Assembly (NCBI GenBank): GCA_945861415.1
Contig: CAMAUV010000013.1
Span: 1 to 64,000 of the forward strand
Direction of reading: 5' to 3'
Length of the DNA stretch: 64,000 nucleotides
From: Akkermansia muciniphila
GTDB taxonomy: Bacteria; Verrucomicrobiota; Verrucomicrobiia; Verrucomicrobiales; V1-33
The position numbers and the translations under genes are program-made. Positions 1 to 64,000 of this stretch are shown one piece after another. The notes beneath the pieces are model-generated. The model was not told where the DNA came from, did no database searches, and worked only from the letters and a program-made list of their open reading frames with translations. Every line of letters begins with the position of its first letter. The stretch's first letter is position 1.

Positions 1-2
1 CC

Positions 3-116
3 CGGACCGAGATCTTCGACTTCATCGAAGCCTACTACAACACCCACCGCAAACACTCCTCCCTCGGCTACCTCACCCCGGCCAAATTCGAGGCTGATTT
101 AAACACCATCAACTAA
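3..116 (+). mobile_element. IS3-family transposase, C-terminal end (cut by window edge)
   Basis: The first 37 codons read as the end of an IS3-family DDE transposase (OrfB, integrase core). The stretch EAYYNTHRKHSSLGYLTP is the hallmark just after the catalytic Glu, where the protein reads Y-N-x-x-R-x-H-S-x-L-x-Y-x-T-P. It stops at TAA 114-116. The rest of the element lies outside the window, so whether the copy is intact cannot be judged. Confidence 0.9.
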
Positions 117-118
117 CA

Positions 119-149
119 AAAATTTGGTCCAAAAATCCGTTGCATCTCA
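119..149 (+). repeat. Probable right terminal inverted repeat of the IS3-family element
   Basis: Just after the transposase stop, the reverse complement begins TGAGATGCAACGG and continues into TTTTTGGACCAAATTT. IS3-family ends start with TG and often carry a TTTGGACC block, so the element probably ends near 149. The left end is not in the window, so the pairing cannot be verified. Confidence 0.45.
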
Positions 150-247
150 TGCCACTCGTTTTTCGATGGAGAATGAATAACGATCAGCATCACACGTCTC
201 CGAATCCGGTCAGCCGAATTAATCTTAACCCTTAGCTTCCTCCCCAG

Positions 248-556
248 ATGAAAAAACTTCTTCGTCCAGTAACCGTTTCACTTACCGCGACGCTATTCGC
301 CTCCTGCACTTCTCCCTATCAGGCCCAAATGGGAGCGCTCAATCAGGCTTACAGCCGCGGCGACATTTCTGATTACGAATACCGTCAGAATATGACCCGC
401 ATGCAAATCAATGATGCCGGGTGGCAGCAAAATCAGGCGAATGCGGCCACCGCCGCTGCACTGGTTGGGGCCGTAGCCATCGGTGCCGTAGCGTTGAGCA
501 ATGGCAGCCGACATCGTCACTATCACCACCACCACCGCCCAAGGTGCCGGTGGTAG
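248..556 (+). CDS. Small secreted or lipid-anchored protein of unknown function
   Basis: A 102-residue protein with a basic N-terminus (MKKLLRP), a short hydrophobic segment and LFASC at residues 16-20, a lipobox-like motif (the residue at -3 is Phe, which is atypical). The segment GDISDYEYRQNM resembles the short helical motif seen at the ends of many small lipoproteins (SHOCT-like), and an Ala/Gly-rich hydrophobic stretch follows (about residues 65-84). The C-terminus is His-rich (HRHYHHHHRP). Function unknown. It stands alone between the IS end and a convergent gene. Frame and signal sequence make it likely to be real, but no Shine-Dalgarno sequence is visible upstream of the ATG. Confidence 0.55.
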   Translation: MKKLLRPVTVSLTATLFASCTSPYQAQMGALNQAYSRGDISDYEYRQNMTRMQINDAGWQQNQANAATAAALVGAVAIGAVALSNGSRHRHYHHHHRPRCRW

Positions 557-641
557 CCGTCGGCATCGTCAGCGATTCTTCAAAAACAAAGAACCCCGGC
601 AGGCGGCTGCCAGGCCTATTTCATTTGGAACGGAAGGGATT

Positions 642-669
642 CTCAAGCGGCTTAGCCTTCGTGCTTGAG
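642..669. terminator. Hairpin between convergent genes, possible weak terminator
   Basis: CTCAAGC (642-648) pairs with GCTTGAG (663-669) around a 14-base loop, three bases past the stop of the CNB gene. On the plus strand the stem is followed by TATTTAA. No long T tract is present, so termination efficiency is uncertain. Confidence 0.35.
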
Positions 670-672
670 TAT

Positions 673-1116
673 TTAATCCGCGAGACGCTCATTGCCTTTC
701 CGGGCGCGGCGTCCCACCAGTTTGAGAATGGCCTTGAGGATTTCGGTCCCGGCCACGGGATGGCTTTCGAGAAACGCTTCGAATGCATCGCTGGAAATAC
801 TCCAAACGACGCTTGGGGTGCGTGAAGTCACTGCCGCGCTGGCGATGGCGTCGTGTTCAAGGAAACCCATTTCGCCCACTGTTTCCCCCTCCTGCACATA
901 GCCAAGGGGCACGATTTCTGCTGGAGTGCGGAGAGTGACCTGCAGTTCGCCGGCCACGACAATGTGCAGCGAGGTGGCCGGACCGCCCTGCCCTACCACG
1001 ACGCTACCCTTCAAGTAAGCGGCAAATTTACCGAAGCCACTGAGTGCCTCGCGCGCGGAGGACGACGCACCGGCGAGAACGCCGGTGACAGGAAGGGAGT
1101 GCGGAGTAAGATTCAT
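673..1116 (-). CDS. Cyclic-nucleotide-binding (CNB) domain protein, single domain
   Basis: A 147-residue protein that is essentially one CNB beta-barrel (Crp/PKA regulatory fold): the core reads GELQVTLRTP, GYVQEGETVGEMGFLEHD and SAAVTSRTPSVVWSI, followed by two helices ending in basic residues. There is no helix-turn-helix domain, so it is not a Crp-type regulator. In the phosphate-binding cassette (GETVGEMGFLEHDAIASAAV, about residues 77-96) the conserved Arg that normally contacts the cyclic phosphate (R-S-A) is replaced (A-S-A), so cAMP binding is doubtful and a purely structural or protein-binding role is possible. ATG at 1116 was chosen because the upstream extension has no CNB similarity. 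The partner is unknown. Confidence 0.75.
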   Translation of the reverse strand: MNLTPHSLPVTGVLAGASSSAREALSGFGKFAAYLKGSVVVGQGGPATSLHIVVAGELQVTLRTPAEIVPLGYVQEGETVGEMGFLEHDAIASAAVTSRTPSVVWSISSDAFEAFLESHPVAGTEILKAILKLVGRRARKGNERLAD

Positions 1117-1463
1117 CAAAAAGCAACTTACGCACTTTTCGCCGCTGAGGCAACAGAAAAGCCTCCAGTCCCCGGCCCGACGGTGCTCCCGCCTGCGGGA
1201 AGGGCTTTGCTGATGGGAAAAACCACAGGCGCATTTGCCGGACGGCGTTTGAAGTAGCAGGAGGAGACATTCAGATGCGTCTTGCCGGCGCGGCCGGGCA
1301 TGATGGCTAGGCGGCGACCTACACCGCGGATAACGGCAAAAATATAGACGAGCGTGACACGATCCTCTACGGCAGGCAAAAGTATCAAAACTACCCGGAA
1401 ATGCGCGGTAAAAGGCGGATGCAAATTGCGTTACCTCTATATTACGCAAACTACAAAACACTT

Positions 1464-2762
1464 ATGAACCAACTCATTATTGCCAACCGCCGCTCTTTTA
1501 TCAAAACCGCCTCCGCTGCAGGAGTCGCCGCCGGTATTTCTGCACCCGGACTTGTCTTCGGCGCACCGGATAACCGCAAACTTAAGATCGGCCTGGTCGG
1601 CTGCGGCGGACGCGGGAGCGGTGCCGCCGATGATACGATGTCTGCAGACTCCAATGTGGAACTCTGGAGCTGCGGTGACGTTTATCAAAACGCCATCGAC
1701 GGGGCCGTTCGTAATTTGCAGAATAAATTTAAGGACCGGGTAAACGTCGACGCCTCGCGCCAATTCACCGGCATGGACGCCTATCAAAAGGTGCTAGAAA
1801 GCGGCTGCGACCTTGTCATTCTGGCCACACCTCCCGGATTCCGTCCGGTCCATTTTGAAGCCGCTGTAAATGCCGGAAAGCACATCTTTTGCGAGAAGCC
1901 GATGGCCGTTGATGCTCCGGGTGTGCGCAAAGTGCTGGCCGCCGCGCAGAAGGGGAAAAGCGCCGGTCAGAGTATCGTAGCTGGATTCTGCTGGCGAAAG
2001 AGCGCGTCCCGCGTGGCCGCCATGACCAAGGTGCTCGAAGGCGCCATCGGCGATATCATTCATTACCATGCCACCTACTACACCGGCCCCGTGAAGCCAA
2101 TGGCTCCCGCCAAATCCCGCCCCGACGGCATGAGCGATGTGGAGTGGATGGTGCGAAACTGGTATAACTTCTCATGGCTCTCAGGTGACGGCTATGTGGA
2201 GCAGGCCGTGCATAGTGTGGACAAGGTGGGGTGGGCCTTCGGCGACAAAGACCCCGTTTCCTGCATGAGCAACGGCGGCCGCGCCGTGCCCTTCGCCAAC
2301 GCTGAGGACTACAACATCTTCGACCACTTCTCCTGCGTCTATGACTACGGTGACGGCCGCTACGCCACCATCAGCAGCCGCCAGATCCCGCAGTGCGACG
2401 GGGAAAATGCCGACTACATCACTGGCACGAAGGGTCAGTGCATCATCAATGGCGACCGAGTGATGATTACCGGCGAAAACCGCTGGAGATTCGACAAGTC
2501 CACGGACAACAATATGTACGTGAACGAGCACATCGAAATGTATGCCGGGCTGCGCGCCGGTAAGCCGGTGTATGATGGCGACTGGATGTGCCACAGCACG
2601 CTGCTCGGCATCATGGGCCGCGACTCCGCCTACACCGGCAAGCGCCTCACATGGGAACAGATCAGCAACAGCCAGACGGACCTCGCACCCGATGACCTCA
2701 AGTGGGACTCAGCCTTCAAAGCCACCCCCATGCCGCTTCCGGGCGTCACAAAATTCGTCTGA
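1464..2762 (+). CDS. Gfo/Idh/MocA-family oxidoreductase with TAT signal
   Basis: A 432-residue NAD(P)-dependent sugar or polyol dehydrogenase-like protein predicted to be exported folded. RRSFIK at residues 9-14 and the following hydrophobic stretch form a twin-arginine signal. The Rossmann motif is GLVGCGGRGSG (residues 43-53), and the family's EKP motif appears as CEKPMAVD near residue 143. The C-terminal beta-sheet domain (FSCVYDYGDGRY, HIEMYAGLRAGKP) is typical of secreted members in Verrucomicrobia and Planctomycetes, several of which act on 3-keto-sugars or glycosides. The start was set at 1464 because the TAT signal follows directly. The gene is monocistronic and ends in a strong intrinsic terminator. 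The actual substrate cannot be read from the sequence. Confidence 0.93.
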   Translation: MNQLIIANRRSFIKTASAAGVAAGISAPGLVFGAPDNRKLKIGLVGCGGRGSGAADDTMSADSNVELWSCGDVYQNAIDGAVRNLQNKFKDRVNVDASRQFTGMDAYQKVLESGCDLVILATPPGFRPVHFEAAVNAGKHIFCEKPMAVDAPGVRKVLAAAQKGKSAGQSIVAGFCWRKSASRVAAMTKVLEGAIGDIIHYHATYYTGPVKPMAPAKSRPDGMSDVEWMVRNWYNFSWLSGDGYVEQAVHSVDKVGWAFGDKDPVSCMSNGGRAVPFANAEDYNIFDHFSCVYDYGDGRYATISSRQIPQCDGENADYITGTKGQCIINGDRVMITGENRWRFDKSTDNNMYVNEHIEMYAGLRAGKPVYDGDWMCHSTLLGIMGRDSAYTGKRLTWEQISNSQTDLAPDDLKWDSAFKATPMPLPGVTKFV

Positions 2763-2784
2763 TCCGAGTGCCACAAACTCAACC

Positions 2785-2828
2785 GAAGCTCACAGAAGGC
2801 GGTTTCTGTGAGCTTCGCCACTTTTTTC
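2785..2828 (+). terminator. Rho-independent terminator of the Gfo/Idh gene
   Basis: GAAGCTCACAGAA (2785-2797) and TTCTGTGAGCTTC (2804-2816) form a perfect 13-bp stem with a 6-base loop, followed by CTTTTTT. It lies 22 bases past the stop codon. Confidence 0.92.
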
Positions 2829-2905
2829 CTAGGCATTGAGGGACAATGCGCGTGTCAAAAATAATGCCTGAGTGGAATCGTCAGCCACCGAAAAATCTGC
2901 GCACT

Positions 2906-3337
2906 ATGAAAAGAAACCTCCTCCTTGCCTTTTTGGCTGCCGGATGGTGAAGCGGTGCTATTGCACAGAATACGACGGATGATTTTCCAAATGGCCCTCC
3001 GGGCGCAGCGTCGGCCATCATTTCGAATGAAACACCCTCGGCGGCTGTCATAGTCAAGAGTGCGACGTATGTCGATGTCTTCAATTTCTTTGTGGCCAAA
3101 CGATCCGTGCTGACGGTGGATACGGCTGGCAATAAGTATACGAGCGGGATGCTGCGCAGTTCGGGATCAACAGGCGCGAGAACCGCAGGCTGGACGACGG
3201 CGGCTAAGAAAAAGGGCGGCACGGGGAATCTGCCCAATCTGCGGACTTCCAGCCTCAACAGGATCACCGGACTGAATCAGTACGTGCTGCTCCCTTGTAA
3301 GCCGGATTTTGTCCCCGGCGGTTTCCCGCCGCAGTGA
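2906..3337 (+). pseudogene. Secreted protein gene broken by an in-frame TGA
   Basis: ATG 2906 opens MKRNLLLAFLAAGW, a good signal peptide, which is cut by TGA at 2948-2950. The same frame then runs without another stop for 128 codons (SGAIAQNTTDDFPNGPPG onward) to TGA 3335-3337. A cleavage site would fall near AIAQ, right after the stop, so this was one exported protein of about 142 residues. No family is recognised. The end overlaps the 3' end of the RNase P RNA gene on the other strand by about two bases. A selenocysteine is unlikely because the TGA lies inside the signal peptide and there is no evident SECIS hairpin after it. Confidence 0.65.
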
Positions 3338-3727
3338 CGGCCATTCCTCTGACGCCCGCGGTTAAGCGGGCGCCTCCAGCAGTAAAGCCGGATGCAACGA
3401 ACCCGGGAGACATCCGCGGGGTGAACCGCGGGCCAGGCAGGCGGCCTGTTTTCCCTGTTTGTCTTGCACCGCGTGGGGTTTGTCGTGCCCCCGTTCTTGC
3501 GTCCGGGGCGGTGGGCTTTTACTCCGCCGTTTCACCCTTACCGGCGGTGGATACGCAGTCCCTTTTTGAAAAAAGAGACTGTGGAGCCACCGCCGGCGGT
3601 TTGTTTTCTGTGACACTTTCCGTCAGCACCGGCTTACGCCAACACTGCCCGCGTTCGTCACGCGGCACGCTGCCTTGTGGTGTCCGGACTTTCCTCCAGC
3701 GCTCCTTGCGGAGCACCGGCGGCCGTC
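3336..3727 (-). ncRNA. rnpB: RNase P RNA (bacterial class A)
   Basis: The catalytic RNA that matures the 5' ends of tRNAs. Read on the minus strand, it begins with GACGGCC (3727-3721), which pairs with GGCCGTC at its 3' end (3342-3336) to form helix P1. The universally conserved block GGAGGAAAGTCCGGAC is at 3697-3682. CACAGAAAACAAACCGCC lies near 3613-3597, and AAGGGTGAAACGGCGG continuing into AGTAAAAGC at 3539-3515 matches the AGGGUGAAA...GUAAGAGC core. Between them a long A/T-rich hairpin (TCTCTTTTTTCAAAAAGG) looks like an extended P12. The length of about 392 bases is typical. Ends are judged from P1 and are good to a few bases. A GC hairpin just beyond the 3' end lacks a U tract, so the terminator is uncertain. 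Confidence 0.93.
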
Positions 3728-3740
3728 CCGGAAGCAGCAA

Positions 3741-3959
3741 GTGTTCTTCGCACGACAAAAATGGAGCGCAACAGGAGAAGAACATGCGATTCAAGAAGTC
3801 ATCTCGCTCAGGACTGGGTTTCACGCCGCTCTCGCCCCAAGACTCGCCATGGCCATTTCAGATAAAATTAATCCGGCGGATGACCTCACGCCCAGCACCA
3901 TTAACCAGCAACTCCGGGACGCCATCGCCCGCGCCTCGGAAGAACTCTTCCGCAGCTAG
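3741..3959 (+). other. Possible small CDS or C-terminal gene remnant
   Basis: An open stretch with coding-like codon choice ends in IRDKINPADD-like acidic helices: the last part reads MAISDKINPADDLTPSTINQ and then QLRDAIARASEELFRS before TAG 3957-3959. It could be a 72-residue protein starting at GTG 3741, or the tail of a dead gene whose front was lost where rnpB now lies. There is no clear ribosome-binding site and no recognised family. The stretch covers most of the space between rnpB and the glycosylase gene, including where the rnpB promoter should be. Confidence 0.25.
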
Positions 3960-4037
3960 CCCACGTGGCAGTAAATCCGCAGAGCCCGCAACACGCACAG
4001 GAAAATCACATGGAGGCGACGGAGGCAGCGACCACCT

Positions 4038-4757
4038 TCAAAGCACTCCCGCCTCCCGCAGTGACTTCATGGCGGCACCGGACCAGTCTTTGTTGGCCGC
4101 GGGATTGGCCGGGCTGGGGTGCGGGATACGCGCAATGCGGCGGTCCGGAGCCACTTGTCTAAAACAGGCCTCGGCAAACCCGCCAACTCCTACGAGCCAA
4201 TCGGGCTCGAGGGCAGCGATTACCCGCTTGAGGTGTTCGTTGCAGGCTTTGGTCACCGGTGCCAGTTCCGCAGCGGACAGCTTGTCCGGCGTGATGTTGG
4301 AGCCACTGTCACTCATCCAAACGAGCGGGCAGAAATTGACGGCAAAGTGCTCCCTAAAAAAGGCATCTGCGGTCCCAAACGTTTCTTTCGCCCAGCCCCA
4401 GAGTCGGCGTCCGCTGACTTCCGAGCGGGAGCAGGCGAATCCGGTCACAGGGCGTTTGGGGTGCTCCCGTTGAGGGCGTTCAACCGGTTCACTAATACCC
4501 ATCCAGTCGCGCACTGCAGCGATTTCTCCGAAAGGCACGCCGGTCTGTGCCATTCCGAACGGGCCTGGATTCATGCCGAGAAAAAGTACGCGCTTTTTCC
4601 CGCCCGCAAATTTCCTGATAAAGGCCTCATGAGGCCGCCGCGCATATTCCAATGGATTATAGATGTGGGTGACCGGCAGTGAAAAACGCAGCGGTCGCAA
4701 TGCCGCGCAGAGTTCGTTTCCAGCGGCGAGGAGTTGGTCCGGAATGAGATTGGCCAT
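4038..4757 (-). CDS. Single-strand-selective uracil-DNA glycosylase, SMUG1 type
   Basis: A 239-residue base-excision repair enzyme that removes uracil and oxidised pyrimidines from DNA. The signature GMNPGPFGMAQTGVPFGE is at residues 61-78 (water-activating N63 motif of the SMUG family), and the C-terminal H-P-S-P-A-N-P loop (near residue 218) is the DNA-intercalating HPSPRN-type motif. Length and domain fit bacterial SMUG1 (family 3), found scattered among proteobacteria, planctomycetes and verrucomicrobia. ATG 4757 was preferred to the upstream TTG, which adds only 11 unconserved residues. It is monocistronic; its 3' neighbour on the other side is the RNase P RNA, also on the minus strand. 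Confidence 0.9.
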   Translation of the reverse strand: MANLIPDQLLAAGNELCAALRPLRFSLPVTHIYNPLEYARRPHEAFIRKFAGGKKRVLFLGMNPGPFGMAQTGVPFGEIAAVRDWMGISEPVERPQREHPKRPVTGFACSRSEVSGRRLWGWAKETFGTADAFFREHFAVNFCPLVWMSDSGSNITPDKLSAAELAPVTKACNEHLKRVIAALEPDWLVGVGGFAEACFRQVAPDRRIARIPHPSPANPAANKDWSGAAMKSLREAGVL

Positions 4758-4888
4758 GCTGGCAGGTTGCAGGCGCGGGGCGGGACGCAAGCGCAGCGCT
4801 TTACTTCCTTTTGGCTTGCAGCATCATCCTCAGAGCCACTGCAACCTCCGGCACTTGAGACCCCTGCCCATCACTGCCCTTTTAGCCG

Positions 4889-5203
4889 ATGCGCTGGATA
4901 ACCCACAAACCATCCTTCTGCGTCGAGGGCGATGCCCAAGCCATGAAACGCATTGCCTCCTCCCGGAGAGAAGTCTTTCGAGCGGGGCGCGAAGGGCTCG
5001 CCGGGACCAATACCTACGCCGCGGCTTATCTCATCGCAGCCCGCTGCATGGACACCCTGCGCGAGATGACTTCCTGCAAGGATAACAAAGTGGTATATGT
5101 CCCCTGCGAAGCCACAGGTGTTCTGGGGGCACTTGGCAGCATGAAGTCGATTTCCGAGGAAATGCCGAAACCAACAGGCGGGTCGCTTCCGCACGTTAGT
5201 TGA
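4889..5203 (+). pseudogene. C-terminal remnant of an SPFH/band 7 (stomatin-like) protein
   Basis: The 104-codon reading frame matches only the end of an SPFH/band 7 membrane protein. AEGDAQAMKRI-like sequence (EGDAQAMKRIASS) is followed by REGLAGTNTYAAAYLIAARCMDTLREM, which corresponds to the oligomerising helix (Y-L-x-A-L-R-E), and DNKVVYVPCEATGVLGALG is the conserved strand near the C-terminus. The N-terminal membrane segment and the whole SPFH domain are missing, so the gene is dead. The real similarity starts near 4925; the ATG at 4889 is probably fortuitous. Confidence 0.7.
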
Positions 5204-5304
5204 TGCCCAAAACCCACCAGGCCACGTATCATTAGCAGGACTTAATGCCTCCTACAGCCGCCTAGACAGATCGGGAGAGAGACTCATAGTCAGCTGCCAA
5301 ATTC

Positions 5305-7296
5305 ATGAAGCTCATCAAACTCGCCGCCGCTGTGCTTAACCAGACTCCGCTCGACTGGCGGGGGAATCATGCCCGCATCGCCGCGGCCATTTCAGAAGCA
5401 AGGAAGCGCGGAGCATCGGTCGTGTGCCTCCCGGAACTGTGCATCACCGGCTACGGGTGCGAAGACGCGTTTCATTCCCCCGCCGTGCACCGCAAGGCAT
5501 GGCAGCAGCTGAAATCCCTGCTCCCTCTGACAAAAGGCATGGTCGTCACGCTGGGACTGCCGGTGATGCATCAGAAGGGCATCTTCAACTTTGCCTGCCT
5601 CGTCGTGGATGGTCGCATCGCTGGGTTCACCGGAAAGCGATTCCTCGCGGGCGATGGCATTCACTATGAGCCGCGGTGGTTCAAGGCATGGCCAGAGGGT
5701 GTCCAGAGTGAGATCGAAGAAGAAGACGGCACCCGTTACCCCTGCGGTGATCTATATTTTGAAGTGGGCGGGGTGAAGCTCGGATTCGAGATTTGTGAGG
5801 ACGCGTGGGTCGCTAATCGGCCTGGCATCGGACTTGCGCTCAAAGGCGTGGACATTATCCTTAATTCCAGCGCCAGCCACTTTGCGTTTGGTAAAAATGA
5901 AATCCGGAAGCGCTTCGTTCTGGAAGGCAGCCGGGCCTATAGTGCAAGCTATGTGTATGCCAATCTCTTGGGCAACGAATCCGGACGCGCCATCTTTGAC
6001 GGGGAAGCCATGATCGCCACCCGCGGGCATCTCTGCGCCTCCAGCGAGCGCTTCTCGTATGATGAGTGGCAGATCGTCACGGCTCAAGTGGACGTCGAGG
6101 CCACGCGCATGAATCAGGCGCGCACCGCGAGTTACCATCCCAACCTTGCGGCCGAAGACCATGAACTTGTGAAGATCGACTTCAAATGGCCGCAACTCGA
6201 ACCGGAGCAGACCGAAGCAAAGATGCCAGCGTGGGAGCACTCAGCGGATTTGAAGGAAGAAGAGTTCAGCAGGGCGGTGCCGCTGGCGCTGTTCGATTAC
6301 ATGCGTAAGAGCCGGTCGCTCGGATTTGTAGTGAGCCTGAGCGGCGGAGCGGACAGTGCTGCCGTTTCGGTGCTCGTGCGGCTCATGACAGAATTCGCCC
6401 TGAATGAACTCGGCGCGGAAAAGCTTCGGGCCAAGCTCGCCCATGTGCCGGGGCTCGCGACCGCCGCTACTCCCGAAGAATTCACGGCGGCTTTGCTCAC
6501 CACAGCCTATCAGGCCAGCGCCAACAGCGGCAAAGTCACGCGGGCGGCGGCAAAAACGATCGCCGCAGCCGTAGGCGCCCGCCACAAGGAATTCAACATA
6601 GCAAAGCAGATCAGCGCTTACACGCAAATGGTGGAAGCCGGACTGGGCCGCGCCCTCACGTGGCAAACGGATGACATCGCGCTCCAGAATATCCAAGCCC
6701 GAGTGCGCAGCCCTGGCATCTGGATGATGGCCAACGTCCTCGGCGCGTTGCTGCTGGCGACGTCCAACCGCAGCGAGGCCGCAGTGGGTTACGCCACTAT
6801 GGACGGCGACACCAGCGGCGGACTCAGCCCCATCGCTGGCATCGACAAGGCATGGCTGCGGGAATGGCTTCGCTGGATGGAGGCCAAAGGCCCGCAAGGC
6901 CTGCATCCCTTCCCGGCTCTTAAAGCGATCAATGTGCAGGCTCCCACCGCAGAACTCCGTCCACAAGAAAACCATCAGACGGACGAGGCCGACCTCATGC
7001 CCTATTCGTTGCTGGATGCCATCGAACGTGCCACCATTCGAGACAAACATGCTCCGCTGGAAGTCTGGCAGCTCATGTGCCTCCAGTTTCCGCAGTATGA
7101 AAAGCGGCAGCTCGGCGCTTGGGTCGAGCGATTCTTCACTCTCTGGTGCCGCAACCAATGGAAGCGCGAGCGCTTCGCTCCGAGCTTTCACCTCGACGAC
7201 GAAAACCTCGACCCGAAGACGTGGTGCCGCTTCCCCATCCTCAGTGGCGGCTATGTGCTGGAACTGGAGGAACTGCGTGCCGCAGCCGGAATGTAG
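5305..7296 (+). CDS. nadE: Glutamine-dependent NAD+ synthetase
   Basis: The last step of NAD biosynthesis: deamido-NAD + glutamine + ATP give NAD, glutamate, AMP and PPi, in the cytoplasm. The 663 residues hold two domains. Residues 1-280 are a nitrilase-type glutaminase with the triad E44 (LPELCITGYG), K111 (GKRFLAGDG) and C164 (FEICEDAW). From about 320 onward is the synthetase, with the PP-loop SLSGGADS (344-351) and the later segment YATMDGDTSGGLSPI. The length is typical of the two-domain form, so no separate ammonia source is needed. It is followed by tyrS after 59 bases and may be co-transcribed with it. NadK, which acts on its product, is encoded at 36333-37199. Confidence 0.97.
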   Translation: MKLIKLAAAVLNQTPLDWRGNHARIAAAISEARKRGASVVCLPELCITGYGCEDAFHSPAVHRKAWQQLKSLLPLTKGMVVTLGLPVMHQKGIFNFACLVVDGRIAGFTGKRFLAGDGIHYEPRWFKAWPEGVQSEIEEEDGTRYPCGDLYFEVGGVKLGFEICEDAWVANRPGIGLALKGVDIILNSSASHFAFGKNEIRKRFVLEGSRAYSASYVYANLLGNESGRAIFDGEAMIATRGHLCASSERFSYDEWQIVTAQVDVEATRMNQARTASYHPNLAAEDHELVKIDFKWPQLEPEQTEAKMPAWEHSADLKEEEFSRAVPLALFDYMRKSRSLGFVVSLSGGADSAAVSVLVRLMTEFALNELGAEKLRAKLAHVPGLATAATPEEFTAALLTTAYQASANSGKVTRAAAKTIAAAVGARHKEFNIAKQISAYTQMVEAGLGRALTWQTDDIALQNIQARVRSPGIWMMANVLGALLLATSNRSEAAVGYATMDGDTSGGLSPIAGIDKAWLREWLRWMEAKGPQGLHPFPALKAINVQAPTAELRPQENHQTDEADLMPYSLLDAIERATIRDKHAPLEVWQLMCLQFPQYEKRQLGAWVERFFTLWCRNQWKRERFAPSFHLDDENLDPKTWCRFPILSGGYVLELEELRAAAGM

Positions 7297-7355
7297 TATC
7301 TTGCACTCTTCCTTCTGGCGCTTTAGGCAGGGCACATTCCTTCCCTTTCTAACAC

Positions 7356-8639
7356 ATGGACATATTTCACGAACTCACATGGCGCGGCCTTCTCGACGAC
7401 TACACCGGACGCACGGACGGTGGCGATGACGCACTGCCCGCCCGCCTGCGCACCGGCGGAGTGACGCTCTACTGCGGATTTGATCCCACCGCAGACTCGC
7501 TCCACGTCGGCAGTCTTGTGCCGTTGTTAGCGCTGCGTCGCTTCCAAATGGCAGGTCATCGCCCTATAGCCGTCGCCGGTGGAGCCACGGGGAGTATCGG
7601 CGACCCCAGCGGCAAGACTCAGGAGCGCCAACTTCTGACGAAGGATCAAATCGCCGCCAACGTGCAGGCTATCCGCCCGCAACTCGCAAGGCTGCTTGAT
7701 TTTGAAGCAGAGAGGAATCCAGCGCGTCTCGTGGACAACGCCGACTGGCTCGGACCGGTCAGTTTCCTCGATTTCCTACGCGATGTCGGCAAGCACTTCA
7801 CGGTGAACCAAATGGTGGCCAAGGAATCCGTCCGCGCGCGCATGGAGGACCGCGATGTGGGCATCAGCTACACAGAATTCAGCTACATGCTGCTCCAGGC
7901 CTACGACTTTTACTACCTCGCACGGGCCTACAGCTGCGAACTGCAAATCGGCGGCAGCGACCAGTGGGGCAATATCACCGCGGGCATGGAACTCATCCGC
8001 AAGAAGCTGGAGAAAAAAGCATGGGGCCTCACCATGCCGCTCATCACCAAGGCGGACGGCACGAAGTTCGGTAAAACCGAGAGCGGCACCATCTGGCTGG
8101 ACCCAAAACGTACCAGCGTTTACCAGTTCTACCAGTTCTGGATCAACACCGACGACCGCGATGTCGTGCGCTATTTGAAATACTTCACGTTCCTCACCGA
8201 GGCAGAAGTCACTGCGCTCGAAGCCACCCACGCCGCCAATCCCGGTGCCCGGGAAGCCCACCAGTCGCTCGCCAAAGCCGTGACCACACTCATGCACGGC
8301 GAAGCCGCCTGTGCCGAAGGCCAACGCGCCAGCAGCATCCTGTTCGGCGGCAGCCTAGATGGCATCACCGCCGCCACACTGGAAATTCTGCGAGGAGAAA
8401 TCCCCACAGCAGCCGCACCGCTCGCCGCCGGTCTACCTCTTACAGAAGCCCTCGTAACCGCCGGTCTCAGCCCCAGTAAAGGCCAGGCGCGCAAGGACAT
8501 CGAAGGAGGCGGCATCTACGTGAACGGCCAGCGCATCCAGGACGCCGCCCGCACCCTCTCTGCCGACGACCTCTTGCACGGCACCGCCGTCCTTCTGCGG
8601 AAGGGCAAGCGCTCCTACGCGCTGCTCACCGCAGCATAA
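7356..8639 (+). CDS. tyrS: Tyrosyl-tRNA synthetase
   Basis: Charges tRNA-Tyr with tyrosine. The 427-residue class I synthetase has YCGFDPTADSLHVGSLVPL, with HVGS (residues 50-53) as the HIGH motif, the tyrosine pocket region QIGGSDQWGNI, and KFGKTESGTIWL (KMSKS equivalent, near residue 236). A C-terminal S4 RNA-binding domain follows (ALVTAGLSPSKGQARKDIEG, then GIYVNGQRI), which binds the long variable arm of tRNA-Tyr. The start ATG 7356 is directly followed by conserved sequence. No T-box leader is visible between it and nadE. Confidence 0.97.
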   Translation: MDIFHELTWRGLLDDYTGRTDGGDDALPARLRTGGVTLYCGFDPTADSLHVGSLVPLLALRRFQMAGHRPIAVAGGATGSIGDPSGKTQERQLLTKDQIAANVQAIRPQLARLLDFEAERNPARLVDNADWLGPVSFLDFLRDVGKHFTVNQMVAKESVRARMEDRDVGISYTEFSYMLLQAYDFYYLARAYSCELQIGGSDQWGNITAGMELIRKKLEKKAWGLTMPLITKADGTKFGKTESGTIWLDPKRTSVYQFYQFWINTDDRDVVRYLKYFTFLTEAEVTALEATHAANPGAREAHQSLAKAVTTLMHGEAACAEGQRASSILFGGSLDGITAATLEILRGEIPTAAAPLAAGLPLTEALVTAGLSPSKGQARKDIEGGGIYVNGQRIQDAARTLSADDLLHGTAVLLRKGKRSYALLTAA

Positions 8640-8680
8640 AATTTCTTGGCCCTTCTTCGTTTAAATGCTACTTTCGGGCC

Positions 8681-9079
8681 ATGAAGATGAAGTCCCGCTG
8701 GTTGTTTGTCATCCTGATGATCCTGCCACTCATTGCATTTACGGCATTTGGGCTTCGGAATTACTGGCCGCCGAATCAAAAAATCCGTAGCGAAGCTACC
8801 GCCATAAGTTTGCTCGGAAAGTGGCTGAACGCCTAGCAGCTTGTTCACGAAGGACGCTTCCCTCAAACCTTGGAAACTCTTTTGAATGACAGAAACGCGT
8901 GTGAGCGTTACGGCGCGGATCGATCCGTCCTCGCAGGCGTATGAATTTCAGAGTATCACGGAGGCCGGCCTGACTTAGGTTCGGCCGATACGCTCCTTGT
9001 CGCCCGCCCACTCAATCGGCCTGAACTAAAAATTATCCTGAACGCCGGCGGATCTGCGTGGGCGGTCAATGAGGACTGA
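8681..9079 (+). pseudogene. Membrane-anchored or secreted protein gene with two in-frame stops
   Basis: ATG 8681 starts MKMKSRWLFVILMILPLIAF, an N-terminal membrane anchor or signal peptide. The frame is broken by TAG (8834-8836) and TGA (8942-8944), yet remains the only sensible one until TGA 9077-9079, covering 133 codons. After the first stop it reads QLVHEGRFPQTLETLLNDRN, then ISEYHGGRPDLGSADTLLVA and RPLNRPELKIILNAGGS. The family is not recognised, though the layout (anchor, short helical part, small beta domain) resembles pilin-like or type II secretion minor proteins found in planctomycetes. Two substitutions and no frameshift argue for true decay. Confidence 0.65.
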
Positions 9080-9186
9080 AGTCCCGGCCGCTAGAACAGT
9101 TAGCGAAGAGTCGCATCCACAACCATGCTAATTTCGATAACGGTAGCCGGGTGTGCGTGCCGACTCTTTTGACATGGGAGACGGCT

Positions 9187-10802
9187 CTATTCAGCACTCA
9201 CCATTTTCACCGCCCCGCGCGGGAATTTCGCCTTCTTCACCAGCCCCATGAATTCCTTCCGGTGACCGGCGGAATCGTGGCCGAGGGCGCCACCAGCCCA
9301 GTGGATGATGGACTCTTGCGTAACCGCTCCAGCGTAAGGAGAGCCGCGTAGAGCCAAACCAAACGCAGTCACCGCCGCCGCGAAACGGAAATCCTCACCG
9401 GCCCCGGCAAAAGTCTGCGCTCCGCCCGCAGAGCAAAAGAAAGTTGCCATCGTGCTCTGCGCGGCCTCTGGCAGTTTGTGGCGAATGTGCAGCGCAGTCA
9501 GATTACCGGACGGCGCGGCGGGTTCATATTGATACAGCACCGTCACACGCTGACCGGCTCCTAGATCCCCGCTGTCCTTGCGGTCGCTGGAAAAATCCGC
9601 GTTTTCCATCACCCGGTTCTCGTAGCCGAGCAGCCGGTAGCGCTTTGCAGCCGACGGGTTCCATTTCAATTGGAGTTTCACGTCCTTGGCCACGGTGAGC
9701 AGCCTACCGCTCGCATCCGCCACCAGCACTTTTTCCGCCTCCTCCTTGCTGTCGATGTAGGCATAGTTGCCATTCCCCTTATTCGCCAGCATTTCGAGCC
9801 TGCTGTCCTTTAGATTCCCCATGCCGAAACCGAGCACGCTCAGGAAGATGCCGCTCTTCGCCTTTGTGGTGATCAACCGCTCCAACGCCTTTTCGTCCGT
9901 TTTGCCCACGTTGAAATCACCATCCGTCGCTAGGATCACGCGGTTCACACCACCCTTGATGAAATTCTCCGCCGCGGTGCGGTAAGCGAGTTCAATTCCC
10001 TGGCCGCCATTGGTGGAACCGCCTGCATCCAGATTGCGAATGGCTTGTAGAATCGCGGATGCTCTGTCGCCCCCTGTGGCGGGCAGCACCAAGCCAGAGG
10101 CCCCGGCATATGTCACCATCGCGATCCGGTCCTGCGGGCGCAGACCATCGGTTAGGATTTCCAGACCCTTCTTCACCAGCGGTAGCTTGTTTTTCTCATC
10201 CATAGAGCCGCTCACATCCACAAGGAAGACGAGGTTCGCCGCCGGGCGTGCAGCAGGAGCCACATCGCGCGTGCGCAGCGAAATCTTGAGCAGCCGGTCT
10301 CCTTGCCTCCACGGACATTCCGCAGTCTCCATGCTCACTGCGAAGGGCTTCCCGGGTGCAGGGTGCGGGTATTCGTAGGGAAAGTAGTTCACCATTTCCT
10401 CCAGCCGAACCGCTCCCTGCGGCACCGCCTCCCCGCTCTGGATGAACCGCCTGACATTCGCATACGATGCCGTGTCCACATCCGCCCGAAGGTGCTCACC
10501 GACTGGCCCGACGTGCGCACGAATTCGTTTTCCTGCACGTTCACATAGGACTCCGCGCTTTCCGTGTAAGAGTTTAAACTGCCCCCAATTCCCATTGGTG
10601 AGCATGTCACCACAAAGCTTGGCGGGAATGACGGCGGACTGGATCGCGAAACTTTGGATTTGGAAGGCTTGGAAAAACTCGCCAATGGAGCCGCAGCATG
10701 ATTGGCAGCGTATCTTGAATATGAGGAAGAGGAACAAGCACCGAGAACAAAGGCTAGTGTGCTGAGAGCGATGGGGAGGAATCGATGGTCTATGAGTTTC
10801 AT
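9187..10802 (-). pseudogene. von Willebrand factor A lipoprotein (YfbK/DUF3520 type), frameshifted
   Basis: The gene starts at ATG 10802 with MKLIDHRFLPIALSTLAF and VLGACSSSSY, a lipoprotein signal (L-G-A-C). After YVNVQENEFVRTSGQSVSTF the frame is lost near 10484. The next frame goes on with ADVDTASYANVRRFIQSG, the classic continuation in this family (STFS-DVDTASYANVRRF). Restoring one missing base in the GGGCGG run would join both parts into about 538 residues. The VWA domain has the metal site DVSGSMDEKN (DxSxS), and the C-terminal DUF3520 part ends KMVSAE. In the family these are envelope proteins of unclear role, often called Ca-activated chloride channel homologs. It is either a real pseudogene or a one-base sequencing error; the body is otherwise intact. 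Confidence 0.85.
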
Positions 10803-10808
10803 GGTATC

Positions 10809-10881
10809 AATGCTACTTTTATAGCAATAATACCCGCAAAACGAGACAGTCCACTACTAATGCTGCTCATTTAGCAATAAT
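10809..10881. repeat. Two 23-bp imperfect direct repeats with internal dyads, 50 bp apart
   Basis: AATGCTACTTTTATAGCAATAAT-type units occupy 10809-10831 and 10859-10881. They agree at 19 of 23 positions and each holds an inverted TGCT...AGCA pair. The centres are 50 bp apart, close to five helical turns. They sit immediately upstream of the VWA lipoprotein start (10802), so they may be an operator or activator site for that gene. They are also A/T-rich compared with the surroundings. Confidence 0.45.
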
Positions 10882-11051
10882 CGACTGCGAAAAAACCCGA
10901 ACAGGGAGCGCTGCCTAACTATAACGGCAGTCGCGGAGTGCAGAAGGTTGTGAAAACGAGGCCGCCGAATGCTGGCCGACATCTCCGGGACACACGCAGA
11001 GCGTCCCCAATTCCTCATTGCCCCGGCGATTCCCTGCCCTAGTATTCATCA

Positions 11052-11150
11052 CAACATCGCGGGGGTGCCGGGTCAGCCGGCTGAGATTTTCCTCATTCGC
11101 AGGAGAACCCTTTGAACCTGATCCGGCTCATACCGGCGAAGGGAGTCGGG
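11052..11150 (+). promoter_or_regulatory. TPP riboswitch (THI box) in the thiC leader
   Basis: The aptamer that binds thiamine pyrophosphate and lowers expression of the downstream gene. The sequence has the 5' element GGGGGTGCC (11061-11069), GGCTGAGA at 11079-11086, ACCCTTTGAACCTGATCCGG at 11107-11126, and TACCGGCGAAGGGA (11131-11144). These match the universally conserved P2/J2-4 and P4/P5 parts. The P1 stem is weak at the outer edge, so ends are approximate. About 115 bases separate it from the thiC start. No clear terminator hairpin with a T tract lies between them, which favours control of translation initiation. Confidence 0.95.
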
Positions 11151-11244
11151 CGGGCGGACAAGGCGCTCTCCGTGATGATCACTCCACGCGTCCGGCCATT
11201 TCGTCCTTCTGATTTTGTCATTCCCTCGTCCTTTATCATTCTGA

Positions 11245-13227
<1,983 letters not shown>

Positions 13228-13238
13228 CCACCTTACAC

Positions 13239-13519
13239 TCTCTTGAGTTTTGTCCAAGAGGCGGAGGGCAAGCCCTTGGCCTAAAAATGGCCGGATTCCA
13301 ATGCGAAGCCGCGACCGAGATGATCCTGCCTGCTGCATAACGTTGCGTGCAAACCGGCCACGGTGGGATGTTCATAACGATGACATGCGCAACGTCGACG
13401 CCACCGGATGGAAGGGAGTTGATCTATTTACCGCCGGTGTGCCGTGCCCGCCTTTTTCTGTCGCTGGGAAGCAGCTCCCAAGTAATGATGAGCGAGACAA
13501 TAACCTACTGAGCGATTGA
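13239..13519 (+). pseudogene. Remnant of a C5-cytosine DNA methyltransferase (N-terminal part)
   Basis: The reading SLEFCPRGGGQALGLKMAGF continuing into QCEAATE matches motif I of a Dcm-type enzyme (E-I-C-A-G-A-G-G-Q-A-L-G-L-E-x-A-G-F). A frameshift near 13317 moves to DDPACCITLRANRPRW, and motif IV is preserved as GVPCPPFSVAGKQ (catalytic PC). The frame ends at TGA 13517-13519 right after NDERD, where family members continue with DLFPE. The target-recognition part and motifs VI-X are gone. It lies directly downstream of thiC and could have belonged to a lost restriction-modification locus. Confidence 0.8.
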
Positions 13520-13550
13520 CCTTTTACTGCGCCCCCTCCTCCACAGAATC

Positions 13551-13789
13551 ATGAGTCTTAAACACCCTGCTCTGCGCTGGTTGGAAGAAGTCTGGAATAC
13601 TAAGAACATGAACGCACCTATGAGTTGATGGATTTATCTGCAGCGGGCCATACTAACCGCGAGGCCGTGTTAGGACTAGAGCGGTTTGAGAAGGAGATGT
13701 AACGACCTCTGATCAAGACGTTTTCGGATGTGATGATGACGGCAGATGGGAGTATTGAAGTGGAAACGGCACCTGCGCGCAAAGCCTAA
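13551..13789 (+). pseudogene. Remnant of a SnoaL-like (ester cyclase/NTF2-fold) protein
   Basis: ATG 13551 opens MSLKHPALRWLEEVWNTKNM. A one-base shift then leads to YELMDLSAAGHTNREAVLGL and ERFEKEM, a TAA (around 13700), and RPLIKTFSDVMMT in the same frame. This is the N-terminal half of a SnoaL-type polyketide-cyclase-like fold (R-W-x-E-E-V-W-N, then a G-x-E-A-x-x-x-F helix and a F-S-D strand). At least one frameshift and one stop make it non-functional. No RBS is preserved. Confidence 0.5.
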
Positions 13790-13838
13790 TAATCCCCCGG
13801 ATAGAACCGCCTGTTCTCATGACACACCCCGGCGCCGA

Positions 13839-14924
13839 TCACACGTCCACACATTCATCAAAGGCGCGCCGGTATAAATCGCGCACTCGACTAGCCTGGG
13901 CTGCTCCGGTGGCCGCATAGTTGTCCAATCCGGGCGCAGCATTGATTTCGAGGATGCTGTAGTCCGCCGCTGCGTCGGTGATGCTTTCGCAGGCGAGGTC
14001 CACGCCACACAGACGCAGTCCCATGTCTGCTGTGATCTTGATGCAGAGGTGACGCCAGTAGGGATGAATCGTCTCGGTGTAGTCCTCCGAGTCCCCTCCG
14101 ACTGAAAGGTTGGAGACATCGTAGACCCTCCATACCTGACCGGCATCCAGAATCGTGTCCCGGTTCCAGCCCAAACGCTGCAGGCTGCTCTCAATGCGCG
14201 GGTCAATCAGGTTAAGTACCGTGTCCCGCCCCTGCTCCTCAAACCTTACCTGCCGGGTTTGAAACAAAGCGTCGATGTTCGAAGTCCCGTCGCCAATCAG
14301 TTCCAGCGGTTTGCGCAAGTAGCAGGAAATGATCTCATCTCCCATGACCACTACCCTGTAGTCCGGATGGGGAACGGCCTTCTCAACGATCACCTTGAAG
14401 GCCCCCTGCTCAGCGAAGTTTTCCAGGGCCGCTCGTACTTCCCCGGCTGTCCGGCAGCATTCGATTCCCCTGCCCTGCGAGCCTTCGTTGGGCTTCAAAT
14501 AGCACGGGTAGCCCAGCGATTCATCAATGAAGGCGAGAACTGCCTCGACGTGATCATACCCTCCAAAACCGAAGCGCCCGAGATTACGGTCAATCAATTC
14601 TACGAAGCGCGGAAAAAGGAACACCTTTCCCGGCGGCGTGCGATAGCCCAGACTTTGCAAGAAGTGCTTGGTGTAACCTTTGTCGCGGGCCACTTCGGAC
14701 GCGCCCAGTCGGTTGATGCCAAGGCTTGAGCCGCGAAAAAACCGCACCGCTCCGTTGTGATAGACGATTCTACCCACGTAGCCGTAAACAGGCTCAATGT
14801 GGATCTGCTGCACATTAGAGAGGTTCCCTTCGTTGAACAGCTCAATTAAGAGTTTGGTAATGAAAGGATAGTGGGGCTGGGGAAGGAGCGGTGGACCCTT
14901 GCTTTCAGTTTCCTGGCTGTGCAT
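13839..14924 (-). CDS. ATP-grasp carboxylate-amine ligase, cyanophycin synthetase/GshF-like
   Basis: A 361-residue protein whose whole length is an ATP-grasp ligase region. N-terminal GYVGRIVYHNGAVRFFRGSS and SEVARDKGYTKHFLQSLGY correspond to the entry of the ATP-grasp domain in cyanophycin synthetase and GshAB fusions. YPCYLKPNEGSQGRGI is the ATP-binding loop, and the metal site is ILEINAAPGLDNYA (E-x-N) near the end. Unlike cyanophycin synthetase there is no Mur-ligase half, and no amino-acid partner gene is adjacent. ATG 14924 was chosen; an earlier TTG/GTG start before 15020 would lengthen it by up to 30 residues. The substrates are unknown; it presumably joins an amino acid to a carboxylate. 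Confidence 0.75.
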   Translation of the reverse strand: MHSQETESKGPPLLPQPHYPFITKLLIELFNEGNLSNVQQIHIEPVYGYVGRIVYHNGAVRFFRGSSLGINRLGASEVARDKGYTKHFLQSLGYRTPPGKVFLFPRFVELIDRNLGRFGFGGYDHVEAVLAFIDESLGYPCYLKPNEGSQGRGIECCRTAGEVRAALENFAEQGAFKVIVEKAVPHPDYRVVVMGDEIISCYLRKPLELIGDGTSNIDALFQTRQVRFEEQGRDTVLNLIDPRIESSLQRLGWNRDTILDAGQVWRVYDVSNLSVGGDSEDYTETIHPYWRHLCIKITADMGLRLCGVDLACESITDAAADYSILEINAAPGLDNYAATGAAQASRVRDLYRRAFDECVDV

Positions 14925-15019
14925 GAAGAAGAGATATTGATAGGGTTGATTCCTCGTAAGATAGTGCACGCAGGACCACAATCCCTCATCCAAAAGATCG
15001 ACAGCAATAAAAGCCGTGC

Positions 15020-17557
15020 CTACCGCCACAGCACGCTGGGAAACTTCTTCGCGACGGCCTGACGGTGCTTCGGCCATTCACGGGTCATGAAAGCCGGCCA
15101 GTCTGCGGTGGTAGCGAGGCGCTTGCCGTCGGGGGTGTGGAGGCTCAGGAAGACGGGCAGACGGCCCTCGCAGAGGGTGGGGTGCTTTTTGAGGGCGAAG
15201 CATTCCTGGAGTTTCACCTGAGCTTCCGGAGTGTCGCTGGTGTAGTTGATTTTGATAGTGCCGCCGCCATGCCACGGGAGAGCAAGCGGTGCTAGCTCAT
15301 CAAGCCAACCGACCATGCCTTTGTCGAGATGCTGATGGAAAGCGTGGATGAGGGGAGCGGCTTGCGCTTCTTTGACGAGGGTGAGACCATTGAAGGCCCG
15401 GCTGAGGCAAGCGGTGACGGCGGTGTCGTCGAAGGGCGCGAACTCTAACTCCGGCAGGGTGGATTGGACGAAATTCACGCGGGCTATGAACTGCTTCAGC
15501 CTATGATCGAAAAGGGGCAAATCAAAGGCACCGGCGTGGTGGGCCTCGGCAAGGCAACGGCCGCTGGCGATCGGATCAAGTTCGCGCTGCTGAGATTTTT
15601 CCTCAATTACGAGGTCGCGGTAACGCACGAGCCTCATGGCGGCGACGCGTTTGTTCTGTGCGTCGAAGAGGTGCTCGATAGAGGTACCAAGGTGCTGGGG
15701 AAACATCTCTGCGATCCACGCGGGCTCTACAGCGGTAGCTAGGCTGAGCAGAGTCTGGCCAGAGGGTGTTTCGCGCAGATTGGCGGCGACGAAGAATAGC
15801 GCATGCTGCACAACGCTCTCGCGCACGAGCAGGCCGACGCGCTGGTCGGTGAGATCGCACTCGGTTTTGCCGGGACTGCGGCGCTTGGCGAGCTGGTCTG
15901 CAAAGCCGGCCATGATACATCGCAGCAAAGCTTCGAAGGGTTTACCGGGGCCAGCGGGCAGGGGTTCGCGCTCGTAGAGATGCTGCTGATGGGCGGCGTT
16001 CAGGATTTGCTGAAATGTCTGCTCCACCTGACGGGCGACCTGGACATTGATGCCGCAACTGCGGCAACGGTCGAAACTGAAGCCGTTCGCCTTGGCAAAA
16101 TCGTAGGTGCGCATGAGCGTGATGAAATCGGAGTCCGCGCTGTCCTCGAATATTTCGCGCGCGGCTTTGGTCTGTACATCGTCGCGATCCAGTCGGGCAA
16201 GTAAGTCACGGCCACTGACCAGAGCAGCGCAAAGAGCAGCATCCCGCACGCAACCCCGTTGGCTGGCTTCGATCAACATGCGGGAGTAGCGCGGGTGCAT
16301 GGGAAGACGCAGCATACGGTGCCCAATAGACGTGAGGTCCTTATCCCGAAGAGCACCAAGCATCGTGAGCAGGCGCTCGGCGCGCACGACAGCCTGCAGA
16401 TCAGGCTTGTCTAACCAGTCAAAGGTGGCGGCTTCGCGTATGCCGAGCGAGTGCAGCAGTAGCACCACCTCCGCGAGATCACTGCGCTGAATTTCCGGGG
16501 TGTTGCGCTCCTCGCGATCCTTGTGGCCGATCACCGTCCACAAGCGGTGACAAGTGCCAGGCGCGGTGCGTCCAGCGCGGCCTCTTCGCTGATCCGCACT
16601 GGCCCAGCTGATCGGCTCCAGCAACAGCGTGCCGATGCCGCGTTCGGCGTCGTAGCGAGCCACTCGGGCGATGCCTCCGTCAACCACATGGCGGATGCCG
16701 TCGATGGTGATGCTGGTTTCCGCAACGTTGGTGGCGACGATTACTTTGCGCAGAGGATTTGGCGCAAAGGCGCGATCCTGCTCCTGCGGTTCGAGTTCGC
16801 CATGCAAAGGGATGCACGCCACCCGTTCAAGCGTTCTCAGGCCGCGTAGCGCGTCCAGAGTGCCGCTAATCTCGCCGCGACCCGGCATAAATACGAGAAT
16901 ATCGCCAGGCGCGTCATCGTTAATGATGCGCTCGACCGCGTCAGCAGCCTGCACCGTGATCGGGCGCTGATCCGGCATCTTCAGATAGCTCACCTCCACC
17001 GGAAAGCTTTTCCCCTCGGAAATGAGGACTGGGCACCCATCCAGATAGGCCGCGACGGGCTCGGCATCAAGCGTGGCGGACATGACCACTATGGCCAAAT
17101 CTGGCCGTTGAGTCTTCTGCAGGTGCTTTACCAGCGCCAGCGCGACATCGCTAAGCAGGTTCCGCTCGTGGAATTCATCAAAGATCACCGCGCCAATATT
17201 CGCCAACGTTCGGTCATCCTGCAGCCAACGCAGCAGAATGCCTTCAGTGACAAAACAAATGCGTGTGCCCACGCTCGTGTGGTCATCGAAGCGAATCTGA
17301 TAGCCTACCTCCGCCCCGAGCTTTCCTTCCCGCTCCCACGCTACCCGCGTGGCCACCGTGCGGGCGGCAAGGCGGCGGGGCTGCAACACCACGATCATCT
17401 TGGCGCCCGCGATTCCCTTATCTAACAGCATCTGCGGCACCTGCGTGGTCTTGCCAGATCCCGTCGGCGCGACGAGTACTAACCTATTCCCACCGCTCAA
17501 GGTGCGCAGGATGTCGTCGTGGATTTTCCAGATGGGAAGCGTGGTGGAAGAGCGCAT
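15020..17557 (-). CDS. hrpB: ATP-dependent helicase HrpB
   Basis: A DEAH-box-type RNA/DNA helicase of the HrpA/HrpB group; the cellular role in most bacteria is still unclear. The 845-residue protein has Walker A PTGSGKTTQ (31-39), the DExH motif DEFHERN (127-133), motif III SATLDAEP, motif V ATNVAETSITIDGI, and motif VI QRRGRAGRTAPG. The C-terminal HrpB-specific domain follows, with WHGGGTIKINYTSDTPEAQV and the ending TADWPAFMTREWPKHR, both typical of HrpB. ATG 17557 gives the usual length for the family. The ATP-grasp gene follows on the same strand after about 95 bases. Confidence 0.96.
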   Translation of the reverse strand: MRSSTTLPIWKIHDDILRTLSGGNRLVLVAPTGSGKTTQVPQMLLDKGIAGAKMIVVLQPRRLAARTVATRVAWEREGKLGAEVGYQIRFDDHTSVGTRICFVTEGILLRWLQDDRTLANIGAVIFDEFHERNLLSDVALALVKHLQKTQRPDLAIVVMSATLDAEPVAAYLDGCPVLISEGKSFPVEVSYLKMPDQRPITVQAADAVERIINDDAPGDILVFMPGRGEISGTLDALRGLRTLERVACIPLHGELEPQEQDRAFAPNPLRKVIVATNVAETSITIDGIRHVVDGGIARVARYDAERGIGTLLLEPISWASADQRRGRAGRTAPGTCHRLWTVIGHKDREERNTPEIQRSDLAEVVLLLHSLGIREAATFDWLDKPDLQAVVRAERLLTMLGALRDKDLTSIGHRMLRLPMHPRYSRMLIEASQRGCVRDAALCAALVSGRDLLARLDRDDVQTKAAREIFEDSADSDFITLMRTYDFAKANGFSFDRCRSCGINVQVARQVEQTFQQILNAAHQQHLYEREPLPAGPGKPFEALLRCIMAGFADQLAKRRSPGKTECDLTDQRVGLLVRESVVQHALFFVAANLRETPSGQTLLSLATAVEPAWIAEMFPQHLGTSIEHLFDAQNKRVAAMRLVRYRDLVIEEKSQQRELDPIASGRCLAEAHHAGAFDLPLFDHRLKQFIARVNFVQSTLPELEFAPFDDTAVTACLSRAFNGLTLVKEAQAAPLIHAFHQHLDKGMVGWLDELAPLALPWHGGGTIKINYTSDTPEAQVKLQECFALKKHPTLCEGRLPVFLSLHTPDGKRLATTADWPAFMTREWPKHRQAVAKKFPSVLWR

Positions 17558-17621
17558 GAAAGTGGACTTTGTCGCTATGGGCTTTCGTTGGAAGTGCGAA
17601 CGCAAACGATCCAGTTCTATG

Positions 17622-17996
17622 ATGGAATTGAAGAACCTCATAGCGCAGTCGATGCCGCCGGATGAGAACATCTTTAGCCGCTTTAAGCGGAGCAAAAGGC
17701 ATTTTCCAGAAGATTACTTGCCGCTCACCGATGAGTGGGGCTTGTGGGATTATCAATCACCGCCGCGGAAACAATTTCCCAATGGCGAGACACACAGCCC
17801 CAACAAACTCAGCACCAACAGCGTTCAGCAAACTGCTCCGCGGGAGATGTCTAAGCTATCAATGATTGCGCATGAAGCCCGGCGCGTGGCGACAGAAACA
17901 ATGCTAGGGTATTGCAAGTGCACGGGTATCAAAGTGATCCCCCAGATTACTCTGCCGCTCGAAAAGCCAATGAAAGCGCGGCGGAAGGCGAAGTAA
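17622..17996 (+). CDS. Hypothetical protein, divergent from hrpB
   Basis: A 124-residue reading frame starting at ATG 17622 (MELKNLIAQSMPPDENIF), with TLPLEKPMKARRKAK at its basic C-terminus. Composition is coding-like (SRFKRSKRHFPEDYLPLTDE), but no family is recognised. The same frame is open further upstream to ATG 17556, which would overlap the hrpB start codon by two bases. Both starts cannot easily share a promoter region, so the shorter form is preferred. It may also be a decaying gene. It ends 57 bases before the convergent end of gnd. Confidence 0.35.
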   Translation: MELKNLIAQSMPPDENIFSRFKRSKRHFPEDYLPLTDEWGLWDYQSPPRKQFPNGETHSPNKLSTNSVQQTAPREMSKLSMIAHEARRVATETMLGYCKCTGIKVIPQITLPLEKPMKARRKAK

Positions 17997-18053
17997 ATTT
18001 ACTTCAAGATGCTCCCGTCGTTTTTTCTGGTTCGCTGAGAAATCCTCTGCTAC

Positions 18054-19493
18054 TTATCCGATCACTTCCGGCCAGTCGGTGTGGAAGAATTGGCCTTCGG
18101 GTTTGTCGGTTCGCTCATAGGTGTGTGCACCGAAGAAGTCGCGCTGGGCCTGGAGCAGGTTGGCGGGGAGACGGGCGGCGCGGTAGCTGTCGTAGTAGCC
18201 AAGGCTGGCGCTGAAGGCAGGCGCGGGTATGCCACTGAGGGTAGCGAGGGAGACGACTTCACGCCAGTTTTGCTGGGTGCGGCCGAGGACGTCCTTGAAG
18301 AAGGGATCAAGCATCAGGTTCACGAGACCCGGGTTGCCGCGATACGCATCGGTGATGCGATTGAGGAAGCGGGCGCGGATAATGCACCCCCCGCGCCAGA
18401 TGGCAGCGATGCGACCGAGATCGAGGCCCCAGTTTTTCTTTTCACCCATGGTTTTAATAAGGTCGAGGCCCTGCGCATAGCTGATGATTTTGCTGGCGTA
18501 GAGGGCATCGTGCACCTTCTTTACGAGGTCTGCTTTGGAGACGGTGATATTGACTGCCGGGCCTTTGAGCTCTGCGCTGGCGGCCACGCGCTGCTTTTTC
18601 TGGCTGGAGAGGATGCGTGCTTCCACGGCAGCATTGATGGTGGAAATGACGACAGCATTTTCCGCAGCGTTGAGCAGCGTCCACTGACCCGTGCCTTTCT
18701 GTCCAGCCTTGTCCACGATGAGTTCCACGATGGGAGTTCCCGTTTCCGCGTCTTTCTGCTCTAGCGCTTTACCAGTGATTTGAATAAGGTAACTAAGCAG
18801 TTCCCCCTCATTCCAGTCATTGAAAATGGCGGCCATCTCATCTGTGGTGAATCCGGCGTGTTTGAAAATGTTGTAGGCTTCGCAGATAAGCTGCATGTCG
18901 CCGTATTCGATTCCGTTATGGATCATCTTCACATAGTGGCCGGCGCCGCCGGGGCCGATGTGGATGACGCAGGGCTCGCCATCCACTTTAGCTGCGATAC
19001 TCTCAAAAATGGGCTTCATCACCTCCCACGTGCTGGGAGGACCGCCGGGCATGATGCTTGGGCCTTTGCGCGCACCCTCTTCACCGCCGCTGACACCAGC
19101 CCCGATGAATCGGAGCTTCTTTTCCGCGAGGTAGGCGTCGCGGCGCTCAGTGGCTTTATAGAAGCTGTTGCCGCCGTCGATGATGATATCGTCCTCCTCC
19201 AACAACGGAATGAGTTGCTCAATAACGGCATCCACGGCGTCGCGTTCGGAATCGGTGACCGCATTTGATTTAACCATGATCTGAATCTTGCGCGGGCGCT
19301 TAAGGCTTTTGACGAAGTCCTCTAGCGTGTGGCTACCCACGAGTTTTTTGCCCTGATGCTTGGCGATAAACTCATCAGTCACCGAGGTGGTGCGGTTAAA
19401 AACGGCGATAGTAAACCCGCGGCTTTCTACGTTGAGGACGAGGTTTTGTCCCATAACGGCGAGACCGATTAATCCAAAGTCAGCTTGGCTCAT
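18054..19493 (-). CDS. gnd: 6-phosphogluconate dehydrogenase, decarboxylating
   Basis: Oxidises 6-phosphogluconate to ribulose 5-phosphate, CO2 and NADPH in the oxidative pentose phosphate pathway. The 479 residues match the long homodimeric enzyme: GLAVMGQNLVLNVESRGF (NADP-binding Rossmann), IDGGNSFYKATERR, the catalytic segment GPGGAGHYVKMIHNGIEYGD (active-site K and N), and the C-terminal RDFFGAHTYERTD. The start ATG 19493 is followed at once by the Rossmann strand. It is monocistronic, transcribed away from the esterase gene cluster. OpcA, a helper of the preceding enzyme in the pathway, is encoded at 28492-29586, but zwf is not in the window. Confidence 0.97.
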   Translation of the reverse strand: MSQADFGLIGLAVMGQNLVLNVESRGFTIAVFNRTTSVTDEFIAKHQGKKLVGSHTLEDFVKSLKRPRKIQIMVKSNAVTDSERDAVDAVIEQLIPLLEEDDIIIDGGNSFYKATERRDAYLAEKKLRFIGAGVSGGEEGARKGPSIMPGGPPSTWEVMKPIFESIAAKVDGEPCVIHIGPGGAGHYVKMIHNGIEYGDMQLICEAYNIFKHAGFTTDEMAAIFNDWNEGELLSYLIQITGKALEQKDAETGTPIVELIVDKAGQKGTGQWTLLNAAENAVVISTINAAVEARILSSQKKQRVAASAELKGPAVNITVSKADLVKKVHDALYASKIISYAQGLDLIKTMGEKKNWGLDLGRIAAIWRGGCIIRARFLNRITDAYRGNPGLVNLMLDPFFKDVLGRTQQNWREVVSLATLSGIPAPAFSASLGYYDSYRAARLPANLLQAQRDFFGAHTYERTDKPEGQFFHTDWPEVIG

Positions 19494-19692
19494 TTTCAGA
19501 AGTAATTGCGTGATTAGTAGTAGGTGGGGAGAGTGGGCGGTAAAGGTGCGCCAAGGACGTGTCCACCAGAAAAGTTCCGATCAGGAAAGGATGGGCGAAT
19601 TTGACCCCCCCTACCCTAAAAATGCGCAGGAATTGGCTGAGTTTCCACATTCGAAACATTGACGGCGGGCGCGAAAAGCCATAGGAACGGTA

Positions 19693-22600
19693 ATGTCCGC
19701 TCAAGTATCATTGGTTCCCAAATTTCAGCTTTCATCAGCAGCAGCATTACTCGTATGCACCCTGCCCACTCTATCATGCACGGTTTCAGCAAGGGACGAT
19801 TACCCCGACTGGCAAAAGTCAGGCACTATTTTTATCGACACTACACCTCTAGGAGCGAACCTGCCGGCTTCGGCCTCTCTTGAAGGATTTCCGCTACTGG
19901 TGCGCCTACACAAGGACTACTTTGATTTTTCCAAGGCCCTACCGAATGGAGATGATGTGCGCTTTTCCAACGCGGACGGAAAACCTCTAGCTTTTCAAAT
20001 CGAGCACTGGAGTGTCGTCGAGGGCGCAGCCAGCATTTGGGTGCGCATGCCTCAGATCCGGGGAAATAAACGTCAGGAACTGAGAATGCACTGGGGCAAT
20101 GCCACGGCCAGCGGCGAGTCGAACGGTGGCGCGGTCTTCAATGAATCGAACGGATACTTGACCGTTCTGCACATGGGCGAAAAGCCGGTAGATGAAGTCG
20201 GCACGGTGACGCCGGAGGATGAGAAAACCTCCGCGACAGCAGGCATGGTGGGCACCGCGCGGCACTTTGCCGGAGGGCAAGGCATTTTCTGTGGCGAACA
20301 AATCACAAAATTTCCGGTGGGTGCCGCACCCCACAGCACGGAGGCATGGGTGCGCGCAGAAAAGGTGAACGGCAGAGTGATGGCATGGGGCAATGAGCAT
20401 GGACAGGGCAAGGTGGTCATGCACTTCATGAGTCCGCCACATGTCAAAATGGAATGCTATTTTTCCGGTGCGGACGTCGCCAGCGAACGTCTGCCGATGA
20501 ATGAATGGACCCATATCTTCCACACCTATGAGAATGGAAGTTCGCTCATCTACATCAATGGGGTTCTAAGCGGCACCTCCAAAACTCCCAATGCTCCGCT
20601 GGCCATCAAGTCACCGGCGCGGCTCTACATAGGGGGCTGGTACAGCAACTGGGACTTCCACGGCGATGTTGACGAAGTACGCATTTCCGAAGTCACGCGC
20701 TCTGCGGATTGGGTCAAGCTTCAATATGAGAATCAAAAGCCGCTACAAAGCGCGACCGGACCGGTGGTGACTGAACAAACTTCCGGACTCAAGGGCACGA
20801 AGTTCGTGCTAGCCCCTGCCGAAGCAGCCGTGGCCGAAGGAAAGACCGCGCTATTCACCCTGGATGCACCCCACGCCCAAAAAGTTTACTGGACGGTGAA
20901 GAGTGATGGAATTGAGACGATAGAGGCCGTGGACCGCTTCGCATTCACATTTAATGCCGGGCGCGTCACGGGCGACAAAAAAGTGATGATTGAGTGCAGG
21001 GCGGTCATCGCAGGCAGGATGGAAATAAAAGAAATACACATCTCGGTAAGGGAGGCGATTCCTGATCCCGTGTTTACGCTTAAAGCTCAGAAATCATGGG
21101 ATGGCCGTAAGGCAACCGATGTGCTCATCGAGACTGCCGGGAATACGGGAGAGGCGAAAACCACATGGAGCGCCGGGCCGTTCGCGGTGAGCAAAGAAAC
21201 GACCACCGCAGGCCTCCGACTGACGCGCGCCCAGAACAGTGGCACGCTGACCGTTTCCGCCACCATGGATAATGGCGGCCAGCCAGTGACACAAAGTGTC
21301 TCCATCGAAGTCACCGAGCCGAAATCAGACCCGTGGGTCACCCGCACTCCGGACAAAAACGAAAAACCAATGGAGAGACAGTTTTATGCCCGTGACGACC
21401 GAAACGAGGGCACACTCTTCTGGAATGGTATTCTGACGGAAGCTGCCGATAAAGTGTTCCTCAAGCTCTACGCGGATAAAAAACTGATCCACACAGACAC
21501 TGCCGCGCCTGCTGCCGACCGTTCATACTCTCTTTCAGCAAAGCTGAAGCCCGGGCTCATTCGCTACAAAGCCGAATTTGGAATCAGCAATGGGGCCAAT
21601 GAGACCGTGAAGGAAATCGTGAGCGATCTCGTGTGCGGCGATGTGTTCATCATTAACGGTCAGTCCAACGCGCTTGCCACCGACACCGGTGAAAAATCCC
21701 CGGCGGTAACGAGCGAATGGATTCGCAGTTACGGCCGACCTGAGGGTGACGGGAAATTGGGCGAAGGTAATTTATGGTGCCGGCCGGTCTGGAAGGCGCA
21801 GAACGGTGAGAAGGCGGAGTTGGGCTGGTGGGGCATGGAACTGGCCAAACAACTCGTGGACAGTCAGAAGGTGCCGGTATTCATCGTAAATGCCGCCGTG
21901 GGTGGGACTCGTATCGACCAGCACCAGCGAAGCATGAGCGATCCCTCCGACTTGCGTACAATTTACGGCAGGATGCTGTGGCGCGTGCAGCAGGCTAAAC
22001 TGACCCACGGGATTCGCGCTATTCTCTGGCACCAGGGTGAAAACGATCAGGGCGCAGACGGCCCCTCGGGCGGCTATGGATGGGAGACATACCAGAAATA
22101 TTTCCTAGAGATGTCCGCAGGCTGGAAACACGATTTCCCCAACGTGCAGCACTACTACGTTTTCCAGATTTGGCCGAACTCCTGCGCCATGGGCGGCAGT
22201 CATGGTTCAGGCGACATGCTGCGGGAAAAGCAGCGGACGCTACCGCAGCTTTTTTCCCGCATGAGCATCATGTCCACGCTGGGGATTGTTCCTCCCGGCC
22301 CCTGCCACTATCCACTGCTAGGCTGGTCGGAGATTGCCCATTTAGTCCAGCCAATGATCGAGCGAGATCTTTACGCTAAGAAGCCAGTAAAATCGATCAC
22401 GCCGCCAAATCTAGTATGGGCCTCGCTTGGCGAAGACAAGGACAAGGTCGTGCTCGAATTTGATCAACCGGTGAAATGGAAAGAGGCACTGGCCGGACAG
22501 TTTTATCTGGATGGAGAAAAGGGCAAAATAGCCACAGGAAGCGTCGCCGGAAATGTCGTGACATTGCAATTGAAGGAGCCGTCCAGCGCCACGCGTATCA

Positions 22601-22704
22601 CCTATCTGAAAGAGGTGTCATGGAATCAGATAACTCTGCTCGAAGGAGAAAACGGAATCGCTGCCCTCACCTTTTGCAATGTGCCCGTGAGAACCAACCA
22701 GTAA
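19693..22704 (+). CDS. Secreted SGNH esterase with DUF2341 and LamG-like domains
   Basis: A 1003-residue exported protein with an N-terminal signal (hydrophobic segment near residues 13-30). DUF2341 (GFPLLVRLHKDYFDFSKA, and HWGNATASGESNGGAVF) is followed by a concanavalin/LamG-like fold (TRSADWVKLQYENQKPL), Ig-like spacers, and then a sialate O-acetylesterase-type SGNH hydrolase. Its blocks are INGQSNALA (nucleophile Ser in GQSN, near residue 655), LWHQGENDQG near 778 and CHYPLLGWSEIA with the catalytic His near 870. It probably removes acetyl groups from a polysaccharide or sialic acid. It opens the four-gene co-directional block; the next gene starts 17 bases after its stop. A modest AGGAA precedes ATG 19693. 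Confidence 0.88.
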   Translation: MSAQVSLVPKFQLSSAAALLVCTLPTLSCTVSARDDYPDWQKSGTIFIDTTPLGANLPASASLEGFPLLVRLHKDYFDFSKALPNGDDVRFSNADGKPLAFQIEHWSVVEGAASIWVRMPQIRGNKRQELRMHWGNATASGESNGGAVFNESNGYLTVLHMGEKPVDEVGTVTPEDEKTSATAGMVGTARHFAGGQGIFCGEQITKFPVGAAPHSTEAWVRAEKVNGRVMAWGNEHGQGKVVMHFMSPPHVKMECYFSGADVASERLPMNEWTHIFHTYENGSSLIYINGVLSGTSKTPNAPLAIKSPARLYIGGWYSNWDFHGDVDEVRISEVTRSADWVKLQYENQKPLQSATGPVVTEQTSGLKGTKFVLAPAEAAVAEGKTALFTLDAPHAQKVYWTVKSDGIETIEAVDRFAFTFNAGRVTGDKKVMIECRAVIAGRMEIKEIHISVREAIPDPVFTLKAQKSWDGRKATDVLIETAGNTGEAKTTWSAGPFAVSKETTTAGLRLTRAQNSGTLTVSATMDNGGQPVTQSVSIEVTEPKSDPWVTRTPDKNEKPMERQFYARDDRNEGTLFWNGILTEAADKVFLKLYADKKLIHTDTAAPAADRSYSLSAKLKPGLIRYKAEFGISNGANETVKEIVSDLVCGDVFIINGQSNALATDTGEKSPAVTSEWIRSYGRPEGDGKLGEGNLWCRPVWKAQNGEKAELGWWGMELAKQLVDSQKVPVFIVNAAVGGTRIDQHQRSMSDPSDLRTIYGRMLWRVQQAKLTHGIRAILWHQGENDQGADGPSGGYGWETYQKYFLEMSAGWKHDFPNVQHYYVFQIWPNSCAMGGSHGSGDMLREKQRTLPQLFSRMSIMSTLGIVPPGPCHYPLLGWSEIAHLVQPMIERDLYAKKPVKSITPPNLVWASLGEDKDKVVLEFDQPVKWKEALAGQFYLDGEKGKIATGSVAGNVVTLQLKEPSSATRITYLKEVSWNQITLLEGENGIAALTFCNVPVRTNQ

Positions 22705-22721
22705 GCACCATCCCTAAATGC

Positions 22722-25412
22722 ATGAACTTTCGCCCGTTCTCACTTCTGAGCCTCTTCCCTGCCCTGCTGCCTGCTATGGCGGTGTCCGCCTTTGCTGCGC
22801 CGCAACTCCCCGGCCTCTCGGCCGATGCCGACCCAGAAATAAAAGGTCAAGTGCTGATTGAGGAACTGAACTGCGCTGCCTGTCACTCCGGCGGGGAGGA
22901 ACTGAAGGCCGCATCCAAAAAAGCCCCCCGCCTCGCCGCAGTGGGCTCCCGGGTGAATCCGGCATCTCTGGAGGTGTTCCTCAGCGATCCTCATGGAGTG
23001 AAACCCGGCACGACCATGCCGGACGTGATGAGTCCGCTGGGAGTTGAAGAGCGCAAGCTGGCCGCCACCGAACTGACCCACTTCCTGCTCTCGCTGAAGA
23101 AGAACGACTTCGCACCCGAACCCCCGGACTCCGTGGCGGCAGCAAGAGGGAAACAGCTCTTCCATTCACGCGGCTGTGCCTCGTGCCACGCGCCTCGCGA
23201 TGACAAAGCGGCGGAACTGCCGATGAAGAATTCGGTGCCGCTCGGCGCGCTCGAAAAGAAGTACAGTTTCAAGAGTCTCACCAGCTTCCTCCAGCAACCC
23301 CATCTCAGCCGCCCATCCATCCGCATGCCGGATATGAGGCTCAGCGGACAGGACGTAGAGCGCATTGCTCACTTCCTCCTGCAGGGCACCAAAGTGCCAG
23401 GCAAACTCGCCTACACCCTGTATCGCGGCAATGTATGGGAGGGCCTCAATAGCGCGGAGGTCACGGCGGAGCGCGCCGGGCATGTCGGTAACTTTGCGCT
23501 TACCAGTCTGGGCAAGGTGCAGCATCACACCGCTATCCGCTATGATGGCTGGATGAATTTGGCGCATGCCGGACGTTATAAATTCTTCCTGACCATGAAT
23601 GGCGGCTCTCTCGCCATCGACGGCAGCGCTTTAGTGGAGCAGGAACCGAGCGACCGCCGAGGAGTCAAAGAACTGAATAGCTCCGCAGAGCTTGCGGCGG
23701 GCTGGCGGCGCATAGAACTGACCTACTTCCACACTGGCCGGGATGCGAAGTTCTCATTCGAAATGGAAGGACCGCAGTTCGCACGGCAGGCACCGCCGCC
23801 TTCCATGCTGTCAGTGGCAAGTGAGCACGTTCCGACCTTTGCTCCCCTTAAGGCTGACTTGGCCCTTGCCACCCGCGGCCGCGCCCGGTTCGCAACCATT
23901 GGCTGCGCCAACTGTCACGATGACCTGCAGGTTCCGCCCGTTCCTGCAACTCCGCTGGTGGAGCTTGATGCCTCCCGCGGATGCCTGAGCTTCACTGCGG
24001 GTGCATGGCCGCGCTTCGATCTCAGCAATGAGCAACTGGAGTGGATCCGGACGGCCCTGCCCCAGGCAGAGAAGCCGGAGTTCAATGACAAACAGCGAAT
24101 CGACAAAACGCTACTGCAACTCAACTGCATCGCCTGCCACGAACGCACGGGTCTCGGCGGCATCGCTCCGGAAAGAAACCCTCTGTTCACCGGCACACAG
24201 CCCGGACTGGGAGATCAGGGCCGACTGCCTCCTCCCCTGTCCCATGTGGGGGCCAAGCTTCAGCCCCGCTGGATCAGAGAGGTGCTCCTTAATGGAAAAC
24301 GTCAGCGCAATTACCTTGATGCTTCCATGCCGCAGTTTGGCGAGGCCAATGTCGGGCATCTGGCCGACTTGTTCGGAAAAGTAGACAAACTGGAAGAGGC
24401 AACCTTACCAAAAGTGACGGACATTCTGGAGTCGAAAGACGCAGGCTATCAAATGGTCGGCACCAATGGTCTCGGGTGCATTGCCTGCCATGAATTTAAC
24501 GGACAAAAAGCCGGGGAAATGAGCGCTCTCGATATCGCTAATGTCACTGACCGGCTTCAGAAGAACTGGTTTGCACTGTACATGCGCCAGCCATCGCGCT
24601 TTCATCCTACAGTGATCATGCCCAGCTACTGGCCGGACGGAAAAGCAGTGCGCCCTAACATCCTCGGCGGGAACACCGCGCTGCAAATTGAGGCTCTGTG
24701 GACGTATCTGGCCGATGGCGAGCGGGCGAAAAAGCCGGCGGGTCTCTCTCGGCAGTCAAACGAATTGCGAGTAGGCGATGTGACAGAAATCTGCCGCGGG
24801 CAAAGCCCTGTGGGCTATCGTGGCATCGGCGTGGGATATCCGGAGCGCATCAGTCTCGCCTTTGATTCTGGTGAGATGGCGCTGCGGCAACTTTGGAAGG
24901 GAGAGTTCGCGAGTGTGGACCTCGGCCACTTTCGTCCGAGCGGCACAGATCCGATCACCTTTCCTCCGGGCATTCCCTTTCACCGGCTCAAGTCGATGGA
25001 CGATAACTGGCCCTACAAGGGGAAGACGAATCATGCCTTTCCTCAGGATCATGGCTATCAGTTCCGCGGATACCATCTTGATGCCGCGCGGCGGCCCGCA
25101 CTGCGTTATCAATACGGAGACATCGCCGTGGAGGATCACTTTACAGACCTGCTGGACAAGGACAAGAAAGCCTACTTTCGGCGCACACTCAACTTCGATG
25201 CACCCGCCACACAGTCGCAATTTTACTTTCGAGTGGCGGCCGGGAAAGAGATCACTGCCGTATCGGAGCGTGTTTTCAAAGCGGGCCCGCTGGAGCTTAG
25301 GATCACAGGAGAACAAAAGGGAATCGTCCGCAGCGGCGAACCGGCGGAAGTGCTCATCCCTCTGATCCTGCCCGCCGGGCGCGCAAAGCTCACTCTGGAA
25401 TATCAATGGTAG
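22722..25412 (+). CDS. Secreted five-heme cytochrome c with PA14 domain
   Basis: An 896-residue exported protein with a signal peptide (FSLLSLFPALLPAMAVSAFA) and five CxxCH heme sites: CAACH (near residue 50), CASCH (about 151), CANCH (about 395), CIACH (about 468) and CIACH (about 585). Between the second and third lies a PA14-like sugar-binding domain (YDGWMNLAHAGRYKFFLTMNGGSLAIDG). The C-terminal part (from about 690) is a beta-rich region without hemes. This combination is typical of PVC-group periplasmic electron carriers that accept electrons from sugar dehydrogenases. It probably works with the beta-propeller protein encoded next. The start 22722 was set at the signal peptide. Confidence 0.88.
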   Translation: MNFRPFSLLSLFPALLPAMAVSAFAAPQLPGLSADADPEIKGQVLIEELNCAACHSGGEELKAASKKAPRLAAVGSRVNPASLEVFLSDPHGVKPGTTMPDVMSPLGVEERKLAATELTHFLLSLKKNDFAPEPPDSVAAARGKQLFHSRGCASCHAPRDDKAAELPMKNSVPLGALEKKYSFKSLTSFLQQPHLSRPSIRMPDMRLSGQDVERIAHFLLQGTKVPGKLAYTLYRGNVWEGLNSAEVTAERAGHVGNFALTSLGKVQHHTAIRYDGWMNLAHAGRYKFFLTMNGGSLAIDGSALVEQEPSDRRGVKELNSSAELAAGWRRIELTYFHTGRDAKFSFEMEGPQFARQAPPPSMLSVASEHVPTFAPLKADLALATRGRARFATIGCANCHDDLQVPPVPATPLVELDASRGCLSFTAGAWPRFDLSNEQLEWIRTALPQAEKPEFNDKQRIDKTLLQLNCIACHERTGLGGIAPERNPLFTGTQPGLGDQGRLPPPLSHVGAKLQPRWIREVLLNGKRQRNYLDASMPQFGEANVGHLADLFGKVDKLEEATLPKVTDILESKDAGYQMVGTNGLGCIACHEFNGQKAGEMSALDIANVTDRLQKNWFALYMRQPSRFHPTVIMPSYWPDGKAVRPNILGGNTALQIEALWTYLADGERAKKPAGLSRQSNELRVGDVTEICRGQSPVGYRGIGVGYPERISLAFDSGEMALRQLWKGEFASVDLGHFRPSGTDPITFPPGIPFHRLKSMDDNWPYKGKTNHAFPQDHGYQFRGYHLDAARRPALRYQYGDIAVEDHFTDLLDKDKKAYFRRTLNFDAPATQSQFYFRVAAGKEITAVSERVFKAGPLELRITGEQKGIVRSGEPAEVLIPLILPAGRAKLTLEYQW

Positions 25413-25485
25413 TGACCATCGCCCGCCGTTCAGACACTCACGGATTTTTTACTCTCGCCGCTCATTCAACTTCTGCTCCGATTCC

Positions 25486-25824
25486 ATGTTCACTACTAAC
25501 AAGTTTATCCTTTCCCTAGTTGCCGCCATGCCGATAACAGGCCCGGCCCGGCCCGCGGGAAGGGAAGCGGATCTGGAGACACTGTGCGGCAAAGCCGCCG
25601 GTGGCGACGCGCAGGGGCAGTTCGACCTCGTCCTCCGTCTCAGTGATGGAAATGGAGTGAACAAAGACAACGCCCAAGCCATGAAGTGGGCCCCCCAGGC
25701 AGAAGATTACAGCATGCCGCCGGTCTCGCTGGACGCATTGCACAAGAGACAACTGTATTTACTTATCTGCTCGACCAATCGGGCACTACCGACCGGAACA
25801 GGTCACGGCATGACCGCCGCGTGA
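25486..25824 (+). pseudogene. Probable remnant of a Sel1-repeat secreted protein
   Basis: After a short signal-like N-terminus (MFTTNKFILSLVAAMPITG), GDAQGQFDLVLRLSDGNGV and NKDNAQAMKWAPQAED read like one Sel1 repeat (A-x-x-x-L-G-x-x-Y-x-x-G-x-G-V-x-x-D-x-x-x-A-x-x-W). Only this degenerate repeat is present, and the tail (DALHKRQLYLLICSTNRAL) has no repeat character, so the protein seems truncated or decayed. A genuine 112-residue protein cannot be excluded. It separates the cytochrome gene from the beta-propeller gene. Confidence 0.4.
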
Positions 25825-25861
25825 TTGACGGCCGTCTTCAGCGGCTTAAGAAAGCTCTATC

Positions 25862-27355
25862 ATGGCTCGCTTTTTCATTTCACTCGCATTGGCTGCGCCG
25901 CTCATCTCGACTACCCTCCTTGCAGAAGAGGATTTGGGCGAAATGTGGGGCACTGCAGCCGAGGAGGCGAAGTATTTCCCTCTGGTCAACATTTCCATCC
26001 CGCCCAGTGTGCCGATACGCCCTGGGGGCCTTGAAATCCTCCCGGACGGAAGACTGGCCGTTGGTACCCGCCGCGGAGACATCTACTTTATTAAAGGCGC
26101 TTTCGATTCCCCGCCTCAGCCAGAGTATCATCTGTTTGCCAGCGGTCAGGACGAGATTTTTTCACTGGCATGGCGGGACGGAGCCATGACGACGACCACA
26201 TGGGGAGAAGTGACCCGAATTTCCGACACTGACGGCGACGGAGTAGCCGACAATTATCATACCCTCACGAGCAACTGGGGTTATGCCGAAGGACATGAAT
26301 TCGCCTTTGGCTCAGAACCAGACCCGCAGGGCAATATCTGGGTGGCGCTGGGGCTGAGCGGTTCTTATGAATCTCACAATCTTTTCCGCGGCTGGGCGGT
26401 GAAAGTGACGCCGCATGGAAAGATGATTCCCGTATGCAGCGGCCTACGGAGCCCGGGTGGGGTCGGAGCTAACGCGCAAGGGGCCATGTTTGTCATTGAA
26501 AGTCAGGGTCCATGGAATGGCTGCTGCTCACTTAAGCATTTAAAAGAGGGCGCCTTTCTCGGGCACCCGGCCAGCTACAATTGGTATCCCTACGTTCCCG
26601 GCATGAAGGCGCCTAGCGCACAACCGAAGAGCGATTCGCGCATGAGCCTTGAGAAAAAGCGGGTGAAGGAACTGGTGCCTCCCGCAGTGAAGTTTCCCTA
26701 TATCAAAATGGGACGTTCCATTTCTGGATTCAGGCTCAACACGACCGGCGGAAAATTTGGCCCGTTTGAAAACCAGATTTTTCTCGGCGACTATACTACC
26801 AGTGTCATCCTGCGGGCGACGACCGAAATGGTGAACGGGGTGTGGCAGGGCGCTTGTTATCCCTTCCGTGAGGGACTCTCCACCGGTATCATGAATGTGG
26901 AATTTTCCCCCAAAGGACAACTCATTGCCGCAGGGTTCACCACCAACCGCCAGTGGCCCGTGCGCGGCTCCGAACCGTTCGCGCTGCAGCGCATCGACTG
27001 GAATGGTGTAATGCCCTTTGAGGTCAAAGAGATTAATATCCGGAAGGATGGCTTCGTAGTTCACTTCACCCTTCCAGTGGAAAAAGATTCCGCGTCGAAT
27101 CCGGGTTCATACGGTGTCACAACTTACACACACATCTATCATGCCGGCTACGGCAGCCCGGAAGTGGACCATAACACCCCCCGGGTCACGTCCGTCGTGC
27201 CATCAGGTGATGGACTCTCAGTGTATGTAAAACTCGACCGGATTACAGAAGATCACATTCACGACTTTGACTTCAGCAAACTCACCGCGGAGGACGGCCG
27301 GCCTCTGCTTCACAGCAAGGCCTACTACACGGTGAATGAGATTCCGGCGCAATGA
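25862..27355 (+). CDS. Secreted beta-propeller protein (DUF7133 / PQQ sugar dehydrogenase-like)
   Basis: A 497-residue exported protein, signal peptide MARFFISLALAAPLISTTLL. The body is a beta-propeller of the kind found in PVC-group membrane-bound dehydrogenase proteins (TIGR02604/DUF7133 type): PGGLEILPDGRLAVGTRRGD, RISDTDGDGVADNYHTL, LRSPGGVGANAQGAMFVIES, and NWYPYVPGM. Sugar dehydrogenases with this fold use PQQ or calcium; here the D-x-D-x-D-G turn could bind calcium. It has no heme of its own, unlike many homologs that carry one at the C-terminus, so the five-heme cytochrome encoded upstream is a natural partner. The catalytic status and substrate are not evident. Confidence 0.85.
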   Translation: MARFFISLALAAPLISTTLLAEEDLGEMWGTAAEEAKYFPLVNISIPPSVPIRPGGLEILPDGRLAVGTRRGDIYFIKGAFDSPPQPEYHLFASGQDEIFSLAWRDGAMTTTTWGEVTRISDTDGDGVADNYHTLTSNWGYAEGHEFAFGSEPDPQGNIWVALGLSGSYESHNLFRGWAVKVTPHGKMIPVCSGLRSPGGVGANAQGAMFVIESQGPWNGCCSLKHLKEGAFLGHPASYNWYPYVPGMKAPSAQPKSDSRMSLEKKRVKELVPPAVKFPYIKMGRSISGFRLNTTGGKFGPFENQIFLGDYTTSVILRATTEMVNGVWQGACYPFREGLSTGIMNVEFSPKGQLIAAGFTTNRQWPVRGSEPFALQRIDWNGVMPFEVKEINIRKDGFVVHFTLPVEKDSASNPGSYGVTTYTHIYHAGYGSPEVDHNTPRVTSVVPSGDGLSVYVKLDRITEDHIHDFDFSKLTAEDGRPLLHSKAYYTVNEIPAQ

Positions 27356-27389
27356 ACAACCACCGGCACACCTTTTACTTTCTCAACTT

Positions 27390-28412
27390 ATGATCCGTCC
27401 GCTCCTTCGCTTTCTTTTTCTGCCACTTATCACCGCATGTGTTTCCAAGGCTAAAGACATCCCAAACTGGCTGACATGGCAAGGTGGCGAGGGCCCGGGG
27501 AAAGGGAAGCGCATTGTACTAATCGCGGCGGATCAGGAATACCGCAGTGAGCAATCCATGCCGATGCTGGCAAAGATTCTGAGTTCCCGGCACGGTTTCG
27601 AATGCACGGTGCTGTTCGGCGTGAATGAAAAAGGCGAGGTGGATCCAACGATGCCAGTTTATCCGGAAAAGGGACAGCCGCTGAAAGAGCACCACATTCC
27701 TGGACTGGAACAACTTACGTCCGCGGACCTCGTGATTTTCTTTCCGCGGCTGCTTACCCTGCCAATGGCTGAGCGCGAGATGATCGTGAAATACATCGAT
27801 TCCGGAAAGCCGATCATCTCGCTGCGGACCGGGAATCACGGGTTCCACGCGCAGCTGCCCTACAAAATCAATGGCCGGCAGGTAGGATGGGGTGAAGACG
27901 TGCTGGGAGGGGCATTCATGGAGCACCACGGGCACTACCAAGCAGACTCCACCCGGGGCAACATTGTGCCGGAGCAAAAAAACCATCCGATTCTTTACGG
28001 CGTGAGTGACATCTGGGGCGACTCAGACGTTTACCGTACCTACAAGAAGGGCAGCAGCCTTCCGGAAGGCTGTACGGCGCTGGTGTGGGGGCAGCCGCTC
28101 ATGGGACGAAAGCAGCGAGATGCGCCTAATCCTGAACTGGAACCCCTGCCCGTAGCGTGGTTCAAATACTGGGAGACTAGTGTAGGAAAAAAGGCGCGTG
28201 TATTTCATTCTACTATGGGCAGCGGTAGCGACCTGCAGAATGCCGGACTGAGGCGTCTTATCATCAACGCCGCCTATTGGTGCATGGGAATGGAGGCGAC
28301 GATCAATCCGGCAAGAAGTGTGGACATCGTCGGCGCGTATGCGCCGCTGGAGAGCGGATTTGATTACAAGCGAATCGGCGCGAAGCCCCGGCCAGTGCAG
28401 GCATACAAATAG
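27390..28412 (+). CDS. ThuA-like secreted protein (class I amidotransferase-like fold)
   Basis: A 340-residue exported protein with a signal peptide (RPLLRFLFLPLITACVSKA; a C near residue 17 could be a lipidation site). The fold is ThuA/trehalose-utilisation type: IVLIAADQEYRSEQSMPMLA at the start, LTSADLVIFFPRLLTLP, and TGNHGFHAQ near the centre, then HPILYGVSDIWGDSDVY. HSTMGSGSDLQNAGLRRLI is the C-terminal signature, followed by AAYWCMGME. ThuA relatives act in keto-sugar metabolism of disaccharides. Its position after the beta-propeller gene, with 34 bases between them, supports a role in the same sugar pathway. The classical Cys-His-Glu triad of amidotransferases is not evident. Confidence 0.88.
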   Translation: MIRPLLRFLFLPLITACVSKAKDIPNWLTWQGGEGPGKGKRIVLIAADQEYRSEQSMPMLAKILSSRHGFECTVLFGVNEKGEVDPTMPVYPEKGQPLKEHHIPGLEQLTSADLVIFFPRLLTLPMAEREMIVKYIDSGKPIISLRTGNHGFHAQLPYKINGRQVGWGEDVLGGAFMEHHGHYQADSTRGNIVPEQKNHPILYGVSDIWGDSDVYRTYKKGSSLPEGCTALVWGQPLMGRKQRDAPNPELEPLPVAWFKYWETSVGKKARVFHSTMGSGSDLQNAGLRRLIINAAYWCMGMEATINPARSVDIVGAYAPLESGFDYKRIGAKPRPVQAYK

Positions 28413-28491
28413 TGCGCGAAACGTGCGCCCAGTTTAGCAGTGGCGGTGGAAGGGAGGAAGGCAAACTTGTCTCCGGCGACTGTTGCAGTCA

Positions 28492-29586
28492 TCACGCCAT
28501 TATGCGCTCCACCATTTGCAGCAAAGTAAAATAGAGCCGCGTATTGCAGCCGCGACGGAGTCGCTCAATGACGAGTTCCACCGGCGTCCGGCAGGGACAG
28601 GGGGTGAGCCTTTCGAAAGTGCCCGCCGGTGTCGCGACCCGTGCATGAATGAAGGGGCTGTCGTCCCCGTGCGTAAGCTGAACGTCGAGACCTGGACCGC
28701 GCAGACAAACGGAGGGCACCGGGGACACCGAACTCACTTCGTGAAAGCGGAGACGCAGTTTCCGCCCGCCATTGGTAAAGTGGATCTCAACTCCCGCGAC
28801 GACCACCTCCTGCAATTTCCACCCCGCCCGGAAGGCGGCCCATGCAGCGAACAAGTGCCCGGGTAGGGTGTGCCCCGCAGCGCAGGTGATTTCCACCGCA
28901 TCGACCTGCGGCAGCAGCGCAAGCGCCGCCGGGTCATCAAAGCATGCCGCCAGCGCCATGCGCAGGCTGAGCACGCGGGTCCATGCGATGTCATTCACGC
29001 TGAAATCGCTGGCGGTGTGCCGCCATGACCGGCGCAATATGGAGAACTGCGTGAGCGGGTCCACCCATTCACTGCTGTCGATCACGAGGCGGTCGATCTC
29101 AGTAAAAAAGTGGGGCTCCCAGTTACCGTTGAAGTTTCCCTGCCACCAGACGGTGAGCGGAAGATCGCTGTCCACATGTGCGAAAATAGTGTTCGCGAGG
29201 ATGCTCTGGCCGCTGCCGTGAACGAGGAAGCTGATTTGTTCACTGCAAATGCTCTTGTTGCCTCCGTCGCCAAGCTGGCAGTGTGCGGTGATCCACGCCC
29301 GGAGCGGCGGCTCACGCTCTGAGGGGTCCACCACCAATAACAGCGCCCGGCAGGCGTGCTCACGCGTCACTTCCTGAATGAGGGCTGTGCCCGCTTCCAT
29401 ACCGTCGGCGCTGCCGGAAACGATTGCGAAATTCATTAGCGAAGCCCGGGTCATGGCCTCATTGCTGTCCCACAGTGCCTTCAAATGGCGCTCGATCCCA
29501 CACACCGGCACCTCTTCCCCCGGTCCCGGGATGGGGGAGCCGGTTTGCTTCGGAAGCGTGGCGGATTCAGTGGCAGTTGAGGTCAT
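28492..29586 (-). CDS. opcA: Glucose-6-phosphate dehydrogenase assembly protein OpcA
   Basis: A 364-residue helper that activates glucose-6-phosphate dehydrogenase (Zwf), known from cyanobacteria and actinobacteria. The diagnostic segment SEQISFLVHGSGQSILANTI and then FAHVDSDLPLTVWWQG matches the OpcA core, preceded by RALLLVVDPSEREPPLRAW. A C-terminal OpcA region follows (RLRRGCNTRLYFTLLQMVER). The start ATG 29586 is preceded only by non-conserved sequence. zwf itself is not next to it. It is divergently transcribed from the sigma factor gene and convergent with the thuA-like gene. Confidence 0.93.
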   Translation of the reverse strand: MTSTATESATLPKQTGSPIPGPGEEVPVCGIERHLKALWDSNEAMTRASLMNFAIVSGSADGMEAGTALIQEVTREHACRALLLVVDPSEREPPLRAWITAHCQLGDGGNKSICSEQISFLVHGSGQSILANTIFAHVDSDLPLTVWWQGNFNGNWEPHFFTEIDRLVIDSSEWVDPLTQFSILRRSWRHTASDFSVNDIAWTRVLSLRMALAACFDDPAALALLPQVDAVEITCAAGHTLPGHLFAAWAAFRAGWKLQEVVVAGVEIHFTNGGRKLRLRFHEVSSVSPVPSVCLRGPGLDVQLTHGDDSPFIHARVATPAGTFERLTPCPCRTPVELVIERLRRGCNTRLYFTLLQMVERIMA

Positions 29587-29755
29587 GGGAAGATCACGGC
29601 AGAAGGGAGAAAGCTGCCCTGCTTCCTTCAATCCCGCAGAGTTCCAGCCCGCAAGCGGCAATCCTCCTCTGCCCCGCCTCCTGTAGTATTTGCGTCCGGT
29701 TCTGGACGGGGCGGCAGAAGTGAGTTACCCTCATCCCATCCTACACGCCGCCCGC

Positions 29756-31318
29756 ATGGACGCCAAACCTACAGATGATGCCGATTTGCTGCGAGAGTTC
29801 GCCGCAAGCCACAGCCAGCTTGCGTTTCGCACGGTGGTCGAGCGTTATCAGGATATGGTATTCGGCACAGCCCGCCGGAGACTTGGGGATGATCAGTCTG
29901 CCTTTGATGTGGCGCAGAATGTGTTCACCGCACTCGCCAAAAAAGCGCCGTGGCTCAGCGCGCGCAGCAGTGTGGGTGGCTGGCTGTATAAATCCACGCT
30001 CATGGAGGCAGCGCGCCGTCAGCGCGATGACCTCCGCCGTTATAAACGTGAACGCCGCTACGCTGAAGAAATGAATATCCGTGGAACCAACGATGATGTG
30101 GAGGACGAGCCTCAGCTGAAAACGCTGACGCCAGTCCTCGACGATGCCCTCAACCGGCTCTCCGAATCAGACCGCGAAGCGATTCTGCTGCGGTTTTTCC
30201 GCGGCCTCAGCCTGCGGGATACCGGGGTCGCTCTCGGCACGACCGAAGAAGCCGCCCGCAAGCGGGTGAGCCGTGCGCTGGATAGGCTCAACTCCATCTT
30301 TAAGCGAAAGGGCGTCGTCATGCCCACCGCACTGCTGATGACCGCGGCCCTGCCGAAAATGGCCGCCCAAGCGGCGGCACCTGCAGGATTCGCGGCCAAA
30401 GTCACCGCCGCTGCCGCGGCTTCGACCTCGACGGGTCTTTTGGGAGTTGGCTTTCTCAAACTCGCCGCACTTTCCAAAATGCAAATCGCCGCGACTTGCC
30501 TCGTAGGCACCACGGCCCCTATGGTTTATCAGGCCACCAAAATCGTCTCCCTGCAAAACGAACGCGCAGCGCTTGAATCGAAAGTCGATGGACTCGGCAA
30601 GGTTAATCAGAAAAGCATTGTCGTCTCCTCCCGCGCCATGCCACCGGACACCCTTGCCGCCGCCGGAAGGACTTCGGCAGATCCTCAAAAAAGTAGCGGA
30701 GCGGCCAGAACCGACTGGAGTAAATGGAAAGCTTTGCGTGAACTTGAGAGTAAGTATCAGAAAGAAGCCCGTCTCACCGCTGTTGCCAACAGGCTGAAAC
30801 TTTCCGATGAACAGCGAGGCATCGTTGGAGCCGCCTTCGACAAAACCAGCGCTGAACGCAAAGCTTTGTGGGATGGCGGAACACCGCCGGATCGTAGCGC
30901 CGGAGACGCCATTCGCAAAGAGCAGGACGATACGATTGCCGGGGTCCTTGATGAAACGCAGCTTCAGCCCTACCGCGAATTCGCTGCCGAAGAGGAACAA
31001 AACCGTCAGGAGATTTATGCGGCCAGATTGCTAAGCGAGATGCAGAACTTCCTGCACCTCAATGCTGACCAAAAAGACAAACTCTGGCGTGTCTTTACTG
31101 AACAAGCCGCGCAGGCGGAGGGCGACCCCTCGCCGTGGGCATGGTCACAAACGATAGATGACGGACGGGATGTCGCGCTGCGCGTGATTCTTGATGAGCG
31201 GCAATACAAGTTTTGGGAGCAGCGTGTGAATGCCCTTAAGGCCTCAATGAACGATTCGATGCGGCGCGACCGCCCTCTTGCGCCTCCTCCCCCTCCCCCT
31301 CCCGCGCTTGGTAAATAA
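29756..31318 (+). CDS. ECF sigma factor with membrane segment and Spy-like C-terminal extension
   Basis: The 520-residue protein begins with sigma-70 region 2 (FAASHSQLAFRTVVERYQDM, then DVAQNVFTALAKKAPWL) and region 4 (LSESDREAILLRFFRGLSLR, then GTTEEAARKRVSRALDRL), so residues 10-185 should bind RNA polymerase. An Ala-rich stretch and one probable membrane segment (about residues 215-265, LAALSKMQIAATCLVGTTAP) follow. After a coiled coil (KIVSLQNERAALESKVDGL) comes a helical domain with two LTxxQ-like motifs: LSDEQRGIVGAAFDKTSAER and LNADQKDKLWRVFTEQ. The end is Pro-rich. This places a Spy/CpxP-like sensor on the same chain as the sigma factor, with no separate anti-sigma factor. No candidate target promoter is visible next to it. 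Confidence 0.9.
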   Translation: MDAKPTDDADLLREFAASHSQLAFRTVVERYQDMVFGTARRRLGDDQSAFDVAQNVFTALAKKAPWLSARSSVGGWLYKSTLMEAARRQRDDLRRYKRERRYAEEMNIRGTNDDVEDEPQLKTLTPVLDDALNRLSESDREAILLRFFRGLSLRDTGVALGTTEEAARKRVSRALDRLNSIFKRKGVVMPTALLMTAALPKMAAQAAAPAGFAAKVTAAAAASTSTGLLGVGFLKLAALSKMQIAATCLVGTTAPMVYQATKIVSLQNERAALESKVDGLGKVNQKSIVVSSRAMPPDTLAAAGRTSADPQKSSGAARTDWSKWKALRELESKYQKEARLTAVANRLKLSDEQRGIVGAAFDKTSAERKALWDGGTPPDRSAGDAIRKEQDDTIAGVLDETQLQPYREFAAEEEQNRQEIYAARLLSEMQNFLHLNADQKDKLWRVFTEQAAQAEGDPSPWAWSQTIDDGRDVALRVILDERQYKFWEQRVNALKASMNDSMRRDRPLAPPPPPPPALGK

Positions 31319-31781
31319 GAATGGAAGTCCACCTACTTCCCGGACCCACCCGCCCCCTAGCACACGCACACAGTAGACCGCAGCGGCACTCTGCTGCCCT
31401 GCAATTCGTGCGCGGGACAAACGAATACCCGGCAGTAAGCGGTTGGCATTCATGACTTCGAAGTAAGTTAGTAGCCAATTTGATTTGATAGCGATCGCGG
31501 ACAAGGCGGTCTGCCTCAGCGGGCGGCAGTCTCCGCGGCAGCAATCGATGCATCCTGAGCACGGTGCATCCTGAGCAGCGAGCGCTATGAGATCGAGCAG
31601 AGCGTCCTCCACTCTACCAATAGATCCGACGCGATCCACATCGGTGTCCAGCATCATCGACTTCGCCATGTCGTCAGAGAGCAACTCCAGACCAAGTCGG
31701 TTCATGGGCGTGGGAGAAGGCATTCGGGACGAGTTGGATTCCTCCGCCAAATGCGAATCCTGAACGACCTGCCCCATTGAC
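31319..31781. other. Gene-free stretch between the sigma factor gene and holA
   Basis: No reliable gene is visible. A minus-strand open frame covers part of it, and its N-terminal part (NRLGLELLSDDMAKSMMLDT, then DRVGSIGRVEDALLDLI) is vaguely like the receiver region of a response regulator, but this is too weak to call. A short direct repeat GCTCAGGATGCA (near 31544-31577) is present twice, about 16 bases apart. The stretch may hold a decayed gene. Confidence 0.3.
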
Positions 31782-32954
31782 GTGAAGGGTGCCCCAGTTC
31801 CAATCTGCCCTGTGCCCTTCAAAAAAGCCGCCAGTTCCAAAACCTCAACTGTATCCTCCCAGGTGTGGGCCTACGTCGGCACAGACGACCTCCGCGTGAA
31901 GGAGGCTGCGCTGGGGAAAGCACGTGAACTCACGCCGCCAGATGCCGGGGACTTCGGCTTGGAGACTATTGAGGGCGGGGCCGACAATTCTGAGCACGCA
32001 GCGCGCATCATCCGGAATACCATTGAGGCAATCCAAACACTGCCCTTTTTCGGCGGAGAAAAAGTAGTCTGGCTCAAGGGGGCGACCTTTCTCGCCGATA
32101 ATCAGACGGGAAGTTCGCAAACCACCCAGGAGGCACTGGAAGGGCTAACTACACTTCTCCAGTCTGGCCTTCCGGGGGATGTAAAATTCATCCTCAGTGC
32201 CGGGGAGGTCGACAAGCGGCGGTCGTTCTTTCTGAACCTGAAGAAGGTGGCTAACCTTGAGGCCTATGACATGATTGATACCAGTAAATCAGGCTGGGAA
32301 GATCAGGTGGCCCAACTGGTGCGGGACCGGGCGGAAGACCACGGGCTGGATTTTGACGATGATGCTCTGGAACTCTTCACCATGCTTGCCGGGGAAGACA
32401 CGAGGCAGATCGATAACGAACTCGAGAAGCTCGATCTGTTTCTGGGCGAAGGTCGCCGTGCCACCAAAGCCGACGTGCAAACGATCGTTTCTCAAACGAA
32501 GGGTGGCGTCGTTTTTGAACTCGGGAGCGCCATTGCCAACCGGCAACTACCCTACGCTCTGGCGCTGGTGGACCAGTTGATTGAGGAGAATGAGGCACCC
32601 ATCGGCATTTTGCTGGCAGCCATAGTGCCGCGGGTTCGCAATCTCTTTGCCGCGAAACAACTCGAAGAAATTCACCGTATCAAAGCGGGCTCCTCCTATT
32701 CCAGCTACCAGGCAGCCCTCGAACGCCTGCCTGAAAAGGAAAAGGCACGCCTGCCAAAAAAAAAGGACGGCAGCGGTCTCAATGTTTATCCGCTTTACCT
32801 CGCCGCGCGGGAGGCCGGCAAGTTCACCACTAAGGAGCTCCGGGTGGCACTTGAAGAGTGCTTGAAAGCTAATAGGCGGCTGGTTACCAGCAGCCTTGAT
32901 CCAGTGATCGTGCTCAACCAGCTTCTTTTCCGCATCCTTCCGGGCAAGAATTGA
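31782..32954 (+). CDS. holA: DNA polymerase III delta subunit (HolA-like)
   Basis: The clamp-loader subunit that opens the sliding clamp. The 390-residue protein has the Pol III delta layout: N-terminal AAA-like domain (SSQVWAYVGTDDLRVKEAAL, FGGEKVVWLKG, LPGDVKFILSAGEVDKRRSF), the middle lid (MLAGEDTRQIDNELEKLDLF, then VFELGSAIANRQLPYALALV) and a C-terminal collar (TTKELRVALEECLKANRRLV). GTG 31782 is used as start; the first 25 residues are non-conserved, so a later start is possible. The lpxI gene follows after 12 bases and is probably in the same transcript. Confidence 0.9.
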   Translation: MKGAPVPICPVPFKKAASSKTSTVSSQVWAYVGTDDLRVKEAALGKARELTPPDAGDFGLETIEGGADNSEHAARIIRNTIEAIQTLPFFGGEKVVWLKGATFLADNQTGSSQTTQEALEGLTTLLQSGLPGDVKFILSAGEVDKRRSFFLNLKKVANLEAYDMIDTSKSGWEDQVAQLVRDRAEDHGLDFDDDALELFTMLAGEDTRQIDNELEKLDLFLGEGRRATKADVQTIVSQTKGGVVFELGSAIANRQLPYALALVDQLIEENEAPIGILLAAIVPRVRNLFAAKQLEEIHRIKAGSSYSSYQAALERLPEKEKARLPKKKDGSGLNVYPLYLAAREAGKFTTKELRVALEECLKANRRLVTSSLDPVIVLNQLLFRILPGKN

Positions 32955-32966
32955 ACCTTCACCAGC

Positions 32967-33785
32967 ATGACCGCCCCGCCCGAAATCCTTGGACTCATCG
33001 CCGGCAACGGAGCTTATCCAATAGCCATGGCCGCAGCGGCGCGGCGTGCCGGAGTGAAGAGGCTGGCGGCGGCGGCGTTTGAAAACGAAAGCCGCCCGGA
33101 ACTGGCGGAGACGGTGGATGAAATCGAATGGATGCGCGTGGGACAGTTGGGCAAGATGATCAGATTCTTCCTCCGCCACGGCGTTCAGCAGGCCGTGATG
33201 GTCGGACAAATTGCGCCGAGGAATTTGTTCGATCTGCGGCCTGATATGCGCACCCTTTTCATGCTCGCTAAGTTGAAGGAGCGGAATGCAGAGACTCTTT
33301 TTGGTGGTATAGCGCGTGAGATGGAAAAAGACGGCATCACTGTTCTGCCGGCCACAACTTTCATGGAATCCGATTTAGCCCAGCTAGGCCACATCGCGGG
33401 GCCGGTGCGCAAGGCAAAGGAACTGGCAGACATCGAGTTCGGCTACCGGATCGCCCGTGAAACCAGCCGCCTTGATATCGGCCAGACCGTTGTCGTGCGC
33501 CGTGGCACCGTGCTGGCAGTCGAGGCGTTCGAAGGCACCGACGAGTGCGTCAAGCGTGGCGGCTCATTGGGCAAAGGTCAGGCCACAGTGGTGAAAGTCA
33601 GCAAGCCAGACCAAGATATGCGCTTTGATGTCCCCGTGGTAGGTCCGCAAACTATCGAGACCGCAGCCGCAGCCGGAGTGAAGCTCATCGGGGTGGAGGC
33701 GGGGAAAACTCTGCTGCTGGAAAAAGCGGAGGTGTTCCGCCTTTGTCAGGAACGCGGGGTGACGCTTGCAGGAATCGGTGCCTGA
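32967..33785 (+). CDS. lpxI: UDP-2,3-diacylglucosamine pyrophosphatase LpxI
   Basis: Hydrolyses UDP-2,3-diacylglucosamine to lipid X, the fourth step of lipid A synthesis; this is the LpxI version found where LpxH is absent. The 272 residues show the DUF1009 pattern: ILGLIAGNGAYPIAMAAAAR, VGQLGKMIRFFLRHGVQQAV, VGQIAPRNLFDLRPDMR, and in the C-terminal half GGSLGKGQATVVKVSKPDQD, RFDVPVVGPQTIETA and LIGVEAGKTLLLEKAEV. It lies directly behind holA. LpxB, the next enzyme but one, is encoded at 46709-47824, which agrees with a Gram-negative outer membrane containing lipid A. Confidence 0.95.
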   Translation: MTAPPEILGLIAGNGAYPIAMAAAARRAGVKRLAAAAFENESRPELAETVDEIEWMRVGQLGKMIRFFLRHGVQQAVMVGQIAPRNLFDLRPDMRTLFMLAKLKERNAETLFGGIAREMEKDGITVLPATTFMESDLAQLGHIAGPVRKAKELADIEFGYRIARETSRLDIGQTVVVRRGTVLAVEAFEGTDECVKRGGSLGKGQATVVKVSKPDQDMRFDVPVVGPQTIETAAAAGVKLIGVEAGKTLLLEKAEVFRLCQERGVTLAGIGA

Positions 33786-33885
33786 AATGCCTTTCAGCCC
33801 GGCACGCTCCGGGTCTTTCCATGAAATTGAGTGGCCGGGCAATCTTGTGCTGGAATCCGCGGCAAGCGGAGTTTAGACAAGCCCC

Positions 33886-35253
33886 ATGTCATGGCTTTCC
33901 GCCCTTCAATCCCTCCTGCCCGATTCCGTCTCCGTTTCCACTGACGACCTTGAAAAGTGCGCTGGCGATAAATGGTTCGCTACCCGCCAGCCGGACGCTG
34001 TTGTGTATGCGCAGAGCGCGGCAGAGGTAAGCGCTGTGATGAAGTTCTCCGCCGAGCACAAGGTGCCGGTCACCGTGCGCGGGGGGGGGTGTGGCTACGT
34101 GGGAGGGTGCGTGCCTGTGCAGGGCGGCATCGTCTTGGCCATGGAGAAAATGAATTCAATCGTCGAGGTGAATCCAGCAGATGGGGTGGCTGTGGTGCAA
34201 CCCGGGGTGATCACCGGCGACCTGCAGGATGCGGTGCGCAAGTTGGGATGGTATTACCCGCCGGACCCGGCGAGTGTCCGGGAGTGCAGCATCGGCGGCA
34301 ATGTGGCGACCAATGCCGGCGGACCGCGCTGTCTGAAGTACGGGGTGACTCGTCACTACGTGCTGGGCATGGAAGTGGTTCTGCCGAACGGCGACATCGT
34401 GCGCGCCGGCAGCCGCTGTCACAAAAATCGCCAGGGCTTTGATCTCACCTCACTCTTTGTCGGCAGCGAAGGCATGCTCGGCATCGTCACGGAAATCATT
34501 CTGCGGCTCATCCCGCATCCTCCGTCCCGCGCCTTGCTGGGAGCCACGTTGCGGTCCTTCGCCGAAGCCGCCGCGGTGGTGCAGAAAGTGCTGAGCAAGG
34601 GCCATCTTCCATCAGCACTGGAGATTACCGATTCCTTCACTCTCAAAGCCGCCCGCAATTATCTTGGTGAAGACAAACTCCCCCCGGGTGACGCGCATGT
34701 GCTCATTGAGATCGACGGCCAACCGGCTGCCGTGGGCATGGAACTGAAGGACCTGACCACCCTGCTGCGGCAGAGCGGTGCCATCAGTGTGAAAAGTGCG
34801 ACCATTGAGCAGGAGATTGAGGCCTTCTGGACGCTGCGCCGGGAATTCAGCTACAGCCTGAGGGCCACCGGCCTCACGAAACTGAATGAAGATGTGGTCG
34901 TCCCACGCAGTAAACTGGTAGAACTCGTTACTTTCGCCGCCGGGCTGCAGCAGAGTAGCGGATTCACTGTGGCCTGTTTCGGACACGCCGGAGACGGCAA
35001 CATCCACGTGAACATCATGGTGCCCGACATGAACGATAGCGCCCAGAGGGAACGTGCGGAAAAAGCGCTGGATGAACTCTTCCGCCATGTGCTGAGCCTC
35101 GGCGGGGTCATCAGCGGGGAACATGGAATAGGCATCGCCAAGAAGCGCTGGTTTCCCGCGGCCGTGGACGAAGCCGGTCGCAATCTCCACCTCGCAATCA
35201 AGCGCGCCCTTGATCCCGGCGGGCTGTTGAACCCGGGCAAGTTCCTCGACTAA
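33886..35253 (+). CDS. FAD-linked oxidase, GlcD-type (glycolate/lactate dehydrogenase family)
   Basis: A 455-residue flavoprotein of the VAO/PCMH family. The FAD-binding part has VPVTVRGGGCGYVGGCVPVQ (family usual R-G-A-G-T-G), IVLAMEKMNSIVEV, CSIGGNVATNAGGPRCLKYG and GSEGMLGIVTEIILRL. The C-terminal FAD-oxidase part has FGHAGDGNIHVNIMVPD and GGVISGEHGIGIAKK. GlcD family proteins oxidise glycolate or D-lactate using partners GlcE and GlcF, which are not nearby, so the electron acceptor and the exact substrate are unknown. It could be a D-lactate or other 2-hydroxyacid dehydrogenase. It is the only gene between lpxI and tlyA on this strand. Confidence 0.9.
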   Translation: MSWLSALQSLLPDSVSVSTDDLEKCAGDKWFATRQPDAVVYAQSAAEVSAVMKFSAEHKVPVTVRGGGCGYVGGCVPVQGGIVLAMEKMNSIVEVNPADGVAVVQPGVITGDLQDAVRKLGWYYPPDPASVRECSIGGNVATNAGGPRCLKYGVTRHYVLGMEVVLPNGDIVRAGSRCHKNRQGFDLTSLFVGSEGMLGIVTEIILRLIPHPPSRALLGATLRSFAEAAAVVQKVLSKGHLPSALEITDSFTLKAARNYLGEDKLPPGDAHVLIEIDGQPAAVGMELKDLTTLLRQSGAISVKSATIEQEIEAFWTLRREFSYSLRATGLTKLNEDVVVPRSKLVELVTFAAGLQQSSGFTVACFGHAGDGNIHVNIMVPDMNDSAQRERAEKALDELFRHVLSLGGVISGEHGIGIAKKRWFPAAVDEAGRNLHLAIKRALDPGGLLNPGKFLD

Positions 35254-35489
35254 TCAGCGGCATAACCGCGCGCCGGCTTGTCGTCCAGCCATGCGCGGCG
35301 GGAGAAATGACCATCAGTGCCTTAGCGGGTAAGAATGTCGAGGCGTTCGTATTCCCGGTCCATGAACCACATGCCCAGATACCATGGCTTCATGTGGGTG
35401 ACGTTGTCCATACTCCAGTCTCGCGCGGCCATGTGGGCCCGCAAGAGTTTGAGTGTGCCGGGCGAGGTATGGGGTAGTCGATTATAGAA
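35250..35489 (-). pseudogene. Minus-strand gene remnant with an in-frame TAA
   Basis: From 35489 down, the frame reads FYNRLPHTSPGTLKLLRAHM, then AARDWSMDNVTHMKPWYLG and MWFMDREYERLDILTR, a TAA (35324-35322), and GTDGHFSRRAWLDDKPARGY to TAG at 35252-35250. It is coding-like in both parts, which suggests one C-terminal fragment of about 80 residues with a nonsense mutation. The family is not recognised. It lies in the gap after the GlcD-type gene, and its stop overlaps that gene's stop. Confidence 0.45.
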
Positions 35490-35616
35490 TTAAGGGGGCG
35501 TTCCTGTGGGCATTCTAATATAACGCACTTCCCGCCATCAGAAAGCAGCAATCGGCAGCGGGCCTAGTTTCCGCTCGCAGAATGCGCGCTGACCTTCAAG
35601 GAGCAGCCACACTCTC

Positions 35617-36351
35617 ATGAAACAACGACTGGATGCCTCACTGCACACCCGCGGACTCTGCGACTCCCGCGAGCAGGCGAAGCGGTTGGTCATTGCGGGC
35701 GAAGTAATCATCAATGGCCGGCCAGCGACCAAGCCCGGGCAAAATGTGACGGAGGATGATGTGCTGGAGATCAAAGAGAAACCGCGCTACGTAAGCCGGG
35801 GCGGATTCAAAATGGAAGGAGCCCTGACCCATTTTGGAATCGATGTTACCGCACGGGTTTGCTTGGACGTAGGGGCAAGCACCGGGGGCTTTACCGACTG
35901 CCTGCTGCAACACGGAGCTGCAAAGGTCTTTGCTTTCGACGTGGGCACCAACCAACTGGTGTGGAAGCTGCGTAATGATCCGCGGGTAGTCAGCCGTGAG
36001 CAGTTCAACGTGCGCCATCTGGAACCAGGGGATGTGCCAGAAGTGATCGACCTTGCGGTGTTCGATGTGTCATTTATCAGCCTCACCCTCGTGCTGCCAC
36101 CGGTTATGGCAGTGCTGCATCCTGGACACGGATCGGTCATTTGCCTCATCAAGCCGCAGTTCGAACTCAGCCGCGGGGACGTGGGGCCAGGCGGCATCGT
36201 GAGAGATCCGAATCTCCATCAGCGTGCGGTGGAGCGCATCCGGGAATTTGTCAGCACCCAACCCGGATTCCTCTGGCGCGGTGTGATAGAGTCTCCCATA
36301 AGGGGCACTGACGGAAACACTGAGTACCTCGCATGGATCACCCGGTCATAG
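35617..36351 (+). CDS. tlyA: TlyA-family rRNA 2'-O-methyltransferase (S4 and FtsJ-like domains)
   Basis: Methylates 16S and/or 23S rRNA ribose (TlyA/hemolysin A family). The 244-residue protein has an N-terminal S4 domain (MKQRLDASLHTRGLCDSREQ, then VIAGEVIINGRPATKPG) and an RrmJ/FtsJ-type methyltransferase domain starting with YVSRGGFKMEGALTHF. CLDVGASTGGFTDCLLQHGA is the AdoMet motif, followed by VFAFDVGTNQLVWKLRND and FDVSFISLTLVLPPV. CLIKPQFELSRGDVGPGGIV contains the catalytic Lys. The nadK gene starts inside it, 19 bases before the stop, a sign of translational coupling. Confidence 0.95.
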   Translation: MKQRLDASLHTRGLCDSREQAKRLVIAGEVIINGRPATKPGQNVTEDDVLEIKEKPRYVSRGGFKMEGALTHFGIDVTARVCLDVGASTGGFTDCLLQHGAAKVFAFDVGTNQLVWKLRNDPRVVSREQFNVRHLEPGDVPEVIDLAVFDVSFISLTLVLPPVMAVLHPGHGSVICLIKPQFELSRGDVGPGGIVRDPNLHQRAVERIREFVSTQPGFLWRGVIESPIRGTDGNTEYLAWITRS

Positions 36352-37199
36352 GCCTCACGGCCAATATCTCCAAGCCCGGCAGCGCTGCTCTCACGCAGCA
36401 GTTGGCGGCTCTTTTCCGTGCCGGCGGCGCCCGCGTGCTCCTAGAGGAAGCCACCGCCAGCCATGCCGGTGAACCCGGCGGCCTACCGCTCATCGCTGTC
36501 GCCACGGAAGCGGGCATCGTCGTGATTTTAGGCGGGGACGGCACGATCCTTCGTGTGGTCCGGCAATTGGGAGGCATGGTCAAACCTCTCGCGGCGCTGA
36601 ATATTGGGCGCCTTGGGTTTCTCACCACCAGCACCACGGAGGAAATCGATGCCTTTGCGTCCGCTATTCTCTCCGGCGCTTATGAAATCTGCCACCGGAC
36701 GACAGTGGAGGCGCGATTCACGACCCACGACGGTACAAGGCATACGCTCACGGCCTTGAACGAAGCCGTGGTCTGCCGCGGCGCCATTTCGCGCATGGTC
36801 AAACTTAGCGTCAGCATCGATGGACGATTTGTGAACACCTACAGCGGCGACGGGCTCATCGTGTCCACGCCCACCGGCAGCACCGCCTACAATCTGAGTG
36901 CCGGTGGTCCCATAGTGACGCCGCAGGCTGGAGTTTTTTGCATCACTCCGATCTGCCCCCACGCGATTGCCAGCCAAGGATTAGTGGTCGCTGACAGCGC
37001 CCGTATTGAGTTGACCAGCGCCGGAACCGCCGATGAACTTCTGCTCAATCTTGACGGCGGTTCACCCTTCCCCCTTTGCCGGGAAACCCCCGTCATCCTT
37101 ACTCGTGCCCCGTGGACCGTGCCCCTTGTGCAACTGCCGGGCACTTCCTTCTACGGCATCCTCCGACAGAAGCTCCAGTGGAGCGGGAGCAGCGTGTAG
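36333..37199 (+). CDS. nadK: NAD kinase
   Basis: Phosphorylates NAD to NADP. The 288 residues hold the ATP/NAD-kinase core with GGDGT (residues 67-71, in IVVILGGDGTILRVV), NIGRLGFLTT, LTALNEAVVCRG (the NE/D motif) and IVSTPTGSTAYNLSAGGPI, followed by ITPICPHAIASQGLVV. All catalytic elements are intact. It overlaps tlyA by 19 bases, as in many bacteria where tlyA and nadK form an operon; recN, which often follows, is absent here. The end is two bases from the convergent alpha/beta-hydrolase gene. Confidence 0.97.
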   Translation: MDHPVIGLTANISKPGSAALTQQLAALFRAGGARVLLEEATASHAGEPGGLPLIAVATEAGIVVILGGDGTILRVVRQLGGMVKPLAALNIGRLGFLTTSTTEEIDAFASAILSGAYEICHRTTVEARFTTHDGTRHTLTALNEAVVCRGAISRMVKLSVSIDGRFVNTYSGDGLIVSTPTGSTAYNLSAGGPIVTPQAGVFCITPICPHAIASQGLVVADSARIELTSAGTADELLLNLDGGSPFPLCRETPVILTRAPWTVPLVQLPGTSFYGILRQKLQWSGSSV

Positions 37200-37201
37200 C
37201 C

Positions 37202-38620
37202 TTACTTTTTCCCGGCTGGGGGCAGGGCATGCAAAATAGCGGCCGCGACTTTCTCCGCCAGCCGTTCCGAGCCGGCGGGTGTGAAGTGGACGTCCTTTGG
37301 TTTCTGGAGTTCCGGCTTTTCCAGCACCCATGAACGCAACGGAGTGACGGGAATACCCGCTGCGGCCATGACGCGGGCAGCTGCGGAATTGTAGTCCTTT
37401 TCATCCCCTGGAATACGGCCCCGGGCACCGGAGGGCACCGGTGTCGTTTCGGCCCAGAGAAGCGTTGCCCCGGTGCCTTTGAGCCTCACAACTAGAGTGC
37501 TCAGGTTCTTTTCGTAGTCCGCCAGGGGGATCTGGCGGCGGGCACCGGGAGTGGTCAGTTCTACAAGGGCCTGGGAATCGCCAGTCACGTGCTTCAAATC
37601 GTGAAGACCCCAGTTGAAGTGGATAACAGCCCACTGGCGTCCGGCGAGCCAGTCGTCGAGGAATTCCAAACCGTTCCTCGTGGGCCCTCCGTTAACCGGG
37701 ACGCGCCAGACATTGGCCTTTCCCTGCAGCAGACGGCGAGTCCCGGGAGTGTAGCCAATGGAAATGGAGTCGCCGATGACGAGCACATTCGGCAGCGCCG
37801 GATCTACTGGATCCGGCCGGGCCAGCCCGTCCACTTCATTGCTCTGGGGTTTGAAGTGCGCGGAGACGAAGTCCACGATGGGTTTCGGGTCCACGAGGCT
37901 GTGAGGATGGTGCTTGACACCCGGTTTGCGAATGACTTCGATTTTCCCGCCGAGTTCTTTGTAGCGCTGCTCGACAACGTTGGTGTTCGTGGCCACCGGC
38001 ACGACATCATCGGCCTCGCCTACGACGTGGAGCAGCGGAATGCTGGCTTTCGCGAGGGGGGCGAGGTTGTTCACGGGGTTGAAATGGCTGCCTGCGGCCT
38101 GATTTGCAGTAATGCCGTAGGCCTTTAGTAGCCGCTGCCAGTCGGTAGGGGACTTTTGCGCCGGCCAAATGGAGAAGTCACACACAGGCGCGTCATTATA
38201 GATGGAACTGACTTTTTCCGGATTCCTAGAGGCCCAGTTGAACGCAAACAACCCGCCCCGGCTGAACCCTTCCAGCACCGGCTTGAGCGCAAGCCCCCGT
38301 CCGGTGGTCATATTGCGGTAGAAGGCGTCCATGGCATCAAGAGCCGGAGGGCTGCCGTAGAGGTTTTGGAGATCGAGATAGGCTACGTGCCACCCCTGAG
38401 CCAGCAGGGCGGCATCCGCCTGTGGCTCGTGGCCAAAGAATTCCATACGCCATATCCATGGGCGCCCTTCGGCGGGGGCTGCCGGGCACACGAGAATGGC
38501 AGCCCGGCCCGCGCTGGCAAAGTCATGGCGTTCTCCGCCCTGCCACTGGCTAAGGCGCTCGGGCGCTGCGGAAGTCCAACACACAAGGGAAAAGAGGAAA
38601 ATGGCTGTAATGTATGGCAT
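37202..38620 (-). CDS. Secreted alpha/beta hydrolase fused to an SGNH/GDSL hydrolase
   Basis: A 472-residue exported protein that joins two hydrolase folds. After the signal peptide (MPYITAIFLFSLVCWTSA) comes an alpha/beta-hydrolase region: LEGFSRGGLFAFNWA (nucleophile Ser in G-x-S-x-G, near residue 123), GEADDVVPV and HHPHSL with the His. From about residue 270 follows an SGNH domain: NVLVIGDSISIGYTPGTRRL (block I, Ser in GDS), NGGPTRNG, HFNWGLHDLKH (block III) and PKDVHFTPAGSERLAEKVA (block V, D-x-x-H). Both catalytic sets look complete. It could remove more than one ester type from the same polysaccharide. Single gene, convergent with nadK. Confidence 0.85.
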   Translation of the reverse strand: MPYITAIFLFSLVCWTSAAPERLSQWQGGERHDFASAGRAAILVCPAAPAEGRPWIWRMEFFGHEPQADAALLAQGWHVAYLDLQNLYGSPPALDAMDAFYRNMTTGRGLALKPVLEGFSRGGLFAFNWASRNPEKVSSIYNDAPVCDFSIWPAQKSPTDWQRLLKAYGITANQAAGSHFNPVNNLAPLAKASIPLLHVVGEADDVVPVATNTNVVEQRYKELGGKIEVIRKPGVKHHPHSLVDPKPIVDFVSAHFKPQSNEVDGLARPDPVDPALPNVLVIGDSISIGYTPGTRRLLQGKANVWRVPVNGGPTRNGLEFLDDWLAGRQWAVIHFNWGLHDLKHVTGDSQALVELTTPGARRQIPLADYEKNLSTLVVRLKGTGATLLWAETTPVPSGARGRIPGDEKDYNSAAARVMAAAGIPVTPLRSWVLEKPELQKPKDVHFTPAGSERLAEKVAAAILHALPPAGKK

Positions 38621-38689
38621 CAATCCTCCTGATCCCCGGCCGGGCCGGACGAAAGGAGAACCATTTCCGCACTCCCGGACGGAAACGGA

Positions 38690-39289
38690 GTGCATTCAGG
38701 AATTTACCACTTTGCCGGTCGATCTCTCTGGCATCAACGGCGCGCCCGAGTTTTCCATGACCGTCGAGGCTGAAGAAACCAGCAACCCCAGCAACCTCCA
38801 AGATGCCAATGACACATTCTTTGCCGAACTGCTCCTCACCAGCGACACCGGAGCATCCTCCACCGTCAACCTTATCACCGCACTGGACAAGGATAACGAA
38901 GGGGCAGTCAAAAGGAGGTCCCGCCACCTGCGTCGCCGCTGATAAAGAATCCAACAAAAACGCCGAATCCATCGCCGTCCTCTTAAAGAACTCATGGATC
39001 TTCAGTCACACCATCCCTGACAATATCGTCAGCGCCCGGCCCCGCGCGCGGGCGCGGTTAGAGGCGGCCACGAAATTTCTCGGCCTAGACAGCTGTGCCG
39101 TGACTGGACTCCAATACACCGGATACCACTGACAGAGATGGCGACGGCGTCACTGGTGCCCGGGAGGCGCTCTCCGGCAACGGGACCGCGGCTGTATGGA
39201 CTTTTGGCATCCCCGCCGGACCACCCGCAGCGTTCTACCGCGTCGCTGTCTCGGGAACCTCCGACGGCTTCCCAGCAACGCTGCCCTGA
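38690..39289 (+). pseudogene. Decayed large secreted protein gene
   Basis: Pieces in different frames read as one protein: CIQEFTTLPVDLSGINGAPEF, then NDTFFAELLLTSDTGASSTV and NLITALDKDNEG, later DGDGVTGAREALSGNGTAAV, then WTFGIPAGPPAAFYRVAVSG, ending at TGA (around 39289). The D-x-D-G-D-G turn and the short beta-sandwich at the end are the usual C-terminus of verrucomicrobial surface proteins (compare the intact one ending at 47954). At least two frameshifts and a stop (TGA near 39131) separate the pieces. Sequence between the pieces is low in coding character, so large parts were deleted. Confidence 0.5.
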
Positions 39290-39404
39290 GGCGGTAGAGG
39301 GCTGGAATCACAGAGGAAAAGCACTGGAAATTTCCATTGCATCCCTTTCCGCGTCCCCTTAAGTTCACCATCCTTTTTCCTGAAACCCCAAATTCCTTAA
39401 TCTC

Positions 39405-39563
39405 ATGTCACAACATCCCAGTCTCAAATCCGGCGGCGGCGCCGTTGGAGCCAAGCGCAGCGTCCTCAAGCGTTTCGAACGCGTGAAACTGATGAAGAAG
39501 CGCGGTCAATGGAAAGATGGCCAGAGCCCCCTCAGTCTGCCCAAGACGCTGGCCGAGGAGTAA
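39405..39563 (+). CDS. Small basic protein of Chlamydiae/Verrucomicrobia type
   Basis: A 52-residue protein, MSQHPSLKSGGGAVGAKRSV at the start, then LKRFERVKLMKKRGQWKDGQ and SPLSLPKTLAEE. It matches the small basic protein family (TIGR04137 pattern: M-S-x-H-x-S-L-K, then K-R-x-V-L-K-R-x-E-R-V, and W-x-x-G). Its role is unknown; a ribosome association has been proposed because it is short, highly basic and strongly conserved. It has no signal peptide. The pseudouridine synthase gene follows after 74 bases, also an rRNA-linked function. The family is restricted to the Chlamydiae-Verrucomicrobia side of the PVC group, so it is a good taxonomic marker. Confidence 0.88.
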   Translation: MSQHPSLKSGGGAVGAKRSVLKRFERVKLMKKRGQWKDGQSPLSLPKTLAEE

Positions 39564-39637
39564 TCCCCGCTCATTCAGCTAAATCCATTTCGCCGGGCTG
39601 GAGGTGCTGCACTTCCAGCCCGGACTGTTTTTCCACC

Positions 39638-40390
39638 ATGCGTCTAAACCGGTTTCTCGCCTCCTGCGGCCTCGGCTCGCGCCGTGCCTGTGAGGAAATC
39701 ATCCTCACAGGCCGCGTAATCGTGAACGGACGCAAGGTCTCCGACCTCGCCACGGTCGTTGAGGACTCGGACAAAATCTTCGTCGATGGCCGGGAAGTAG
39801 ACGCAAAAGAGCACCTCACCCTCGCGCTCTACAAACCGCCCGGCGTGCTCAGCACCAAAAGTGACCCGCAAGGCCGGCTCACCCTCTACGACCTGCTGCC
39901 CCCGCATTACCGGCACCTCCACTACGTCGGACGGCTGGACAACGCCAGCGAGGGTCTGCTCATTCTGACCAATGACGGCGACCTGACGCAAAAGCTCACC
40001 CACCCCAGCCACAAGGTGGACAAAGAATACCTCGTGCAGGTGGACCGCCCATTCCGCTCGGAAAACATCAAGCGCCTCCTAGATGGCATCCCGTTCGAGG
40101 AAGGCCTCGCCCGCGCCGTAGCGGTGCATCCCATTTCCCCGCGCCGCCTCGCTTTAATCCTGCAGCAGGGCTACAACCGCCAGGTGCGGCGCATGTTTGA
40201 CGCCCTCGGGTTCACAGTCGAAAAGCTCGTGCGCGTCCGCGTCGGCAGCCTGACCACCGAGCACCTCAAGCCCGGCAAATGGCGCCTTCTCCGCCCGGAC
40301 GAAATCAAAAAGCTCCAGGAACCCGCCGGTGGCGCGCGCAAACGGCCTCGGCCCGCAAGGGATGGGCAGGCCAAAAGAAAGCCTGAGTAA
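39638..40390 (+). CDS. RsuA/RluB-family pseudouridine synthase
   Basis: Isomerises uridine to pseudouridine in rRNA. The 250-residue protein has an N-terminal S4 domain (MRLNRFLASCGLGSRRACEE, GRVIVNGRKVSDL) and a catalytic domain with the family motif LHYVGRLDNASEGLLILTND (catalytic Asp in G-R-L-D). ILQQGYNRQVRRMFDALGF is motif III of the RsuA group, with KLVRVRVGSL following. The C-terminal extension is basic (RKRPRPARDGQAKRK), as seen in RluB. RluB is the best guess but target position cannot be read from the sequence. ATG 39638 starts right at the S4 domain. Confidence 0.93.
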   Translation: MRLNRFLASCGLGSRRACEEIILTGRVIVNGRKVSDLATVVEDSDKIFVDGREVDAKEHLTLALYKPPGVLSTKSDPQGRLTLYDLLPPHYRHLHYVGRLDNASEGLLILTNDGDLTQKLTHPSHKVDKEYLVQVDRPFRSENIKRLLDGIPFEEGLARAVAVHPISPRRLALILQQGYNRQVRRMFDALGFTVEKLVRVRVGSLTTEHLKPGKWRLLRPDEIKKLQEPAGGARKRPRPARDGQAKRKPE

Positions 40391-40492
40391 TCAGGCTGGC
40401 CGCGAAGAGGTGCGAGATTGCGGGCCTTACGAAGGAAAAAGCCCTCCCGCTTTACGCAGGAGACACTATCAAATGGCAGCTAAACTGGCCGC

Positions 40493-41110
40493 CTACCGCA
40501 GGGCAGCACGGGCGCGGATAAACCACCGGGTGACGGTGGCTGAGGCGTCCACGTTAAGGGCGCAGCGGATGGTAACGGTCTCGGTGCCATCGCCGCTAGC
40601 GATGGAGGACTGAGTGAGCATACTCGCGGGACCCCAACCGGCGAGGCCGGGGGCAATTTCGTGGTGATACGCTACGCCCTGCGCGCTGTGGCGGCGAGTG
40701 CAGGTGAGCTGGAGGAAGGGGCCTGCGCCATCCGTGACAAATCCACCGGATGGACTGGCTCCACCGATGTCGCGGGCGAAGGCCCAGCGTCCTAGATTAT
40801 CCCATCCGGTGTGCAGGTCATCGCCGGAGGGATCATTGAGTCCATCGGCTGCCATCCAGCGGGCGAAGGATTAATGATCCTCTTTGCCGGGGCTGCCCCC
40901 ACCGGCACTAGGTGTCGTCAGTGCTACCTGCGGGACGGTCGCCCCTGAGGTAAAGTTGCCGGCAAGACTGCCCGTGTTGGCCCATGTTGGCAGAGCGCCC
41001 ACCTGCAGGCTGGTGGCGTCAAGTTTCACCAGCACGGCCGCATCCAGCGTGGCGAATGGGAAAGCGAGGGCTGCGGAAAATTTGAGGATGAATTGAGGTC
41101 TTTGCGTCAT
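40493..41110 (-). pseudogene. Secreted surface protein gene with internal deletion and in-frame stop
   Basis: ATG 41110 begins MTQRPQFILKFSAALAFPFA, then TLDAAVLVKLDATSLQVGAL, a signal peptide and the start of a LamG-like protein. TAA at 40873-40871 breaks the frame, which then resumes in the same register with SFARWMAADGLNDPSGDD, DNLGRWAFARDIGG, and a C-terminal beta-sandwich (SIASGDGTETVTIRCALN, then WFIRARAALR) ending at 40493. The C-terminal part resembles the last 100 residues of the intact CotH protein at 47954-52591, where the end is FLRARVTSP. A large middle part is missing. Total length is only 206 codons, so most domains were deleted. Confidence 0.65.
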
Positions 41111-41299
41111 AACAAGATCGGTAATCCGCGAGGCTTTTTGTGCGCGAAATTTATGTCCCTTGATCCTGTTTTGCCGAAAATCCCCGGAATGCGGAAGATG
41201 AAACCCTTATGATTACGCGTCGTTCGATTAAAGAACAGCGATGCGAGAACAACAAGGCCAAGGCAGCCAAGTGGCGCCTCGGGCGCAGAAGCGCCGAAT

Positions 41300-41333
41300 G
41301 CGGGCAGGCCAAGGCTCTAGCCCTTCTGCCCGC
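41300..41333 (-). terminator. Hairpin after the peroxiredoxin gene, possible terminator
   Basis: GCGGGCAG (41300-41307) and CTGCCCGC (41326-41333) form a perfect 8-bp outer stem, with a smaller inner pairing of AGGCT and AGCCC. It lies four bases past the peroxiredoxin stop. There is no T run on the minus strand, so it may act only as a Rho-independent attenuator or as a 3' end stabiliser. Confidence 0.4.
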
Positions 41334-41336
41334 CGG

Positions 41337-41861
41337 TTATTTCAACCCGGCAACAGCCTTCATAACGTTTTCGAGGTGCTTGGCTGGATCAACCTTCGGG
41401 TCGTTCCAAACGATCTTGCCGTCCTTGACGAGAAATGACTGACGGGTGGGAAAGCCGAACCGCATCACGGCCACGCCGAATCCTTTGACGACCTCCCCCT
41501 TCTCATCGGCGAGCAGGGTAAAGGGCAGCTTTTGCTCCGACTTGAAGGCTTTCTGTGCCTCCGGTTTATCCATGCTCACGCCAATGACCTGAACACCGGC
41601 TTTTTGCAGAGCCTCCCAGTTGTCTCGCAGAGCGCAGGCTTCTTTCGTGCAGCCGGGTGTGCTGGCTTTGGGATAGAAAAAGACCAGCGTGAGACCTTTC
41701 TTGTAAGCTTCCCCAAGGTCGAATTCCTTGCCGTTTTCGTCCACCGACTTAATGGCCGGAGCATCAGACCCGGTTGGCAATGGGTCGGCTTTGGTCGTGG
41801 AGAGAAGGAAGGCAACGATGGCGGCAACGCAAAGTGTGATGCCGATAAGGGCTTTGAGCAT
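41337..41861 (-). CDS. Membrane-anchored peroxiredoxin (Bcp/AhpC-TSA type)
   Basis: A 174-residue thiol peroxidase of the periplasm, reducing hydrogen peroxide and organic hydroperoxides. The N-terminal hydrophobic segment (MLKALIGITLCVAAIVAFLL) is a signal anchor. LVFFYPKASTPGCTKEACAL holds the peroxidatic Cys in T-P-G-C-T and the resolving Cys five positions later, the arrangement of the Bcp (PrxQ alpha) group. Further conserved parts are VIGVSMDKPEAQKAF and FTLLADEKGEVVKGFGV. ATG 41861 was chosen because the anchor starts there. Its electron donor is unknown. Confidence 0.93.
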   Translation of the reverse strand: MLKALIGITLCVAAIVAFLLSTTKADPLPTGSDAPAIKSVDENGKEFDLGEAYKKGLTLVFFYPKASTPGCTKEACALRDNWEALQKAGVQVIGVSMDKPEAQKAFKSEQKLPFTLLADEKGEVVKGFGVAVMRFGFPTRQSFLVKDGKIVWNDPKVDPAKHLENVMKAVAGLK

Positions 41862-42065
41862 GGTGGTCTTGGTAGTTAAAGGACAAGAAAATATCACCTA
41901 TTTCCACCGGCAACTCAAGCAGCATTTTTAGCATTTGCGGTAACGATCCTGCAGGAATGCGCGGCGGTGCCCCCGGGTGCCTGGTTTACGGACCTTGGAG
42001 CTTGCCACGCCCGGGGGTTTCCGCTTCATAGCGGGGAAATTGCCAGCCGCTTCCCAATTTGCCTC

Positions 42066-44012
42066 ATGTCTGCTGACCCCAACTGCCAATCCCCTTCCGC
42101 CGATCCCACTCCGCCGGCGGCGCTGACCAGTCAACCTCCGGGCCCCGAAGCCTCGCCGGAGGAAAAGGACCTGTGGTGGTTTCGCAACGTGTATCAGGGA
42201 GACAAGCAGGCCCAGCTTACGTGGCGTGCCGTGCTCACCGGAGGCCTGCTGGGGGCCTTCCTTTCTTTGTCCAACCTCTACACCACACTTAAAATCGGTT
42301 GGGCCTTTGGTGTCGCTATCACGGCCTGCGTACTTTCATGGGCAATCTGGCGGGGTATTCGGGCGGCGAGCGGCGGGAATTTCAAAGAAATGAGCATTCT
42401 GGAGACTAACTGCATGCAGAGTACCGCCTCATCTGCCGGCTACAGTACCGGCAGCATCGTCGGCAGCGCTTGTGCCGCTCTGATGATGGTCAAAGGAGGG
42501 CAGCTTATGGACCCGTGGGTGATGACGGGATTTGTTTTTCTAACCGCGTGCCTCGGAGTCTTTCTCGCCATTCCAATGAAGCGCCAGATGATCAACCACG
42601 AGCAACTCGCCTTTCCCAGTGGCATTGCTGCCGCGGAGACGCTGCGCAGTCTGTATGCAGAGGGCATGGAGGCGGCAAAGAAAGCCTTCGCTCTTCTCTG
42701 GGCGATGAGTGCCGGGGCCATGCTCGCCGTGCTGCGACAGTTGGGGGCAATCGCCACGGAGATGAAGAGCTTCCTCGGCGATGGAGTGACTTACTGGTGT
42801 GTCAGGATCAGCCACTGGATAGAGAGCTTCACTTTGCCGGGAGCCACCCTTGGCAGCGGCGTGAAAATGTATGGCGTCATGTGGGAGCCATCGCTGCTCA
42901 CCATCGGTGCGGGAATGATCGTGGGAGTGCGCGCTTCATTTTCGATGCTGCTCGGCAGCGCAATTCTACACTACGGACTCGGGGCCACGCTCGTTGAGAA
43001 TGGAGCCGTGACGGTGAAGAACGGAGCGGTGCAGCTTTTCCGCTGGGGAGTCTGGGGCGGCACGGCGCTGCTGGTGGTTAGCAGTCTGCTCTCGCTCGCT
43101 TTTCAGTGGCGGAGCATAGCCCGGGCCTTCCGCCGGGGCGGCAAAGGGACCGAAGGCACCGCGATGTCGGAAATCGAAGTGCCGGGCAAATGGATGCTCA
43201 TCGGCCTCGTTCCCATTACCGCCGGGCTCATCATGGTGCTCGATTATGGCCTTGGTGTCCCGTGGTATTTGGCCCTGCTGGGCGTTGTCATGGCCTTCCC
43301 GCTCGCGCTGGTCGCCAGTCGGGCCACAGGCGAGACGGATACCACGCCTATCGGCGCGATGGGCAAGGTCACTCAACTCGCCTTCGCGGTCCTGCAGCCG
43401 GGCAATAAGGTGACCAACCTCATGACCGCCGGCACTACCTCCGCCGCGGCCGCCAGCGCCGCAGATCTGCTCACCGACCTCAAGAGCGGCTACCTGCTCG
43501 GAGCGAATCCCCGGAAGCAGTTTCTGGCTCAGTTCGCCGGCGTGCTCTTCGGCACCGCTATGATCGTGCCGGCTTGGTATTTGCTCGCAGGCAATTATGA
43601 AAAACTGACGCGCGATTTTCCAATGATCGCCGCTAGCCAATGGAAGGCCATGGCTGACCTACTCAATCCAGTCGATGGCAAGACCGCTCTCGAGTCCCTC
43701 CCATGGGGCGCTCCGCAGGCGATAATCATCGGCGCGCTGCTCGGAGTCATCCTTCCGGTGCTCGAGAAGTTCCTCCCAAAATATCGCAACTGGATACCCA
43801 GCGCCACGGGTCTCGGCATTGGCTTCGTGATCGATTTCGCCAGCGGCTTCGGCTTCATGATCGGCGCGCTCATTGCATGGGCATGGAGAAAGCAAAACGC
43901 CAAACAAGCCGAGGGCTATACGCTACCGACAGGGTCCGGTTTTGTCGCCGGTCAGGGCCTAGTAGAGGCGCTCATCATCATCGCCATTGCCGCCGTTGGG
44001 TTTGGTAAATGA
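42066..44012 (+). CDS. OPT-family oligopeptide transporter
   Basis: A 648-residue membrane protein of the OPT superfamily, which imports oligopeptides or metal-peptide chelates by proton symport. Many hydrophobic helices run from about residue 60 on (LTGGLLGAFLSLSNLYTTLK, VAITACVLSWAIWRGI, GFVFLTACLGVFLAIPMKRQ). The OPT hallmark region MSILETNCMQSTASSAGY and YSTGSIVGSACAALMM is present, as is FPSGIAAAETLRSLY. The usual length for bacterial OPT members is 600-700 residues. ATG 42066 is the start because upstream residues are non-conserved. The Dabb-domain gene follows after 45 bases and may be in the same transcript. Confidence 0.94.
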   Translation: MSADPNCQSPSADPTPPAALTSQPPGPEASPEEKDLWWFRNVYQGDKQAQLTWRAVLTGGLLGAFLSLSNLYTTLKIGWAFGVAITACVLSWAIWRGIRAASGGNFKEMSILETNCMQSTASSAGYSTGSIVGSACAALMMVKGGQLMDPWVMTGFVFLTACLGVFLAIPMKRQMINHEQLAFPSGIAAAETLRSLYAEGMEAAKKAFALLWAMSAGAMLAVLRQLGAIATEMKSFLGDGVTYWCVRISHWIESFTLPGATLGSGVKMYGVMWEPSLLTIGAGMIVGVRASFSMLLGSAILHYGLGATLVENGAVTVKNGAVQLFRWGVWGGTALLVVSSLLSLAFQWRSIARAFRRGGKGTEGTAMSEIEVPGKWMLIGLVPITAGLIMVLDYGLGVPWYLALLGVVMAFPLALVASRATGETDTTPIGAMGKVTQLAFAVLQPGNKVTNLMTAGTTSAAAASAADLLTDLKSGYLLGANPRKQFLAQFAGVLFGTAMIVPAWYLLAGNYEKLTRDFPMIAASQWKAMADLLNPVDGKTALESLPWGAPQAIIIGALLGVILPVLEKFLPKYRNWIPSATGLGIGFVIDFASGFGFMIGALIAWAWRKQNAKQAEGYTLPTGSGFVAGQGLVEALIIIAIAAVGFGK

Positions 44013-44057
44013 TCACCCATTGACCGCGGCCACGTCCAGCGGACATCCACCTCACCT

Positions 44058-44357
44058 ATGTTCTCCCACGTCGTTATTTTCTGGACCGATCCCGCTAACC
44101 CCGCCTCCGCCGATGAACTCATCGCGGGCATGGAGCAATACCTGCGCCCCATTCCCGGCGCCCTGCATTTCCATTGCGGCAAAATGGTTGGCAGTCACCG
44201 CGCCGTGGTAGACCAGAGCTATCAGGTCGCTCTAAACCTCGTCTTTCCCGACAAGGCCACGCAGGACGACTACCAGGTGCATCCGATGCACCTCGAGTTC
44301 ATCGACAAAGTCTTCAAAAAAGTCTGCGTAAAGGCCGTCGTTTACGACTTCGCCTGA
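44058..44357 (+). CDS. Dabb-family (stress-responsive A/B barrel) protein
   Basis: A 99-residue cytosolic protein with the dimeric alpha/beta-barrel fold. MFSHVVIFWTDPANPASADE with strand 1, then PGALHFHCGKMVGSHRAVVD and YQVALNLVFPDKATQDDYQV are the conserved elements; HPMHLEFIDKVFKKV is the C-terminal helix. In the family these proteins range from olivetolic acid cyclase-like enzymes to stress proteins, and the function here is open. The H-P-x-H pair is the usual conserved motif. Confidence 0.92.
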   Translation: MFSHVVIFWTDPANPASADELIAGMEQYLRPIPGALHFHCGKMVGSHRAVVDQSYQVALNLVFPDKATQDDYQVHPMHLEFIDKVFKKVCVKAVVYDFA

Positions 44358-44429
44358 TTGAAGGCAGTGGCGTTATGGCGGCCCAGTTCATCTAGAACGA
44401 CCACAGATACGGGGTGCGTAATTGTTTAG

Positions 44430-44452
44430 CACTGTGTAGCTTATACACAGTG
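44430..44452. promoter_or_regulatory. Perfect 9-bp inverted repeat, likely operator
   Basis: CACTGTGTA (44430-44438) and TACACAGTG (44444-44452) are perfect reverse complements with the 5-base spacer GCTTA. Such a dyad resembles a binding site for a dimeric repressor. It lies 16 bases upstream of the start codon of the dead gene at 44468. It does not match the LexA pattern (the half-site spacing differs). Confidence 0.5.
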
Positions 44453-44467
44453 AACAGCAAACGCGCC

Positions 44468-44848
44468 ATGACCGGACTAACCGACAACTACCGCCGTTCC
44501 TTTCTCAAAGTCTGGGCCCTTACAGGGCTCGGACTCACTCTAGGTGACTCCTTCTGGTTAAAGACGAAGGCCGATCAGAAGTTCTAAGAGAGCAAAAAGG
44601 GCGAAGCGAAGAGCTTCCTCCTCTGGGACACCGCCGAAGGCTAGGCCGCGAAGTCCACGACTCCCGCCGACGAGAAAAAGGACAACCCGCAGCGCAAGAC
44701 GATGCTGCTCAGAGTGTCCGGCGTGCTGAGCGCCAACTCCGCCGCCGACAGACGTCTTGCCATCACCTGCCGCGACAACAGCGTATTCGGCTTCAATGCC
44801 GGCGGGCACGCTTTCGGCGAAGTACGGCAATCACGGGAATGCGTATAA
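44468..44848 (+). pseudogene. TAT-signal protein gene with two in-frame stops, DUF1501-like N-terminus
   Basis: ATG 44468 starts MTGLTDNYRRSFLKVWALTG, then LGLTLGDSFWLKTKAD, a twin-arginine signal (RRSFLK) very similar to those of DUF1501 proteins. TAA (44585-44587) and TAG (near 44642) interrupt it, and the same frame continues to TAA 44846-44848, 127 codons. After the signal the parts ESKKGEAKSFLLWDTAEG, ADEKKDNPQRKTMLLRVSG and SVFGFNAGGHAFGEVRQ are only loosely like DUF1501 and may have a large internal deletion. The family assignment rests mostly on the signal region, so it is tentative. The operator-like dyad stays intact in front of it. Confidence 0.5.
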
Positions 44849-44887
44849 GACAGAAAGGCCGAAGCAGGCAAAATTTAAAATTATATT

Positions 44888-45613
44888 ATGAAAACATCGT
44901 TACTTATCATTACCGCAGCCCTTAGTCTTCCCCTCGTTTCCGTTCGCGCGCAGGATGCGCCTCCCGATTTCCGTGATAAAGTGCAAGCTCTCGAAAAACG
45001 AGTAAAGGAAGCCAACGAAGCCGGTCGCAAGGACGAAGCGGAAAAGCTGATGGCCGAGATAAGGGAACTGAATGAGCAACTACAGCAGCGGCGTAAGACC
45101 GGCGCGATGGACAAGTTGCGTGCCGAAATGGAAAAGGCACAGGGCGAACTCGCCGAGGCAGAAAAGAACGGCCGTAAGGAGGAGTCCAAAGGCGCACGGC
45201 AAAAAATTGAGGAGATTAAAGCCGTGATGGAGAAATTGGAGAAGGGCGAGCAGGCTGGCAACAAACCTCGAGGAGAGGGAGAAAAAGCTCATCCTGACGG
45301 CGACCGGGAAAAGCCTCGCGACGGCGGGAAACAGCCGAAGCGTGAGGGCGACCGCCCCCGAGGGGACGGGCAAGGCGATCAGCGCAAGAAGCATATTCTT
45401 CAGGCAGCCGAACATCTGCAAAATGCAGGAATGCAGGATCTCGCCGAGCGTCTGAAGCGAGAAGCGAATGGGGAGCCTCCTCGCTATGACGCCCGCCGCG
45501 AGCAGCCCCGTCCGGCACCCGGCGGTGAAGTAGAGGAAATGCGTCAGGCTATCCGCCGTCTGAATGCCCGGCTGGAGGAAATGGAAAAGCGACAGCGCGG
45601 CGAAGGCCCTTGA
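44888..45613 (+). CDS. Secreted charged coiled-coil protein of unknown function
   Basis: A 241-residue exported protein: signal peptide MKTSLLIITAALSLPLVSVR followed by A-Q-D. Heptad-like helices run from about residue 27 to 115 (KVQALEKRVKEANEAGRKDE, KLMAEIRELNEQLQQRRKTG). A Gly/Pro/charged linker (EGEKAHPDGDREKPRDGGKQ) of about 45 residues follows, then a second helical region (HILQAAEHLQNAGMQDLAER) and EEMRQAIRRLNARLEEMEKR at the end. Proteins of this shape are common in Verrucomicrobia and planctomycetes and often accompany sigma-factor genes, but no function is known. No neighbour clearly works with it. Confidence 0.7.
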   Translation: MKTSLLIITAALSLPLVSVRAQDAPPDFRDKVQALEKRVKEANEAGRKDEAEKLMAEIRELNEQLQQRRKTGAMDKLRAEMEKAQGELAEAEKNGRKEESKGARQKIEEIKAVMEKLEKGEQAGNKPRGEGEKAHPDGDREKPRDGGKQPKREGDRPRGDGQGDQRKKHILQAAEHLQNAGMQDLAERLKREANGEPPRYDARREQPRPAPGGEVEEMRQAIRRLNARLEEMEKRQRGEGP

Positions 45614-45726
45614 TTTAAGTTCCGGAGAGTATGCGGACAGGAAAAACCGGCTGAGTTTCGCTTCCTGGGAAACCAACTTGCATTCGCAGGATGGCCCGGG
45701 AAGGGTAGTGCCCCATTTTCTCATCT

Positions 45727-46608
45727 ATGTCCGACCCCAACAAACTCAAACTCGGTCTACCCAGCGGCAGCCTCCAGGAACCCACGCTCGCTCTTATGGA
45801 ACGCGCGGGTTTTTGCATCTCCGGCGCCAGTCGCAGCTACCGGCCTGCCGTTGATGACTCCGAGCTGGAAATCCGCCTACTCCGCGCCCAGGAGATCGGG
45901 CGGTATGTGAGTCAGGGGTTTCTGGATGCTGGCATCACCGGACGCGACTGGATCATCGAGAATGGTGCCGATGTGGAATACATCTGCGAGCTTCCTTATT
46001 CCCGTGCTACGAACAAACCGACCAAGTGGGTGCTCGTGGTTCCCGAGGACTCTCCGGTCAAATCCGTTCACGATCTTGAGGGCAAACGTATCGCCGCCGA
46101 AGCCGTGGGCCTGACGCAGCAGTATTTGAAATCGAAAGGCGTCACTGCGGAAGTAGAGTTTTCGTGGGGCGCCACCGAAGTGAAGGTCCCGGAACTCGTA
46201 GATGCCATTGTGGACATCACCGAAACCGGCTCCTCCCTGCGGGCCAACAACCTGCGCATCGTGGATGTGCTGCTGGAGAGTTATCCCCAGTTCGTCGCCA
46301 GCCGGGCTGCCATGGCTGATGAATGGAAAGCCGCGAAGATCCGCCGTCTTGCCATGCTCATCAAAGGCGCACTGGATGCTCGCGGCAAAGTGGGCCTCAA
46401 AATGAACCTGCCGAAAAACCAGTTGGATACGCTTGTAAAATCGCTACCCAGCCTGCGCCGGCCCACGATCGCCCATCTGACCGATGAGGACTGGCTTAGC
46501 GTGGAGACTGTAATCGACGAATGCGTGGTGCGCGAAATAATCCCGCGGCTTAAAGAACTCGGTGCGGAGGGAATCATTGAGTATCCGCTCAACAAGCTCG
46601 TGCATTAA
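45727..46608 (+). CDS. hisG: ATP phosphoribosyltransferase, long form
   Basis: First and regulated step of histidine synthesis: ATP + PRPP give phosphoribosyl-ATP. The 293-residue protein starts [20 protein letters not shown] and carries [39 protein letters not shown], and [20 protein letters not shown], the PRPP-binding loop (D-I-V-D-x-x-x-T-G). The C-terminal ACT-like domain (from about residue 215, [20 protein letters not shown]) is the histidine-feedback domain of the long form, so HisZ is not needed. No other his gene is nearby; histidine genes are dispersed. ATG 45727 is followed directly by the conserved start. Confidence 0.96.
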
Positions 46609-46708
46609 TACGAAAACCTCAACATAAGGAAACGGGGAGAATGAAGGGTTCCCGAATTCGTTATCCCGTCTTAATTGCCTTCCGCTCCTGCGTTACCTTC
46701 GTTGCCTC

Positions 46709-47824
46709 ATGTTGAAGTTCTTCCTCATATCCGGTGAACGCAGCGGCGACCGCCACGGAGCGGGCGTCATGGAAGAAATCATCGCGCTGCAGCCAGAAGC
46801 AGAGTTTCATGGACTGGGCGGAACCGAGATGCACGCTCTTGCCCCGGCCATTCCGGACTGGGTGGAGGAGGCTGGCGTCGTGGGACTGGTTGAGGTGCTC
46901 AAAAAATACGGGTGGTTCAAAAAAAAGTTCGCGGAAACCTTAGCGAGGATCGACGAATTAAAGCCCGCTGCGGTTGTTCTAATCGACTACCCAGGCTTCA
47001 GCCTTCGCCTCGCAAAGGCGCTGCGGCAGCGCGGGTTTTCGGGTAAAATCATTTACTATGTCAGCCCGCAGGTCTGGGCATGGAATCGCGGACGCATCCC
47101 GAAAATGGCACGCATCCTCGATCTCATGCTGTGCATCTTCCCGTTCGAAAAGGAACTCTATGCAGGCTGCGGACTGCGCGCGATTTTTACTGGCCACCCG
47201 CTTGTGGAGTATCACCGGGCCCGAATGCTGAATATTCAGCGCCAGTCGGGGCTGATCGGTCTGTTTCCCGGCAGCCGGCGGCGGGAAATCGCGAAGCATT
47301 TCCCCGTGCTGCTTGAGGCGGCACAGCGCATGAAAATCGAGCGGCCCGCGCTCAGGTTCGCCGCTAGCGCGGCATCGGAAAAACTTGCCGGCACTATGCG
47401 AGGCATGCTCGCTGAGCACCCGGTGGCGGATCTCACCATTGAGACCGGCACCGCTGCCGCACTGATGCAGCGCGTGGCCTGCGGGGTTGTCGCCAGCGGC
47501 ACGGCCACGCTCGAGGCGGCCATTCTCGGCCTGCCCTACTGTCTAATCTATAAAGTGAGTCCCGGTACCTACCTCATCGGTAAACTGCTCATCTGCGTGC
47601 CGTTTCTCGGCATAGTCAATATTCTCGCAAAGCGGGAGCTGGTGAAAGAACTCATCCAGGGCAACTGCCGTCCGGAAAAAGTTGCTGCGGAACTCCTCCG
47701 GCTCAGTGACGACAGCATAGCCCGGTCAATGCTCAGTGAAGGACTGGCTCAGGTAGTCAGCCAATTATCCGGAGAAGGCGCCTACGCTAAAGCTGCAGAG
47801 GAGATCGTCGGGGCCGTGAACTGA
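46709..47824 (+). CDS. lpxB: Lipid-A-disaccharide synthase LpxB
   Basis: Joins lipid X and UDP-2,3-diacylglucosamine into the lipid A disaccharide. The 371-residue glycosyltransferase (GT19) begins FFLISGERSGDRHGAGVMEE, whose G-E-x-S-G-D is the family start motif, and has VVLIDYPGFSLRLAKALRQR, KIIYYVSPQVWAWNRGRIPK, CIFPFEKELYAGCGLRAIFT and LIGLFPGSRRREIAKHFPVL. VASGTATLEAAILGLPYCLI is the C-terminal nucleotide-sugar site. All typical motifs are intact. With lpxI in the same window it supports a lipid A-bearing outer membrane. Confidence 0.97.
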   Translation: MLKFFLISGERSGDRHGAGVMEEIIALQPEAEFHGLGGTEMHALAPAIPDWVEEAGVVGLVEVLKKYGWFKKKFAETLARIDELKPAAVVLIDYPGFSLRLAKALRQRGFSGKIIYYVSPQVWAWNRGRIPKMARILDLMLCIFPFEKELYAGCGLRAIFTGHPLVEYHRARMLNIQRQSGLIGLFPGSRRREIAKHFPVLLEAAQRMKIERPALRFAASAASEKLAGTMRGMLAEHPVADLTIETGTAAALMQRVACGVVASGTATLEAAILGLPYCLIYKVSPGTYLIGKLLICVPFLGIVNILAKRELVKELIQGNCRPEKVAAELLRLSDDSIARSMLSEGLAQVVSQLSGEGAYAKAAEEIVGAVN

Positions 47825-47953
47825 CGGGAATCAGTAAAGAGGCTTTCGGGTCGGTTGAACTACGAAATCTCAATCAAGCGGGATTTCTGAATGTAGTGCA
47901 ACGCAACGATAGTCGGGCTCTTTGAATGACTCGCGTGCAGCCACGTCATTGAT

Positions 47954-50900
47954 TTAGGGACTAGTGACGCGGGCGCGCAGGAAGAGGCGGATGCCGACGG
48001 GGGCTCCGGGGGCACTATAGGTGAGGGTTTCTGTGTCGTTGCCGTTGGATACGGTGCTTAGCGGGCCTCCGCCTATGGGTGTCCAGCTGGCTCTGGGGTC
48101 AGTGGAGGACTCGATGATCCAAGTGAGGTCCGTAGTGCCTGCGCGGCGCACAAAGCTGGCGCGTCCGGGCTGGCTATCGGCGGCTAGGGCGATGGACTGC
48201 TCAGCGGCACCGGAGGTGCGGGGATCGGTGCCAGCGGCGTATTCACCGAGGTTGTTGAGTCCGTCTCCGTCGGTGTCGGCGGCCATGCCCTGGTTGGGGA
48301 TGTCGCCATCGGCAAAGTAGCGGCGCTGCCAGCGGGCGAAGTTGGTGACGGCGCTGCCGCCAGGATCGTGGCTCACGCGCCAGTTCGCAGGCAGGTTTTG
48401 GTCGCCGCTGACGTGGATGAGGGAGTAGCCGTTGTCCGGGGCGGCGGGCCAGTTATCGCCGGGGCCGCTGCCATCGCCGTAGATGAAGTCGGAGATGATG
48501 GCTCTGGTTTTGTCGTTGAGCACAATATGCTCGCCGCCGTCGTCGAGTTCACCATTGAACTCGCCGAGGATGGTGAAGCTGGTGCCGTAGCGGCTGATGA
48601 AGGCGGCGGTGTTCTCCACCACCACGACGCTCGCGCCGGCAGGCAGCCAGTTTTGCAGGCCGGGCACGGCCGTGAACTCGAGGCCGTTGGAGAAGTAGAT
48701 GCCCGTGAGATCGACAGGAGCGGCTCCGGTGTTGGTGAGGCGGATGAACTCGAAGTCGTTGGAGTTGGTCCAACCGTTGAGGACTTCATCCGGCGATGGG
48801 GGCGGCGGGTGGTAGTGGACTTCTGTGATCTGGATGCTGGCCTGGCTGGCGGCTACGGCACCGGGGAAGTAGTAGAGCACGGTGGGTGCGCTCCAATTGG
48901 AGCCGTTGGGCACGCTGCCGGTACCGCCGCCGGACTGCGTGGGCGGATCGCTGGGGCGAACGGGATTCACTGTGCGGACGTAGAGCGCCGTAGGGGCGTT
49001 GATGACGATGGGCACGGTGAATTCGACAGCGGCGGGATCTAGGTCTGGCGTGAAGGGCGGCGGCGGGCCCTGGACAATGATCTTTGCGCCCATGATTAAG
49101 TCGCTGCTGGAGAGGCCGGAGTTCAGGCCGTGAATGGCGAGCACATTTTCGCCAACATGAAGGGCGGAAAGGAAGGACGTGATGATGTAGTCTGTGTACT
49201 GAACGGCGCTGGTATCAGCAAACGTGGCGGAGGCAGCGGAATTGAACGCCAAGTTCGCGATCGCCGGGGCATTGACCCGGGCGGTGGTGAGTTCCGTGCC
49301 GTTGATCCATGCGACAAATCCGTCGTCGTGGCGCATCTGGAGCACGAGGCGATTCCCAGCCGTGGCGGCGAGGGCAAGATCGCCCGCAGTGACAGTGAAG
49401 GGGAAGCGCAGGTAGCAGCTCTGATTGCCTGCGTAGTTAGTACCGTTGATGAAGCCGCTTCGCATCACGGTGTGCGTGGCAATGGGGGAAACCGGCAGCG
49501 GCACTGGAGCCGGCACAGTAGCATTGTGGAAGCTTGTCCCATTCCAGCGCACACTGATGAACGGAAGATAGTCCGTGCCGGTTCCGGCAGGAACCGTGTC
49601 GTCATACCCCACGCCGTTGAGCGTGCCGGCGGGATTGGTGAACCAGGTGGAGTCATTGAAGTCATCCTGGTTGCTGCCGTTGCCGTTGAGGTCGGCACCG
49701 CGCCATTCGGTGCCGGTATTATTGGGCGCCGTGGGACCGGCACCCGTGGCATTGCTGGTGGGAACAATGGTGCGCACCGTGCCAATGTCGCTCATCATAG
49801 TCGCGATTGTCGTAAATCCGCCGCCCGGAGCGAGGGTTACGGTGGCCCGGGGACGGGGATCTGCGTCGTTGGTGGTGTAGTAAATCTTGACTCCCGTGGT
49901 GGCTAGGCTGGGGGAAGTAAGGGTGATGGAACTGCCGGCGGGCACGGGGCCGGATGGCTGGCTGGCGGTGGCGGGCCGGGTGAACTGGTTGTCCATGAAG
50001 TTGAGCCGGCTGGCCCACCAGTGTTTGAGCCATGCGATTTCACCCGGGTAGGTGCCGTTGAAGGTGTTGTTCGTAATGGCAGTGTTGCTGCCGGCACCGC
50101 GGGGCGTCTGGCCCCACCGGGCGATGTTGCGCTTGGCTGGCGTGGTGGTGGTGTCGCCGGGATTGACCTGGGCAACGAATTCATCAATGCGGGCATGGAC
50201 GGAGGCCGTGCTCCATGGACCCTGACGCCACAGGTGGTAGCGGTCGATGAAGAGCTGCCAGAAGTTCGGGTCTTTGAACATCTCATTGAACCAAGGGTAG
50301 TGAAAGAAGTCGGTGCCGAGGTCGCCAACGTCGCCGCGCCATGTGTCCCAGCGGAAGTCCCGTCCGTCCGTGGAGCCTTCGGCACGGTCAAAGTCCCAGA
50401 TAGGCCCGGCGGTGATTTTTCCGAACCGCGGCTTGTGCCAGTAGGCGCTGAGTCGGTTGGCGTCGGCGTTCTTGGTCATGATGTTGAGCAACTGATGGTC
50501 AACGGCGGCGTGCGCGTCGAAGTATTTGGCGTAGCCATTCACCGGGTCCATGAAGAGGGAGAGGTTGTTGAGCACGGACCACGCCTCGCCGATGTGGCCG
50601 CGGAGGTAGGTGCTCTGCGCAGTGGTGATGCGCTTGAAGGGATCGAGCGAAACCTCGCGCGGGTTCACATAGCCCATCTGATTGACGGGGCCAAAGCTCT
50701 GACCGGCGAGCGGCGTGATCCCGCCCTCACCGGCGTCAAGGCGGTCCACCTTGAACATGTAGCCGCCCTGGACAGCGGGAGCGGCGTTATCGGCGATGGT
50801 CAGATTCTCTACATCCACACGGTTGTTACCGCGGGTGATTTTTTCCATGAAGCTATAGACGCCGAAGTAGTCGCCGCTGGGCGCGGCACCGGTGGCGGTG

Positions 50901-52591
50901 GTCCCCTCGACGGTGTTGGTCGCGGACTGCACGTTGTGGAAGTGCTCGATGAACTTGGTCCGCACGGCGTAGCGCCCGATGTCATTGCTCATGCGGTAAA
51001 TGAGGTCGTTGTGCATCAGCGACCGGTCGAAGTTGTACGGCGCGTGCATGATCCAATCCGACTCCCCCGGCAGGCCGAGGGGGGAGCGGTTCTGGTCAAT
51101 GCCAAACTCGTCCTGCATCTCGCAGGCCATGGAATACTTGGGATCTCCAGCGGTGGAGGATCCGCGGCGCTCGAGAGCGCAAGGGGAGGCAAGATCGGGC
51201 AGATTGGTTAGCCGGGCGAGATCGTCCGTGGCTTTTGGCTCGAAAATGAGGACATGCCCCGGCACCACCACATCACTGGACATGGGGGTGTTCCATGTGT
51301 GCGTGAGGACAATGGGCAGGGGTGAGGTGAAATTCTGCGCATTGGCGTCGATGGCGAAATACATCTCACTGATGGGTGGGCCGGGCGGGCGGCCGGCTTC
51401 AAATGCGCGGGCTCGAACACGGGTATTGATGGTCACGGGAATACGAGTCGTGTAGGCCGGGGAGGGCGTGCGGAAGACGGTATGGATGCCGGTGCCCGCA
51501 GTAGTGATGTCGAGGATGGGGGTCAGTGCTGGCGAAGCGGAGAGCCGGAAACTGGAGGTGGAACTGAAGACAACATAGTAAGTCGTGCCCGCGACTACCC
51601 CTCCTGGGAGCGTGCCCGTGGTGCTCACCTGGACGGGGTCTCCGCCGAAAAAGGTATTCGCGACGGGAGTGGTGAAAACGTCCGTGGTAGCCGCGGTGGC
51701 GGCGAACGCATCGCGCCGCAACGTATGGGTTCCACCTGCCGTGAGATCAATGGGCGGGCCGCCAGGCTCGATGGCAAGCTTGAAGGTGTTCGCAGAGAGG
51801 ACGGCGACGAAGTAATTCACTGAGGCCACCAGCGGGGCGGGGCCGCTCACGCGCACCATGTCGTTCTGGCTCAGGCCGTGCGCCGTCATGGTGCAGACAT
51901 CCGTGGCGGCATCGGCGGTATAACTGCCGGTGATTCCCGCGACGCCGATGGGCAGCGAGCGGTTTGTGGTGAAGCGGACAACCGCCGTGGGCGATGTCAC
52001 GCTGAGGGCGACGTTTTGCGTGGTGCCGTTGTTGAAAGCCTTACTAGGGGGCGTGAAGACCACCGACTCCGCGGGTGCACCGGCAGAATTGTTCAGCGCG
52101 CCGGGCGTGGGCGTAGTGAAGAAGGCGCTGCCAGCCCCTGCCGTAGCTGCCAGCAGGCCGTATGAAACATCGCCGCTCTGCACGGGATACGGCGCCCAGC
52201 CGGATACGACGGGCGTGCCACCAGGGGCGTTGAGCTGAAGGTCTTCCCCAGCACTGCTGAGGGAGAAATTGGTGTGCAACGGGGCGCCGGCCACAGTCCG
52301 GTTTTTGCTGCTGGCAAAGACGACAAGGTAGCCGCCGGGCGCAATGGTGACGCCGACGGGAAACGTCCATCGGGTGGGCAGCAGAGCATCATCGGTAAGA
52401 TGGTAGCCGCTGAGATCGGCGTCCACGAGGTCGGGATTGTGGATCTCGATCCAGTCCTGCCGGATTATGTCCTCGTCGAAGATGCCGATATTATTGTTCG
52501 TAAGAAACTCCGTGATGATGGGAGCAGCAGTGAGAGCCGGGGCGGTAAGGATGACTGCGGCGGTGACGGCATAAGGAAGGCGTGGTCTCAT
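47954..52591 (-). CDS. Large secreted LTD/CotH kinase-like surface protein
   Basis: A 1545-residue exported protein with signal peptide (RLPYAVTAAVILTAPALTAA) and several domains. It has a lamin-tail domain (IITEFLTNNNIGIFDEDIIR, then WIEIHNPDLVDADLSGYHLT), chitobiase-C/Ig-like repeats, and a CotH kinase-like domain from about residue 445 (PGHVLIFEPK, DWIMHAPYNFDRSLMHNDLI and YGVYSFMEKITRGNNRVDVE-like segment; metal motif WDFDRAEGSTDG near 732). Further Ig-like repeats follow (GVKIYYTTNDADPRPR, near 900), a second LTD from about 1255, a D-x-D-G-D-G turn near 1439 (DTDGDGLNNLGEYAAGTDPR) and a C-terminal beta-sandwich. CotH kinases phosphorylate surface proteins in spore formers; here the partner is unknown. 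Two dead genes nearby share its C-terminal type. Confidence 0.88.
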   Translation of the reverse strand: MRPRLPYAVTAAVILTAPALTAAPIITEFLTNNNIGIFDEDIIRQDWIEIHNPDLVDADLSGYHLTDDALLPTRWTFPVGVTIAPGGYLVVFASSKNRTVAGAPLHTNFSLSSAGEDLQLNAPGGTPVVSGWAPYPVQSGDVSYGLLAATAGAGSAFFTTPTPGALNNSAGAPAESVVFTPPSKAFNNGTTQNVALSVTSPTAVVRFTTNRSLPIGVAGITGSYTADAATDVCTMTAHGLSQNDMVRVSGPAPLVASVNYFVAVLSANTFKLAIEPGGPPIDLTAGGTHTLRRDAFAATAATTDVFTTPVANTFFGGDPVQVSTTGTLPGGVVAGTTYYVVFSSTSSFRLSASPALTPILDITTAGTGIHTVFRTPSPAYTTRIPVTINTRVRARAFEAGRPPGPPISEMYFAIDANAQNFTSPLPIVLTHTWNTPMSSDVVVPGHVLIFEPKATDDLARLTNLPDLASPCALERRGSSTAGDPKYSMACEMQDEFGIDQNRSPLGLPGESDWIMHAPYNFDRSLMHNDLIYRMSNDIGRYAVRTKFIEHFHNVQSATNTVEGTTATGAAPSGDYFGVYSFMEKITRGNNRVDVENLTIADNAAPAVQGGYMFKVDRLDAGEGGITPLAGQSFGPVNQMGYVNPREVSLDPFKRITTAQSTYLRGHIGEAWSVLNNLSLFMDPVNGYAKYFDAHAAVDHQLLNIMTKNADANRLSAYWHKPRFGKITAGPIWDFDRAEGSTDGRDFRWDTWRGDVGDLGTDFFHYPWFNEMFKDPNFWQLFIDRYHLWRQGPWSTASVHARIDEFVAQVNPGDTTTTPAKRNIARWGQTPRGAGSNTAITNNTFNGTYPGEIAWLKHWWASRLNFMDNQFTRPATASQPSGPVPAGSSITLTSPSLATTGVKIYYTTNDADPRPRATVTLAPGGGFTTIATMMSDIGTVRTIVPTSNATGAGPTAPNNTGTEWRGADLNGNGSNQDDFNDSTWFTNPAGTLNGVGYDDTVPAGTGTDYLPFISVRWNGTSFHNATVPAPVPLPVSPIATHTVMRSGFINGTNYAGNQSCYLRFPFTVTAGDLALAATAGNRLVLQMRHDDGFVAWINGTELTTARVNAPAIANLAFNSAASATFADTSAVQYTDYIITSFLSALHVGENVLAIHGLNSGLSSSDLIMGAKIIVQGPPPPFTPDLDPAAVEFTVPIVINAPTALYVRTVNPVRPSDPPTQSGGGTGSVPNGSNWSAPTVLYYFPGAVAASQASIQITEVHYHPPPPSPDEVLNGWTNSNDFEFIRLTNTGAAPVDLTGIYFSNGLEFTAVPGLQNWLPAGASVVVVENTAAFISRYGTSFTILGEFNGELDDGGEHIVLNDKTRAIISDFIYGDGSGPGDNWPAAPDNGYSLIHVSGDQNLPANWRVSHDPGGSAVTNFARWQRRYFADGDIPNQGMAADTDGDGLNNLGEYAAGTDPRTSGAAEQSIALAADSQPGRASFVRRAGTTDLTWIIESSTDPRASWTPIGGGPLSTVSNGNDTETLTYSAPGAPVGIRLFLRARVTSP

Positions 52592-52790
52592 TTCTTCCAA
52601 ATACCTGAGCCCAGCGCCACACGTCAACTTTCATCTCCAGAAAGAGTCGAACCATTTGAAACCCTTGCGGCTTCGCGCGGTCGAAGGAACAACTTTCTCT
52701 TGCGGTTGAACCGGGAACTCCGTAGATTTTCCCCCCATGTTTCTGCCCGGAAATGCATCTCCCGCCCTCCGAATTAGACAATTTTCAACT

Positions 52791-53738
52791 ATGCGAGTCC
52801 TTACCCGCGTCCTTTTTAGCAGTCTCCTTTTTACCTCTGTGCCCGCCATGGCACAGTCTAAGGCAAAATCAGGGGAAAGGAAGGCGTCCGCAATTTCCAG
52901 CGCCGCGACACCATCGGCTGCGAAAACCACTGCCTCTAAACCGGCTCTAGTGGTAATCGCAGCCCAAAATGGCGCCACCGGAGCAGTCGGCCTCCTTGCT
53001 CCCCTGCCCCGCGTTTATGCCCCGGTAAAACCCCGTGACGCCGCCCCCAAATACCCGTGGCGCCAAAACATCACCTCCACCATTTTCTGGATTGGTGAGC
53101 CGCCCAGCCAAAACAATCCCACTCCCAACCACGCCAGTTCATGGGAGATGGAATGGCAGCTTAAATACGGCGGCTACGATGACCCCAATAAGAACAATCG
53201 CACGTGGGACTTCCGCCCTAAGGCGTTCATTCCCGGCCTCAATCCTTTTTATATCGCCCTCCCGTTCAACGACATCACCAATCCGAAAGTCGCCAAACGC
53301 ATCCCGTGGTACACGACCCGCAAGCAGGCTGGAGCTAGAAGTGTTTGTCGCGGCGTCTGGATCGCCATCCGCAGTGGCACCAAAACCTGCTTCGCCCAGT
53401 GGGAGGACTGCGGCCCCTTCACCACGAACGACGCCGCCTACGTCTTCGAGGGAAAACCACCCATCACAAAGAATAATAATAGTGCAGGCATTGATATCAG
53501 CCCCGCCATACGCGACTTTCTAGGCATTTCCAGCGGGGCCAAAGTGGACTGGCGCTTTTGCTCTGACTCAGAAGTGCCCGACGGCCCATGGAAACGTTAC
53601 GGTCAAAACAACACTCTCCTGCCAGACAGCGTCCGAAATAACGACGAAGTCCGCAAACGCTACGAGGAACTCGTTCGCCAGCGCGAGGAATGGCTCAAAA
53701 GCCGGGGCCAGAAACCTTTAGTCGGCGTTCCCCAGTAG
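52791..53738 (+). CDS. Secreted protein with double-psi-barrel-like domain
   Basis: A 315-residue exported protein: signal peptide MRVLTRVLFSSLLFTSVPAM with A-Q-S after it, then an Ala/Ser/Lys-rich linker to about residue 70. The folded part starts near NITSTIFWIGEPPSQNNPTP, then YIALPFNDITNPKVAKRIPW and CFAQWEDCGPFTTNDAAYVF. GIDISPAIRDFLGISSGAKV with DWRFCSDSEVPDGPW resembles the RlpA/expansin-type double-psi barrel: the D-x-S-x-A-x-x-x-L motif, followed by V-D-W-R. The D-C-G-P segment sits where the catalytic Asp of that fold is found. It may bind or cut peptidoglycan or polysaccharide, but this is an inference. ATG 52791 starts the signal. Confidence 0.6.
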   Translation: MRVLTRVLFSSLLFTSVPAMAQSKAKSGERKASAISSAATPSAAKTTASKPALVVIAAQNGATGAVGLLAPLPRVYAPVKPRDAAPKYPWRQNITSTIFWIGEPPSQNNPTPNHASSWEMEWQLKYGGYDDPNKNNRTWDFRPKAFIPGLNPFYIALPFNDITNPKVAKRIPWYTTRKQAGARSVCRGVWIAIRSGTKTCFAQWEDCGPFTTNDAAYVFEGKPPITKNNNSAGIDISPAIRDFLGISSGAKVDWRFCSDSEVPDGPWKRYGQNNTLLPDSVRNNDEVRKRYEELVRQREEWLKSRGQKPLVGVPQ

Positions 53739-53857
53739 CCGGCAAATGTGGCTGTGAGCTTCCTGCGAAGGATATAGCCCGTGGAAACTAGAGTGATACC
53801 CTTAAATGGGCGCGGCCAATTCGACCGGGGGGCACAGGGCCGTGAATGCAATTGGCC

Positions 53858-55492
53858 TCAGCATGCCCGGCCTTCCTCCCGCACCCGGATTTTCCGGCTG
53901 AGGAGAAGCAGTCCTACGGGGGCCACCAAAACGAGACCGCCGATTACCGTCCACATGCCGCTGGGGTTGGAGGGGCCATCCTTCGGGTAAAACGCGGTGA
54001 AAATGAAACCGAACAGAGCGCCGTTAAGCAGCTTGCCGATGAGCAGCGGGACATAGGACAGAGAGGCGTAGGAGGCTTCTTGGCCTCTTGGGGCGATAGC
54101 GGAGGCATACTCATAGACACGCGGAGAATAAAATGCCTCGCCGATGGAAAAGACGACCTGCCAGAGCACGATCATGACATACCACGGATGAACAGCTCCC
54201 TTCAGTTCCATGTAGCCGTTTCCAATCCACTTCCCGAGCGTGCCGTCGGCCATTCCCTGAAAGACAGACACGGGCAGGCACATGAAGAGGAACGAGCCCG
54301 CAGTAATGAAACCGCCGAGAATCACCATACTCCATGCGGAAGCCTTGCGAGTAAGCATCCCGATCACCGGCGCGAGCACAAGAATGAGGATGCCGTTGAT
54401 GGCATTAAATCGTCCAACTTTCACATCCGGACCCAGTTCCTGCATGGTGAACTTGGGCAGCACGTAGTCCATAACATTGAATACCACTTTAAGGCAGCCG
54501 ATAAAGGCAAGAAACGCGAGGAGTCGCCCAAAACCTGGCTGATGAACGAGTTTCCCAAACACGCCGAACGCTAATTTGCCCGACGCCCGGATAGTCTGCA
54601 GCAGGGTGACCTCGCCCGCCCCGACCTCAGGAGCAGGTTCGTCCCGCTTCAGAAGGAAAATAAACGGCAACAATAGAGCCTCAACCAGCAGGCTGGTGAA
54701 CAGCAAGGTCTGAAACGGTGACAGGTTGCCGATAGCAAGCGAACCGCCCGGCAGCGCCTGCTGCTTCACACTGTCGAAGATGAACCATGAAACCATGAAG
54801 CCGAAGTTCATGATCGCATAGAAGAGGGAGAAAGCCACGGTGCGCTGGGAGGAGGTGGTCACCTTACGCAGCGCCGCCACGAGCACCGGCGTGCAAAGTG
54901 CCTCGCCAGCAGCCAGAGGAAAAAGGCCCAGCGTTAGCGCGATCCACGGATTAGCGCTGGAAATCATCACAATGCGCGTGAGCAGGCAAAGTCCCACTCC
55001 AATGAAGAGGGTGCGGCGGATGCCGATGGCATCAGTGATAGACCCCACCAGAAGAGTAATGACGGACATCGTGATAGCCCATGTGGTGATCATAGCGGAA
55101 GTCTGCTGATCTGAAAATCCGAGGTCCGCTGCCATCCATAGCACCAGCGTACTGTTCAAGATTTTGTAGGCGGTAACGCTGAAGAGCTTGAGGGCGAACG
55201 TGAACCACAACTCCTTCGGTGCCGTGCCCAGTTTTAAAATGGCAAAGGCGCCGACCCCTAGGATGGACACACCGATGACCGAACCCGGCACTATACCAAA
55301 GCCCAGCTTTTTCGCTGACAAGAACCCGACGAGCGCACTTATCACTGCAAGAAAGAAAAACCTCAGCGCGAGGCCGGAACCGGTGAGCGGTGGCCCCTGA
55401 TCCGGGCCGTCCTGAGTCTCCAGAGGCTCGGTAAGCGGTGCCGACGGCGTCGGATACGCACTGGAAGAGGCTTTCTCGGGTTCGGAAGACAT
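53858..55492 (-). CDS. MFS transporter, POT/PTR-like
   Basis: A 544-residue membrane transporter of the major facilitator superfamily. After a non-conserved acidic N-terminus (about 45 residues), 12 or more helices follow: FFFLAVISALVGFLSAKKLG, WAITMSVITLLVGSITDAIG, LFIGVGLCLLTRIVMISSAN, FSLFYAIMNFGFMVSWFIFD. The pattern of helix 2-3 loop (D-A-I-G-I-R-R-T-L) is MFS-like, and the paired helices near YEYASAIAPRGQEASYASLS recall the proton-peptide (POT) family, as in the motif near the end of the C-terminal half. The substrate is unknown; peptide or drug are both plausible. It is convergent with the preceding secreted-protein gene. Confidence 0.85.
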   Translation of the reverse strand: MSSEPEKASSSAYPTPSAPLTEPLETQDGPDQGPPLTGSGLALRFFFLAVISALVGFLSAKKLGFGIVPGSVIGVSILGVGAFAILKLGTAPKELWFTFALKLFSVTAYKILNSTLVLWMAADLGFSDQQTSAMITTWAITMSVITLLVGSITDAIGIRRTLFIGVGLCLLTRIVMISSANPWIALTLGLFPLAAGEALCTPVLVAALRKVTTSSQRTVAFSLFYAIMNFGFMVSWFIFDSVKQQALPGGSLAIGNLSPFQTLLFTSLLVEALLLPFIFLLKRDEPAPEVGAGEVTLLQTIRASGKLAFGVFGKLVHQPGFGRLLAFLAFIGCLKVVFNVMDYVLPKFTMQELGPDVKVGRFNAINGILILVLAPVIGMLTRKASAWSMVILGGFITAGSFLFMCLPVSVFQGMADGTLGKWIGNGYMELKGAVHPWYVMIVLWQVVFSIGEAFYSPRVYEYASAIAPRGQEASYASLSYVPLLIGKLLNGALFGFIFTAFYPKDGPSNPSGMWTVIGGLVLVAPVGLLLLSRKIRVREEGRAC

Positions 55493-55603
55493 ACTGCGGC
55501 GGTTATGAGGCCACGTTGCCGGGGGCGCAACGGCTCAGCGGTTTTGGCTGGTGGTGAATTTTCCTGTCAGAAAGCGAGGGTTTCCGTCAATACACTGTCT
55601 GAC

Positions 55604-56209
55604 ATGACGCCAACACCCCATTTGCGCGATACCTTCCTCACTCACCTCACCGGTTGCGAGAGCACGCTGCGCGCCTTCATTGCCTCGGCACTGGGGCGGG
55701 CGGAGGAACGGGCGGATTTCTTTCAGGAGGTGGTGGTGCTGCTCTGGCGCACTTATGACCGTTACGATCCCGCACGACCTTTCCTGCCGTGGGCGATGGG
55801 TGTGGCCGCCTAGCGGTTGAAGGAAGAATACCGCCGCGTGAAGCGTCGCCCGGGGCTACTGGAGCCGGAGCATCTGGACCGGCTGTCGAATGCGCTCGGG
55901 GGCATATCCGGCAAGGATGGGCGCGAGGCAGTCTTCTTCTTCACCGGCAAGCTGGTGGACCCACTGGAAAAGAACCCGCCGCAGACCGAAGCAGAGGCCG
56001 CGGCTGCCCTACCGACTGAAGACCTGCCCTACGGCATTCCCGTTTCCTGTAAACCGGGCTTGGTTTTCAGCCCCCACCCACGGAATAAACGTTTCCTGAA
56101 CGCGGTCGATACCGATCAGTGGCGTGGAGGCCTCGTGGATGTGACGGATTTGCCGCCAAACATGCGCGTAATGTGCCCCTACTCCAGAAAGCACTTTCTT
56201 GTTCCATAG
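55604..56209 (+). pseudogene. Dead ECF sigma factor gene fused to a second gene remnant
   Basis: ATG 55604 opens TFLTHLTGCESTLRAFIASA, then EERADFFQEVVVLLWRTYDR and PFLPWAMGVAA, sigma-70 region 2. TAG 55811-55813 stops it, but the frame goes on (RLKEEYRRVKRRPGLLEPEH). Further on it reads DLPYGIPVSCKPGLVFSPHP and then DVTDLPPNMRVMCPYSRKHF ending L-V-P, which is the C-terminus of a different, common verrucomicrobial family ending in C-P-Y-T-x-K-x-F-x-V-P. So two broken genes are joined in one frame after a deletion. Region 4 of the sigma factor is missing. Confidence 0.7.
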
Positions 56210-56431
56210 AACGAAGTGTCAGTAAGCTCGGAAGAAGATTTTGCCAAGCTGGCGGCAGCATAGAAGGAGGGCAGCAGCGGCGACACCAAGCATCGTGCCC
56301 AGCGTCTGAGCGAGAACGGGCGTAATGCCCGCCAAAGCAAAGAGGGGCAGCGTGGTGAGCAGAGAGCGTTACCTAAACGAATTTATCCACGCCGGTAATC
56401 TCGCCTCCAGCCCCACGCATTCATAGAAGTC
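56210..56431. other. Short gap with a possible minus-strand membrane fragment
   Basis: On the minus strand the codons from about 56355 to 56222 read LLTTLPLFALAGITPVLAQT, then LGTMLGVAAAALLLCCRQLG, ending at a stop. This looks like two hydrophobic helices of a lost membrane protein. It is bounded by a stop at its 5' end, has no start codon, and cannot be assigned. Confidence 0.3.
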
Positions 56432-57091
56432 TCAACTTGCCGCGTGCAGACCTCTCAGGTGATCCAGTTCGACTCCCGCCAGCGTTTCCAGCATGCCTGC
56501 TGCGCCCGAGAAGTCAGAGCCGCGCGTGACCGGACTGGGCACGATAACACAAGGAGCGCCAGCGGCCCGGGCAGCCCGCAGGCCATTCGCGGAGTCCTCC
56601 AGCACAAGAGTTTCTCCGGGGGCAAGGCTGAGCCCCTCCGCAGCGGCGAGGAATAAATCCGGCGATGGCTTGGCTTGCCTTACGTTATCTCGGGTGCGGA
56701 TCAAAGAAAAGGCATCCCGCAGTCCTACCCGGTCAAGCCATGAAAAAACGTGACTGTTCTGGCTGCTGCTGGCCACCGCGCATGGAATGCCCGCGCGGTC
56801 CGCCGCCAACAGAAGTTCCCGCACTCCGGGCAGGGTACCCAGCCCCTGCTGTAGTTCGCGGATGCGTTCATCCTTCCGGGGCAGGACCTCATCCCATTTC
56901 ACAGGCCCGCCGGTCAGTTCCTCCAGAGCAGCCATCGGATCGTAGTGACCAAAAGTGCTGCCCACGCACTGGACGTAGGTCTCCAGCGGCAGATCATGCC
57001 CATGGTGGAGGTAAATTTCCCGCCATGCTACGTAGATGGCGGATTCCGTATCCACGATGAGTCCGTCGAAATCAAAAACGATAGCGCGCAT
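56432..57091 (-). CDS. HAD-superfamily phosphatase (beta-phosphoglucomutase-like)
   Basis: A 219-residue HAD hydrolase. Motif I is IVFDFDGLIVDTESAIYVAW (nucleophile Asp in D-F-D-G), motif II is CAVASSSQNSH (Ser/Thr in S-S-S), motif III the KPSPDLF segment (AKPSPDLFLAAAEGL) and motif IV is VLEDSANGLRAARAAG. The helical cap between motifs I and II has the pattern of the phosphoglucomutase/phosphatase subgroup. It may act on a sugar phosphate, glycolate phosphate or similar metabolite. ATG 57091 directly precedes the first motif. The acpP gene lies upstream on the same strand. Confidence 0.92.
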   Translation of the reverse strand: MRAIVFDFDGLIVDTESAIYVAWREIYLHHGHDLPLETYVQCVGSTFGHYDPMAALEELTGGPVKWDEVLPRKDERIRELQQGLGTLPGVRELLLAADRAGIPCAVASSSQNSHVFSWLDRVGLRDAFSLIRTRDNVRQAKPSPDLFLAAAEGLSLAPGETLVLEDSANGLRAARAAGAPCVIVPSPVTRGSDFSGAAGMLETLAGVELDHLRGLHAAS

Positions 57092-57123
57092 AAACTGAAT
57101 TAGAGGTCTGGAAACAGGGAGAC

Positions 57124-57157
57124 AAAAAAGCGCGCCCGGAAGTCCGGACGCGCTTTC
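57124..57157 (-). terminator. Rho-independent terminator after acpP
   Basis: On the minus strand AAAGCGCG and CGCGCTTT, interrupted by one mismatch, enclose CCGG-ACTT-CCGG, and the stem ends in CGCGCTTTTTT. It is 30 bases past the acpP stop. Confidence 0.88.
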
Positions 57158-57186
57158 CTGAAACTTGATCGTGAAGCCGGCCCGGA

Positions 57187-57432
57187 TCAGGACTGACTGT
57201 GTTCTTCGACGTAGGCAACCACGTCGCCCACCGCTTGAAGCTTCTCGGCCTCTTCGTCCGGCACTTCGATGGAGAATTCCTCTTCAAACGCCATAACGAG
57301 TTCCACTGTGTCGAGTGAATCGGCTCCAAGGTCTTCGATGAAACGGGCTTCCTTCGTGACCTGATCGGCATTTACGCCGAGTTGATCAACGATGATGTCA
57401 CGAACTTTGTCTTCGATGGATTTATCTGACAT
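57187..57432 (-). CDS. acpP: Acyl carrier protein
   Basis: The small acidic carrier for fatty acid and lipid A acyl chains. The 81 residues begin [20 protein letters not shown] and hold the phosphopantetheine site [12 protein letters not shown] with S39. The C-terminal [20 protein letters not shown] is the conserved helix. It ends in a terminator of its own. Most bacteria have acpP next to fabF or fabG; here it is alone. The start is chosen at ATG 57432 because the upstream extension is not ACP-like. It supplies acyl chains to the lipid A pathway represented here by lpxI and lpxB. Confidence 0.97.
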
Positions 57433-57564
57433 AATTAACGAGGTGGTCTGGGTTAAATTTGGTCGTGCCAGTAATCGCCCGATTCTGGAATGCAACTAGA
57501 TTATCACCGGGGTGAAATGACGAGGCCGGCAGGCCAAAATCCGGAGGGCGGCGTGACCCCGAAG

Positions 57565-58950
57565 TCAATCTCCGCCCTTTTGATAATCGAACTCCGCGGG
57601 CTCCGGATTGGGGCTGGAGAGGGCACAGCGGTCCCCGTGCAAGGCCTGCTCTTCCTCCATCAGGGTCGTGAGTCGCTTCACTTCGGCAGTACGGGCCGGA
57701 TCTGCAGCCAGGTCTTTCATTTCCCAAGGGTCGGACTTTAGATCGAAAAGCTGCATCCGGTTGATCTTCGGATAAAGGATGAGTTTCCAGCGATCATCGC
57801 GAATGGCCCGCTGCACCTGACGGTAGGCTGTGAGCACGCGGGTCCGGTGACCTTCCGCACGGCCGGCCAGCACGGCATTAAATGACTTTCCCTCACTGCC
57901 CTGCGCCGGTGCAATACCGCACTTTTCACCGAGCGTGGGGAAAATATCCAGCAGGTAGCACATGGCATCCGATTTCATGCCCTCCCGCACTCCCGGCCCG
58001 GCCATGACCAGCGGCACACGCATGGAATGATCATAGAGATTTTGTTTTCCGAAAAGCCCGTGGCTGCCAATGGCCAGCCCATGGTCGCTGGTGAAGACCA
58101 CGATGGTATTGTCCGCATGACCGGCCTCCTTCAGTCCATCGAGGATGCGGCCGATCTGCTGGTCCATGTATTCGATGGCGGCACTGTAATCGGCGAGGTG
58201 CTGTTGCACGATCTCCGGCGTGCGCGGCCACGGCGCGAGTTTCTCGTCGCGCACGCGCATCTCGCCGTTGGAAAAGGGATGCACCGGCAGGAAGTTCGCA
58301 GGCACGGGCGGCTTATGCGCGTTCCAGTGCTCGTGAAACGGTTTCGGGGCGACTTTAGGATCGTGCGGCGCGTTGAAAGAGACGTAACACAGGAAGGGTT
58401 TTTCTTTCGGCTGCGCCTTGAGGAAACCAATGGCGCTGTCTGCAAAGAGCTTCACGCAATGCTCGCCCGCGGGTCTTTTGTTTTCCAGCGCGCGGGCAGC
58501 CGAGAAGTCCTGCAGGAGAGCGGAGTAAGGATCCGTCATTCCACCCAGAAAAATAGCGCGGCCCTGCTGGAAAATGCGGCGCACCGATTCCCTGCCATTG
58601 TGCCACTTGCCGGTGATAAAGGTCGAATACCCCGATGCCGAAAAGGCCTCGGGCCATGTTGGCTGCCGCCCAAGCTGCTCCTCAATTCGCCAAAGAGTCC
58701 TCCCGGACATCAGCATCGCACGGGACGGCACGCACACAGCGCCCTGAGTCGACCCCATGCAGTAGGCCCGGGTGAACGTGGTGCCCCGCGCCACCAGTTT
58801 GTCGATGGATGGCGTACGCACGTGCACATTTCCCAGCGCAGCGATGGTATCGGCGCGCTGGTCATCGCTGAAGAGAAAGAGAATATTCGGCGGGACGGCA
58901 GCGGCCGGAAGGACCTGTGAGATAAGAAGCAGAAGAACGAAGCGATACAT
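57565..58950 (-). CDS. Formylglycine-dependent sulfatase (secreted)
   Basis: A 461-residue sulfatase of the alkaline-phosphatase superfamily. Signal peptide: MYRFVLLLLISQVLPAAAVP. PNILFLFSDDQRADT contains the metal-binding D29-D30. GAVCVPSRAMLMSGR has C73 in C-x-P-S-R, converted to formylglycine by an anaerobic or aerobic maturase that is not in the window. Later motifs are TGKWHNGRE, VVFTSDHGLAIGSHGLFGKQ and a Lys/His-containing C-terminal part. Such sulfatases are numerous in Verrucomicrobia and remove sulfate from algal or mucin polysaccharides. ATG 58950 is the signal-peptide start. The substrate is unknown. Confidence 0.95.
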   Translation of the reverse strand: MYRFVLLLLISQVLPAAAVPPNILFLFSDDQRADTIAALGNVHVRTPSIDKLVARGTTFTRAYCMGSTQGAVCVPSRAMLMSGRTLWRIEEQLGRQPTWPEAFSASGYSTFITGKWHNGRESVRRIFQQGRAIFLGGMTDPYSALLQDFSAARALENKRPAGEHCVKLFADSAIGFLKAQPKEKPFLCYVSFNAPHDPKVAPKPFHEHWNAHKPPVPANFLPVHPFSNGEMRVRDEKLAPWPRTPEIVQQHLADYSAAIEYMDQQIGRILDGLKEAGHADNTIVVFTSDHGLAIGSHGLFGKQNLYDHSMRVPLVMAGPGVREGMKSDAMCYLLDIFPTLGEKCGIAPAQGSEGKSFNAVLAGRAEGHRTRVLTAYRQVQRAIRDDRWKLILYPKINRMQLFDLKSDPWEMKDLAADPARTAEVKRLTTLMEEEQALHGDRCALSSPNPEPAEFDYQKGGD

Positions 58951-59084
58951 GCAGTAGTGGGTTTCTGATCGCCCCATGTGGCCGCAAATCGAAAACGGAA
59001 CACGAAATTACCCCCGCGCCTGCGGTGGCGGGAGAAACGGGACGCTGCACTTGTCAGTCGGTCTTCCCGCGCAGAGGTCGGGGC

Positions 59085-59978
59085 ATGGACCAGACATCAG
59101 CGACAGCGCTCACACGGAGAGGACTGGCAGCGGGCATCACGGCATTCACTCTTTGGGGCCTGTTTCCCGGCTATTGGAAGACCATCCACTGGCTGGACGC
59201 ATGGGAAACCGTAGCCCTGCGCGCACTACTGACTATTCCTGTGCTGACAGTCATCCTGCTGGCGCGGCACCGCCTCGGTGCGGTGCTGACAGCACTGAAG
59301 AGCTGGAGAGTGACGGGACTTCACGTCATCACTGCGGCCCTGCTAGCGGGCAACTGGCTGACGTTCATCTGGGCCACGCAAAACGAGCGCATCGTCGAGG
59401 CAAGTCTCGGCTACTTTCTGACACCGCTAGCCAACGTGCTGCTGGGGTTCCTGTTTCTCGGAGAACGGCTCCGCAAAGGACAGAAAGTGGCGTTTGCACT
59501 AGCGGTGGCCGGAGTAGCGCTGCAGGTGGCCGCCGTCGGCAGTCTGCCATGGGTGGCGCTGGTCCTTTGCGGCACTTTTTCCCTTTATGGATTCCTGCGG
59601 AAAAAATCGTCACTGGATTCACTGGAAGGGCTGGCCGTGGAATCCGTTGCTGCCCTACCCGTGGCGCTGTGGTTTTTGTCGAGTCATCCGGCAGGACATT
59701 TGGCTGAAGGAGCCTTTGAATGGAGCATGGTGCTCAGTATGGGTATCGTGACAGCCGTGCCGCTGCTGGGTTTTGCCACCGCAGCGAGACTGCTGCCCAT
59801 GGCCGTGCTAGGTATCCTGCAGTTCATAGCCCCCAGCCTACAGTTCCTGATCGGCTGGCTCGCATACAGCGAACCCGTCTCGCCCCTGCGGCTTGCCAGT
59901 TTTGCCGTCATCTGGGCGGGTCTGGCGGTGTTCACTGCGGAGGCATGGAAAACCTCGGCAGCAACACGCAAAAGTTGA
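59085..59978 (+). CDS. RarD/EamA-family permease
   Basis: A 297-residue integral membrane protein of the drug/metabolite transporter (DMT) superfamily, RarD branch. It shows ten hydrophobic helices; diagnostic are GITAFTLWGLFPGYWKTIHW, ERIVEASLGYFLTPLANVLL and FSLYGFLRKKSSLDSLEGLA, the RarD segment Y-G-x-x-R-K. ILQFIAPSLQFLIGWLAYSE is the second EamA motif. RarD-like proteins were linked to chloramphenicol sensitivity, but their natural substrate is unclear. ATG 59085 was chosen because the family starts near there. Convergent with the following symporter gene. Confidence 0.9.
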   Translation: MDQTSATALTRRGLAAGITAFTLWGLFPGYWKTIHWLDAWETVALRALLTIPVLTVILLARHRLGAVLTALKSWRVTGLHVITAALLAGNWLTFIWATQNERIVEASLGYFLTPLANVLLGFLFLGERLRKGQKVAFALAVAGVALQVAAVGSLPWVALVLCGTFSLYGFLRKKSSLDSLEGLAVESVAALPVALWFLSSHPAGHLAEGAFEWSMVLSMGIVTAVPLLGFATAARLLPMAVLGILQFIAPSLQFLIGWLAYSEPVSPLRLASFAVIWAGLAVFTAEAWKTSAATRKS

Positions 59979-60015
59979 TTCAGGAGAATCCCTCCAGTCT
60001 AGTCCGTCCGTCCGC

Positions 60016-61533
60016 TCAGCCGTCTTTCGCATCAATTTGCCGGGCGTGATCAAGGAAGTCGTCATACTCCTTCTTAATGACCGGGAGCAGGAAATAGACA
60101 CCGATGAGGTTCGGGATGCTCATGGCGAAAAGCGAGGCATCTGAGAAGTCCATGGCGTTGCCCAGCGAGGCGGCTGAGCCGACGACAATGAAGCCGAGGA
60201 AGATGAGCTTGTAGGTCCACTGGGATTTATGGCTGCGGCCGAAGATATACTGCCATGACTGCATCCCGTAGTAGCTCCATGTGATGAGTGTAGAGAAGGC
60301 AAACAGGAACACACTGAGGAACAGGATATACTTGAAGGAACTGTGGATGGTGCTGAAGGCACTCGAAGCCATGGCCACGCCCGGATTGGCGAAGTCGCCG
60401 GAGGGAGGAGTGATATTCCCGGTGACCACGAGCACCAACCCCGTCATGGTGCAAATGATGACGGTATCCACGAAAGGCTCCAGCAGGGCCACGATGCCCT
60501 CGCTGGCGGGCTTGGAGGTTTTCGCCGCCGCGTGAGCGATGGGCGCGGAACCAATACCCGCTTCGTTGGAGAACGTCGCGCGCCTCATGCCCCAGATAAA
60601 AGCCACCAGCAGCCCACCGGTAGTGCCTGCCTTCCATGTGAAGGCTTCCGAAACAATGAGGTTGATCGCCTTTGGAATTTCCGTCACATTAAATCCAAGC
60701 ACCAGCAGGCTGGAAAGCACGTAAATAAGGCACATGCCGGGCACCAGCTTCCCCGTCACTTTGGCGATTCCTTTGATGCCGCCAATAATGACGAGGCCCG
60801 TGAGAACCGCCATGGCGGCACCGAATATCCACTTATTGTTGTCCACGAAGCCGCCTTTTCCACCGGTGATCTCAACCAACTGGGCAACGGTTTGATTCAC
60901 CTGAAAAATGTTCCCTCCGCCGAATGACGCGAACACACAACAGATAGCGAAAAAGAAAGCGAGAACGGCTCCCAAATTGCCAAAACCGCGCTCGTGGAAA
61001 CCCTTCTGAAGATAATACATCGCCCCGCCGTGAACAGTACCGTTTTTGTCAATCTCCCGGTATTTCACGCCCAACGTGCATTCAGCAAACTTCGTCGTCA
61101 TCCCGATAAAACCGCTTACAAAGAGCCAGAAAATGACCCCCGGCCCACCCTTGGAGACACCGATGGCCACGCCTGCGATATTGCCCAATCCTACCGTGCC
61201 GGACACCGCGGCGGCCAGCGCCTGGAAATGAGTCACCTCTCCCGGGTCATTCGGGTGGCTGTATTTTCCCCTAACTGTGCGGATGGCCAGTGGAATGGAA
61301 CGGATGTTCACAAAGCGGAAGTAGACAGTCAAGATGATACCCGCGGCAGCCAGCCAAAACACCACCCACGGGACCTCCACCCCGTTGATCGTCACCGACC
61401 GCATGATGGTGGCGTTGGCAAAATCGACCAACGGGGCAAAAGCGCTATCGATTGTCTCGTCGATATTCTCCGCTCGGGACACTGGGGCACTTGCGAGGAG
61501 GCAGAACGAAAGGAGAAGGAATCTGGCAGTCAT
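60016..61533 (-). CDS. Alanine/glycine:sodium symporter (AGCS family)
   Basis: A 505-residue sodium-coupled amino-acid transporter. A signal-like first segment (MTARFLLLSFCLLASAPVSR, then A-E-N) precedes the family body. The AGCS signature region is FQALAAAVSGTVGLGNIAGV and AIGVSKGGPGVIFWLFVSGF, followed by FAECTLGVKYREIDKNGTVH. FSNEAGIGSAPIAHAAAKTS is the second signature. It should import alanine or glycine with sodium across the inner membrane. The first-helix signal peptide is a feature seen in several verrucomicrobial homologs. ATG 61533 was taken. Confidence 0.93.
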   Translation of the reverse strand: MTARFLLLSFCLLASAPVSRAENIDETIDSAFAPLVDFANATIMRSVTINGVEVPWVVFWLAAAGIILTVYFRFVNIRSIPLAIRTVRGKYSHPNDPGEVTHFQALAAAVSGTVGLGNIAGVAIGVSKGGPGVIFWLFVSGFIGMTTKFAECTLGVKYREIDKNGTVHGGAMYYLQKGFHERGFGNLGAVLAFFFAICCVFASFGGGNIFQVNQTVAQLVEITGGKGGFVDNNKWIFGAAMAVLTGLVIIGGIKGIAKVTGKLVPGMCLIYVLSSLLVLGFNVTEIPKAINLIVSEAFTWKAGTTGGLLVAFIWGMRRATFSNEAGIGSAPIAHAAAKTSKPASEGIVALLEPFVDTVIICTMTGLVLVVTGNITPPSGDFANPGVAMASSAFSTIHSSFKYILFLSVFLFAFSTLITWSYYGMQSWQYIFGRSHKSQWTYKLIFLGFIVVGSAASLGNAMDFSDASLFAMSIPNLIGVYFLLPVIKKEYDDFLDHARQIDAKDG

Positions 61534-61682
61534 GGTCGTATTAAACCCCGTTCCTAAACCGTGCCAGACCAATTGGCACGCGATTTTTCATTATGTGGGC
61601 GGACGGAATTGCGGAACCGCCCGAGCCCCTCAATTCGGAACCAAATACCGAAGCCGACGAGGCACTTCCAAAAGGGACCGGG

Positions 61683-63992
61683 CTAATTGCCGGCTTTTTT
61701 GCCATCGCCCCGGCGCTTCTGAAACGGCTGGCTTTCTGAGATGCCAAGAATCAGGCTCTGGAAGGAATTAACCTCTCTTGCCATGCTTGCCAGCACTGCG
61801 TCCACAGCGGGGCGGTCATAAGGCTCAATCCCGCGGCCAAGGGCATAGGTCATCATCTTCTTCACAATGTTCCGCAGCAGAGTGTCCCGGCGGTCGGCAA
61901 GGAATATGCTGGCGAGGTCTTGCGCTCCGGTGAATTTCTGGCCGGTGGTCAGTTGACCGCTCGTATCAATTGGGAAGCTACCGTCCGTGTCCCGCCATTT
62001 GCCGATGGCATTGAAGTTCTCTAGGGCAAAGCCCAGAGGGTCGATGAGGCTGTGGCAGCCCGCACAGCCGGGTTTGGTGCGATGGGCTTCCAATCGCTGG
62101 CGCACCGAGGCTGTGGACTCCACTTTCTCCCCCTCCTCCAGCGTCGGCACGTTCGGAGGTGGCGGCGGCGCAGTGATGCCGAGGATGTTTTCCAGCAGCC
62201 ACTTTCCGCGCTTCACTGGGCTGGTGCGGATGCTGTCACTGGTCAGGGTGAGCATGCTGGCGTGGGTCAGAATACCACGGCGGTTGGTGGACGGGTCCAG
62301 CTTGACCAGCCGAAAGTTGTCACCCTGCACTCCAGGAATGCCATAGAACTTCGCCATGATCTCATTCAGGAAGGTGTAGTCCGCACTCAGCAGTTCCGTC
62401 ACCGGGCGGTTTTGCTGCAACAGGTGCCAAAAGAGTTCCTCGGTTTCCCGCTTCATGGCGGAGCGCAACTCCGGGGTAAATTCCGGGAACCTCTGCTCAT
62501 TAGGGGCAACTACATTCAGCGTGCGCAGTTCCAGCCACTGCCCGCCGAAGTTTTCAGGCAGGGCGCGCGCCTTTGGATCCTTCAGCATCCTAAGAACCTG
62601 ATCCTTCAAGTTCGCACGCAATTGATTGCGGAACGCGAGCGAGAGCAGTTCATCGTCTGGCATCGAACTCCAGAGCCAGAAGCTCAGACGGGAGGCGAGC
62701 GCATACTCGGAAATTTCCACCACCTTCTGCGGATTGTCCGCCTGCTCCTGCCATTCAATACGGTAGAGAAAATAAGGCGAGACCATCACGGCCTTCATGG
62801 TAATGCGCAGCGAGTCGCGCCATGATTCGCCCTCCTTCTGCGCCCCTTTATATATGGTGAGCAACCGGTCCAGTTCCGCGGGAAGGGCCGCGCGGCGAAA
62901 TGCCCGGTTGATGAACTGCTGGAGAATGGCCCGTGCCCCGGCCTCAGTCTCCCCGGCATTTTCCGCCGCACTAAAAATCTTCTGCGCTGTTGGATTAAGA
63001 GGAAGTGGCAGTAACTTCAGCGGGCCCTCCACCTCTAGCTCGAGAATGTAAACGTTCCGGTCTCTTTTGCTGGCGTCCGGGTTCTTCCCATCGTAAAAAT
63101 CATTCAGGAACGCCGCTCCCAGCCGGTGCACGCCTTTAGTCAGGTTCACCTGCACCTCCAGCGTCTGCGGCTTCCCAGAACCTATGGCCTTCACCTCCTC
63201 CTGCTTCACGCTCTTGTCGCCCTGCCGCAGTTCCAACTTGGGCAGCTCCGAACCCGCCTGATCTCCCCATGCCTTGACCCGCAGCAAGTATTCCCCCTCC
63301 AAAGGGGCGGAGTATTCCGTGTGCGTCTCGCCGCTAGAGAGCAGCAACCACGCGTCCTTCGCCGGCAGGCCATCGCCTTGAAGGTTGCGTCCGACCACGG
63401 TGGTCTTCTCCGGCTTCGGTCGGCCGGGCGGAATGGCCTCCATCAGCACACGGTCTGCGGCAATTAGATACCGCTCCATGAGGATGGGCGGCAGTGAAAG
63501 CACGTCCCCAATGTTGTCGAATCCGTATCCCGTATCATCCTCGGGGAATTCATCCGCGGGACGTGAGGCCACGCCGAGAAGATCCCGCACAGTATTGTTA
63601 TATTCCACCCGGTTCAGACGCCGGATGGTCACACGGCCGGGGTCCGGATTGGCTGGGTCTATGGGGTTGAGTAGATTGTCCAGCCACGACACGAGCATTT
63701 CCCGTTCCTGCTTGGTGGGTTGGGTCTTTTTGTCGTGCGGCGGCATGGTCCATTGCTCCACATGAAACATGGCGCCGGCCCAGAGTTTCCGGTTCTGAAG
63801 GATGGCCGCTTCATTCTGATCCCCATCCAGAGTGACATCCCCCTTCTTTTCGCCGTCTGCGTGGCAGTCCCAGCAGTATTTTTCAAGCACCGGACGAATG
63901 TCCCCCGCGAAAGTCTTTGGACTGGACTGCGCCGCCGCCTCCCCGGCAAGGAGTGTAGAGCAAAGAAGCAAAGTGAAGCGGCGCAGAATCAT
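61683..63992 (-). CDS. Planctomycete-type cytochrome protein with DUF1587/DUF1592/DUF1588/DUF1585
   Basis: A 769-residue exported protein, signal peptide MILRRFTLLLCSTLLAGEAA. An N-terminal heme site is CWDCH (residues 40-44) in a planctomycete cytochrome-C-like domain. Then come the DUF1587 motif (TIRRLNRVEYNNTVRDLLGV), the DUF1595/DUF1592 region (FINRAFRRAALPAELDRLLT, and YALASRLSFWLWSSMPDDEL), DUF1588 with a second site CAGCH (near residue 643), and the DUF1585 end. This set is the usual architecture in PVC bacteria, where the gene is normally followed by a DUF1552 or DUF1501 gene. Here the next gene on this strand is the AGCS symporter, so the partner is missing in the window. The start is 8 bases from the window edge. 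Confidence 0.94.
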   Translation of the reverse strand: MILRRFTLLLCSTLLAGEAAAQSSPKTFAGDIRPVLEKYCWDCHADGEKKGDVTLDGDQNEAAILQNRKLWAGAMFHVEQWTMPPHDKKTQPTKQEREMLVSWLDNLLNPIDPANPDPGRVTIRRLNRVEYNNTVRDLLGVASRPADEFPEDDTGYGFDNIGDVLSLPPILMERYLIAADRVLMEAIPPGRPKPEKTTVVGRNLQGDGLPAKDAWLLLSSGETHTEYSAPLEGEYLLRVKAWGDQAGSELPKLELRQGDKSVKQEEVKAIGSGKPQTLEVQVNLTKGVHRLGAAFLNDFYDGKNPDASKRDRNVYILELEVEGPLKLLPLPLNPTAQKIFSAAENAGETEAGARAILQQFINRAFRRAALPAELDRLLTIYKGAQKEGESWRDSLRITMKAVMVSPYFLYRIEWQEQADNPQKVVEISEYALASRLSFWLWSSMPDDELLSLAFRNQLRANLKDQVLRMLKDPKARALPENFGGQWLELRTLNVVAPNEQRFPEFTPELRSAMKRETEELFWHLLQQNRPVTELLSADYTFLNEIMAKFYGIPGVQGDNFRLVKLDPSTNRRGILTHASMLTLTSDSIRTSPVKRGKWLLENILGITAPPPPPNVPTLEEGEKVESTASVRQRLEAHRTKPGCAGCHSLIDPLGFALENFNAIGKWRDTDGSFPIDTSGQLTTGQKFTGAQDLASIFLADRRDTLLRNIVKKMMTYALGRGIEPYDRPAVDAVLASMAREVNSFQSLILGISESQPFQKRRGDGKKAGN

Positions 63993-64000
63993 GTCACGAA

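Follow-up and report, generated by a model that had tools for sequence, protein, structure and literature searches.

The window, the 64,000-nucleotide stretch of Akkermansia muciniphila DNA analysed here, encodes a five-heme cytochrome, a beta-propeller and a ThuA-like protein in consecutive order, and these form a real conserved secreted unit that is widespread in the Verrucomicrobiota. Its likeliest predicted function is extracytoplasmic carbohydrate oxidation, served by an electron acceptor of its own. The esterase gene preceding them (gene 1), which an earlier note on this DNA had counted as a standing fourth member, is a local addition outside the conserved core.

Gene order and its conservation

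All four open reading frames were confirmed on the + strand with the positions and spacing previously given (Table 1), bearing out the description of four genes in one direction with small gaps, as 17 bases separate the esterase gene from the cytochrome gene and 34 bases the propeller gene from the ThuA-like gene. The cytochrome-propeller gap is 449 bases. A 978-aa reading frame beginning at 22476 was rejected as the cytochrome gene in favour of 22722-25412, its upstream start being an artefact.

Table 1. Features of the locus, with positions in the window
Feature	Position	Strand	Basis
DUF2341-LamG-SASA (SGNH) carbohydrate esterase, secreted, 1003 aa; local neighbour outside conserved core	19693..22704	+	Pfam PF10102, PF13385, PF03629 above cut-off; orthologues elsewhere in relatives
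Five-heme c-type cytochrome, 896 aa, signal peptide; core gene 1	22722..25412	+	CxxCH motifs; Cytochrom_C PF00034; alignment with partners
PA14-like region of cytochrome, approx. residues 226-352	23397..23777	+	Alignment with Pfam-recognised PA14 of copper-type partners; no Pfam call in window protein
Cytochrome C-terminal domain, ~residues 680-896, DUF6797 (PF20601) family by homology	24759..25409	+	tblastn; PF20601 in L045 and orthologous locus G035:C52
Probable relic of ancestral propeller start (ATGGTA, 7-base overlap with cytochrome stop)	25406..25412	+	CAATGGTAA/G junction as in relatives
Sel1-like secreted gene remnant, 112 aa, within derived 449-base insertion	25486..25824	+	Match to intact 432-aa Sel1-type protein
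Secreted beta-propeller, 497 aa, PQQ-sugar-dehydrogenase fold; core gene 2, presumed catalytic subunit	25862..27355	+	AlphaFold2, Foldseek; weak DUF7133/TIGR02604
Secreted ThuA-like protein, 340 aa; core gene 3 in ~57% of close relatives	27390..28412	+	Orthologue L031 PF06283; fusion in L051; adjacency 41/72

To assess conservation, 80 loci were drawn from named genomes with the propeller as the sole criterion. Of the 76 that could be assessed, all from other species, 67 have a same-strand cytochrome gene immediately upstream of the propeller gene and 70 have one no more than three genes away; because of this recurrence the order cannot be put down to chance. Partner and propeller are neighbours again in more distant paralogues (~42% identity). 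A ThuA gene comes next after the propeller in 41 of 72 loci, with a median gap of 19 bases, and is missing from ~43% of close loci and nearly all distant ones. Flanking genes do vary between genera, which would fit an accidental adjacency of genes that work separately, but the cross-species adjacency, the overlapping reading frames and the recurrence in distant paralogues refute such an accident for cytochrome and propeller, and we give it next to no credence.

In close relatives the most frequent cytochrome-propeller junction is a 7-base overlap (45 of the 78 close-clade gene pairs measured). The CAATGGTAA/G junction at the end of the window cytochrome is a working overlap of this kind in many relatives, and its ATGGTA is probably a relic of the ancestral propeller start. 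The intervening 449 bases are a derived insertion. The reading frame inside it matches residues 4-75 of a relative's Sel1-type protein (42% identity, E 3e-11), and since these residues belong to an intact protein of 432 aa, 'N-terminal remnant' is the right label and the dead Sel1-like gene previously noted in the middle gap stands.

The proposed SGNH esterase is, by Pfam, a SASA carbohydrate esterase: DUF2341, LamG and SASA each exceed their cut-offs (SASA, PF03629, 49.6 bits against a gathering cut-off of 24.8). Full-length orthologues, 46-66% identical, occur in at least eight relatives on contigs other than the one carrying the cytochrome-propeller pair, and none adjoins that pair among the loci examined; a conserved four-gene module including the esterase was therefore rejected. 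The repeated adjacency across Verrucomicrobia that the earlier note looked for is thus found for cytochrome, propeller and ThuA but not for this esterase. The 17-base gap on the same strand would favour a single dedicated deacetylation-oxidation operon of all four genes, as does a modest enrichment of SASA-family genes among near same-strand neighbours of the propeller (9/219, against 2/298 for other genes; Fisher p = 0.011), and the genome to which the window belongs has a SASA paralogue 52 bases upstream of a gene whose product combines GDSL esterase, DUF7133 propeller, HEAT and cytochrome c. Set against the separate location of the orthologues, and with any SASA gene close by in only seven close-clade loci, such an operon is distinctly unlikely. 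From the enrichment and the paralogue, the earlier idea of deacetylation followed by oxidation keeps some indirect support.

Domain architecture, redox centres and fusions

The AlphaFold2 model of the propeller (mean pLDDT 85) has the six-blade fold of PQQ sugar dehydrogenases, in agreement with the sugar-dehydrogenase-like character first ascribed to it. Its top Foldseek matches in the PDB are the PQQ sugar dehydrogenases 2ism, 1c9u, 3a9g and 3das (E 2e-12 to 2e-8), with the AA12 structure 6jt5 also among the matches; the TM scores by target length are 0.5-0.7, and the likeness therefore holds at fold level only. Profile searches of the PDB by sequence with the propeller and ThuA families returned only designed-repeat-protein artefacts, or nothing. 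Membership of PF07995 was rejected, there being no match even at E <= 10, as was membership of TIGR02604 (21.1 bits, far under the cut-off of 122.2), the propeller also having no CxxCH motif, as had been said of its missing heme domain. DUF7133 (PF23500) is narrowly missed at 26.0 bits against 27, and the ThuA-fused relative L051 scores 29.6.

The canonical PQQ residues appear only partly traceable. By hhalign the GLRSPGG block and R196, which is invariant, align with the GLRNPWG block of GSDH; because this register is plausible but of low probability, the residue equivalences are tentative. In the sequence alignment H145 is invariant but offset from the position of sGDH His144, the Asn229 position is tentatively a Ser, and no equivalents of Lys377, Arg406 or Arg408 were found, nor was the Ca2+ loop traceable. 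The strongly conserved polar residues H145, E146 and R196 suggest a putative active site. The PQQ synthesis gene pqqC is absent from 57 of 57 relatives, the same search finding it in six genomes of the phylum; this is compatible with scavenged PQQ, and the cofactor may be PQQ, scavenged, or another.

The cytochrome has exactly five CxxCH motifs (residues 51, 152, 395, 469 and 586), as previously counted, in the order two cytochrome c domains, PA14, three cytochrome c domains and a DUF6797-like C-terminal domain. Pfam reports no PA14 in the window copy, but the region aligns with the Pfam-recognised PA14 of copper-type partners, which supports the original assignment. Residues ~700-896 match heme-less partners at 28-32% (tblastn), and both L045 and the orthologous locus G035:C52 score above the PF20601 (DUF6797) cut-off, so that the PA14-DUF6797 chassis beside the propeller is found at the window locus too. 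This C-terminal domain is common to all partner types. Pfam found generic cytochrome c domains only and none of the PSCyt1/2/3 domains (PF07635, PF07583), and PSCyt membership was rejected. The open-access literature held nothing specific on DUF6797, DUF7133 or the cytochrome-propeller gene pair.

The redox module on this chassis differs between relatives: five-heme, copper (PF00127) or single cytochrome c (PF00034), with a blue-copper domain or single cytochrome c replacing the five hemes in the distant paralogues. Copper-type partners keep C-x4-H-x4-M in 18 of 18 cases and an upstream His motif in 16 of 18. Heme and copper labels placed on the propeller tree need one change, and the single-heme partners L047 and L062 branch apart from one another within the copper-type clade. 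The strongest argument for a redox function is this swap of heme and copper on one chassis. Fusions support the links among ThuA, propeller, DUF6797 and cytochrome: ThuA is fused to the propeller in L051, beside a five-heme partner and two 3-keto-disaccharide hydrolases, DUF6797 to the propeller in L090 and L095, and cytochrome, DUF6797-like domain and propeller form one chain in L066 of the window's own genome. With one dedicated partner per propeller, such single-chain fusions and the independent exchange of redox centres argue for a specific electron-transfer partnership, and the earlier choice of the separate cytochrome as the propeller's partner is well supported.

The ThuA-like call also held, though the window copy itself is below the Pfam threshold: its 78%-identical orthologue L031 scores 37.1 for PF06283 against a cut-off of 33.4, and L051 also passes. 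An AlphaFold model of this protein from a single sequence (pLDDT 36) was left out of the evidence, as were sulfatase neighbour counts obtained with an over-broad profile. Genes for 3-keto-disaccharide hydrolases and Gfo/Idh/MocA proteins are not significantly enriched near the propeller, and their general linkage to it was rejected; the L051 and L049 loci are no more than suggestive.

Proposed function and its alternatives

We consider it fairly probable that the core works as a two-component oxidoreductase that is secreted and in most cases has a third, accessory gene; the propeller would oxidise a saccharide and the PA14-DUF6797 protein accept the electrons. The propeller would most likely act as a dehydrogenase on a saccharide hydroxyl outside the cytoplasm; PA14 may bind the glycan and DUF6797 may serve to dock the propeller, and electrons would enter at the partner's variable N-terminal region (five hemes here, one heme or type-1 copper in relatives) and go on to the respiratory chain. 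Binding or processing of the oxidised (keto-)sugar is the likeliest task of the ThuA-like protein, and esterases and sulfatases would be optional, lineage-specific extras that unmask hydroxyls. As a more tentative possibility, the system may represent an undescribed class of extracytoplasmic carbohydrate dehydrogenase in the Verrucomicrobiota, with a PQQ-dehydrogenase-like propeller, an unconventional cofactor or cofactor site, a PA14-DUF6797 acceptor whose centre, multiheme, monoheme or blue copper, is exchanged in evolution, and a keto-sugar route, dependent on ThuA, by which glycans are opened through oxidation and not via glycoside hydrolases.

The propeller might instead cleave glycosidic bonds, directly or with the help of oxidation, the cytochrome recycling a transient redox step. 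The verrucomicrobial Lac161_ORF7 (TIGR02604, HEAT and cytochrome c), which has a related propeller domain, when purified released glucose from lactose with a Km of 1.8 mM, and complementation by its cosmid was seen in S. meliloti but not in E. coli (PMC5342196); two 3-keto-disaccharide hydrolases adjoin the fused L051 copy, and DUF1080 proteins have been proposed to work with glycoside 3-dehydrogenase (PMC9007349). The distance of the window propeller from TIGR02604, the Lac161_ORF7 assay having measured glucose only, by oxidase kit, and the needlessness of five hemes or a copper site for net glycosidase activity make this unlikely. A reading in which the propeller is a scaffold that binds without catalysing, and the cytochrome belongs to general respiratory or extracellular electron transfer, is very unlikely: the incomplete PQQ signature, the lack of pqqC in relatives and profile matches of neighbouring GSDH sequences to HHIP, a non-enzymatic propeller of the same superfamily, are consistent with it, but the conserved polar residues suggest an active site, and the dedicated, fusible partner with its exchangeable redox centre implies specific electron transfer between the two.

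Numerous secreted cytochromes of the Verrucomicrobiota have carbohydrate-binding parts and no assigned function (PMC5615132). The present pair, minimal and conserved, offers a tractable way into this group: its partner is clear, it occurs naturally fused, its redox centres are interchangeable, and it predicts a specific electron-transfer reaction that two purified proteins would suffice to test. Reduction of the pair by sugars, if it occurs, would reveal an oxidative attack on glycans outside the cytoplasm and point to roles for DUF6797, one branch of PVC propellers and the secreted ThuA proteins.

Comparison with known systems

The PQQ sugar dehydrogenases (sGDH and aldose sugar dehydrogenase, PF07995) share the fold, supplying all top PDB matches, and their GLRNP block resembles the GLRSP block with its invariant Arg; the window propeller differs in matching no PF07995 profile, in a tentative Ser at Asn229 and an uncertain placement of the catalytic His, in hosts without pqqC and in its dedicated PA14-DUF6797 acceptor. 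The fungal AA12 pyranose dehydrogenase CcPDH joins an AA8 cytochrome b, an AA12 PQQ propeller and CBM1 (PMC6881789). Its plan of sugar-oxidising propeller, cytochrome acceptor and carbohydrate-binding module is like the one predicted here from genes, its host likewise has no known PQQ synthesis, and 6jt5 is among the fold matches; the present system is bacterial, with another cytochrome type, two polypeptides, PA14 in place of CBM1, and multi-heme and copper variants.

The TIGR02604/DUF7133 propeller-HEAT-cytochrome c proteins such as Lac161_ORF7 (PMC5342196) also have PVC hosts and a distantly related propeller, but carry cytochrome c in-chain, whereas the window propeller falls below the cut-offs of both models, has neither HEAT nor heme and relies on a separate carrier. 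The planctomycete-specific PSCyt1-3 cytochromes with DUF1501 partners, encoded beside sulfatases and of unknown function (PMC5615132), are likewise secreted PVC cytochromes with a carbohydrate-binding module such as PA14; the window cytochrome has no PSCyt/PSD domain and a different partner family. With the LacABC glycoside 3-dehydrogenase and DUF1080 hydrolase and the ThuAB 3-keto-sugar pathway (PMC9007349, PMC6515357) the system would share the idea of periplasmic saccharide oxidation before hydrolysis, and it has the ThuA family in common, with DUF1080 and Gfo/Idh/MocA genes at some loci; this linkage is occasional and not general, and a propeller stands in place of the LacABC-type dehydrogenase.

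Conservation of the gene neighbourhood

The four genes lie on the plus strand at the positions proposed in the earlier note (19693 to 28412), with intergenic gaps of 17, 449 and 34 bases in that order, and two pentose-phosphate genes flank them on the opposite strand (see table). The opcA gene sits beside a zwf-like gene in three of the four relatives whose opcA surroundings were fully read, none of which has the module there, and the opcA-zwf pairing is absent from the window.

Features of the window and of related loci
Feature	Location	Strand	Remark
gnd	18054-19493	-	pentose-phosphate gene, flanks module
DUF2341-LamG-SASA esterase	19693-22704	+	
Five-heme cytochrome	22722-25412	+	
Beta-propeller	25862-27355	+	
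ThuA-like protein	27390-28412	+	
opcA	28492-29661	-	pentose-phosphate gene, flanks module
1557-aa protein	47954-52627	-	CotH kinase and lamin-tail domains
Sulfatase (PF00884)	57565-58977	-	~30 kb off module
Prolyl-oligopeptidase genes	L031:3383-5497; L072:7766-9946; L091:7821-9932		three genomes
Tandem copper-type pairs	L049:6488-15128		own genome, contig C40
Single-chain fusion	L066:7779-10481		own genome, contig C41
SASA paralogue and multidomain gene	L199:8831-15011		own genome, contig C24

Relatives (n = 57) were queried with the propeller and their neighbourhoods retrieved; 80 loci in named genomes were gathered by propeller alignment only, and neighbours were scored from our own gene calls and profile searches, many of the genomes being fragmented MAGs with automatic species names in their titles. 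Cytochrome, propeller and ThuA show the repeated adjacency that the earlier note proposed as a check: of 76 assessable loci, 67 have the cytochrome as the same-strand gene immediately upstream of the propeller and 70 have it at most three genes away, and ThuA is the next gene downstream in 41 of 72. On the propeller tree ThuA adjacency is restricted to a single inner clade (64 sequences), where it has changed repeatedly. Of 78 close-clade pairs measured, 45 have a 7-base overlap between the end of the cytochrome gene and the start of the propeller gene, and the median propeller-ThuA gap is 19 bases. Because the flanking genes vary from genus to genus, the gene unit is self-contained.

The window cytochrome ends in ...CAATGGTAG, and in relatives the identical string ...CAATGGTAA/G is a functional overlap with the propeller start. 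Since the same junction string is a working overlap there, the window appears to retain a relic propeller start at 25406, and the 449-base gap is a derived insertion. What is left of a Sel1-like gene, its N-terminal part, lies inside the gap and shares 42% identity with residues 4-75 of a 432-aa Sel1-type protein from a relative.

Other arrangements were also seen. At one locus (L086) the cytochrome is upstream of the propeller at a distance of ~7 kb, and the genes between them include a DUF1501-like one. In three genomes the gene immediately upstream of the propeller encodes a prolyl-oligopeptidase, and in two of these (L031, L072) it sits between cytochrome and propeller. Downstream of the propeller, four loci of one MAG group (L042, L136, L137, L139) share a distinct gene set: a HODM-like heme oxidative demethylase, a glucuronyl-esterase/FGE-sulfatase protein, a DUF7133-HEAT-cytochrome protein and a Gfo/Idh-type gene.

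Exchange of the redox centre and gene fusions

Beside distant paralogues of the propeller (~42% identical) the upstream gene still codes for a partner-type protein with PA14 and the cytochrome's last ~200 residues, there recognisable as DUF6797. These copper-type partners contain no heme and carry at the N-terminus a copper domain of the plastocyanin/azurin type (PF00127), with a Cys-x4-His-x4-Met motif in all 18 examined and an upstream His motif in 16. At two further loci (L047 and L062, on separate branches inside the copper-type clade) a single cytochrome c replaces the copper domain. The multiheme and copper labels require one change on the tree of 106 propellers, a quick tree with some long branches. 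As PA14-DUF6797 is kept while the type of electron carrier is exchanged, it is difficult to account for this constant chassis with a swapped carrier unless the neighbouring protein passes electrons to it. Copper-type partner and propeller pairs also occur in tandem in the window's own genome (L049), the second apparently broken into fragments, with genes for a Gfo/Idh/MocA protein and a 3-keto-disaccharide hydrolase on either side.

The components also occur as fusions. ThuA (PF06283) is joined to the propeller in one protein at L051, a locus apart from the ThuA-adjacency clade on the propeller tree, where the fusion adjoins a 5-heme partner and two 3-keto-disaccharide hydrolases; at L090 and L095 the propeller is joined to DUF6797. 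A 900-aa chain encoded in the window's own genome (L066) combines cytochrome c, a DUF6797-like region and propeller, and is the two-gene module within one polypeptide.

Esterase, propeller fold and proposed function

The esterase, previously counted as a fixed fourth member, is a local neighbour: its full-length orthologues (46-66%) in at least eight relatives lie on contigs separate from the cytochrome-propeller, in varying company, e.g. a 3-keto-disaccharide hydrolase or a PSCyt/DUF1501 pair. SASA-family genes in general show modest enrichment in the propeller's vicinity (9/219 vs 2/298, p = 0.011), and an own-genome SASA paralogue (L199) ends 52 bases ahead of a gene whose product combines GDSL-esterase, DUF7133, HEAT and cytochrome c domains. 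Genes for other secreted heme proteins cluster with the L199 pair. The suggested coupling of de-esterification to oxidation is plausible as an option and not as a fixed module.

The best matches of the propeller model (AlphaFold2 from 41 sequences, pLDDT 85) are PQQ-dependent sugar dehydrogenases (2ism, 1c9u, 3a9g, 3das and the AA12 domain 6jt5). The sequence itself has no match to PF07995 and scores below the cut-offs of DUF7133 and TIGR02604. Its GLRSPGG block, with invariant R196, tentatively corresponds to the GLRNPWG block of GSDH; Ser occupies the position of sGDH Asn229, H145 is invariant with a spacing that differs from that of His144, and the remaining PQQ contacts could not be traced in the propeller sequence. 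The pqqC gene was not found in the 57 relatives though the same search detects it elsewhere in the phylum (strong matches in 6 of 289 genomes); PQQ is a candidate cofactor of the propeller. Fungi bearing AA12 likewise have no known PQQ pathway (PMC6881789).

The most likely reaction of the propeller is oxidation of a hydroxyl group on an extracytoplasmic saccharide. In this model the glycan may be bound by PA14 and the propeller may dock on DUF6797, electrons would travel by way of the hemes or copper toward respiration, and the keto-product would be dealt with by ThuA. The analysis demonstrates the conserved pairing, the exchange of redox centres, the fusions and the fold, from which catalysis, the class of substrate, cofactor, product and the direction of electron flow are inferred. 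A bond-cleaving role for the propeller is a live rival to oxidation, because a distant relative is reported to free glucose from lactose (PMC5342196). The enrichment analysis shows no significant general linkage between the propeller and neighbouring DUF1080 or Gfo/Idh genes.

The open-access literature, which omits most subscription papers, yielded no description of DUF6797 or of the cytochrome-propeller pair. The window module falls within a broader group of PVC cytochromes that are still unexplained (PMC5615132), and its plan is similar to that of the fungal AA12 dehydrogenases, which combine a cytochrome, a PQQ propeller and a carbohydrate-binding module.
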